This document shows, in pieces, positions 1 through 29,176 of a stretch of DNA of 29,176 nt. The translations under genes and the position numbers were made by a program. The DNA comes from a virus. The notes under the pieces are model-generated. The model was given only the letters and a program-made list of their open reading frames with translations. It searched no databases and was not told the DNA's origin. The stretch spans positions 1 to 29,176 of IMG/VR virus record IMGVR_UViG_3300037155_000011. One strand, given 5' to 3'. How positions within the stretch are numbered: the first letter of the stretch is position 1; each line of letters begins with the position of its first letter.

Positions 1-183
1 GCCAGCCTGCGGCGTAAGCAGTATGAGATTGCGATAGCAGGAAATCCCACGATGCTGATCTGGTTGGGCAAGCAGTTCCTTGGGCAAAGCGATAAGAACG
101 AGTTGAGTGGGAAAGACGGCGGTCCTATCCAAGCAGCGATCACAGTGGAGTTTGTGAAGGCCAAGCCCAGCGAGTCTAAGTGA
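1..183 (+). CDS. terS: Terminase small subunit, C-terminal part (5' end outside window)
   Basis: The frame is open from base 1 and ends in TGA at 181-183, leaving 60 residues of a protein whose start lies outside the window. The visible part contains GNPTMLIWLGKQFLGQSDK, a signature of phage small terminases in which a substrate-recognition or oligomerisation helix is followed by the LGQ-D-K segment. The small terminase binds the phage DNA packaging site and hands it to the large subunit. It overlaps the following large-terminase gene by 4 nt (GTGA), so the two are likely translationally coupled. The DNA-binding N-terminal domain is not visible, so the family subtype cannot be named. The assignment rests on the motif plus position and is fairly secure. 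Confidence 0.8.
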   Translation, partial: ASLRRKQYEIAIAGNPTMLIWLGKQFLGQSDKNELSGKDGGPIQAAITVEFVKAKPSESK

Positions 184-1448
184 GCATCGAAGCGGTAAAA
201 GCCCAGTTCCCCGAAAAACTGGCCCCACTCTTTGAGCCACACCCTTATAAATGTCTTTATGGTGGCCGCGATGGCTGCAAGTCGTGGGCGATTGCTCGAG
301 CGCTGCTGATTCTCGGAACAATGAAGCCTCTGCGTGTCCTTTGCGCACGCGAGACGATGGACTCGATTCGGGAGTCGGTGCATCAGCTGCTCAGTGACCA
401 GATTGTCTTACTGGGTCTAGAGCGTTTTTACCAGATACTGCAGAGCGAGTTCAGAGGCGCTAATGGCACCGAGTTTGTATTCGCGGGTCTGAGACGCCAG
501 ACGGTATCTTCGATCAAGAGTTATGAGGCTATCGACATTTGCTGGGTGGAGGAGGCGTCAGTCGTTAGCCGGCGCAGTCTGACGATCCTACTACCTACCA
601 TCCGCAAGCCTGGGTCAGAGATATGGTTCTCCCTCAACCCAGACCTCGAGACTGATCCCGTGTATCAGGATTTCATCATCAATCCGCCACCTGGGGCGTT
701 TGTCTGCAAGACCTCGTTCCACGACAACAATTGGCTATCGGTTGAGTCCCAGCAGAAGATTGACACGATGAGGGAACGCGACCCCGATAATTACCATCAT
801 GTTTATGAGGGCGGAACGCGGTCCACAGTTGAGGGCGCGATTTATAAGGCAGAGATCCAAGCGGCAGAGAAGACCGGCCGTATCCGGGCTGTGCCGTTTG
901 ATCCAATGATGCCCGTCGACACCTTCTGGGATCTGGGCTATGCGGACAGAGTATCCATCTGGGCCGCGCAGAGGACGCCATTTGAGATAAAGATCCTGCG
1001 CTACTTCGAGGGTGACCATCAGGCAATCGATTACTACCTCCGCGAGATGCAGGGGTGGGGTTATGTGTTTGGTACATGCTTCCTGCCGTGGGACGGCGGA
1101 ACGATCAGCTTGGGAACGGGCCGCTCGATTGAGGAGATCATGCGTTCAAAGGGGTTCAAGACTCGAGTTCTGCGTCAGTTGAGCATCGCAGATGGCATCA
1201 ATGCGACAAGAACTATATTCCCACAACTCTATTTCGATGCTAGTCTGTGTGCGGATGGGCTACAGTATCTCAGGCGCTATCAGTGGGGTCCAACTACAAA
1301 CCTGGGCGTAGCAAGGCGGGAACCACTGCATGATGACGCCTCACATCCTGCCGATGCACTCCGGACGTTGGCGGTAGGCATCAGAGATCCAGAACGGAAG
1401 AAGGAAGAGAACAAGCGGCCACCGCAACGCGGATCGGCATGGTCATGA
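180..1448 (+). CDS. terL: Terminase large subunit (packaging ATPase and nuclease)
   Basis: This 422-aa protein is the motor that pumps DNA into the procapsid and cuts the concatemer. The ATPase domain shows Walker A at residues 28-36 (GGRDGCKSW) and Walker B with the catalytic acid at 118-125 (IDICWVEE). The C-terminal RNase H-like nuclease shows acidic residues in FWDLGYAD (D251), FLPWDGG (D305) and LHDDASHPADALR (around D385-D386), which is the usual three-acid arrangement of the PBSX/Terminase_3 type. The length is normal for the family. It starts with GTG at 180, overlapping the stop of the small subunit, so the start is supported by coupling. The last 20 residues are charged and probably disordered. 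It lies first in the long rightward late operon. Confidence 0.95.
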   Translation: MSIEAVKAQFPEKLAPLFEPHPYKCLYGGRDGCKSWAIARALLILGTMKPLRVLCARETMDSIRESVHQLLSDQIVLLGLERFYQILQSEFRGANGTEFVFAGLRRQTVSSIKSYEAIDICWVEEASVVSRRSLTILLPTIRKPGSEIWFSLNPDLETDPVYQDFIINPPPGAFVCKTSFHDNNWLSVESQQKIDTMRERDPDNYHHVYEGGTRSTVEGAIYKAEIQAAEKTGRIRAVPFDPMMPVDTFWDLGYADRVSIWAAQRTPFEIKILRYFEGDHQAIDYYLREMQGWGYVFGTCFLPWDGGTISLGTGRSIEEIMRSKGFKTRVLRQLSIADGINATRTIFPQLYFDASLCADGLQYLRRYQWGPTTNLGVARREPLHDDASHPADALRTLAVGIRDPERKKEENKRPPQRGSAWS

Positions 1449-1476
1449 TTGGCGGACTATTTGGAGGCACACGGCG

Positions 1477-1695
1477 ATGAAACTCAAAGCAGCAACCCGC
1501 AACGCGCTACCAACCAGCAAGTTTGCTGGTCCTGGGCGATCCTACCCCGTTCCCGATAAAAGCCACGCAGCCAACGCAAAGGCACGCGCTACCCAGATGG
1601 TTAGCAAGGGCAAACTCAGCCCCGCCATGGCCACGCGCATCCGCAAGAAGGCGAATGCAGTGCTTGGCAGCAGCGGTTCATCGGCGGCAGACTGA
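1477..1695 (+). CDS. Small basic phage protein of unknown function
   Basis: A 72-aa Lys/Arg/Ala-rich protein without Cys. GGAGG at 1463-1467 lies 9 nt before the ATG. The N-terminal segment RNALPTSKFAGPGRSYPVPD followed by KSHAANAKARA is one I recognise from short conserved phage proteins that are usually encoded near terminase and portal genes and have no established role. The pattern (a short Gly/Pro loop, then two basic helices) is what a small DNA- or virion-associated protein might look like, but that is only inference. It shares one base with the next gene (TGATG). Reality of the gene is well supported by the ribosome site, the coupling and the conserved N-terminus. The function is unknown. 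Confidence 0.75.
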   Translation: MKLKAATRNALPTSKFAGPGRSYPVPDKSHAANAKARATQMVSKGKLSPAMATRIRKKANAVLGSSGSSAAD

Positions 1696-2018
1696 TGGAT
1701 GAGCGCCGTGCAGTCGAGAATTTCTGCATCGTCTGCCCTCTCAAGGATATTGAGGACGCGGACATGCTGGCGTTTATGGCAACGCTGATTCAGGATCATG
1801 ACCATTTGCGCGAGAAGTTGCTGACAGAGCCTGACAGACGCAAGCGCCGCGGCAAGCTGGATGCCATGCGGCCATACCTGAATTTTAATGCGCTTCCCTG
1901 CGAGGATTACGAGATGGCTGAAGTCGCGCGTTCATGTGGCGTGCAGCCAATCTATCGTGAGCAGGAAGAGGTCGGGCGTATACTGATGCCGGAGAGCCGG
2001 ATACACGAGGTGAACTGA
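1695..2018 (+). CDS. Hypothetical protein, 107 aa
   Basis: I do not recognise this acidic/basic mixed 107-aa protein. It starts at ATG 1695, one base into the stop codon of the preceding gene, and its own TGA (2016-2018) again shares its A with the ATG of the next small gene, so it sits in a tight coupled chain. Residues 20-60 look helical and charged (DHDHLREKLL, RRKRRGKLDAMRPYL). The sequence from residue 60 (LNFNALPCEDYEMAEVARSCGVQPIYRE) has two cysteines but no metal-site spacing. No signal peptide or membrane segment is present. The coupling on both sides argues that it is real. Its placement between terminase and portal suggests a packaging- or head-related accessory, without direct evidence. 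Confidence 0.65.
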   Translation: MDERRAVENFCIVCPLKDIEDADMLAFMATLIQDHDHLREKLLTEPDRRKRRGKLDAMRPYLNFNALPCEDYEMAEVARSCGVQPIYREQEEVGRILMPESRIHEVN

Positions 2019-2149
2019 TGTTATCGGTTGATCTGGCGATAATTGTGATGTGTGTATGCAGCTTCACCGCCGGATATTGTTGCTGCATGCTCATCAGGCG
2101 CACACGGCGCGATAAGCGTGGGAGGTTTACATGCCGTATACAGAAGTGA
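2018..2149 (+). CDS. Small single-span membrane protein, 43 aa
   Basis: A short frame begins at ATG 2018, sharing one base with the upstream stop codon, and ends in TGA at 2147-2149. The product has one clear hydrophobic stretch at residues 3-26 containing CSFTAGYCCCML, followed by a strongly basic tail (IRRTRRDKRGR). By the positive-inside rule this predicts an N-out, C-in single-pass membrane protein. It overlaps the following gene by 19 nt, and the ribosome site of that gene lies inside its coding sequence. Four of the five cysteines cluster in the membrane segment. No function can be named. A small membrane protein inside a packaging operon is unusual. The gene is supported by coupling and composition only, so it could be spurious. 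Confidence 0.5.
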   Translation: MLSVDLAIIVMCVCSFTAGYCCCMLIRRTRRDKRGRFTCRIQK

Positions 2150-2346
2150 TGGGCAAGTGGAAGGCCGGCGACCTCCATAGCGGCTCGAAGTCTGGCCCGG
2201 AAGTAAAAGGACAGAAGCAGGCTGTTGCCATCATGCTCAGTGAGAAGAAGGCAGCGACCAAGGGAAAGACTGAATACAAAGGGGAAGCCCACTCCTACGA
2301 TGCCAACCGTCCCACGCGCAAAGTTGTGTCGAGGTATAGCAAGTGA
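2131..2346 (+). CDS. Small conserved phage protein, 71 aa (DUF6496-like)
   Basis: A 71-aa lysine-rich protein starting MPYTEVMGKWKAGDLHSGS and continuing into GPEVKGQKQAVAIMLSE. The 'KxGxLxSGSKxGPxVKxxKQAxAIxLSE' pattern is widespread in small phage proteins that I associate from memory with DUF6496. They have no established biochemical function. GGAGG at 2121-2125 is spaced 5 nt from the ATG, which fixes the start even though it overlaps the preceding 43-aa frame. Its TGA overlaps the GTG start of the portal gene (GTGA at 2343-2346), so its translation should feed portal synthesis. Confidence is good that the gene is real, lower for the family name. Confidence 0.75.
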   Translation: MPYTEVMGKWKAGDLHSGSKSGPEVKGQKQAVAIMLSEKKAATKGKTEYKGEAHSYDANRPTRKVVSRYSK

Positions 2347-4520
2347 GTGATTCAGAGCCGGTTCGCAAGGAACCCTCGGGCGCTGATGAAGAACTGCTCA
2401 AAGATATACGGGAGGACTATACCTATTTCCGCGACTTCTGGCGCGAGAATCATGACGAAGCTAAGATTGACATGCGATTCATCTCTGGCGACCCGTGGGA
2501 ATCAAAAGACAGAATGGAGCGCGAGGATAATGGTCGCCCCGTTCTGTCCCCCGACGAACTGAGCCAGTACCAGAACGCCACTATCAACAATCTGCGGCAG
2601 AACAAGCGAGCGATCAAAGTCAACCCGCTTGGGTCTGGTGCCACCGACAAGGATGCAGAGCATCGCGCATCCATCATTCGCGGGATTGAGTATAAATCTA
2701 ATGCTCAGAGCGCCTATACAAATGCCTTCGAGAATGAGATCAACTGCGGATTTGGGTTCTTCCGTGTAACGACCAAAATCATCAAAGGCGGAGATGGTGA
2801 CGTAGAGCCGCGTATCAAGCAGATTGACAATCCTCTGTCAGTGTTGCTTGACCCCAACTCACGGGAAGCCGATTTCTCCGACATGAAGCGGTGCTTTGTG
2901 ATGGACGTCATGCGCAAACGTGACTTCGAGAAGAAATATCCCAAAGCGCAGAAGCGCAGTTTCTCCGCAGAGGATATGACCACGGCGCCTGATTGGTTCC
3001 AGGCGGAGAACATCCTGGTCGCGGAATACTGGCGCATCGATGACTATGACGAAGACGGCAACGGGGGCAAGGTAACGCAGTACATCACCAATGGGCTTGA
3101 GATTCTGGAGACGAATCCATGGCCGGGTTCGTGGGTTCCGATTATCTCTGCGATGGGCAAGAAGGTTTACAAGCCTGTTGGCAGTCAGATGAAGCTGTTC
3201 TATTACTCGCAGATCAGGATGGCGCGCGGACCCCAGATGATGCTGGCGTACATCGCCTCGCAAGAGGCTGAAGAGTTCGGGATGTCTCCACGTGCCCCTC
3301 TGATTGGCTATGTTGGGCAATTTGAGACTGATGCAGATGCATTTGCTACGCTAAATAAAGTCCCACGCAATATGGTGCAAATTGATCCGATGGTAGATGG
3401 GGCAACTGGGCAGGTTCTGCCCCTCCCTACCCGCCTTCCCTTCACTCCTAATGCCCAAGCCTACGAGATCAGTAAGGAAAGCTGGCGGCGGTCGGTGCAG
3501 GCGTCGATGGGAATCACTCCATTGCCCACGGCTGCACAGCGGCAGAACGAGAAGTCCGGCGTGGCGCTCGACAAGATTCAGTCACAGCAGGCAGTTGGCT
3601 CATTCCATTTCACGGACAACTTCGATCGCGCAATTGAGAACGCTGGCCGGCAGTTGAATGAGTTGATTACACTGGTTATGGACACCCCCCGGCAGGTGGG
3701 AGTGCGGCAACCGGATGAATCACACGACCGCTTGCATGTTGTGCCTCAAGGCTCTCCGATGCCGCAACCGGATCCGGGGCAGCAACCCGTTAGCCCTGAC
3801 GATGTATTTGATCCCACCAAGGGCGACTTTGACGTGACAATCTCCACCGGCATGAGCTATCAGAGCCAGCGGGAAGAGGCGAGCGCGTTTGTCGATACGC
3901 TGATTGGGGAGATGGGGAACCTTCCCATTCCAGCCGCCGCGAAGGCGACCCTACTGGCGAGGGCAATCAGTCTCAAGGATATTGGTCCGATTGGGGATGA
4001 GATGGCAAAGATCATCGATCCGCAGGGCGATGGCGAGCCGGTCCCACCACAAGCCCAGCAGATGATCGCGCAACTCAAGGAACAGTTGCAGGCTATCAAT
4101 GCGGCGGCGCAGCAATACGAGGGCCAGATTCAGCAGATGACGGCAGAGAAGAATGCTAAGGTAGTCGAGCAGCAAGGCAAGCTCGCACAGATTGCGGCGC
4201 AGTCTCAGGCCGATATGGCGCTTGAGGACAAGAAGCTCCTCGCTCAGATCACTATTGCTGAAATCAACACGAAGGCGCAGAATGAGGCAGATAGGGAAGA
4301 GGACCGCCGAGACCTGGAGGCCCAATTGCATCAGTCTGCACATGAGGTAGCAATGTCGGCGCAGGGGGCACAGCAGGCACAGGTGGCGTCCGCACAGCAG
4401 GCAGGGCAGCAACAGGACGCACAGGCGCAACAAGCCGACGCTACGAGCGCACAGAGCGCACAGGATTCGCAGCAACAGCAAGACGCTGCAGAGGCTCAGC
4501 AAACCGCTAGTCCAGCGTAA
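2343..4520 (+). CDS. Portal protein (P22-like)
   Basis: A 725-aa protein forming the dodecameric ring at the unique capsid vertex through which DNA enters and leaves. The length equals that of P22 gp1. The N-terminal part (about residues 20-420) has the features of P22-type portals: a segment of polar helices, then PRIKQIDNPLSVLLDPNSRE with the downstream DMKRCFVMDVM, and later the SGVALDKIQSQQAVGSFHF helix. Residues 574-725 form a long Gln/Ala-rich coiled coil ending in a Q-rich low-complexity tail, in the position of the P22 portal barrel. The gene starts with GTG at 2343, overlapping the stop of the small gene upstream. It is followed 15 nt later by the scaffold gene, as in P22. Confidence 0.9.
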   Translation: MSDSEPVRKEPSGADEELLKDIREDYTYFRDFWRENHDEAKIDMRFISGDPWESKDRMEREDNGRPVLSPDELSQYQNATINNLRQNKRAIKVNPLGSGATDKDAEHRASIIRGIEYKSNAQSAYTNAFENEINCGFGFFRVTTKIIKGGDGDVEPRIKQIDNPLSVLLDPNSREADFSDMKRCFVMDVMRKRDFEKKYPKAQKRSFSAEDMTTAPDWFQAENILVAEYWRIDDYDEDGNGGKVTQYITNGLEILETNPWPGSWVPIISAMGKKVYKPVGSQMKLFYYSQIRMARGPQMMLAYIASQEAEEFGMSPRAPLIGYVGQFETDADAFATLNKVPRNMVQIDPMVDGATGQVLPLPTRLPFTPNAQAYEISKESWRRSVQASMGITPLPTAAQRQNEKSGVALDKIQSQQAVGSFHFTDNFDRAIENAGRQLNELITLVMDTPRQVGVRQPDESHDRLHVVPQGSPMPQPDPGQQPVSPDDVFDPTKGDFDVTISTGMSYQSQREEASAFVDTLIGEMGNLPIPAAAKATLLARAISLKDIGPIGDEMAKIIDPQGDGEPVPPQAQQMIAQLKEQLQAINAAAQQYEGQIQQMTAEKNAKVVEQQGKLAQIAAQSQADMALEDKKLLAQITIAEINTKAQNEADREEDRRDLEAQLHQSAHEVAMSAQGAQQAQVASAQQAGQQQDAQAQQADATSAQSAQDSQQQQDAAEAQQTASPA

Positions 4521-4535
4521 GGACAGGAGTAACAA

Positions 4536-5546
4536 ATGGCAGAAGCGACGGCAGTACTGGAATCGTCACCCGAAGTTCCGGTTATGGATGTAAGTCGCGG
4601 CCCGCTGGTCGACATTACTAGCGACGAACGCGCAGAGTTTCGCAAGACGGGCGAATTGCCCAAGCCACAAGCCCCGCCGAAGACAATCGAGGAAGCGGCA
4701 TCCTCATCCGACGCCGAGCCGAAAGGCGAAGCTGAAACAGCAGGCGAATCGGAACCGCCAAAGCAGCAGGAGCATATCGAACGCAAGCCCAAGCAGACAG
4801 CGGCAGAACGCATTGCCGAACTGAAAGCGACCATCGCAAAGATTGAAAAGGGCGCAGGAATCAAGACGGAGGCGGAATCGTCACCCGCAAAGCCCGAACC
4901 AAAGCAGGAGACTGTAGCGCCGGAACCGCAATATACGCGCCCCAAGCCCAAGCCAGAAGGGAACGGACCCGATGGAAAGCCTTATGCAACCTATGAGGAC
5001 TATATCGAGGATCTGACCGACTGGAAGGGCGAACAACGCGAGGCGAAGAACCAGCGGGAATCAGCGCAACAGACTCAGGCAAAGGAATTCAATGCGAAGG
5101 TGGAGGAAGCTCGCACTCGATATGAAAACTTCGATGAAGTGGTGCAGCCTACCGCTACTGCAATTAACACGGATGCCGGGATTCCTCAGGTAATCAAAAC
5201 CTTCATGAGCGAATCTGACCATTTGCCGGATATTCTCTTTACCCTTGGAAGCGAGCCAGCAGAACTTGCGAAGTTCGTCAAGATGGCGAAGGAAACACCC
5301 GGCAAAGCACTCCGCTACATCGCATTGACGGAAAGCCTCATTGCTGAAGAACTGGCTGGCAAAACTGCCAAGTCAGCCGAAGAAACTCCTGCCAAACCGA
5401 AAACCCAGGCACCGAAACCACCTTCAGAGGCTGGCGGCAGAGCCGCTGCACCTCCTGATGCGTTGGAATCGGCTGCCAAGGCGAATGACTTCCGCAGTTT
5501 CAAGGCAGAAGCCACGCGCCGACAACTGGCTAAGCTGAAGAGCTAG
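4536..5546 (+). CDS. Scaffolding protein
   Basis: A 336-aa highly charged protein directly between portal and coat, the scaffold position in P22-like phages (P22 gp8 is 303 aa). Residues 1-145 are rich in Glu, Lys, Pro and Ala and are probably disordered. The stretch around YATYEDYIEDLTDWKGEQ is a recurring motif of podoviral scaffolds and begins a helical region with KVEEARTRYENFDEVV. The C-terminus is basic (EATRRQLAKLKS), consistent with the coat-binding helix-turn-helix of scaffolds, although that fold is inferred. AGGAG at 4523-4528 precedes the ATG with good spacing. The protein should be in the procapsid and leave before DNA packaging. No protease domain is seen. Confidence 0.85.
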   Translation: MAEATAVLESSPEVPVMDVSRGPLVDITSDERAEFRKTGELPKPQAPPKTIEEAASSSDAEPKGEAETAGESEPPKQQEHIERKPKQTAAERIAELKATIAKIEKGAGIKTEAESSPAKPEPKQETVAPEPQYTRPKPKPEGNGPDGKPYATYEDYIEDLTDWKGEQREAKNQRESAQQTQAKEFNAKVEEARTRYENFDEVVQPTATAINTDAGIPQVIKTFMSESDHLPDILFTLGSEPAELAKFVKMAKETPGKALRYIALTESLIAEELAGKTAKSAEETPAKPKTQAPKPPSEAGGRAAAPPDALESAAKANDFRSFKAEATRRQLAKLKS

Positions 5547-5562
5547 CTGGAAGGGTTTCAAA

Positions 5563-6792
5563 ATGGCAAATCAATTCCTCGATACCAACTGGGTTTCGAT
5601 GAAGATTCTGTGGATCTTGCAGAATGCTCTCGAAATCGCCAGCGTTTTCAACACAGAATGGGAGTCGGAATTCGGGAAGTCCTTCCCTGTCGGATCGTCC
5701 GTACAGGTGAAGCTCCCGCAGCGTTGGCTTGTGACCAATGGCCTCGGCTATCAGCCGCAGGGCATTGCACGTCTGGCCACCACCATTAACCTCGATCAGG
5801 TCTTCGGCATCCATTTTGAATGGGATTCCTACGAGCGCCTGGTCAAGATGGAGCGTTCACAGGAAGAGTTGGAAGAAAACTACTTGAAGCCTGCCGCTGT
5901 CCAGTTGGCCCAAGAGTGCGATTCCCGCGCTGCCAAGTTCGCTTATCAGAACGCATCCGGCGTTGTCGGCGTGCTCGGCACCAACTCCACCACGATTGAC
6001 TTCGCGGCGGCCGCAGACGAATACCTGTATGAGAAGGCTTGCCCGAAGGGAATCAGGCATCTCATCGTGTCTCCGTCGCAGATGCGCAGCTACGTCGTGC
6101 CAAATGTGACGCAGTTCAACCCGGCACCTGAAATCTCCCGCATGTTCCGCACCGGCGTTCTCGGTACGGCAGTAGGCTGGGAGTGGTACCGCTCGAACTC
6201 GCTGTATAAGCACACAGCGGGCACGGCGGCAACGGGTGGCGTGACCATCACTGGAGCAAACCAGTCTGGTAACGTCCTCAGTGTCACTGGAACCAGCACG
6301 CAGACCATCAAGCAGGGGGATAAGTTCTCAATCCTCAACGTGAATGGAGTCAACCCAAGCACTCGCCGCGCGATTACCTCGGTTCAGACCTTTACGGTTC
6401 TGACCGATGCGACGCTGACGGGTGGGACTGACACCATCAACATCTCCCCAGCGATCTATGGCCCCGGTTCGCAGTATCAGAACGTGGATGCATTGCCCGC
6501 AGATACGGCAGCTTTCACCTTCTGGCCCGGTACCACTTCACCCAGTGGGAAGTCCGGTGTTGTTGGCCTTGGCATGTCGAAGTTTGCTTTCGCCATGTCG
6601 GGTGGCAAGCTGGAAGTTCCGAAGGCTGTGGAACGCGCAGAGCAGACCGAAGACCCGGACACGGGTATCGCGGTTCGCTTCGTCCGTGCATGGGATCAGC
6701 GTGAGTCGAAGATGACGAATCGCTTTGACATGTGCTTGGGTTTTGGCAACCTCTACAATGACCAAGGTGCTGTTGCTCTAGCTGGTGCATAG
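5563..6792 (+). CDS. Major capsid protein (P22 coat family)
   Basis: A 409-aa coat protein of the P22 gp5 type (HK97 fold), slightly shorter than P22 gp5 (430 aa). The N-terminus MANQFLDTNWVSMKILWIL and the GSSVQVKLPQRW strand are characteristic. Residues 210-310, including the repeats of Thr/Gly-rich beta segments (GVTITGANQSGNVLSVTGTS), are in the position of the inserted I-domain, which in P22 aids folding. The C-terminal EDPDTGIAVRFVRAWD is also typical of this family. GGAAGGG at 5549-5555 gives a strong ribosome site, fitting the most abundant virion protein. It is followed by an endonuclease remnant before the next virion gene. Confidence 0.93.
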   Translation: MANQFLDTNWVSMKILWILQNALEIASVFNTEWESEFGKSFPVGSSVQVKLPQRWLVTNGLGYQPQGIARLATTINLDQVFGIHFEWDSYERLVKMERSQEELEENYLKPAAVQLAQECDSRAAKFAYQNASGVVGVLGTNSTTIDFAAAADEYLYEKACPKGIRHLIVSPSQMRSYVVPNVTQFNPAPEISRMFRTGVLGTAVGWEWYRSNSLYKHTAGTAATGGVTITGANQSGNVLSVTGTSTQTIKQGDKFSILNVNGVNPSTRRAITSVQTFTVLTDATLTGGTDTINISPAIYGPGSQYQNVDALPADTAAFTFWPGTTSPSGKSGVVGLGMSKFAFAMSGGKLEVPKAVERAEQTEDPDTGIAVRFVRAWDQRESKMTNRFDMCLGFGNLYNDQGAVALAGA

Positions 6793-6804
6793 ACTTACGC
6801 CATA

Positions 6805-6831
6805 CCTGCATTGACTATGATATAGTGCAGG
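6805..6831 (+). promoter_or_regulatory. Hairpin overlapping the ribosome site of the HNH remnant
   Basis: CCTGCATT (6805-6812) can pair with AGTGCAGG (6824-6831), with six perfect G-C/A-T pairs and two further pairs (one G-T), around an 11-nt loop. The right arm contains the only purine-rich stretch (GCAGG) directly in front of the ATG at 6833, so the stem would mask the ribosome site. RNA hairpins that occlude the start of free-standing homing endonuclease genes are known from T4-like phages. The resemblance here is an inference. It could equally be a chance hairpin between coat and the inserted gene. Confidence 0.4.
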
Positions 6832-6832
6832 A

Positions 6833-7244
6833 ATGGCTAAACAATTAGAACTTGTCGGCAAGAAATTCGGACGTCTGACCGTTAGAAGTAAGACAGAGAA
6901 TCGTAATTCTAGCGGAAACCTAATCTGGGATTGCCAATGCGAATGCGGCAATTCGGTTCTTGTTCCGGGGGCTTCTCTACAGAACGGAAATACGAGTTCA
7001 TGTGGATGCCTGAAGAGAGAGAACTTCACAAATCGCAAACATGGGTTATCGTATGATCCGCTTTATGGAATTTGGACTGCGATGCCGAGCTTTTTACGAT
7101 TGGTCTATGCAGAACGGCTACAAACGCATTCTTGGAAAAGGCAGGTTGACCATCGACCGGCGAAACAATGACGAGGGCTACAGCCCAAATAATTGCCGCT
7201 GGACAACTTATTCAGTTCAGAATAGCAATCGAAGGAGACTTTAA
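6833..7244 (+). pseudogene. HNH homing endonuclease, broken by internal deletion and frameshift
   Basis: Two frames together make most of a free-standing HNH endonuclease. The first (from ATG 6833) carries the N-terminal zinc-binding-like region GKKFGRLTV ... WDCQCECGNSVLV ... TSSCGCLKRE ... KHGLSYDPLYGIWTAM. At about 7080-7095 the homology jumps to another frame: AFYDWSMQNGYKRILGKG, then LTIDRRNNDEGYSPNNCRW, ending at TAA 7242-7244. Family members normally have roughly 25-35 residues between these blocks (the RC...YGGRGI.VC..W segment), so part of the catalytic region is gone and the joint is out of frame. The region looks clearly A/T-richer than its neighbours, as expected for a mobile insertion. 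AGGAG at 7233-7237, inside the remnant, serves the next virion gene, which may explain why the 3' end is retained. Confidence 0.8.
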
Positions 7245-7246
7245 TC

Positions 7247-7687
7247 ATGGCCACTGGTGGACCGAATCAGACAGCAACTCCCTTTCCCGTCGTTGATTTT
7301 ATGCCCACGAAGCAGTATCCGAGTTTCTCGGGGCCGATCAACGAAAAACTCACCATCACTCCCTACCTCGGGACTACAACCGCACTGACCGCTGCTGTTG
7401 TTTTGGGTGGATTCATCACCTCAAGCAATGCGGCGGCTCAGACTTTGACGCTTCCGACTGCGGCTTTGCTTGTTCCGCAAATCGAAGGCGCTGAAGTAGG
7501 GACTGCGATCCGTCTCATCGTCAATTCAGTTGGCGCTGGCACGGCTACGGTCGCTGCTGGAACTGGCGGAACCTTCGCCGGGACCGCAACCGTCGCAGCG
7601 GGTAGCCTCAAGCAGATCCTGTTGGTTGTAACGGCGCTGGACCCACCGGCATACACCGTGTACAGCCTTGGAAGCACTGTCTACTAA
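7247..7687 (+). CDS. Virion structural protein, capsid decoration-like
   Basis: A 146-aa Ala/Thr/Val/Gly-rich all-beta protein with ATG at 7247 and AGGAG ten bases upstream. The core GFITSSNAAAQTLTLPTAALLV ... VGTAIRLIVNSVGAGTATVAAGTGGT is a pattern I recognise from small proteins directly downstream of coat genes in many short-tailed phages, usually found in virions and suspected to decorate the capsid. There is no signal peptide and no cysteine. The assignment to decoration is inferred from composition, size and position just after coat. A secreted or host role is unlikely. A GC-rich hairpin follows the stop codon. Confidence 0.6.
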   Translation: MATGGPNQTATPFPVVDFMPTKQYPSFSGPINEKLTITPYLGTTTALTAAVVLGGFITSSNAAAQTLTLPTAALLVPQIEGAEVGTAIRLIVNSVGAGTATVAAGTGGTFAGTATVAAGSLKQILLVVTALDPPAYTVYSLGSTVY

Positions 7688-7691
7688 CCCA

Positions 7692-7716
7692 TGGGGGCGC
7701 TCGCAATAGGCCCCCA
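7692..7716 (+). terminator. GC-rich hairpin after the decoration-like gene (attenuator candidate)
   Basis: TGGGGGC at 7692-7698 is perfectly complementary to GCCCCCA at 7710-7716 with an 11-nt loop. It lies in the 46-nt space between the decoration-like gene and the next gene. Only a short GATTT follows, so it is not a strong intrinsic terminator. It could reduce transcription past the highly expressed coat and decoration genes or protect the upstream mRNA 3' end. Confidence 0.4.
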
Positions 7717-7733
7717 GATTTCCCGGAGAATCT

Positions 7734-8045
7734 ATGCCATTTGAAATCGATCAAGAGGCCCTCGACAGCCCCAGTCTGAAGATTCTGGATATCAACAAAC
7801 CGCCTGTGAAGTCTATTCCCTACGAGGCTTATCCGAAGATGGTTTACCTACACCCAAAGGATAAGTCCAAGGAGCATCGCGGCAAGGTAGTACGGGACGC
7901 CGACGAACTTGAGGCTGCAGTGGCGCAGGGCTACAAACTCAAGCCGCATATCCCCGTAGGGGTCACTGAGGACTTGAGTGAGCATTTCGAGGCAGAGCCA
8001 GAGAAGCGCGGCCCGGGGCGTCCAAGGTCAAACGAGGCTGCGTAA
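7734..8045 (+). CDS. Small protein with one YPKMVYLHPKDK module, 103 aa
   Basis: I cannot name this 103-aa soluble protein. GGAG at 7724-7727 sits 6 nt before ATG 7734. Residues 29-70 form a module with a beta-like stretch YPKMVYLHPKDK, then a charged helix DADELEAAVAQGY, then LKPHIPV. The same module recurs in the gene at 8163, and weaker versions occur in the gene at 8045 and at the N-terminus of the 8163 product, so the three genes are a family produced by tandem duplication. The C-terminus is a basic, Pro/Gly-rich tail (KRGPGRPRSNEAA), which resembles an AT-hook core (GRPR) and may bind DNA, though this is speculative. Position between capsid and adaptor genes suggests a minor virion or head-completion role. 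Confidence 0.7.
   Translation: MPFEIDQEALDSPSLKILDINKPPVKSIPYEAYPKMVYLHPKDKSKEHRGKVVRDADELEAAVAQGYKLKPHIPVGVTEDLSEHFEAEPEKRGPGRPRSNEAA
7830..7849 (+). repeat. Direct repeat, copy 1 (module duplication)
   Basis: TATCCGAAGATGGTTTACCT occurs here and again at 8283-8302. Extending right to 7865 and 8318 the two copies match at 33 of 36 positions. Both encode YPKMVYLHPKDK, so this is a coding duplication about 453 bp apart. Confidence 0.85.
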
Positions 8046-8200
8046 TGTTGCAGAAGGTCTACTATCCGCGTGAGGGGCAAGAGCCCAAGGAACTGACCCC
8101 CAGCAGTCAGAAGGAACTCGATGCGCTGATTCGCATCGGATGGAAACTAAAAGGAGATCTCAATGTACCCTCAAAGGCTGTACCGAACTCCGGGACCTGA
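8045..8200 (+). CDS. Small protein, 51 aa, divergent copy of the duplicated module
   Basis: ATG 8045 shares a base with the stop codon of the preceding gene (TAATG), and the frame ends at TGA 8198-8200. The product starts MLQKVYYPREGQEPKELTPSS followed by KELDALIRIGWKLKGD, the same layout as the neighbouring modules: a beta-strand with Y-x-P, a short loop, then a helix ending in G-(Y/W). The last 13 residues overlap the next gene in another frame, and the ribosome site of that gene (AAAGGAGAT near 8150-8158) lies inside it. GAGG at 8034-8037 is a plausible ribosome site. Function unknown. Support comes from the coupling and the module likeness. Confidence 0.55.
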   Translation: MLQKVYYPREGQEPKELTPSSQKELDALIRIGWKLKGDLNVPSKAVPNSGT

Positions 8201-8756
8201 TTCCGTCGTTGCGAACTCGGACGCGGAACGTGAATCGGCAATCAATAGCGGCTATGTGCCAGAAGCTCCGGCCAAGGAAGAATATCCGAAGATGGTTTAC
8301 CTCCATCCCAAGGATAAGACGCAGGAGCACAAGTTCGCCGTCGTCAACAATCCCGTGGAGCGCGCTGCGGCTGAGAAGAATGGCTATCAGGCTAAGCCGC
8401 ATGTGCCGGTGACGCCAGAAGACACCGCATACGAAGGAAGTGGAAGCGAACGCTGGGGATCGGGCGACTGGACCCAGACATCGGGCGTTGGACTGACATC
8501 GGACACCAGCCCGAGACCGGTTCCGACACAGGCTGAAGCCGATGCGGTAGCGCAGAAGGCATCTGCGGACATGGCCGCGCGGAGCGCGGAACTTGTCTCG
8601 GAGGGGAAGCCGGGAGTGAACGAATTCCCTACCAATCCTTTGGTGGCCACAGTACTCGCCTCAGAAGGTAAGCCTGGGGTAAATGAAGTCCCTGCGACTG
8701 TTGCTGTACCTGCTGTCGGCATCGTGGCAACCACAGGCGTTCCTAAGGTTATCTAA
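8163..8756 (+). CDS. Protein with two copies of the duplicated module and a repeat tail, 197 aa
   Basis: A 197-aa protein preceded by a strong AAAGGAGAT ribosome site. Residues 1-33 (MYPQRLYRTPGP ... VVANSDAERESAINSGY) look like a diverged first module. Residues 40-83 carry YPKMVYLHPKDK, then NNPVERAAAEKNGY, then QAKPHVPV, almost the same as the gene at 7734. The C-terminal third contains an imperfect direct repeat with SEGKPGVNE twice, separated by PTNPLVATVLA-like sequence. Nothing suggests an enzyme. The protein has no signal peptide. Its tail could be an extended, Pro/Val-rich arm. The stop codon overlaps the start of the adaptor gene. A minor head or head-completion protein is the most reasonable guess, unproven. 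Confidence 0.7.
   Translation: MYPQRLYRTPGPDSVVANSDAERESAINSGYVPEAPAKEEYPKMVYLHPKDKTQEHKFAVVNNPVERAAAEKNGYQAKPHVPVTPEDTAYEGSGSERWGSGDWTQTSGVGLTSDTSPRPVPTQAEADAVAQKASADMAARSAELVSEGKPGVNEFPTNPLVATVLASEGKPGVNEVPATVAVPAVGIVATTGVPKVI
8283..8302 (+). repeat. Direct repeat, copy 2 (module duplication)
   Basis: Identical to the 20 bases at 7830-7849. It encodes YPKMVY in the second module of the 197-aa protein. The high nucleotide identity suggests a recent duplication or strong codon-level conservation. Confidence 0.85.
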
Positions 8757-9502
8757 TGCCAGCAGCAAACTCAATCACGGTCACGGCTCTCTCCATCATC
8801 AACGCGGCTGGTATGGAAATTGGTGCGCTTGCTGGTGGAGAGTCATTTTCCAGCGACGATCAGGCTTGGGTGTTGCAGAAGATGCAGCGCCTGATCGATC
8901 GCTACAACGCACGTGCACCGATGATCTACAACGTGAATTTCGCATTGTTCACGCTTCCCGCTGGACCGAACCCTGTGAGCATAGGGCCGGGAGCAACATT
9001 TGATGTCAATCAGCGACCCGTGAACATCCCCAGCATTGGACTGTTGCTGGGTGGGACGCCTGCGGTAGAAATCCCATTGAATTGCAGGGATCAGGATTGG
9101 TGGGCCAACAACCGCATCAAGGGGCTGACTTCCACTTTGCCGACTGACTACTACTATTCCCCCGACTGGCCGAATGGCGGCATCTACTTCTGGCTAGAAC
9201 CCACGGCAAGCTATCAGGTGCGCGTGCAATCGCGTCTAGTGCTTGGCGAGTACACCGGATATACCGATTCGTTCACTATGCCGCCAGCCTACTGGGATTT
9301 GATCGTTTACGAGTTGGCAATCAGCCTTTGCCCTGGGTTCAAGACATCGGCAAGTCCTGAACTTATCGCGGGATGGAAGGCCGCAAACAAGGCCGTACAA
9401 GTCAATAATATTTCGTCTCCGCGTCTCGCCAGCGATTCGCCCTCGCAGAGTGGGGTGGGTGGAAGGCCGGACTTTAACTTTTTGACCGGACTTAGCCGAT
9501 GA
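8756..9502 (+). CDS. Head-to-tail adaptor (P22 gp4-like tail accessory factor)
   Basis: A 248-aa protein that should bind beneath the portal ring and lengthen the DNA channel before the tail hub joins. The N-terminus ITVTALSIINAAGMEIGALAGGE followed by SSDDQAWVLQKMQRLIDRYNAR is the helical start found across gp4-like adaptors, and the later block YFWLEPTASYQVRVQSRLVL with MPPAYWDLIVYELAISLCP is also typical of this family. It is longer than P22 gp4 (166 aa), as in many non-enteric podoviruses. The ATG at 8756 overlaps the upstream TAA by one base. Its position after the coat region and before the gp10-like gene agrees with P22 order. Confidence 0.82.
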   Translation: MPAANSITVTALSIINAAGMEIGALAGGESFSSDDQAWVLQKMQRLIDRYNARAPMIYNVNFALFTLPAGPNPVSIGPGATFDVNQRPVNIPSIGLLLGGTPAVEIPLNCRDQDWWANNRIKGLTSTLPTDYYYSPDWPNGGIYFWLEPTASYQVRVQSRLVLGEYTGYTDSFTMPPAYWDLIVYELAISLCPGFKTSASPELIAGWKAANKAVQVNNISSPRLASDSPSQSGVGGRPDFNFLTGLSR

Positions 9503-10155
9503 CGCCGATTCGCGTTCGCGTTGGGCTCGCGCCCCGAGCGCAGCCCTTCGATGAGTCGATAGATTCGCTCAACGCTGCTATCCGAGCGGCGGAGGCTGCG
9601 GGATTTGAGATGGTGCTGGAGAAGATACGCGGCGGCGCACCAGGATTCCAGAACTGGGGTCCACTCATGGCGCACCTCATTGAATTCGGAGATACGCACC
9701 TATTCCTCGCAGCAGATGATGTGCTCTATCCTCCAGATACCATTGTTCGCTTGGTGAATGCTGACAAGGATGTGGTATGCGGAATCTATCGTAAAAATGT
9801 TCTCAAGGAACTCCAGCCAGCCAATCATTGTGGTTCGGCTGAAGAGTTCATGCGACGATTCAAAATGGGTGGACTCCATGAAACTGAGTTTGCCTCTGCC
9901 CACAGCCTGACCATCAAACGGCACGTCCTCGAGAAGATGATTGTCGATTATCCAGAGTTAGCCTATGGCGGGACTAAACCTTATTATGCACTGTCTCTTC
10001 CGATGGTCAAAAATGATTGGGTCTATCAGGACGACTGGGCCTTTTCGTTTAGGGCTCGCCAAAGTGGGTTTACCCTGTGGGATGATTTTGGATGCAAACT
10101 CAAACACTTCTGCTCTGACTTCCTAGGATTCGAGGCATTGGAAGGAAAACCATGA
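9499..10155 (+). CDS. Glycosyltransferase, GT-A fold, phage type
   Basis: A 218-aa soluble protein that probably transfers a sugar from a nucleotide-sugar donor. Residues 66-86 (THLFLAADDVLYPPDTIVRLV) fit the GT-A metal/nucleotide site with the acidic pair D73-D74 followed by the PPDT helix. CGIYRK at 94-99 and SLTIKRHVL at 136-144 fit the acceptor side. The C-terminal YQDDWAFSFRARQSGF (D178-D179) with H203 fits the 'ED-x-x-F-x-x-R-x-x-x-x-G ... H' block of family-2-like enzymes. It overlaps both neighbours by 4 nt (ATGA). It is inserted between the adaptor and an exported protein rather than near DNA metabolism, so a virion, fibre or cell-envelope substrate seems likelier than DNA. The acceptor and donor are unknown. 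Confidence 0.7.
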   Translation: MTPIRVRVGLAPRAQPFDESIDSLNAAIRAAEAAGFEMVLEKIRGGAPGFQNWGPLMAHLIEFGDTHLFLAADDVLYPPDTIVRLVNADKDVVCGIYRKNVLKELQPANHCGSAEEFMRRFKMGGLHETEFASAHSLTIKRHVLEKMIVDYPELAYGGTKPYYALSLPMVKNDWVYQDDWAFSFRARQSGFTLWDDFGCKLKHFCSDFLGFEALEGKP

Positions 10156-10466
10156 AAATCAAGACTATCGCTATTATTGTAGGCTTACTCGCCTCGTCCT
10201 TTGCCGTCGCTCAGAATCCTCCATACCGCGCTGAGGCTGCATATGTCTCGCCTTCAGCTGGCGTGTGGAATCCCTGGACCGCTGCTGCGGGATTTGGCTC
10301 TCTCAGTTTTGATCCTTATAAGATTTCGTTATATTGCCAGTTGGCTGATGGCCAGCCTTGGCAACCATGTAACCCGGGTGGCGGCAGCGGCAGGGTGGCA
10401 CCGACAAATACGGGGCTGTTGTCACTGGCCCAAGTGGAAATTATGTCAACCTCTGCTCCGCCGTGA
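10152..10466 (+). CDS. Exported protein, N-terminal part of a frameshifted gene
   Basis: ATG 10152 overlaps the glycosyltransferase stop (ATGA). Residues 1-21 (MKIKTIAIIVGLLASSFAVA) form a classic Sec signal peptide with A-x-A before QNPPY. The mature part has a cysteine pair (YCQLADGQPWQPC) and then GGGSG. After about position 10395 this frame gives an unconvincing tail (VAPTNTGLLSLAQVEIM), while the frame one base back gives GGTDKYGAVVTGPSGNYVN, continuous with the next coding segment. I therefore regard this and the following entry as one gene of about 264 codons broken by a net -1 shift. Function unknown. The glycine-rich loop and beta-type composition resemble fibre proteins. Confidence 0.65.
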   Translation: MKIKTIAIIVGLLASSFAVAQNPPYRAEAAYVSPSAGVWNPWTAAAGFGSLSFDPYKISLYCQLADGQPWQPCNPGGGSGRVAPTNTGLLSLAQVEIMSTSAPP

Positions 10467-10948
10467 CGCTTTCGACGGGTGCGACATGCAGCGGCGGAAT
10501 TATCTCGATCACGACAGGAACGACGAGCTTCACCGTTTCCGCAATTCCCGGAACTTACATCAATCTGGAAATAGGAATGAACGAGTACGGCACCAGTGGG
10601 CCAGCCAATGTGCTACTCCAATTCAACGGCGATACCGGAGCGAACTACGCATACTTTCAAGGTAACTTTTCTACAACCTATGCGAGCTATAGCGGAAATT
10701 CTCTAAGCTCCATGCCTATTGCCGCCGTTGGAGACGATGGCAGTGCATACAAAATTACTGTTCCGTTCTACTCACACGCAGTTTTTAGGAATGTGACGGG
10801 TGTTGGCAGTATGTCAGTCGGCGTCGGGGCCGCTCCCGCAATCTTTGGGGGAACTTGGACGAATTCCGCAGCTATTACAAGCATCACGTTTTTACTCAGC
10901 GGCGGCAATTTTGGTACCGGCTTTATGACCATCTACGGGACGAATTAA
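10463..10948 (+). CDS. Exported protein, C-terminal part of the same frameshifted gene
   Basis: The frame could be read from GTG 10463 (161 aa, GTGA overlap with the upstream stop), but it is open from 10373. Its upstream part TDKYGAVVTGPSGNYVNLCSA reads naturally into VTLSTGATCSGGIIS, so the true gene probably began at 10152. The product is Gly/Ser/Thr-rich, all-beta and has a Cys pair spanning the GTG. The end (FLLSGGNFGTGFMTIYGTN) resembles the C-terminal strand of a beta-sandwich, a common shape in fibre heads. A 1-base error or mutation would explain it. A heptamer C CCG GGT at 10373-10379 fits the X-XXY-YYZ slippage pattern in the right frame, but it is not an efficient type. Separate translation from GTG cannot be excluded. 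Confidence 0.6.
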   Translation: MTLSTGATCSGGIISITTGTTSFTVSAIPGTYINLEIGMNEYGTSGPANVLLQFNGDTGANYAYFQGNFSTTYASYSGNSLSSMPIAAVGDDGSAYKITVPFYSHAVFRNVTGVGSMSVGVGAAPAIFGGTWTNSAAITSITFLLSGGNFGTGFMTIYGTN

Positions 10949-10973
10949 GTGAGCGGAGGAACGAGCAAATAGC

Positions 10974-12443
10974 ATGAGCAAGATTGGCATGATCGGAAAT
11001 TCGTACACGGCTCGCTCCAACGCGGTCGCGGACGAGGAAACGATCAACTGGTATCCCGAGACAATCGAGACGGCGGGAGCTCAGACCAAGGCGTCATTCT
11101 TCGGTACACCGGGACTGCTGGCGTTCTGCACGTTTGATGACGGACCCACGCGAGGAAGTTGCTGGACTGGAACTAGAGCCTTTGTTGCGTCAGGGGCGAC
11201 GCTCTATGAGGTATTTGCGGACGCGACCAAAGCAAAGCTCATGGATGGAACGCTCGATTCCTTCGGAGGGCCGGTTTCGATTGTCGCGAGCAATATCGAG
11301 ATATTGATCGTGGCCGGCGGCCGGGCATGGTGTATGGAACTCGCTACAAATACTGTGACGGATGTGACCGCACTTTTGGCCGGCGCTCCCGTCAAGGCAA
11401 GGTATTCAGACGGCTATTTCATCGTCATGTTCGCGGGCTCGAATAAGTTCCAGATTTCGGCCATTCTCGACGGAACTATATGGCCGGGGATTCAAGTCAA
11501 CGCCGTCTCCGTGTTCCCCGAGAACATCGTCTCCATCGAAGTGAGCCATCGGGAGCTTTGGGTGATTGGATCGCAGCACGCGCAACCCTACCAGGACACC
11601 GGAACGGATGAGGTTTTTGATGTCATCCCTGGGGCGCTGATTGAGACCGGCGGAGCGGCTACGTTCGGTATGGATTTACTTGACAATACGGTATTTCTGG
11701 TGAGTCAGGACATCCGCGGGGCGCGGCAGGCATGGAGGATGAGCGGATATACTCCGCAGCGCATTTCGACTCATGCAGTCGAAACTTCGCTGTCTTCGTA
11801 CACCGCAAATCAGATGGAGAACCTAGTTAGTTACTCCTATCAGGATGGGGGGCATTTGTTTTGGGTGCTTTACATCCCTGAAACCGACTGCACTTGGGTT
11901 TATGACGTTTCGACGGGCCTCTGGCACAAGCGGGCAGAGTGGCATGTCGACACCGGCACTTATGGACCGCATCGCAGTTGGAATCACATCTATGCCTTCG
12001 GCAAGCATCTGGTGGGCGATTGGCAGACCGGAACACTGAATGAGATGAAGATGGCCTACGACACTGGCGGCAACATCTACGCCTTTGTTACTGAGAACGG
12101 AGCGACGATTCGGAGGGTTAGGCAGTCCCCGACGCTGGTCAATGAGATGGAGTGGATTTATCATTCGCAGTTTGTCGCCGACTTTGCGACAGGACTTGGA
12201 CCGCAGCCTCCGCTGCAAGATGGGGGCGGTAATCCACGCCCCCCCCAAGCTATCCTGCAATGGAGCGACAATCGAGGTTCCGTTTGGTCGAATGAGTATA
12301 TCGCTGGGTGCGGCATGGCCGGGGAATACAACACTCGCGCCATCTGGCGACGGCTTGGGCGTTCGCGCTATCGAGTTTATAGGTTGATTGTCAGTGATCC
12401 GATTCCTTGGACGCTAGTGGACGCATATTTAGAGGCTTCATGA
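10974..12443 (+). CDS. Packaged-DNA stabilisation / tail hub protein (P22 gp10-like)
   Basis: A 489-aa protein close to P22 gp10 in length (472 aa). Gp10 binds under gp4 and closes the tail after packaging, giving the platform for needle and spikes. The N-terminus IGNSYTARSNAVADEETINWYPE followed by KASFFGTPGLL is typical of gp10-like hub proteins. The rest is a beta-propeller-like series of strands (VASGATLYEV, ILIVAGGRAW, GYFIVMF, ELWVIGS), and the region DCTWVYDVSTGLWHKR is also a family hallmark. GGAGGA at 10955-10960 is the likely ribosome site with rather long spacing (13 nt). The stop overlaps the start of the next gene by 4 nt. Assignment is supported by sequence features and by P22 order. 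Confidence 0.82.
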   Translation: MSKIGMIGNSYTARSNAVADEETINWYPETIETAGAQTKASFFGTPGLLAFCTFDDGPTRGSCWTGTRAFVASGATLYEVFADATKAKLMDGTLDSFGGPVSIVASNIEILIVAGGRAWCMELATNTVTDVTALLAGAPVKARYSDGYFIVMFAGSNKFQISAILDGTIWPGIQVNAVSVFPENIVSIEVSHRELWVIGSQHAQPYQDTGTDEVFDVIPGALIETGGAATFGMDLLDNTVFLVSQDIRGARQAWRMSGYTPQRISTHAVETSLSSYTANQMENLVSYSYQDGGHLFWVLYIPETDCTWVYDVSTGLWHKRAEWHVDTGTYGPHRSWNHIYAFGKHLVGDWQTGTLNEMKMAYDTGGNIYAFVTENGATIRRVRQSPTLVNEMEWIYHSQFVADFATGLGPQPPLQDGGGNPRPPQAILQWSDNRGSVWSNEYIAGCGMAGEYNTRAIWRRLGRSRYRVYRLIVSDPIPWTLVDAYLEAS

Positions 12444-13060
12444 GCACAAACGCCACAGTCTCGAACTTCACACCAAATACCCAGCTAGTCGACAGCAATG
12501 GGAAGGCCACACTTGCCTTCCTGAAGTGGATGCAGGGCGTTGGCGGTACGGTCAACGCTAATTTCGATCCTAAAGGCAACTATCAGGGGCCGATCGGGAT
12601 CAGGTCCACTATCGGAGGCCGGTCCACCCTCGCCACCATTGTGCAGTACATCGACACAGGCGGGGTTGTTCAGGCCGCAGGGATCGATTTCGCGCTGGCC
12701 TACCTGAATAAGGACACAGACCACATCACGGACGGCTTTGGAAGCCCATTAGCGGGCGGCAGGGCGGCTCACACGGCGCTGATTGTGTCTCCGCCAGCGG
12801 TTACCCCCCACGAGTGGGTAACGGGGCTTGTGGGGGGCGTATTCGTAAAGTCTCAGCCGGGGTTCGCTGACCTTAGCGGGACGGCTGGAGCCGGTCAGAC
12901 GCCTCCCCTCTCGGACTTGGCCGGCTGGATTACCTCGGCGCAACTTCCGGTGGGGGCTTTTAGTGGAACGATCGCGACAGCCAAACTAACCACTTTGGGA
13001 GCGAATGGCAGTATGACGTTCTTGAATGGCCAGTTGACCGGACAGGTGGCAGCGACATGA
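12440..13060 (+). CDS. Putative tail needle / fibre-type protein at the gp26 position
   Basis: A 206-aa protein. The ATG at 12440 overlaps the preceding stop (ATGA), which is a better start than an in-frame ATG 33 nt upstream inside the gp10-like gene. The N-terminus NTQLVDSNGKATLAFLKWMQ is a recurrent phage segment in proteins that attach to the tail. The C-terminus ITSAQLPVGAFSGTIATAKL with LGANGSMTFLNGQLTG is a motif common at the ends of phage fibre proteins. In P22 order the next gene after gp10 is the tail needle gp26 (233 aa), and this protein is of similar size. It lacks the obvious long heptad coiled coil of gp26, so a short tail fibre is an equal alternative. Confidence 0.55.
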   Translation: MSTNATVSNFTPNTQLVDSNGKATLAFLKWMQGVGGTVNANFDPKGNYQGPIGIRSTIGGRSTLATIVQYIDTGGVVQAAGIDFALAYLNKDTDHITDGFGSPLAGGRAAHTALIVSPPAVTPHEWVTGLVGGVFVKSQPGFADLSGTAGAGQTPPLSDLAGWITSAQLPVGAFSGTIATAKLTTLGANGSMTFLNGQLTGQVAAT

Positions 13061-13497
13061 TCAAACAGGTTCCCATCGCTAACATTCTCGCGGCTACCGA
13101 GTTGATCGCGGAATATGCGGAGGAATGCTCAATTCCGTCGATAGGTGAGATTGACCCGCAGGCGGATATCTACGCTGCTTTGGAGGATTCCGGCGTCTTG
13201 CGGAGTTTCGCGGCGTTTGTCGATGGGAAGATGGTCGGGTTCGCCAACGTCCTCACGCCGGTTCTGCCGCACTATGGGAAGCGGGTAGCGACAATCGAGA
13301 GCCTGTTTGTGGCCAAGGACAGCAGAGGGTCAGGGATAGGGCGACATCTGATGGTCTATGCGGAACACTTTGCGGAACAGGTTGGGTGTGTCGGGATTCT
13401 CTACAGTTCACCCACGGGCGGCGAGTTGGAAAATCTACTTGAATCCCGCGCGGAGTATCAGCGCACCAATTCGGTGTTTTACCGGAGGCTCGCATGA
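13057..13497 (+). CDS. GNAT family N-acetyltransferase
   Basis: A 146-aa enzyme predicted to move an acetyl group from acetyl-CoA to an amine. Motif A is clear: IESLFVAKDSRGSGIGRHLM, with the pyrophosphate loop R90-G-S-G-I-G95. The strand FAAFVDGKMVGFANVL before it and the alpha/beta end LYSSPTGGELENLLES ... FYRRLA fit the fold. It overlaps both neighbours with ATGA. GNAT proteins are frequent passengers in the tail/ejection part of podoviral operons. Their substrates are generally unknown, and candidates are a virion protein or a host factor. The domain assignment is secure, the role is not. Confidence 0.85.
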   Translation: MIKQVPIANILAATELIAEYAEECSIPSIGEIDPQADIYAALEDSGVLRSFAAFVDGKMVGFANVLTPVLPHYGKRVATIESLFVAKDSRGSGIGRHLMVYAEHFAEQVGCVGILYSSPTGGELENLLESRAEYQRTNSVFYRRLA

Positions 13498-13937
13498 GCA
13501 GTTTGGCGATTCCTCCGATGAACGGTGAACTCTTAGCCAACCTGACGGGCATACAGGAAAAGCTTCTTGCTCTGCCGCAGATCGATGTCCAGACCGATCA
13601 CGTAATTCACGGCGGGATGTATGTCCGCACCATCCGGCTTGCCCCTGATGTTGTTCTTATGGGTGCACTGATCAAGATTTCGACTGTTCTGATCGTGAGT
13701 GGGCGAACCAAAGTATTCACCGGCGATGGCTGGATTGAACTCGCGGGCTACCATGTCATTCCGGCGCGGGCAGGCCGGAAGCAGATATTCGTGACGCAGG
13801 AAGAGACGGTCATCACTATGATCTTCAGGACTGAAGCGCAAACTGTTGAGCAGGCAGAAGAAGAGTTTACAGACGAGGCTGAATTGCTTATGTCGAAGAA
13901 CAGCGAAAATGATACCGTAACAGTAACGGGGGTCTAG
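13494..13937 (+). CDS. Cupin-like phage protein, 147 aa
   Basis: Residues 30-115 form a cupin-type beta barrel: HVIHGGMYVRTIRLAPDVVLMGA, then VLIVSGRTKVFTGDGWIELAGYHVIPARAGRKQIFVTQEETVITMI. The order GxYxRTxxxxxGxxxxGAxHK is known from small phage proteins near ejection genes. In this copy the usual metal-binding His is not clear after GAL, so enzymatic activity is doubtful and a structural or sensing role is possible. The N-terminal 25 residues are helical, and the C-terminus is acidic (EEEFTDEAELL). It overlaps the GNAT gene by 4 nt. Gene reality is high, cupin fold probable, function unknown. Confidence 0.65.
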   Translation: MSSLAIPPMNGELLANLTGIQEKLLALPQIDVQTDHVIHGGMYVRTIRLAPDVVLMGALIKISTVLIVSGRTKVFTGDGWIELAGYHVIPARAGRKQIFVTQEETVITMIFRTEAQTVEQAEEEFTDEAELLMSKNSENDTVTVTGV

Positions 13938-13939
13938 CC

Positions 13940-14809
13940 ATGTCGGGAGCAATTTCAGCGACGACACTCGGGATTATCGGCGGGGTCACGGCTGCGGGCG
14001 GAGTTGCCAGTTCATTGATTGGGGCAAACGCGGCCGGCAAAGCGGCGGACGCTCAGACTCAAGCAGCACAGAGCGCACAGGCGTTGCAAGCCAAAGAGGC
14101 TCAGGACGCGCTGGACTTTCAGAAGCAGACGTATGCGACTGGGCAAGCGAACGAGGCTCCTTATCTAGCGGCAGGCGCAGGCGGGCTGAATGCGTTGCAG
14201 TATGGGCTCGGCACAGGTGGCACAGCAAACGGCTCAGGAGTCGCGCAAGGCTCTCTGACAACGCCTTACGGCCAAACATTTTCCGCGCCGACCGGGTTGA
14301 CTGAGCAGAATGACCCCGGATTTCAGGCTCGTCTCGCACTTGGTACTGATGCAATTCAGAAGAGTGCCGCGGCTCGGGGTTCGGTGGTAACGGGTGGCAC
14401 CGCGAAGGCTCTGGACACTTACGGACAGGACTATGCCTCGAACGAATATGGCAACGTCTACAACCGCGCACTGAGCACTTTCCAGAACAATTACAACGAC
14501 TACAACACGAATCAGACGAATCAATATAACAAACTGGCGGCACTGACTAACACCGGACAAACCACAGCTGCGAACACAGCGCAGCAGGGGCAGGCGGCGG
14601 CGAATAACACGTCAAACATCGATCTCACGACCGGCGCACAGCAGGGACAAGACCTAAATAACGCAGGTACGGCGACTGCATCGGGCTATGTTGGCGCGGC
14701 AAATGCGATCAACAGTGGGATCAGCGGGGTTACGAATGGAGTCTCAAATCTGGCCCTTATGTCTCAGTTGAGTAAATCGGGGTATAAGCCCCTCGGATGG
14801 GGAGGGTAA
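13940..14809 (+). CDS. DNA ejection protein (P22 gp7-like position)
   Basis: A 289-aa Ala/Gln/Asn/Thr-rich protein with the layout of podoviral pilot proteins. The N-terminal Gly/Ala hydrophobic segment (LGIIGGVTAAGGVASSLIGANAAG) could insert in a membrane, followed by a long Ala/Gln helix with repeated AQ. Then comes the block FSAPTGLTEQNDPGFQARLA ... SAAARGSVVTGGTAKALDTYG ... NEYGNVYNRALS, which is shared by many phage DNA-transfer proteins. These proteins are stored in the head and released ahead of DNA to build a channel through the envelope. The following two genes complete a three-gene ejection set as in P22 (gp7, gp20, gp16). The next ATG directly follows this stop. Confidence 0.75.
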   Translation: MSGAISATTLGIIGGVTAAGGVASSLIGANAAGKAADAQTQAAQSAQALQAKEAQDALDFQKQTYATGQANEAPYLAAGAGGLNALQYGLGTGGTANGSGVAQGSLTTPYGQTFSAPTGLTEQNDPGFQARLALGTDAIQKSAAARGSVVTGGTAKALDTYGQDYASNEYGNVYNRALSTFQNNYNDYNTNQTNQYNKLAALTNTGQTTAANTAQQGQAAANNTSNIDLTTGAQQGQDLNNAGTATASGYVGAANAINSGISGVTNGVSNLALMSQLSKSGYKPLGWGG

Positions 14810-16321
14810 ATGGGCAGTCTATCGGCACTTCCAGCACTCGACCTCAAGACACCTCAGCAGCCGAATCTCCTAGAGCAGTACAGCCAACTTCAGCAGTTGA
14901 AGGGTAGTCAGCAGTTGCAGCAAATTCGCGCTCAACAGGCTCCCTTGCAGCAACAGCAATTAGAGCAAGGTGTCCAGACAGGGAAGATTGATCTACAGCA
15001 GGCGCAGCAGGGGCAGCAGGATCAGCAGGCGTTCCGTGCCGCGACTCAAGACCCTTCCATGCAGGGCAAGACTATCGGTCAGATTGCTCAGGCGTTGGCG
15101 GCAAAAGGGCAGATTTCCCCCCAGGGATATGCAACTGCACAAAAAGCAGACCTTGATCATCAGGAGACGTTGCAGAAGTTGGATACTGGCGCACTCGCCA
15201 ACGCAGCCGCTGCGCACAAGCAAACCCAAGCACTTTACGACAACATAATGAACATGCCGGACGATCAACTTGCGGCGCAATGGCCGCAGATCGCGCAACA
15301 GGTCAACGCTATCCCCGGAAATAAGCAGACTCAGTTGAATCCGCAGCAGCCGATGACCAAGCAGCAACTATCGCAATTTGGACCGATGATCTCGATGGGG
15401 AACAGTTATCTCGATCAGGAGTTGGCACGGCGGAAGGCACAAGCTGATCTCGCAGAAACGCTATCCAAGCCGGGGAACCAGCAGCAGGAGCGCGATCAAG
15501 CGGCTGCAAACGCCAAGCAGACGCAGTTGAATGAAGATCGAGCGGCGGCGCAGCGGCAACAGGGAATCAACATCGAAGGCGCGCGGCTGAATTTTGAGAG
15601 GCAGAAGGAAGCCAACGTCAATGGCACCAGCCCTGAAGGAATGCAACTCGTGGATGAGATTGGAACGGGCAAAATGGCTGTTGACCGCTTGGCTTATTTA
15701 CTAGCTCGAAACCCTGCTCTAATGAGTGCCGTCGCGCAGAAATATCCCGATTTTGATAGTTCCAAGGTTGGAGCATATATCCAAGCCACTAAGGACTTCA
15801 CTAGCTCCAAGCCGAATACGGCAGGTGGGTCTTTGCTTGCAGGTTCAGTGGCTTTTAAGCATCTCCAAGAGCTAAAGGACATGAACACGCTAGAAAGTAT
15901 GAATCCATTGACTGCCGCATATACCGCCTACCAGAACAAGGCAGATACTGTATCGGGCGAGTTGGCGCGATTCTATCAGACGGACACGCTTCCCGGCATC
16001 GCCAGTATCAAGAGCACGCTTGCTTCACCTCTGGTCTATAAGCGCAACGCCGCAATCACGACTCAGGCGCAGTCGATGGGAGACCGCCTCAATAGTTATG
16101 AGCAGACTTGGAAGAACGCCGCTCCGAGTGCGGCATATGAAGCAAAGATGCCGGGAATTGATGCGGACGCGATGAAGGCTCGGGCCGCACTCGACCCGAA
16201 TTACAAGATGCCGACAAGTGGGGGCGGTGGAAACACTGTGGTCGCACCTAACGGCAAAACCTACAACTTCCCCGATGCGGCCTCAGCGGCGAAGTTCAAA
16301 GCGGCTGCGGGGATTCAGTAA
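14810..16321 (+). CDS. Internal virion / DNA ejection protein (gp20-like position)
   Basis: A 503-aa protein with a strikingly glutamine-rich N-terminal third (QLQQLKGSQQLQQIRAQQ and similar), then alternating Ala/Gln helices, and a more structured C-terminal half from about residue 270. Long Q/A-rich helices are typical of proteins ejected with DNA. I see no catalytic motif such as a transglycosylase E or a peptidase site. The end GGGNTVVAPNGKTYNFPDAA resembles short beta-hairpin domains at the ends of such proteins. Start: ATG 14810 follows the upstream TAA directly, with GGGGAGGG just before it. P22 order and size (gp20, 471 aa) support the call, though sequence identity to any family is not shown. 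Confidence 0.65.
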   Translation: MGSLSALPALDLKTPQQPNLLEQYSQLQQLKGSQQLQQIRAQQAPLQQQQLEQGVQTGKIDLQQAQQGQQDQQAFRAATQDPSMQGKTIGQIAQALAAKGQISPQGYATAQKADLDHQETLQKLDTGALANAAAAHKQTQALYDNIMNMPDDQLAAQWPQIAQQVNAIPGNKQTQLNPQQPMTKQQLSQFGPMISMGNSYLDQELARRKAQADLAETLSKPGNQQQERDQAAANAKQTQLNEDRAAAQRQQGINIEGARLNFERQKEANVNGTSPEGMQLVDEIGTGKMAVDRLAYLLARNPALMSAVAQKYPDFDSSKVGAYIQATKDFTSSKPNTAGGSLLAGSVAFKHLQELKDMNTLESMNPLTAAYTAYQNKADTVSGELARFYQTDTLPGIASIKSTLASPLVYKRNAAITTQAQSMGDRLNSYEQTWKNAAPSAAYEAKMPGIDADAMKARAALDPNYKMPTSGGGGNTVVAPNGKTYNFPDAASAAKFKAAAGIQ

Positions 16322-17830
16322 ATGGGATCGTCAGCAATCAATTACGATGCATTGGCACAACAGCATGGCGCGACCGTCGACTATGACGCGCTAGCGGCCC
16401 AGCATGGGGCGACTGCGCCGAAACAGGATGCTCCCACCCCCGAAGGCTTCTGGCACTCGCTCGGCGCCCAATTTGGATTGACGCCAGAGGCCGCACAAGC
16501 CGTTGCGCAAGATACGAAGGATCATCCCATCAAAAACCTGCTGTGGAACGCTCTTGGCCCCGCAGGAGTAGCGGCAAAGGGGCTCTACGATCAGGCCAAG
16601 CAGAGTGGTGGGGAGATTTCTCAGGCTGTGCAGGCAGGAAAGCAGGGCAACGCCGCTGGAGTGGTGCAGCACGCGGTCACAGCGATTCCGATTGTCGGCC
16701 CCGCTCTCAGCAAGGGCGCAGACCAATACGCAGACAAGAATTACGCGGGCGAGGCTGGGACTTTGCTCGGCGCATCGGCTCAGGCAGCTCCGCTAGTTGC
16801 AGGGGCAATCGAAAGAACCCCTGCCGGTCCTCCTCTACAACGAGCGGGACAAGCGGTTGAGGCCGCTCCAGGCCAAGCGGCTACCACAGTGGGACAGGCC
16901 GCGCAGGACGCCGGAACCGGCCTGATAAATAAGACGGTAGGAACGCTGAAGTCGGATTTCAAGCGGGGCGCTAATCCAGCCAGGGGATATCTGGCAACGG
17001 GTAACGGCCCCTCTATTTCGATGCAATCGCTTGCGGATAAGGGTTCGGCCGCGCTGGAAGATGTTGGGACTCAGCTTGGCGCGGCTTACAAGACTGCGGA
17101 CGCGACTGGACTAAAGATTCCGGTAGACACAGTGGCTCAAGAGATGGCAAAGCCGATTCAAAAGGCTATCGACCTCGAAACTGGGCCGGGGGGGACTGGA
17201 AATCTAGGGGCTATTCAATCGTATGTGCAGCAGTTTGGGCCTGCGTTCGAGAAAGCTGCACAGAACGGAGGTTTCACACCTTCCGAGCTATTCAAGATGA
17301 AGCGAGACATCGCCCAAAATACAAACTGGAGCGATCCAACCCAATTCAGCCTCAAGTCAGTTCGCCAGCAACAGGCGGGAGCGCTTTCCGGCATCCTTTC
17401 AGACGCTATTCCTGAGACGGCGGACCTCAATCAGATGTACCAGGATTTGACCAAGTTCACAGACCGCGCCACCGAACGTGCAAACACCGGCTCACGGCCC
17501 CTCACAGCACACATCTATAAGGCTGGCATGGCGGCTACAGGCGCTCTCGCGGGTGGAATGGAGGGTAACGCACTTGCGGGTGCTGCGGCGGGCGCATTGC
17601 TTGATTCTGTGCCGGTAAAGACGACTATCGCAAGTGGTTTGTATCGCGGCGGAAAGGCTCTATCTTCCCTTGGAGAACGACTTACCCCAGCGAACGGAAC
17701 GCCGATGGTAGCGGTACCCGGAAATAATCTGGCACGCTATAGCACAGATACAAAAACCAGCAATCCACAAGATGCGGCCACCATTCTTCGTAATCGTATC
17801 AAAGGCAGACTGAAGCCGAGTACCGACTAA
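16322..17830 (+). CDS. Internal virion / DNA ejection protein (gp16-like position) with N-terminal repeats
   Basis: A 502-aa protein starting with a tandem 14-residue repeat, NYDALAQQHGATV then DYDALAAQHGATA, a motif common at the start of large phage internal proteins. An Ala/Gly-rich middle follows (AAGVVQHAVTAIPIVGPALS). It could be membrane-active. A second Gly/Ala segment appears near residues 398-425 (AGMAATGALAGGMEGNALAG), a possible membrane hairpin. Basic residues dominate the end (RNRIKGRLKPS). ATG 16322 directly follows the preceding TAA. In P22 the third ejection gene is gp16 (609 aa). The assignment comes mainly from order, size and composition. No lytic transglycosylase motif is seen. 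Confidence 0.6.
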   Translation: MGSSAINYDALAQQHGATVDYDALAAQHGATAPKQDAPTPEGFWHSLGAQFGLTPEAAQAVAQDTKDHPIKNLLWNALGPAGVAAKGLYDQAKQSGGEISQAVQAGKQGNAAGVVQHAVTAIPIVGPALSKGADQYADKNYAGEAGTLLGASAQAAPLVAGAIERTPAGPPLQRAGQAVEAAPGQAATTVGQAAQDAGTGLINKTVGTLKSDFKRGANPARGYLATGNGPSISMQSLADKGSAALEDVGTQLGAAYKTADATGLKIPVDTVAQEMAKPIQKAIDLETGPGGTGNLGAIQSYVQQFGPAFEKAAQNGGFTPSELFKMKRDIAQNTNWSDPTQFSLKSVRQQQAGALSGILSDAIPETADLNQMYQDLTKFTDRATERANTGSRPLTAHIYKAGMAATGALAGGMEGNALAGAAAGALLDSVPVKTTIASGLYRGGKALSSLGERLTPANGTPMVAVPGNNLARYSTDTKTSNPQDAATILRNRIKGRLKPSTD

Positions 17831-17841
17831 GGATACCGCAA

Positions 17842-19041
17842 ATGACTCGATGGCTCCTAGTAATTTTTCTCGCAATCCCTGCATGGGCTCAAGTGCCAGT
17901 CGCGCCGATTGTCCAGCCCCACGTGACGTTCGTAAACGCCGCAGGCGGGCCTTGCGCGGGCTGTACGTTGGCAACCTATGTCGCGGGCACCACGACGCCC
18001 CTAGCGACGTATGTGGACGCTGGCGGGATATCGGTGAATACGAACCCAATCGTCATGGACGCGGCCGGCGGGGCAAATATCTGGCTCGCCAGCAGTTCCT
18101 ACAAACTCATCCTCAAGACCGCATTCGGAGCGACCATCTGGACAGTGGATCAGGTCAAAGGCGGCGGGGGCTTGGGAGGCGTTTGCGGGCCTGCAGGGGC
18201 AGTCCAGGTAGCGAACAGCGGCGTCAATGGTCTGACTTGTGATTCGTCCATCACAGTCAACACGACAAATCATACATTGAATGTCGGGACACTGCCTTCC
18301 AGCCATGTGTCCATCGGCGCGTTGGGAACGCCTACCGCCTGGGTATTCGATACCACGACTGCGGCCACCGCGCTTGCATCTCTAGGCGGTGGAGTGGTCA
18401 ACGCTGGGGCGATCAACCAATTGGCCTACTATGCCGAGGATGGAGAGATTCTTAGTGGCACTTTTGCTATCCCCAGCGGCACCACAGCCACAACCCAAAG
18501 CCCAAGCGATAGCAGCACGAAGGTGGCGACAACCGCATACGTGGCGGCACCTGGAATCGTCAACCCGACCAGTGTCCAGATAGCTTCCGGCACGGCTATG
18601 ACGGCCAATCAAGGAACCGGCGTCAAAGTACAGCACTCGACTGGCACCACGACCACCGACAACTGCGCGAAGTTTGATGCGGCTGGAAACACGGTGGACG
18701 CCGGCGCCCCTTGTGCGATTTCGGTAACTCTGGTGACAGGATCAGAGATTGTTGGATCTCGCGCGTTCGGTGCAACCTACCAAAACCTGACAGGCTATCC
18801 AATTTTAGTAAGCGGCAATGGACAGGCGGCGGCGGGCGGTTCAACGGCTGCGCTGACTTGTGGAGTTGGCCCTAGTTCGCCATCGGAAAATGTGTACTCA
18901 AATGGTTGGGGTGCTACTACGGCAGGAGGCTTTGAAGGCTTCTCCTGCCCAGTCCCCGCAAATTCTTATTATCGGATTGATGTTTCCGGCGACATCGGCA
19001 TTGGCGGAAGCTCGCACTGGCATGAAACGCAGGTTCAGTAA
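17842..19041 (+). CDS. Tail-fibre-like protein with Sec signal peptide, 399 aa
   Basis: AAGGA at 17829-17833 precedes ATG 17842. Residues 1-16 (MTRWLLVIFLAIPAWA) form a signal peptide with A-x-A before QVPVAP. Residues 26-104 match a domain common in phage fibres, with FVNAAGGPCAGCTLATYVAG, then TTTPLATYVDAGG and NPIVMDAAGGANIWL. A second fibre signature, SPSDSSTKVATTAYVAAP, is at about 218-236. The C-terminus (residues 320-399) is a beta-rich head with a Cys pair (LTCGVG ... FSCPVP). Several other close Cys pairs (PCAGC, VCGPAG ... LTCDSS) suggest disulfides, which fits export but is strange for a protein assembled in the cytoplasm. It is the first of five consecutive exported-looking genes. 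Confidence 0.75.
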   Translation: MTRWLLVIFLAIPAWAQVPVAPIVQPHVTFVNAAGGPCAGCTLATYVAGTTTPLATYVDAGGISVNTNPIVMDAAGGANIWLASSSYKLILKTAFGATIWTVDQVKGGGGLGGVCGPAGAVQVANSGVNGLTCDSSITVNTTNHTLNVGTLPSSHVSIGALGTPTAWVFDTTTAATALASLGGGVVNAGAINQLAYYAEDGEILSGTFAIPSGTTATTQSPSDSSTKVATTAYVAAPGIVNPTSVQIASGTAMTANQGTGVKVQHSTGTTTTDNCAKFDAAGNTVDAGAPCAISVTLVTGSEIVGSRAFGATYQNLTGYPILVSGNGQAAAGGSTAALTCGVGPSSPSENVYSNGWGATTAGGFEGFSCPVPANSYYRIDVSGDIGIGGSSHWHETQVQ

Positions 19042-19053
19042 GTGGAGAACAGG

Positions 19054-21177
19054 ATGAACAAATTCATATTCGCGGTATTTCTGCTATTCGTCCCTTCTCT
19101 TGGTGCCCAAGTGCAGATCGGGAAGGGTGTGCAGATAGGCGGCCTTAGTGCTATTGCCGATCCTGCCAACTTGAATGGGTTTCTCTATGTAAATCAATGG
19201 TGTACGACACCCGGAACTTTGGATGATACCTGTTTTTCTAACGCCATCGCTAACGTGGTAGCGCATGGTCCGGTGGGAAATAGCAGTCGCAAGATGGGCG
19301 AACTTGTTGTTTCTCCGGGCGTCTATACATTCAACAACACTGTGACGGTTCCCTTAGGCATCAATATCTCTATTCAGGGAGCGCAGGATAGCCTTTGGGG
19401 CTCAGTCATCAAGGCGGGATCGTCCCATCCCAACCTCTTTACGGTGCTGGCTGATTCAGTCACGATCCAGAACATCACATTCATCGGGGACGTGGGCGAA
19501 GACGCGATCGTGCTCGGATCTTCGACTAACGCACTCTACGACACGCACATCAATTGGTGTTGGTTCAACTCCTTCTCCAGGGCAATTCACATCATTAACG
19601 GCGGTGGACTCGATCTCTCTCACAACACGTTTGAGTACAATACGTTTGGCATTGCTTCCATCTATTCGAGCGGGGATGTGCGGGCGAATGACATCATCGC
19701 TACAGACCTGCGGGGCTACAGAAACTCGAATGGAGCCGTAAACCTAACCGGCGACACCACCGCCGCGAACTATGGCAATAATCAGTTTTCCGGCATATTC
19801 GATTACAACGGTGGGTCGGGCTATCCGCAGATCACGCTTTACGGCGTGACTGACACCCAGGTCTCGGGAAACTTCAATAACGGCTATCAGGACGATCTAC
19901 TAGTAGCGGGAGTGTCCAGAAATATCCTCGTTGGCCCTATTGTCGCCAACAACTCTGGACGTAACACGATTGCGGCCAACAGTGTGACGGGTTTGACCGT
20001 CGCCAACGTGTCGGCTCATAACACCAACGTCACGAGTGCTGCGGGAATCACGGCTGTTGTCAACGCGACCAACATCATCCTACTGACAGTCACGGGCGTT
20101 ACTTCTAATGGCACAGGGCTTGCGGCCTATGGCATCTACGTCGATGCGGCCTCAACTCTCGTTGACGTTTATGGAAACCAACTTTATGCCCAGGTCACGG
20201 CTGCTTATGACGTGCTATCTGCCACATCTACCACAGGCGGAACTAACGTCATGAATTATCTTACTTTAGAGAATGATGCAACTTCGGGAGACACTACCAT
20301 CGGCGTTTTTGGGCAAATCAATGTCACAAACCCGAAACAGCTATATTTGAAAATGTCTCCCGCCACAAACACGTTGAGCCTACAGGGTTCTCAGAGTGGC
20401 GTTGGCTACAACCAGACTCTAGCTCTGAATCCTCTCGGCGGACCAGTTACATCGGGAGGTTTGTTCGGCGCAGCGGCAGGAGTCAACCTTTCGGGAGCAG
20501 ATGCTCCACTAGAGTTTGCTGGGGACCCTGGAACGAGCGGACAGGTTCCTATCTCAGGCGGAACGGGCGGAACTCCACACTGGGGTGCGGGCGGTAGCGG
20601 TATCTCTGGCCTGACGGCTGGATTCATCCCTCTGGCTGGGTCGGGGACGACCATCACCGCCAACTCGCCTATGGACTATGGCGTGACCACAGCAAACGTG
20701 ATCACCTCAACCAAACCGATTGCAATTACGGGCACAACGCATGGCTTCACAATCGCGGCTGGCACGGCGGCGACGGGCGCGGCCGGAAGCGTGGTTTATG
20801 CCTCTGACTCAACCAACGGCTATGGCGAGATCAACGAGAACAATACCGGACTGTCGCGTCTCTGCACGGCGACGAATGGCATATGCGATAGTGGGGGAAT
20901 CTCGAATGTCACCATCACGACCGGAACCGGAGCAGTAAGTGCGACCTGCGCCTCTAACTCGCTTTCCAGTGCTGTAACGATGACAGGGCTTGCAACTACG
21001 AATACTTTGACGTTCACGCCCTCGACAGATGTTTCAAGCGTCACTGGATGGGATACGGGGGAATTGTTTATCGTCCCCGTGCTGGGAAGTGGGAGCTTTA
21101 CGTGGAGGCTTTGCACTGCCAACCCAAGCGGGACAACGCCGGGGGGGTCCGTCACTTGGAACGCGAGCGCAAAATGA
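19054..21177 (+). CDS. Exported right-handed beta-helix protein, tailspike-like, 707 aa
   Basis: I choose ATG 19054 over the GTG at 19042, because GGAG at 19044-19047 would lie 6 nt before 19054 and the signal peptide then begins cleanly (MNKFIFAVFLLFVPSLGA before QVQIG). Residues 30-350 look like a pectate-lyase-type right-handed beta-helix: GELVVSPGVYTFNNTVTVPL, then SIQGAQDSLWG, then ladders such as VTIQNITFIGD, DLSHNTFEYNTFG and TLYGVTDTQVSGNFN. Such folds bind or cut polysaccharide in phage tailspikes. The C-terminal 250 residues are Gly/Thr-rich beta repeats, and a Cys pair lies at CTATNGIC. No catalytic triad can be assigned. Its stop overlaps the next start by 4 nt. Confidence 0.75.
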   Translation: MNKFIFAVFLLFVPSLGAQVQIGKGVQIGGLSAIADPANLNGFLYVNQWCTTPGTLDDTCFSNAIANVVAHGPVGNSSRKMGELVVSPGVYTFNNTVTVPLGINISIQGAQDSLWGSVIKAGSSHPNLFTVLADSVTIQNITFIGDVGEDAIVLGSSTNALYDTHINWCWFNSFSRAIHIINGGGLDLSHNTFEYNTFGIASIYSSGDVRANDIIATDLRGYRNSNGAVNLTGDTTAANYGNNQFSGIFDYNGGSGYPQITLYGVTDTQVSGNFNNGYQDDLLVAGVSRNILVGPIVANNSGRNTIAANSVTGLTVANVSAHNTNVTSAAGITAVVNATNIILLTVTGVTSNGTGLAAYGIYVDAASTLVDVYGNQLYAQVTAAYDVLSATSTTGGTNVMNYLTLENDATSGDTTIGVFGQINVTNPKQLYLKMSPATNTLSLQGSQSGVGYNQTLALNPLGGPVTSGGLFGAAAGVNLSGADAPLEFAGDPGTSGQVPISGGTGGTPHWGAGGSGISGLTAGFIPLAGSGTTITANSPMDYGVTTANVITSTKPIAITGTTHGFTIAAGTAATGAAGSVVYASDSTNGYGEINENNTGLSRLCTATNGICDSGGISNVTITTGTGAVSATCASNSLSSAVTMTGLATTNTLTFTPSTDVSSVTGWDTGELFIVPVLGSGSFTWRLCTANPSGTTPGGSVTWNASAK

Positions 21178-21992
21178 CGAAGCGAATCCTTTGCGGTATC
21201 GTGCTTGCTGCGACTTGGCTGATGGGGGCCAAGCAGTACACGGTTGGGGCGCGCGGTTTCCATCATTCTTCGGCTGCGTCCTGTACCAACGCCGCTCCTG
21301 TCACAGCCACGTGGGATGCCCTAAGCACGTCGAACACCTGCGGGACTTCTGGCGGATCAGTTTGCAGCAACGGCCTCTATGCCTACGAAGCTTATGATGC
21401 GGTCTACCCCGGATACACGCAGGGTAGCGGATTGCAGCCAACGTACAATACGAACATTATCAACACACAGCCTGCGTGGATCTTCGGGGGCGCTCAATTC
21501 TTTCAGTTGCAAAGTCCAGCCGGTACAAATAACCCAATTCCTAGTTCGATCACGCAGTACACGTTTGTTGCCTACGGAATTGACTTCTCATCTTTCCCCA
21601 CACAGGCTCCGATCATTGGTGGATTGGGGAACAATTTATTGTGGCAGATTGAAAGCAACGTCCAGAAATTGCTCAGTGCTGGGGTAGCCCAGATTGGGGC
21701 AGGTACGGACACTATCAGCACGAGCACGCCATACACTCTCGCTTTCACCTACGATACAGGAGCGGCACAATTGACTTTCTACAAATGCAGTGGCGGCTCC
21801 TGTGTGCAGGACGGAAGCGGATCGACTACCAACACGCCGCCAACATCGCCAATCTACTTTCTAGGGAAAGATGGATATTCGACGCACTATCTAAATGCCT
21901 CTGTGCCTGAAATCGACTTCTACCAAGGGATTTATACCAGCGGCAATCTGAGTTCGGTTGCCACATACTCGCAAAGTTGCTACGGAATATAA
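21174..21992 (+). CDS. Exported LamG/concanavalin-like protein, 272 aa
   Basis: ATG 21174 overlaps the preceding stop (ATGA). A longer in-frame start at 21048 is rejected because it runs through the beta-helix gene. Residues 1-19 (MTKRILCGIVLAATWLMGA) form a signal peptide. The mature N-terminus is Cys-rich (SCTNAAP ... NTCGTSGG ... VCSNG). From about residue 85 the pattern WIFGGAQFFQLQSPAG, TFVAYGIDFSSFP, PYTLAFTYDTGAAQLTFYKC resembles a LamG-like jelly roll, a carbohydrate-binding fold common in phage and secreted proteins. A second close Cys pair (YKCSGGSC) again suggests disulfides. It belongs to the exported fibre block. Confidence 0.68.
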   Translation: MTKRILCGIVLAATWLMGAKQYTVGARGFHHSSAASCTNAAPVTATWDALSTSNTCGTSGGSVCSNGLYAYEAYDAVYPGYTQGSGLQPTYNTNIINTQPAWIFGGAQFFQLQSPAGTNNPIPSSITQYTFVAYGIDFSSFPTQAPIIGGLGNNLLWQIESNVQKLLSAGVAQIGAGTDTISTSTPYTLAFTYDTGAAQLTFYKCSGGSCVQDGSGSTTNTPPTSPIYFLGKDGYSTHYLNASVPEIDFYQGIYTSGNLSSVATYSQSCYGI

Positions 21993-21994
21993 CT

Positions 21995-22435
21995 ATGAAA
22001 CGAATCATCCTCATCCCGCTTCTCTTCGCCTCGCTTGCCCACGCGCAGACATGGGTCAAGGTGGCCAACGAAGGCGACTCTGTTACCGCTATAGCCACGG
22101 TGCGCTACGGCGCGGCTCAGGGGGCCACAGCGACCGCAGGCACCCCTTGTGCGACCGTGGGCGGCTGCTGGGTGCAGATATCGGTCGCAGGACCGTTCAC
22201 TGCCAATAACGCATTCTTCAAGAAAGACCCAATCAATGGCACGGCGAAAGAGTTGGACGTGCTGGAGACGGCATCGGTGCAGACGGTGACGGTAAACGGT
22301 AAGCCGGCAACGGTGTCGGCGCTCCCGCTTCCTCCGCCTCCGCCATCCATCAGTACACTCACCTTTAGCGCAACAATCAACTTCATGGGAACCAACGTGA
22401 CGGCAACCTGCACGGCTCCGGTGGTGAAGCAGTGA
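21995..22435 (+). CDS. Small exported RYGA-type (lectin-like) domain protein, 146 aa
   Basis: I use ATG 21995, which gives a clean signal peptide (MKRIILIPLLFASLAHA before QTWVKV); an in-frame ATG 18 nt upstream lies inside the previous gene. Residues 18-95 contain VKVANEGDSVTAIATVRYGA and then ANNAFFKKDPINGTAKELDV. This 'NEG..T....VRYGA ... N..F..DP..G..K..' pattern recurs, from memory, as a small accessory domain of secreted bacterial carbohydrate-active enzymes. A cysteine pair lies at PCATVGGC. A polyproline linker (LPPPPPS) leads to a short beta segment with a lone Cys near the end. A carbohydrate-binding role is inferred. It overlaps the following gene by GTGA. Confidence 0.6.
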   Translation: MKRIILIPLLFASLAHAQTWVKVANEGDSVTAIATVRYGAAQGATATAGTPCATVGGCWVQISVAGPFTANNAFFKKDPINGTAKELDVLETASVQTVTVNGKPATVSALPLPPPPPSISTLTFSATINFMGTNVTATCTAPVVKQ

Positions 22436-24912
22436 AGCGCCTTATCCAACTCGCCACAAGATACCCAGCGCTCGTGTCTTCAAAAACTATCAAGCAGGGA
22501 ATAAGGGCGCTGGGTGCCCTGCTGTTCGCGCTCGGCATGTGTGCGGGCGCGGCCTCAGCGACTACGTTTTACGTCCAGCCCCTCGGAGGCCCGCGCTACG
22601 ATGTCACCTACAATCCTACTGGCGACTCGTGCAGTGGACAGTCGAACGGAAACATGGTGGTGAGCGGTGGCCCAAATCAGTCGTGCGCGTTTAGCGATCC
22701 TCGCTATGTCTGGGCCAACGGCAGCGCAGCGGGCTTGATGGCGATGTCGGGCGGCGACACGCTGATACTTTCCGCCACGTACCCCGCAGGGCAGACGGCG
22801 TGGCGCTTCTCCGGACGCGCTGGTCCGGGAGCGCCCGATCTCTTCAATAACTACCAAGGCGTGAGCGGCGGTGATCCGTACACCGACTACAACATAAACT
22901 TTCCGGCTGGCAGTTCCGGCGCTCACACCCGCATCCTTGGAGCAAACTACGCAAGCTGCGGGGCGGGGCAGAAGACCAACATCTTCGGCGGCTTTGCGGC
23001 ACTGGCCGTCATCAATCTTCAACAAACCAGCTATGTAGATGTTCAATGCCTGGACATCACCGATCACAACAGTTGCATCAAGCACGGCACCGCGGGCCTG
23101 CCTTCCGTGTGTCAGAATGTTGTGCCTTACTCTGATTATGCCAATTCCGGAATTATGACTGTGACCAATGTAGGGTCGGCCGGATCGCAGTTGCCAAGCA
23201 ATATCATTTTGCAAGACCTCGACATCCACGGATTTCCCGACTCAGGTATATCGGGAGCAATCGGAGGCGCGTTTGCCTTGACTCGCGTAACTTCTAACCG
23301 CAATGGCTTCGCGGGGTGGAACTTTGATTTTGGTTCGGCGGGTAACGGCTTCCCAAACAATCCAGCAGCCACAATCAACGCGCAGTACGTGACGATGGAT
23401 TGGAACGGCTGCAACGAGGAGTATCCGATTGTTGATCCAATCCCGGTCACGTACTGCTATTCGATCATCAATCAGGGCTTTGGCGACGCGTGGAGCGGGC
23501 AGGACTCCGATCTTGCATCTATGACCTGTAATCACTGCGAGATGGCTTACAACGTAAAGGATGCGTTTTTTGGCCCCCACACGGCTATAGCCAGCGTCAC
23601 TATTACCAACTCGGCTGCGTTCAACAATGGCGGACAAACATGGAAAGCGAACATGGGCTACTCCGGCAGTTGGCTGATGCAGAATACATTGACGAATGAC
23701 AACTGTAGACGTTTAGCCCAGCCAGTGACGGGTGCCCCCTCGACCTTCAACACGCAGATAAACGGCGCTGACTACTGTCGCGCGGACGGGGCAGCACTCG
23801 CCGTTGTGTGGCCTGCGACCGGCTCTTTTGAAATTGACGACAGCACTTTTGTTGCAGCCTCGTCCAACGTATCCATTGACTTCACTTGCTGGAATACCTT
23901 CGCCACTGTCTCGGTTGGTTCTGGGGGAACGGGCTACACGAACGGAGACCTTCTTTATCCTGGAGGGACGCAGGCGGTAGTTCAAGTCACCTCCACTAGT
24001 TCGGGAGTGATTACCGGAGTCAGTCTCATATCGGGGGGACAGGTAACGAATGCTTCCGTCCCATTCACTGAGACCTATGTTTTCGGGGGAACCGGAACTG
24101 GCGCGCAGATCACGGTCAACACCGTCACCCCAAACAGTTGTGGTGGCGGGCCTCGCGTCATGCGCAACAACAATTTCATCGGCTACACAAACACCGATAA
24201 CCCCTCATGGAATAGTTCACAGATTGTTCTGTTTTGCTATTCAGGATGCAATGGCAACCCTGGAACCACGGACGATACAATGTGGACGCTCCGCAGCAAT
24301 AACAACTTCTACGGCTATGCCTCGGGGGGAGTTCACGGAGCCTGTACCTACGCGGGGGAGGTGTGCGCCACTCCGCTGATGACGGTTCAGCCTTCCCAAA
24401 CGTGGACCAATGAGACGCAACTGGACCCGTTTACACCGTCGTTGGCATCCACAAGCAACGCCTTCTATCCCACGTCTAGCAGTCCGCTACGGGGGGCAGG
24501 CGTCACCATCGCTGGCATCACGACGGACTACTACGGAGTAAGCCGGACAAGCCCTCCAGACATCGGTGGGGTACAGTACTCCAGCAGCACTCCAGGTGCC
24601 TACGATCCGACCTTCAGCCCAGTCGCAGGAACCTACGTGGGCACCCAGAATGTCACGCTCTCGACCGCAACCAGTGGATGCAGCGGCTACATGGTATGGA
24701 ACACGACCAACGCGCAGAGCGCTGGCAATCTGACGGGCACCAGCAGCACGAATCCACTCAGCGTGGCATCGTCTGAGACGGTGTATGCCCAAGTGCAGAG
24801 TTGCCCCGGCTACCTCAACAGCGGCGTCGGATCGGCGGCTTACACTATCACGGCGCCAAGCGGAGGAACAAAGATCAGCGGTGCGGTGATAGTGGGCGGA
24901 AAGGTACAATAA
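22432..24912 (+). CDS. Exported beta-helix protein with chitobiase C-terminal-like domain, 826 aa
   Basis: GTG 22432 overlaps the preceding stop. The N-terminal region is unusually long (about 43 residues): a basic, amphipathic stretch (KRLIQLATRYPALVSSKTIK) before the hydrophobic core ALGALLFALGMCAGAASA, cleaved before TTFYVQ. Residues 44-700 form a right-handed beta-helix with ladder segments (IILQDLDIHGFPDSGIS, VTITNSAAFNNGGQTWK) that ends in DYYGVSRTSPPDIGGVQYSS, the usual cap of such secreted proteins. Residues about 723-810 (TFSPVAGTYVGTQNVTLSTA ... VYAQVQSCPGYLNSG) match the CHB_HEX_C_1-type chitobiase C-terminal domain. There are about 20 cysteines, many in close pairs. This is probably a cell-surface or tail polysaccharide-binding protein; a lyase activity is possible but no active site is assigned. 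Confidence 0.72.
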   Translation: MKRLIQLATRYPALVSSKTIKQGIRALGALLFALGMCAGAASATTFYVQPLGGPRYDVTYNPTGDSCSGQSNGNMVVSGGPNQSCAFSDPRYVWANGSAAGLMAMSGGDTLILSATYPAGQTAWRFSGRAGPGAPDLFNNYQGVSGGDPYTDYNINFPAGSSGAHTRILGANYASCGAGQKTNIFGGFAALAVINLQQTSYVDVQCLDITDHNSCIKHGTAGLPSVCQNVVPYSDYANSGIMTVTNVGSAGSQLPSNIILQDLDIHGFPDSGISGAIGGAFALTRVTSNRNGFAGWNFDFGSAGNGFPNNPAATINAQYVTMDWNGCNEEYPIVDPIPVTYCYSIINQGFGDAWSGQDSDLASMTCNHCEMAYNVKDAFFGPHTAIASVTITNSAAFNNGGQTWKANMGYSGSWLMQNTLTNDNCRRLAQPVTGAPSTFNTQINGADYCRADGAALAVVWPATGSFEIDDSTFVAASSNVSIDFTCWNTFATVSVGSGGTGYTNGDLLYPGGTQAVVQVTSTSSGVITGVSLISGGQVTNASVPFTETYVFGGTGTGAQITVNTVTPNSCGGGPRVMRNNNFIGYTNTDNPSWNSSQIVLFCYSGCNGNPGTTDDTMWTLRSNNNFYGYASGGVHGACTYAGEVCATPLMTVQPSQTWTNETQLDPFTPSLASTSNAFYPTSSSPLRGAGVTIAGITTDYYGVSRTSPPDIGGVQYSSSTPGAYDPTFSPVAGTYVGTQNVTLSTATSGCSGYMVWNTTNAQSAGNLTGTSSTNPLSVASSETVYAQVQSCPGYLNSGVGSAAYTITAPSGGTKISGAVIVGGKVQ

Positions 24913-24997
24913 GTGAGTCGTTTGCAGCAAAGCCCTAGTGCAGTAATAGCGAGCCGGAGACGGTGGGCGCAGTCAAGTGGGCCGAGGGATCAACTAA

Positions 24998-25690
24998 ATG
25001 AGCGTCGACACTACTACGCACGAGAGCAGTTCGCGCACTGACCCGACCAAGCTGACAACCGACCAGCTAAATAGGGAAATCGAAACACTCAAGGCACTGC
25101 TTACCGTAAATATAGACAATCTCCATGAGGATATAGTTGCGCTGTTCAACCAGCAGAAAGCCGTGCCGGATCGGATAGTTCAAGAGGTAAACCATCTTAG
25201 AGAGTTAACGGAAGCTCGTTTGGCAGAAGCGGCGGTCGCAACTAAGCTATTGCAGGCCAGTACAGATAGAACACCAGCACAGGTGGATGAAAAGATCAAG
25301 GCGTTGGCAGACGTACACAACGAAAAGTTTTCCTCTATCCAAAATCAATTCAGAGAGCGCGATGTGCGCGCAGACCAAACATCTAAACAAGATAAGGTCG
25401 CTATCGACGCTGCACTGCAAGCACAGAAGGAAGCCGTGGGTGAGCAGAACAAATCATCGGCGCTGGCTATTGCGAAGAGTGAGGCGTCGACTGACAAGCG
25501 AATCGACCAGCTAGGCGGGTTGATACTCAGTACCGCGAAGAATGTGGACGATAAGTTCTCCGACATGAAGGACCGAGTAGCCTTGATTGAGGGCCGGGGA
25601 ACGGGAGCAAAGGATAGCTGGGGCTACCTTGTCGGATTTGTGGGGATAATTGCCGCCCTTGTTGCTGTATTCATGGCGATGCACAGATGA
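24998..25690 (+). CDS. Coiled-coil protein with C-terminal membrane anchor, 230 aa
   Basis: Residues 18-195 are almost entirely predicted helix and rich in Ala, Glu, Lys, Gln. The segment RTPAQVDEKIKALADVHNEKF followed by IQNQFRERDVRADQ is a strongly conserved motif in phage proteins of unknown function, often beside lysis genes. The C-terminus is a single hydrophobic span (GYLVGFVGIIAALVAVFMAMH, about 209-229), so the protein is tail-anchored with a long soluble N-terminal domain. GAGGGA at about 24984-24989 precedes ATG 24998. It overlaps the endolysin gene by ATGA. A spanin- or holin-like part in lysis is a reasonable inference from position. The preceding 85 bases hold no gene that I can see. 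Confidence 0.7.
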   Translation: MSVDTTTHESSSRTDPTKLTTDQLNREIETLKALLTVNIDNLHEDIVALFNQQKAVPDRIVQEVNHLRELTEARLAEAAVATKLLQASTDRTPAQVDEKIKALADVHNEKFSSIQNQFRERDVRADQTSKQDKVAIDAALQAQKEAVGEQNKSSALAIAKSEASTDKRIDQLGGLILSTAKNVDDKFSDMKDRVALIEGRGTGAKDSWGYLVGFVGIIAALVAVFMAMHR

Positions 25691-26148
25691 ACGACGCCAT
25701 CTCCAATCAGCGTCTCGCCCTCTGTATGCCTGCCTTAGTTGCGAAGGTCAATGCAGCGGCCAACCTGCTCGCTATGAATAGAGTCTATTGTCGGGTTGAC
25801 GATGCCCTGCGGACATATGCCGAGCAAGATGCTGAATTCGCTAAAGGCCCCGCATTCACCCGCGCGCGCGGAGGTTATTCCGCTCACAACTTCGGCATGG
25901 CCGTCGACTGCGTTCCCTTCCTGATTGGGACAACTGGGGCACTCGACTGGAACCCCAAGAGTGACAAGTTTCAGATGATGGTTGCGGCCATGAAAAAGAG
26001 CGGATTAGAGTGGGGCGGAGACTGGGTTCATATGCACGGAGATTTTGACCACTTCTATATCGGCCCTGCCACCCCGACAGACGCCGACCGGCAGGCGTTT
26101 GCAAAGGGCGGATTACCCGCAGTTTGGCAGTTGTACCCACAAGAATAG
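25687..26148 (+). CDS. Endolysin, peptidase M15 type
   Basis: A 153-aa enzyme predicted to cut the peptide stems of peptidoglycan at the end of infection. The metal site of the M15 (VanY/L-alanyl-D-glutamate peptidase) family is visible: SAHNFGMAVDC gives H67 and D74 (S-x-H-x-x-G-x-A-x-D), and DFDHFYIG gives the third ligand H122, with W113 before it. Around residues 85-100 (LDWNPKSDKFQMMVAAMKKSGL) is the usual helix preceding the second site. The protein lacks a signal peptide and membrane segment, so it should need a holin to reach the wall. Length and motifs fit phage endolysins of this class. It is coupled to the coiled-coil membrane protein. Confidence 0.88.
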   Translation: MNDAISNQRLALCMPALVAKVNAAANLLAMNRVYCRVDDALRTYAEQDAEFAKGPAFTRARGGYSAHNFGMAVDCVPFLIGTTGALDWNPKSDKFQMMVAAMKKSGLEWGGDWVHMHGDFDHFYIGPATPTDADRQAFAKGGLPAVWQLYPQE

Positions 26149-26165
26149 GCGTATGATGGCGGGAA

Positions 26166-26292
26166 CGGGAGTCGCAAGCCGGAGCCTCAGATGCAATTCG
26201 GACAGGGGGCTTAGTGGTTTGCCTAGTCGGGCCAGAGTTATTGCCGTTGAAAGCGGATATTCCAACGATAACTTAGTGGTCTGAGACTCCCG
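26166..26292 (+). ncRNA. Candidate structured RNA between endolysin and holin
   Basis: In the 162-nt gap after the endolysin, CGGGAGTC (26166-26173) pairs perfectly with GACTCCCG (26285-26292). Immediately inside, TCAGA (26187-26191) can pair with TCTGA (26280-26284), and AAGCC (26176-26180) can alternatively pair with GGCTT (26208-26212). A strong inner hairpin has AGTTAT (26236-26241) pairing with ATAACT (26268-26273) and CGTTG (26245-26249) pairing with CAACG (26263-26267), with a 3-nt bulge and 13-nt loop. CTTAGTGGT occurs twice (26210-26218 and 26272-26280). No good coding frame fills the gap. A regulatory or packaging-related RNA is inferred. It does not fit a tRNA. Confidence 0.45.
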
Positions 26293-26310
26293 GTAAATTT
26301 GAGGGTTCGC

Positions 26311-26616
26311 ATGGACACGATCAAGGCATGGCTGAAAGCGCACTCGTTTAGCTCCAAATCGGTTGTAACGGCGTGGCTGGCGGTAGTGTTTCTCTACGGC
26401 AACAACTCGGCTTTCCACGATTATGTGATGCACGCCTATACCTCCATCCCCCATGGGCTCCACTCCTTCGTGGTCGGAATCGTCATACCTGTCGCCATCT
26501 TCTGGCGCACGACGCACAGCACGAAGGTATCGGCCGAGATCGAGGATGGAGTTCCGGGAGTGGTCAAAGCCTCGGCATCTGCGTCCACCACTGACCTAAC
26601 CGCACCCCCGAAATAA
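26311..26616 (+). CDS. Holin-like membrane protein, 101 aa
   Basis: GAGGG at 26301-26305 precedes ATG 26311, which I prefer to an in-frame TTG 12 nt earlier. The product has two hydrophobic spans, about residues 16-32 (SVVTAWLAVVFLYG) and 51-68 (LHSFVVGIVIPVAIFW), joined by a short polar loop with His and Tyr, and then a hydrophilic Ala/Ser/Thr-rich C-terminal tail. This is the shape of a class II-like holin, and it sits just after the endolysin. Holins have little sequence conservation, so the call is by topology and neighbourhood. It could also be another small membrane protein. The structured region lies directly upstream and could control its translation. Confidence 0.6.
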   Translation: MDTIKAWLKAHSFSSKSVVTAWLAVVFLYGNNSAFHDYVMHAYTSIPHGLHSFVVGIVIPVAIFWRTTHSTKVSAEIEDGVPGVVKASASASTTDLTAPPK

Positions 26617-26628
26617 AAGGAGACCCAA

Positions 26629-26862
26629 ATGGAACATCCAATGCCCTCCAACGACCCTCAGATTGAAGCGTGGTTCACTTACCATTCTCCCAACGAAGAT
26701 CAACAGAAACGCTATGTGGAGCTTCGTGCAGCCGCGAAGAATCTAGCCTACTCAATCAAATCTTGCACGAAGCCGAGTGCTGATCAGTCAGCGGCTTATC
26801 GTCTATTGCGCGAGTGCGTGATGACCGCCAACGCATCAATCGCTCTAGAATCGAAGGAGTAG
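26629..26862 (+). CDS. Acb2/Tad1-hairpin-like protein, predicted cyclic-nucleotide sponge
   Basis: A 77-aa protein with AAAGGAG at 26616-26622, 6 nt before ATG. Residues 10-73 show the consensus I associate with the Acb2/Tad1 hairpin family: WFTYHSP (15-21), Q-x-x-x-Y (Y29), LRAAAKNLA (32-40, with K37), then a P-S-A-D turn at 49-52, and LLRECVMTANASIAL (59-73), i.e. two helices forming a hairpin. Acb2 of Pseudomonas phages and Vs.4 of T4 bind cyclic di- and trinucleotides and so block CBASS, while related proteins counter Thoeris by trapping ADP-ribose signals. Here it is placed with the lysis genes and probably expressed late, which is odd for an anti-defence protein. Family placement is from memory of the pattern. 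Confidence 0.72.
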   Translation: MEHPMPSNDPQIEAWFTYHSPNEDQQKRYVELRAAAKNLAYSIKSCTKPSADQSAAYRLLRECVMTANASIALESKE

Positions 26863-26865
26863 CCC

Positions 26866-27288
26866 ATGAAACGACTTGCACTCTGCCTGATTCTTCTCCT
26901 GCCGCTGGGATGCAGGACAGCGACAGCCCCAGCACCGCCCCTGGCACCGGGGCTCCAGGGCTACATTAGTCCAGCCGATCAGCAGATGGCTCAGATTCTC
27001 TCCGGAGCACGGACGTTTTACAACACAGTCCAGTGCGAGACGCAGACGCTGAATTGGTCGCAGGTAGCGCAAAAATGCGTGGCCGATTCGAAGATTATGC
27101 AGCCGATGATCCTCAGCACCACCGAGAAGACAGCGTTCCGCGATTTTATGGCGAGTCTGAATGCAGCCGAGACATTGCATCTGGCGTACCATAACGGGAC
27201 AGGGACGACCCAGGCCGCCGCCCAGAACGCAGTGAATACAGTTCAAGTCAAACAAGCAGCCCTCCCAGCATTGGCGGTGATAAAGTGA
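26866..27288 (+). CDS. Lipoprotein of unknown function, 140 aa
   Basis: AAGGAG at 26854-26859 is 6 nt from ATG 26866. The N-terminus MKRLALCLILLLPLGC is a lipoprotein signal with lipobox L-P-L-G-C, so C16 should be lipidated and the rest periplasmic. A Pro-rich linker follows (APAPPLAPG), then a mostly helical domain (residues 35-140) with two cysteines (VQCETQTLNW ... KCVADSK) that may pair. Position after the holin candidate makes an outer-membrane spanin subunit possible, but the domain is longer than typical and no matching inner spanin is clear. A superinfection-exclusion lipoprotein is the other possibility. Confidence 0.65.
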   Translation: MKRLALCLILLLPLGCRTATAPAPPLAPGLQGYISPADQQMAQILSGARTFYNTVQCETQTLNWSQVAQKCVADSKIMQPMILSTTEKTAFRDFMASLNAAETLHLAYHNGTGTTQAAAQNAVNTVQVKQAALPALAVIK

Positions 27289-27668
27289 CAAGCCCTATAG
27301 TCCCAACCTCTACCTTCGATTGGAAGTCTCTGCTCGGCCCTGTCGAGTTAGCTGCCAACATTGCGACTGGAATCCTCATCCCCGGCGGCGCGGCCTTTAC
27401 CCCACTCCTTGTCGGACTCGAAACCGCTATCAACCCCCTGCTTATGGCGATTGGGACTAAGCCATCGGCGAGCACTGAAGCCATGACTGCCTACGGAACC
27501 ATCATCGGCATCCTGACCACAATCAAGCAAATGCCCAGCATGCCTGCCGCAACGCTTACCAAGGTTGACGATTACGTTATCGCAGCGCAGAACGGAACAG
27601 CATCCTATCTGCAAGCGAGTCTGGGATTCGATCCAGCCAACGAAGCACAAGTCACGGCGATACTCTGA
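27285..27668 (+). CDS. Hypothetical protein, 127 aa
   Basis: GTG 27285 overlaps the lipoprotein stop by 4 nt. I do not recognise the family. Residues 14-60 (WKSLLGPVELAANIATGIL ... FTPLLVGLETAINPLLMAIG) are moderately hydrophobic and probably amphipathic helices rather than true membrane spans. The rest is helical (GIILTTIKQM type segment, KVDDYVIAAQNGTASYLQAS). There are no cysteines or metal motifs. The ending in ATCT-type spacing overlaps the start of the next small gene by one base. Function unknown; the coupling to the lipoprotein suggests joint expression, possibly at the membrane. Confidence 0.6.
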   Translation: MTSPIVPTSTFDWKSLLGPVELAANIATGILIPGGAAFTPLLVGLETAINPLLMAIGTKPSASTEAMTAYGTIIGILTTIKQMPSMPAATLTKVDDYVIAAQNGTASYLQASLGFDPANEAQVTAIL

Positions 27669-27772
27669 TGTGGAATATGTTAATTGGATTTATCCTAGGT
27701 CTATTTATGGGAGCAGGCATGGTGCTTCTATTTCTCTGGTATTTTGACCCAACGAGAGGATGCGACGGATAA
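27668..27772 (+). CDS. Single-span membrane peptide, 34 aa
   Basis: ATG 27668 shares a base with the upstream TGA, and the frame ends in TAA at 27770-27772. The product is nearly all membrane segment (MWNMLIGFILGLFMGAGMVL then LFLWYF) followed by a short polar tail DPTRGCDG. The size and topology fit a small holin, antiholin or other lysis accessory, but no family is recognised. The frame is short, but it fills the otherwise empty space exactly between two genes and is tightly coupled, which supports it. Confidence 0.5.
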   Translation: MWNMLIGFILGLFMGAGMVLLFLWYFDPTRGCDG

Positions 27773-27773
27773 C

Positions 27774-28022
27774 ATGGACTCTAGGACGCTCCAGGTGACG
27801 CCGCAACAGTTAGATGGGCTGGTAGCCTTGCTGAAGGCCCACGGACTCGTCCTAGACCCGGAAGCGGCCGCTGGTGAGGTCAAGACGGGGGGCTGGGATG
27901 TAAGCTGGACTCAAGTTCCCGGCCAAGTTACCAGCGAAATCACCATCAACCTCGTCAAACACCCCTGGCTAGAGGCGGGTGCGTTCTGGGCCAAGATTGA
28001 GAACGTGCTGAAACCGTCCTAG
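27774..28022 (+). CDS. Hypothetical protein, 82 aa
   Basis: I use ATG 27774 (MDSRTLQVTPQQL), 2 nt after the preceding stop; an in-frame TTG at 27744 would lie inside the 34-aa gene. The protein has a helix (QQLDGLVALLKAHGLVLDP), then strands GWDVSWTQV and SEITINLV, then a helix FWAKIENVL, a compact alpha-beta-beta-alpha layout with three Trp. No known family is recognised. It is the last gene of the rightward operon. Its TAG (28020-28022) overlaps the convergent stop of the minus-strand zinc-binding gene in one CTAG. Confidence 0.6.
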   Translation: MDSRTLQVTPQQLDGLVALLKAHGLVLDPEAAAGEVKTGGWDVSWTQVPGQVTSEITINLVKHPWLEAGAFWAKIENVLKPS

Positions 28023-28246
28023 CCTGCTCGCCGCGATGAAAGCTCTCTATCCGCGATTTGTCGGCCACGGGCGACCTCTTCCTCTGTCAAGGGTATGTTT
28101 GAGACGCAGAGCCAATCCATTTTATTCCACCGCCGACGATGGCATTTAGCACACAAAACAGGAGCGGCATTGTTGACGCAACGATTCAGCCATATATGCC
28201 CGCAATCCCAATACTCACAGACCCACGCTTGCGCCATCATCCTCAT
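28019..28246 (-). CDS. Small zinc-ribbon-like protein, 75 aa
   Basis: A 75-aa protein on the leftward strand with cysteines at 10, 15, 23, 32 and 35 and a His at 17. The pairing C10-x4-C15 with C32-x2-C35 (CAKC), followed by HRRRWN, resembles a zinc-ribbon found in many small phage proteins (the 'C..C ... C..C..RRW' type). The C-terminal part is a short helix (LTEEEVARGRQIADRELSSR). Such proteins often occur in replication regions and might bind DNA or protein; no function is established. Its start overlaps the upstream gene by ATGA (28243-28246) and its stop overlaps the convergent late-operon stop. Confidence 0.65.
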   Translation of the reverse strand: MRMMAQAWVCEYWDCGHIWLNRCVNNAAPVLCAKCHRRRWNKMDWLCVSNIPLTEEEVARGRQIADRELSSRRAG

Positions 28247-28728
28247 TGCTTGCCTTCCTTCTCCGCTGCCTCGTATGTAGCGAGTTTGTTCTCAGCCTCT
28301 TTACGAAATCGTGCCATAGTCTGTCCGAACTGAATAGCGCGATCACGCTCCCCACGCCACTTGTTCATTTGCTTTATAGCTGCGTCCCGTTCTGCGAGGG
28401 CGGCGGATAGCTGGAATTCGCGGTCAGCGAGGTACATCCTGATGCGGACATCTGGATCAAGACCTTCACTTCCCAAATCATCAGTCAGTTCGTGGCAACG
28501 CTTACTTAGCGGCGGCAGCTTCGCTTCCCCGGATGGCAACGAGACGGGCTGAGTCCCATTGCACACAATACATACAGTTGCTCCTACTCCGTGGGGACAA
28601 GTCAAGCCGCTTGCGGTAGCTTCGGGATGCCGTATCTGGTGCAAACCTTCCTGTAACTCTGCGTCTGTCTCATCTCCCGGCCAGGTGCCGAAGAAATTAC
28701 CAACTCCTCCGCTCGTCAGTTTGCTCAT
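28243..28728 (-). CDS. Hypothetical protein with Cys/His cluster and coiled coil, 161 aa
   Basis: The start is at 28728, where GGAGGAG (about 28734-28740) precedes ATG on the minus strand. A longer in-frame start at 28848 is rejected because it runs into the resolvase gene. Residues 44-58 (CPHGVGATVCIVCNG) give a C-x-H ... C-x-x-C cluster that could bind zinc. Residues 95-161 are charged helices (YLADREFQLSAALAERDAAI ... RAIQFGQTMARFRKEAENKL) consistent with a coiled coil. No family is recognised. It is co-oriented with the resolvase and zinc-ribbon genes, so it probably belongs to the early or middle operon. Confidence 0.6.
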   Translation of the reverse strand: MSKLTSGGVGNFFGTWPGDETDAELQEGLHQIRHPEATASGLTCPHGVGATVCIVCNGTQPVSLPSGEAKLPPLSKRCHELTDDLGSEGLDPDVRIRMYLADREFQLSAALAERDAAIKQMNKWRGERDRAIQFGQTMARFRKEAENKLATYEAAEKEGKQ

Positions 28729-28759
28729 TTCACTCCTCCATAACCTGCTGCGGGGTAGA

Positions 28760-29176
28760 CTACAGTTCGCAAACGCTAATCTCGACCCGCTCTGGAACTC
28801 CATAATGCTTGTTGGCCACCATCTCCACAATCTGCGCATCGTCGGCATAGAGGATGCCTGTCAGCGAGTCGGCGGTGGCGCGTACCAGTTTGTCCATATC
28901 GGGCTTGACGACGATCCTGGTGCGCTTCTTCGGGATGGACGCCGGCCGCGCGAAGTAGAAGTCGAATATGACCCCGACCGGCACATGCTTTGCCGCCAGC
29001 GGAGCATCCAATCCACGCTCACGCATCTCTGCCATCGCCGAATGGGTTAGCTCCTGACGATACGGCTTCATCTTGGGATTGTTGCTGGTCAGGATGGCTC
29101 TCGGCTTTGCCGCGCCTTTGCCGGGGAGTACGAAGCCTCGCATACTTCCCTGTGGCTCTGCGCGGCAATAGGTAGT
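28760..29176 (-). CDS. rusA: RusA-type Holliday junction resolvase, N-terminus outside window
   Basis: The leftward frame is open to the window edge. The residues before the first internal ATG (29143) read YCRAEPQGSMRGFVLPGKG, matching the RusA start 'G-x-P-x-P-Q-G-S-K-R', so the gene really begins upstream of base 29176. 138 residues are visible. The catalytic block is KPDMDKLVRATADSLTGI then LYADDAQIVEMVANKHYG, with the conserved acids D (in PDMDK), D (in ADSLTG) and DD (in YADDAQI) and a lysine (NKHYG), as in RusA dimers that cut four-way junctions during replication and packaging. It heads the visible part of the leftward operon, 31 nt before the next gene. Family placement is firm. Confidence 0.85.
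   Translation of the reverse strand, partial: TTYCRAEPQGSMRGFVLPGKGAAKPRAILTSNNPKMKPYRQELTHSAMAEMRERGLDAPLAAKHVPVGVIFDFYFARPASIPKKRTRIVVKPDMDKLVRATADSLTGILYADDAQIVEMVANKHYGVPERVEISVCEL

Follow-up and report, generated by a model that had tools for sequence, protein, structure and literature searches.

The tailspike of a P22-like podovirus of soil Acidobacteriota and the fibres encoded beside it are probably made as Sec preproteins that would be exported, cleaved and oxidised, and would join the virions at lysis. The virus is represented by IMGVR_UViG_3300037155_000011, a single virus record of P22-like podovirus type whose whole stretch of 29,176 nucleotides is called the window here. The first gene of a five-gene block in it (17842-24912) encodes a tailspike head-binding domain of P22 type with a signal peptide in front of it. 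Predicted export of the block products is well supported by sequence statistics, and attachment of the exported spikes to virions is likely. Assembly of tailed phages is held to take place entirely in the cytoplasm, and to our knowledge no tailed-phage spike joins virions after export; no report of exported tailed-phage spikes was found in the literature searched, which took in few of the subscription journals.

The morphogenesis module is P22-like and runs, in order, through large terminase, portal, scaffold, coat, hub, DNA-ejection protein, the block and the lysis genes, with the ejection-type genes directly upstream of the block (Table 1). A first-pass annotation of this DNA had described the block as five consecutive fibre or spike genes with signal peptides and paired cysteines; all five genes are present where it placed them, and its picture of a coordinated set of signal-peptide-bearing products has held. 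Xanthomonas phage PBR31 shows both synteny and homology with the window, and the spike encoded at the same place in PBR31 has no signal peptide; adaptor homology between the window gene at 12407 and PBR31 gp27 was looked for and not found. Searches of Pfam and NCBIfam with the five block products of the window gave nothing firm, and the 19054 product had no match in the databases searched. Among the domains guessed earlier, LamG-like and RYGA-type domains went undetected, whereas the chitobiase-type guess found a counterpart in a relative, whose last block gene encodes CHB_HEX_C_1 and Big_2 domains. Two further features were noticed: between the coat gene and 7247, two overlapping plus-strand frames (6833-7244) look like one frameshift-split HNH/homing-type protein, and a GNAT-like acetyltransferase is encoded inside the tail module (13057-13497), where PBR31 also has an annotated acetyltransferase.

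Table 1. Coordinates of the block and of neighbouring features in the window
Feature	Coordinates	Strand	Basis or remark
Sixth product with a predicted signal peptide, 104 aa, 2 Cys, outside the block	10152..10466	+	Signal-peptide scan
Hub protein (Hc3, P22 gp10-like)	10974..12443	+	phrog_578, E 4e-84; 31% identity to PBR31 gp26 over the full length
Ejection-type proteins, three genes, 0 Cys	13940..17830	+	phrog_598 (first gene); order as in PBR31
First product, predicted Sec signal peptide	17842..17889	+	MTRWLLVIFLAIPAWA, then Q; signal-peptide scan and relatives
First product, P22-type tailspike head-binding domain (virion anchor) with extra C-x-x-C loop GGPCAGC	17890..18204	+	Homology, PDB, model
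First product, fibre stem and variable C-terminal tip	18205..19041	+	Alignment of relatives
Second product, signal-peptide-bearing, large fibre/spike candidate	19054..21177	+	Mature start QVQIGKG kept in relatives
Third product, marginal signal peptide, 6 Cys in mature part	21174..21992	+	
Fourth product, short, clear signal peptide, C-A-T-V-G-G-C	21995..22435	+	
Fifth product, long signal peptide, 20 Cys in mature part	22432..24912	+	Family common to Tunturi phages and host exoproteins
Endolysin	25687-26148	+	Downstream of block (25687..27288 is endolysin plus Rz1-like lipoprotein)
Rz1-like lipoprotein	26866-27288	+	Lipobox LPLGC read in the sequence; downstream of block

Residues 18-105 of the first product share homology with the domain at the N-terminus of spikes from cultured podoviruses. 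A profile search against the PDB matched 7eeq, at E 4.5e-16 when all rows were used and at 7.6e-9 when the profile was limited to signal-peptide-bearing rows, and 9vyg was also matched by sequence. The head-binding domain was modelled by itself from a deep alignment, with rows from the annotated phage collection left out (pLDDT 80), and matched the corresponding domains of Pan3, Pam1, P22 and Sf6 with Z of 9-12, several of these having been solved on virions; the full-length prediction (pLDDT 44, monomer) was not used. Behind the anchor, the alignment of first products shows a conserved stem (ATTAYVA..GAINPTSV) and a strongly variable C-terminus. Like P22 gp9, Sf6 gp14 and the spikes of Pan3 and the cyanophage Pam1, the mature 17842 protein thus begins with the head-binding domain, in the same fold, and like P22-type tailspikes in general it is encoded at the same place in the gene order of a P22-like module. 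Unlike them, it carries a Sec signal peptide ahead of the domain rather than being made without one in the cytoplasm, it is rich in cysteines, which come in even numbers, and its domain has the extra C-x-x-C. Each record gave one match to the anchor domain, and no locus of the signal-peptide-bearing kind holds two. The hub protein (10974..12443) is the expected docking partner of the domain.

These features bear on whether the proteins, predicted to be exported, reach virions at all. It is possible, though rather unlikely, that they stay off the particle after export. They would then work on the host surface or in the medium, by acting on polysaccharide as enzymes, by masking receptors or by excluding superinfection. 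Export of fibre-like proteins is known from bacteria, examples being the MAT fibres of Bdellovibrio (PMC10769870) and Pantoea WceF, a tailspike-like enzyme according to its PDB title (6tgf). By description, MAT fibres resemble the block products in being phage-fibre-like, signal-peptide-bearing and exported from a bacterium, and differ from them in being encoded by the predatory bacterium itself and in having a conserved beta-rich domain of their own, about 130 aa long, behind the signal peptide (PMC10769870). Such a role leaves aside that the first product retains a head-binding domain and occupies the position of the PBR31 spike gene. Moreover, these genomes gave no second, signal-peptide-less spike carrying the domain, so the virion would otherwise be spikeless.

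Cultured phages also argue against export without attachment. A homologue of the 22432 product led to the Tunturi phages of Tunturiibacter. In the podovirus Tunturi 2, a phage of Tunturiibacter psychrotolerans X5P2, gp12, gp13, gp14, gp16 and the 22432-type gp17 have signal peptides, and four of these proteins contain 10-34 Cys; in the siphovirus Tunturi 4, gp114 passes the signal-peptide scan described below and the signal peptide of gp113 is clear by eye. Tunturi 2 is an infectious phage whose large genes annotated as fibres fall inside the signal-peptide block. A host requirement for signal peptides on fibres was considered and rejected, since they are lacking from the annotated tail fibres of Tunturi 3, which shares its host strain with Tunturi 2. 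The paper on the Tunturi phages makes no mention of signal peptides or virion proteomics.

For the last block product, 22432, a polysaccharide-active role is a real alternative, because its body is common to signal-peptide-bearing chromosomal proteins, two of which lie beside polysaccharide genes. Of 298 Acidobacteriota genomes, dozens encode such proteins, to which this body (about residues 25-490) is mostly 30-44% identical, and 76 of the 298 contain a match once those confined to the C-terminus are included. Three of these chromosomal exoproteins are L280, L281 and L282, and the two examined for their surroundings (L281 and L282) adjoin glycosyltransferase, WbsX, flippase and epimerase genes, which places homologues of 22432 in polysaccharide-synthesis loci. 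The chromosomal proteins share with 22432 the body, the signal peptide and a content of about 20 Cys, and differ from it in lying on the chromosome, outside any phage tail module. Thus, 22432 may also, or instead, be an exported polysaccharide-active protein. A role in exopolysaccharide modification had earlier been suggested for the whole set; in light of the host relatives it is most plausible for 22432. The head-binding domain of 17842 points to the virion.

Export itself is read from the N-termini. Signal peptides were scored by a von Heijne-type matrix combined with rules for the n-, h- and c-regions. Where the first-pass annotation had seen five, the scan is passed by four products of the block (17842, 19054, 21995 and 22432), all with small residues at -3 and -1 as expected for substrates of Sec and signal peptidase I, and elsewhere in the window only by the lipoprotein at 26866 and by the product at 10152-10466, which had been missed. 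Cleavage is predicted between MTRWLLVIFLAIPAWA and QVPVAP in 17842, MNKFIFAVFLLFVPSLGA and QVQIGK in 19054, MKRIILIPLLFASLAHA and QTWVKV in 21995, and MKIKTIAIIVGLLASSFAVA and QNPPYR in 10152-10466; the 22432 product, whose GTG start overlaps the preceding stop codon, has a long n-region and a 42-residue signal peptide. The 21174 product (MTKRILCGIVLAATWLMGA, then KQYTV) is marginal, with good n- and h-regions and a poor cleavage site that fails the strict rule. The gene at 10152-10466 lies upstream of the hub gene, and no counterpart was seen there in the relatives L056 and L059.

The scan is a loose rule, passed also by 11 of 102 spurious ORFs and by 5-21% of shuffled N-termini, and with so many false positives its score was rejected as proof by itself. 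Hence, the claim rests on comparison with relatives. Among these the signal peptide varies in sequence while the mature start stays constant (AQVPVAP in the first gene, AQVQIGK in the second), with a median identity of 0.44 in the signal peptide vs 0.64 in the N-terminal 90 residues of the mature protein. Signal peptides are again encoded by the large genes that relatives have between their ejection and lysis genes, and the ejection proteins of these relatives have neither signal peptide nor cysteine. A gene-calling error was also rejected, given the start/stop overlaps, the ribosome-binding sites of most starts and the conserved mature start.

The head-binding domain was then compared across all 154 distinct instances. 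In 116 the protein begins with Met at the domain itself and so lacks a signal peptide, 29 have one, and the other 9 are open or unclear; L200, a doubtful case among the 29, was excluded from later tests. The expectation that spikes of this kind normally lack a signal peptide was borne out, as the homologues examined from cultured phages of hosts other than Acidobacteriota all begin with Met at the anchor domain. The mature chain of the signal-peptide forms would start within a few residues of the start of these shorter homologues. A C-x-x-C motif is present in one loop of the domain in 25 of the 29 signal-peptide forms and in none of the 125 others (Fisher 6e-25, kinship ignored), the signal-peptide-less forms reading PLxGG there. 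This count is weakened because the instances are related by kinship: a tree built without the loop columns shows at least four changes of the signal-peptide label, and C-x-x-C goes with the label in 3/3 informative independent pairs, too few for significance. In a later search of 298 genomes from the order of Edaphobacter aggregans the domain was found in 8, 7 of them new. All seven new loci encode a signal peptide, none has C-x-x-C, and 4 of the 5 complete proteins have even cysteine numbers. The signal peptide is thus the more general rule, and the C-x-x-C loop the narrower one. Signal peptides recur in the same block in the relatives, in all seven of these Acidobacteriota genome loci and in the Tunturi phages. 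In an E. aggregans prophage (L154, 19.7 kb), the signal-peptide-bearing spike gene directly follows the small terminase gene; no capsid genes were noticed in this locus, which is perhaps degraded or satellite-like.

The cysteines are the main reason to believe in export. The named pairs (CAGC, CATVGGC, CSGGSC) are present, and the earlier remark that head proteins are poor in cysteine was confirmed: the block has 46 Cys in 2350 aa, compared with 12 in 3718 aa of head, tail and ejection proteins (1.96 vs 0.32 per 100 aa; Fisher p 3e-10). In complete signal-peptide-bearing anchor proteins the number of cysteines in the mature part, ranging from 4 to 28, is even in 22/22, and disulfide pairing would leave such even counts. 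Signal-peptide-less homologues that contain cysteine have an even number in 40/75, that is, at random. When all signal-peptide-bearing proteins, including other fibres, are taken together, the number is even in 41/45, or 29/33 after clustering at 50% identity; two of the six such products in the window are odd, namely 19054 with 7 and 21995 with 3. A calibration on secreted host proteins used 400 kb of Edaphobacter, too small and crude a sample. The DsbA and VKOR families are present in E. aggregans, the named host of such a prophage. Export, which had been proposed before, thus gains new support from even cysteine numbers after removal of the signal peptide and from a C-x-x-C found in signal-peptide forms alone.

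The same counts speak to whether the N-terminal segment is removed. That it stays uncleaved as a membrane-active or virion-anchoring element, as had been suggested for the N-terminus, is very improbable: the poor cleavage site of 21174 and the many false positives of the score would allow it, whereas a separate head-binding domain follows the segment, the mature start behind the predicted A|Q cut is conserved, and counting the cysteines of the segment itself breaks the parity, which falls from 22/22 to 11/22. We conclude from these comparisons that the signal peptides of the block products are, as predicted, real and cleaved and that the mature proteins would be disulfide-paired. Equally hard to credit is a pair of forms, one exported from the annotated start and one made in the cytoplasm without a signal peptide from an internal start and going onto virions as usual. 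GTG codons that directly follow the predicted cut, codon 18 of 17842 and codon 20 of 19054, speak for it; against it, these codons have no ribosome-binding site in front, no start codon is conserved at one position among relatives, and a cytoplasmic form would leave the pairing of all cysteines unexplained.

Export followed by attachment at lysis would then proceed as follows. The signal peptide would send the chain across the inner membrane, signal peptidase would remove it, leaving a mature chain that starts near the start of the signal-peptide-less homologues, and the cysteines would be oxidised in pairs in the periplasm. Heads of the P22-like family are filled in the cytoplasm, and an exported spike would have to meet the virion, so the two would be joined at lysis: particles assembled in the cytoplasm would meet the exported spikes there, the head-binding domain would dock on the tail hub, and the virion would be completed outside the cytoplasm. 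We infer this last step because the head-binding domain has been kept, because the gene order fits, and because these genomes show no second spike that has the domain without a signal peptide. With more reserve, we favour the wider view that in one group of tailed phages the virions are completed extracytoplasmically, with a receptor-binding spike module that is Sec-exported, cleaved and disulfide-bonded in the periplasm and that attaches to particles still lacking spikes, at lysis or later; its exported pool may act on host polysaccharide before lysis, and the arrangement would have evolved repeatedly and be frequent among Acidobacteriota phages of various morphotypes. If this is true, the last assembly step takes place during or after lysis, spikes from one cell could dress the particles of another phage, and the host surface would be exposed to depolymerases before the cell lyses. 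For annotation, it would mean that a signal peptide on a fibre gene is not an error. The cultured Acidobacteriota phages Tunturi 1, 2 and 4 make the proposal testable.

A receptor-binding virion protein made with a signal peptide and disulfide-bonded in the periplasm is established in pIII of filamentous phages, which would be analogous to the proposed spikes in these respects; filamentous phages, unlike tailed phages, assemble in the membrane, and the likeness to pIII carries no claim of homology. The block can also be compared with two products of phages of Proteobacteria, PBR31 gp35 (L007:8142-8951) and gp19 of Burkholderia phage BcepC6B (L240:6001-7074), each a short fibre with a signal peptide and paired cysteines encoded beside the spike gene; unlike in 17842, no head-binding domain was noticed in them. 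A C-terminal tip related to that of gp35 and gp19 is also found, without a signal peptide, in fibres of Klebsiella and Pectobacterium phages.

Follow-up and report, generated by a model that had tools for sequence, protein, structure and literature searches.

The gene that encodes a 77-residue protein beside the lysis genes of a soil phage raises the question of whether its product is a nucleotide sponge of the Acb2/Tad1 hairpin family and, if so, how closely it keeps to the sponges already described. The window, i.e., the whole stretch of DNA that was analyzed, is a virus record of 29,176 bases that carries P22-type genes for terminase, portal, scaffold, coat, head closure, and DNA ejection; the features discussed here are collected in Table 1. 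All the motifs quoted in the original prediction (WFTYHSP, Y29, LRAAAKNLA, PSAD, and RECVMTANASIAL) are present in the translation. AAAAGGAG, a strong Shine-Dalgarno sequence, lies 6 nt 5' of the ATG, the antisense frame across the gene holds many stops, and the G+C content is 0.509, versus 0.554 for the whole window. The open reading frame is real. It is short, and its product has no NCBIfam or PADLOC model (T4 Vs.4 likewise lacks one in NCBIfam), but a spurious frame has virtually no chance, because the protein is conserved, with relatives of 46 to 67% identity encoded at 45 IMG/VR loci, and because it carries a Pfam match above the cutoff and a Shine-Dalgarno sequence.

Table 1. Positions of the hairpin gene, its notable codons, and its neighbors in the window
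Feature	Position	Strand	Remarks
Coiled-coil-like gene	24998		Upstream of endolysin
Endolysin, M15 peptidase type	25687..26148	+	Peptidase_M15_4, PHROG endolysins
Holin candidate	26299..26616	+	Two hydrophobic stretches (two-TM) by eye
Shine-Dalgarno-like AAAGGAG	26616..26622	+	By sequence, 6 nt before hairpin-gene ATG
Acb2/Tad1-hairpin gene (PF24729)	26629..26862	+	77 aa, then stop
Tyr18 codon	26680..26682	+	Aligned with PaP2 Acb2 Tyr11, T4 Acb2 Tyr8
Arg33 codon	26725..26727	+	Aligned with PaP2 Acb2 Lys26, T4 Acb2 Lys23
Codons of second long helix (predicted residues 51-74)	26779..26850	+	ADQ..A...LREC.MTAN
Downstream gene, 140 aa	26866..27288	+	Signal sequence, lipobox-like LPLGC by eye

The original prediction had placed the protein in the Acb2/Tad1 hairpin family, and this call was right. 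PF24729 matched it with 41.7 bits (E 1.3e-10; curated cutoff, 27 bits), residues 17 to 72 aligning with profile positions 1 to 57 of 58. The same model matches T4 Vs.4 (Acb2; 71.4 bits), PaP2 p26 (66.1 bits), SBSphiJ7 Tad1 (34.2 bits), Curtobacterium phage Pippin15 gp62 (41.7 bits), and a Paenibacillus phage Heath protein (86.0 bits), as well as all 19 rows of alignment A4 when tested singly. The window protein also matches two PHROGs of unknown function, 31113 and 1454. AlphaFold2 (33 rows; mean pLDDT, 87.1; pTM, 0.73) predicted helices at residues 10 to 15, 23 to 46, and 51 to 74 and no strands. In two reports (PMC10419184, PMC12043709), the Acb2 chain is described as one short helix followed by two long antiparallel helices, and the predicted layout of the window protein is the same. 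A search of viral predicted structures (BFVD) also bore out the family call, with proteins named Acb2/Tad1 hairpin in the first four rows (probability 1.00; E 0.009 to 0.035); because such names usually derive from sequence families, this search is not independent of the sequence tests. Against the PDB, where small helical hairpins yield unspecific matches, Foldseek and VIA-align listed generic helical hairpins (best Z, 6.1) and no Acb2 chain.

To place the protein within the family, we relied on profiles that differ in membership. An intermediate profile of nine phage proteins, built without the window group and without Acb2, gave 60.0 bits for the window protein and 44.8 to 84.2 bits for the 34 family rows of alignment A1. 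The background reached at best 9.3 bits in 2040 shuffles of the window group (1944 reported) and 16.7 bits in 2659 other ORFs (1971 reported); the 16.7-bit ORF (L027/L028) is lysine-rich and was set aside. Under this profile, SBSphiJ7 Tad1 scored 19.3 bits (its 60 shuffles, ≤7.7), a Rhizobium phage protein 16.2 bits, T4 Acb2 9.9 bits, and PaP2 Acb2 0.2 bits (Acb2 shuffles, ≤6.7). An Acb2-only profile (13 proteins: those of PaP2 and T4 with their Acb2-side kin) did not recognize the window protein, giving it 2.4 bits, a score that 132 of 2040 shuffles and 54 of 2659 other ORFs equaled or exceeded; the median over the 34 family rows was 3.95. Once four Gram-positive-phage proteins were included in the Acb2 profile, the window protein scored 38.9 bits (best shuffle, 10.2). 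With hhalign, A1 and the Acb2-side alignment A3 met in the expected register with a probability of 1% and an E value of 0.057. A PDB sequence search with the window protein, one relative, and profile A1 returned no Acb2 or Tad1 chain; an A4 profile found PDB entries 8h2j, 8ixz, and 7uq2, matches that exist by construction since A4 includes PaP2 and T4 Acb2. By these comparisons, the window protein is certainly related to the Gram-positive-phage group and likely related to Tad1 and to the T4 side; its relation to PaP2 Acb2 rests on Pfam's own model. Because the Acb2-only profile fails and the link runs via Gram-positive-phage relatives, the window protein represents a distant branch of the Acb2/Tad1 hairpin family, one that has the hairpin only. 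It is ordinary in kind; databases already label its Pfam family.

In the annotated phage collection, 91 records hold relatives and none exceeds 60% identity to the window protein, the best being a protein of Tunturiibacter phage Tunturi_1 (55.7%). Together with the Gram-positive-phage relatives (Paenibacillus Heath, Lactococcus 1706, Gordonia UBSmoodge, and Mycobacterium Myrna), it shows 34 to 55% identity to the window protein in alignment A6, and all share an FxYH(S/A/K)P start, the hairpin, and an ANA(S/G)(I/V) end; in three of these five proteins, MW or MF replaces the MT of the window protein. Our literature search found no ligand tests for these five relatives and no biochemistry on the FTYHxP...ADQ...RECVMTANA branch; none of the papers searched joins Acb2 with the hairpin domain or with Acidobacteriota. 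An Acb2 is named in a 2026 announcement of Microbacterium phage Statler (PMC13348362). Curtobacterium phage proteins Pippin15 gp62, a PF24729 member like the window protein, and Eevee gp61 are labeled "cyclic nucleotide sequestering protein"; unlike the window protein, they reach 165 aa through a long C-terminal part and carry Ser where it has Tyr18 and Lys where it has Ala69. In Pippin15 (L145 1-747), two adjacent genes bear this label beside a nicotinate ribosyltransferase gene. Relatives in Paenibacillus and Brevibacillus phages, including that of Heath (L064 2992-3207, "putative phosphomannomutase"), are labeled phosphomannomutase, evidently a misannotation that has spread. In addition, a hairpin of this family lies inside a longer open frame in three genomes: at L125 820-1860 (about 290 aa when counted from the closest ATG), at L126 847-2028 (minus strand), and at the match in L127. 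In these frames, ∼200 conserved aa with no confident Pfam match of their own continue in frame after the hairpin, and the frames lie downstream of a gene that is portal-like by eye. These frames could possibly encode a two-domain sponge.

We then compared residues with those of the Acb2 proteins of PaP2 (p26, PDB 8h2j) and T4 (Vs.4, PDB 7uq2), which share the Pfam family, the short helix, and the two long antiparallel helices with the window protein. All three are hairpin-only, with 77 aa in the window protein versus 93 in PaP2 Acb2 and 88 in T4 Acb2, and all have a Tyr followed 15 residues later by a basic residue. Alignment A1 takes in 32 of the 45 IMG/VR loci; L026 was omitted, as were 12 loci whose protein duplicates that of another row. 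Because the exact peptide patterns by which these loci were drawn include ECVMTANA, the invariance of A1 at residues 62 to 69 is partly by construction; L122, found by the Pfam profile, reads EAVMTANA. Tyr18 and Arg33 both lie outside that pattern. Tyr18 is present in 33 of 34 A1 rows, the remaining row having a gap, and is one of only three invariant positions in A4 (Met1, Tyr18, and Met65); elsewhere the column holds Tyr or Phe in other Gram-positive-phage rows and Ile or Ser in Microbacterium and Curtobacterium rows. Arg33 is Arg in 34 of 34 A1 rows, and each of the 19 A6 rows has a basic residue, Arg or Lys, in this column, the Tad1 row being poorly aligned there; the PaP2 counterpart, Lys26, presumably touches the ligand. 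For T4 Acb2, one report states that Y8A disrupts cyclic-dinucleotide binding and that Phe82 stacks on the ligand (PMC12657218). The Phe82 position is Ala72 in the window protein and Ala in PaP2 as well.

On these grounds the protein is probably a nucleotide sponge, a small phage counter-defense protein of the Acb2/Tad1 hairpin family, by analogy with its characterized members, which capture the nucleotide signals that bacteria use as an alarm against phages; for the branch as a whole, the term sponge is likewise a fair inference from this likeness. Each chain would form the three predicted helices, and chains would pack into an oligomer as in Acb2, a hexamer that binds cyclic di- and trinucleotides. 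The pockets of this oligomer would tightly hold, without cleaving it, the cyclic nucleotide that a host defense cyclase produces as a signal, and with the signal captured the effector would stay off. An anti-CBASS effect and such an oligomer are suggested by the Acb2 analogy, and a cyclic di- or trinucleotide would be a more likely ligand than gcADPR.

The window protein also differs from Acb2, and the positions of PaP2 R85 and P90 and of T4 Phe82 argue against an equivalent pocket. Identity of the Acb2 rows of A6 to the window protein is 8 to 23%, Arg33 stands for Lys, and the C-terminal RA(V/I)xQP end of Acb2 is missing, the C-terminal Pro (PaP2 P90) having no counterpart. At the position of PaP2 R85, all 13 Acb2-side rows have Arg, and Tad1 has Lys, as do the Curtobacterium and Microbacterium rows, but the window protein (Ala69) and its closest kin have Ala; two other invariant Acb2-side residues, G10 and N23, correspond to Thr17 and Val30. 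The capsid relative G023 (L121/L136) has Arg at the Ala69 place and Asn at the Arg33 place. All 34 A1 rows share Asp52, Arg58, Arg61, and Asn68, the last of which lies inside a search pattern. With the second-helix basic residue lost and these four residues fixed, the FTYHxP...ADQ...RECVMTANA branch might form a sponge class of its own, made of the hairpin alone, whose rebuilt pocket would take a defense signal outside the known Acb2/Tad1 ligands, a reading that we regard as unlikely.

A second alternative concerns the genomic setting. The original prediction had described a gene embedded among lysis genes, of which the endolysin is supported by library matches; the holin is plausible by eye and had no match in library searches. 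The gene that starts 3 nt past the hairpin-gene stop codon likewise had no library match; its lipoprotein-like product may act as an outer-membrane spanin or else in exclusion. This string of holin-like and lipoprotein-like genes, the terminase or portal genes next to some relatives, and the Ala in place of the basic residue that Acb2 and Tad1 both keep would suit a protein that keeps the hairpin fold but has lost, or never had, a sponge function and serves as a late-region accessory in lysis timing, packaging, or regulation. We hold this to be improbable, because part of one machine would keep its neighbors, and those of the relatives differ. Among 100 ORFs beside 33 relatives, PHROG matches included terminase, portal, head, recombination, nucleotide metabolism, and methyltransferase families, none in more than 2 ORFs, and no lysis family was among the matches listed (25 of 86 PHROG families). 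The largest ORF clusters near relatives were shadow frames of the hairpin gene itself and were dropped as evidence. The hairpin-family gene follows the portal gene in Gordonia UBSmoodge and an HNH gene in Mycobacterium Myrna, and in Paenibacillus Heath it lies two genes after the SSB gene, with primase and polymerase nearby. Since neighbors vary in this way, the lysis setting is one of many and not a family trait.

The coat-protein relatives also argue against an accessory role: PF24729 matched in 3 of the 30 records searched (of 52 loci) and was missing from the other 27, although many of these records are fragments. In two of the relatives the hairpin gene precedes the coat gene, by about 5 kb in G024 and by about 22 kb in G023, where it lies downstream of a cell-wall-related gene (by eye). 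G007, whose coat protein is 86% identical to that of the window, has genes that by eye are, in order, spike, coiled coil, lysozyme-like, and holin-like, followed by a relative of ORF 27774, with no hairpin gene among the reading frames listed and no PF24729 match. These observations fit a hairpin gene that comes and goes as cargo. The "hitch-hiking" position that had been proposed is supported by the widely varying neighbors of the relatives; the late expression named there as the other option would follow from position only, as would expression with the lysis genes. Separately, positions 17842 to 29176 of the window (spikes, lysis, hairpin gene, and RusA) have a sharp mosaic border, with almost no tblastn relatives in loci of phages with similar coats, except for ORFs 17842 and 27774. 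No homologues of the window's lysis genes were found in the loci compared, except for a distant relative of ORF 27774 in L139.

Finally, the protein could be a Tad1-like anti-Thoeris sponge that holds gcADPR and so blocks ThsA. PF24729 covers both the window protein and Tad1 of Bacillus phage SBSphiJ7 (PDB relatives 8kbb and 7uav). In A6 the second helices resemble each other, ADQ..A...LREC.MTAN aligning with REN..A...LEEALMW.N in the common pattern (R/A)-(E/D)-x-x-x-A-x-x-x-L-x-x-x-x-M-x-x-N, and the intermediate profile scored Tad1 above all of its shuffles. However, Tad1 has 142 aa with an N-terminal β-sheet part, whereas the window protein lacks that part, is modeled as all helix, and has only 16 residues before the hairpin domain. 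Tad1 also has Lys at the column of Ala69, and Tyr18 points to Acb2, with Phe in Tad1 at a poorly aligned column. A gcADPR sponge is therefore quite improbable, and a sponge closer to Acb2 in its ligand is preferred.

As for the hosts, Tunturi_1 and one Pyrinomonadaceae MAG, the sole match among genome contigs, hint at Acidobacteriota, to which Tunturiibacter and Pyrinomonadaceae presumably belong. One genome of Acidobacteriota encodes a coat protein with 36% identity, any coat match being found in 2 of 396; these are hints of the host phylum of the window phage. The original prediction had further implied CBASS- or Thoeris-type immunity in the hosts. A sample of 297 genomes of the phylum of relative G031 was surveyed for PF24729 and, as the one defense marker, the SMODS cyclase. 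The cyclase (PF18144) matched in 24 genomes (21 above the cutoff) and PF24729 in 7 (5 above the cutoff). No genome of the 297 had both; with counts this low, the result speaks neither for nor against the implied immunity.

By itself, the window protein of this soil phage is one more member of a labeled Pfam family. From Acb2/Tad1-hairpin sponges one can learn which nucleotide signals are important in a host, and the window branch, present at dozens of sites in uncultured viral contigs, lies in sequence between Acb2 and Tad1 and is unlike both at conserved positions. With about 70 to 80 aa each, its members are a cheap test set for new ligands. If the pocket has indeed been rebuilt, such a sponge would catch a signal from unstudied defense systems of soil bacteria.
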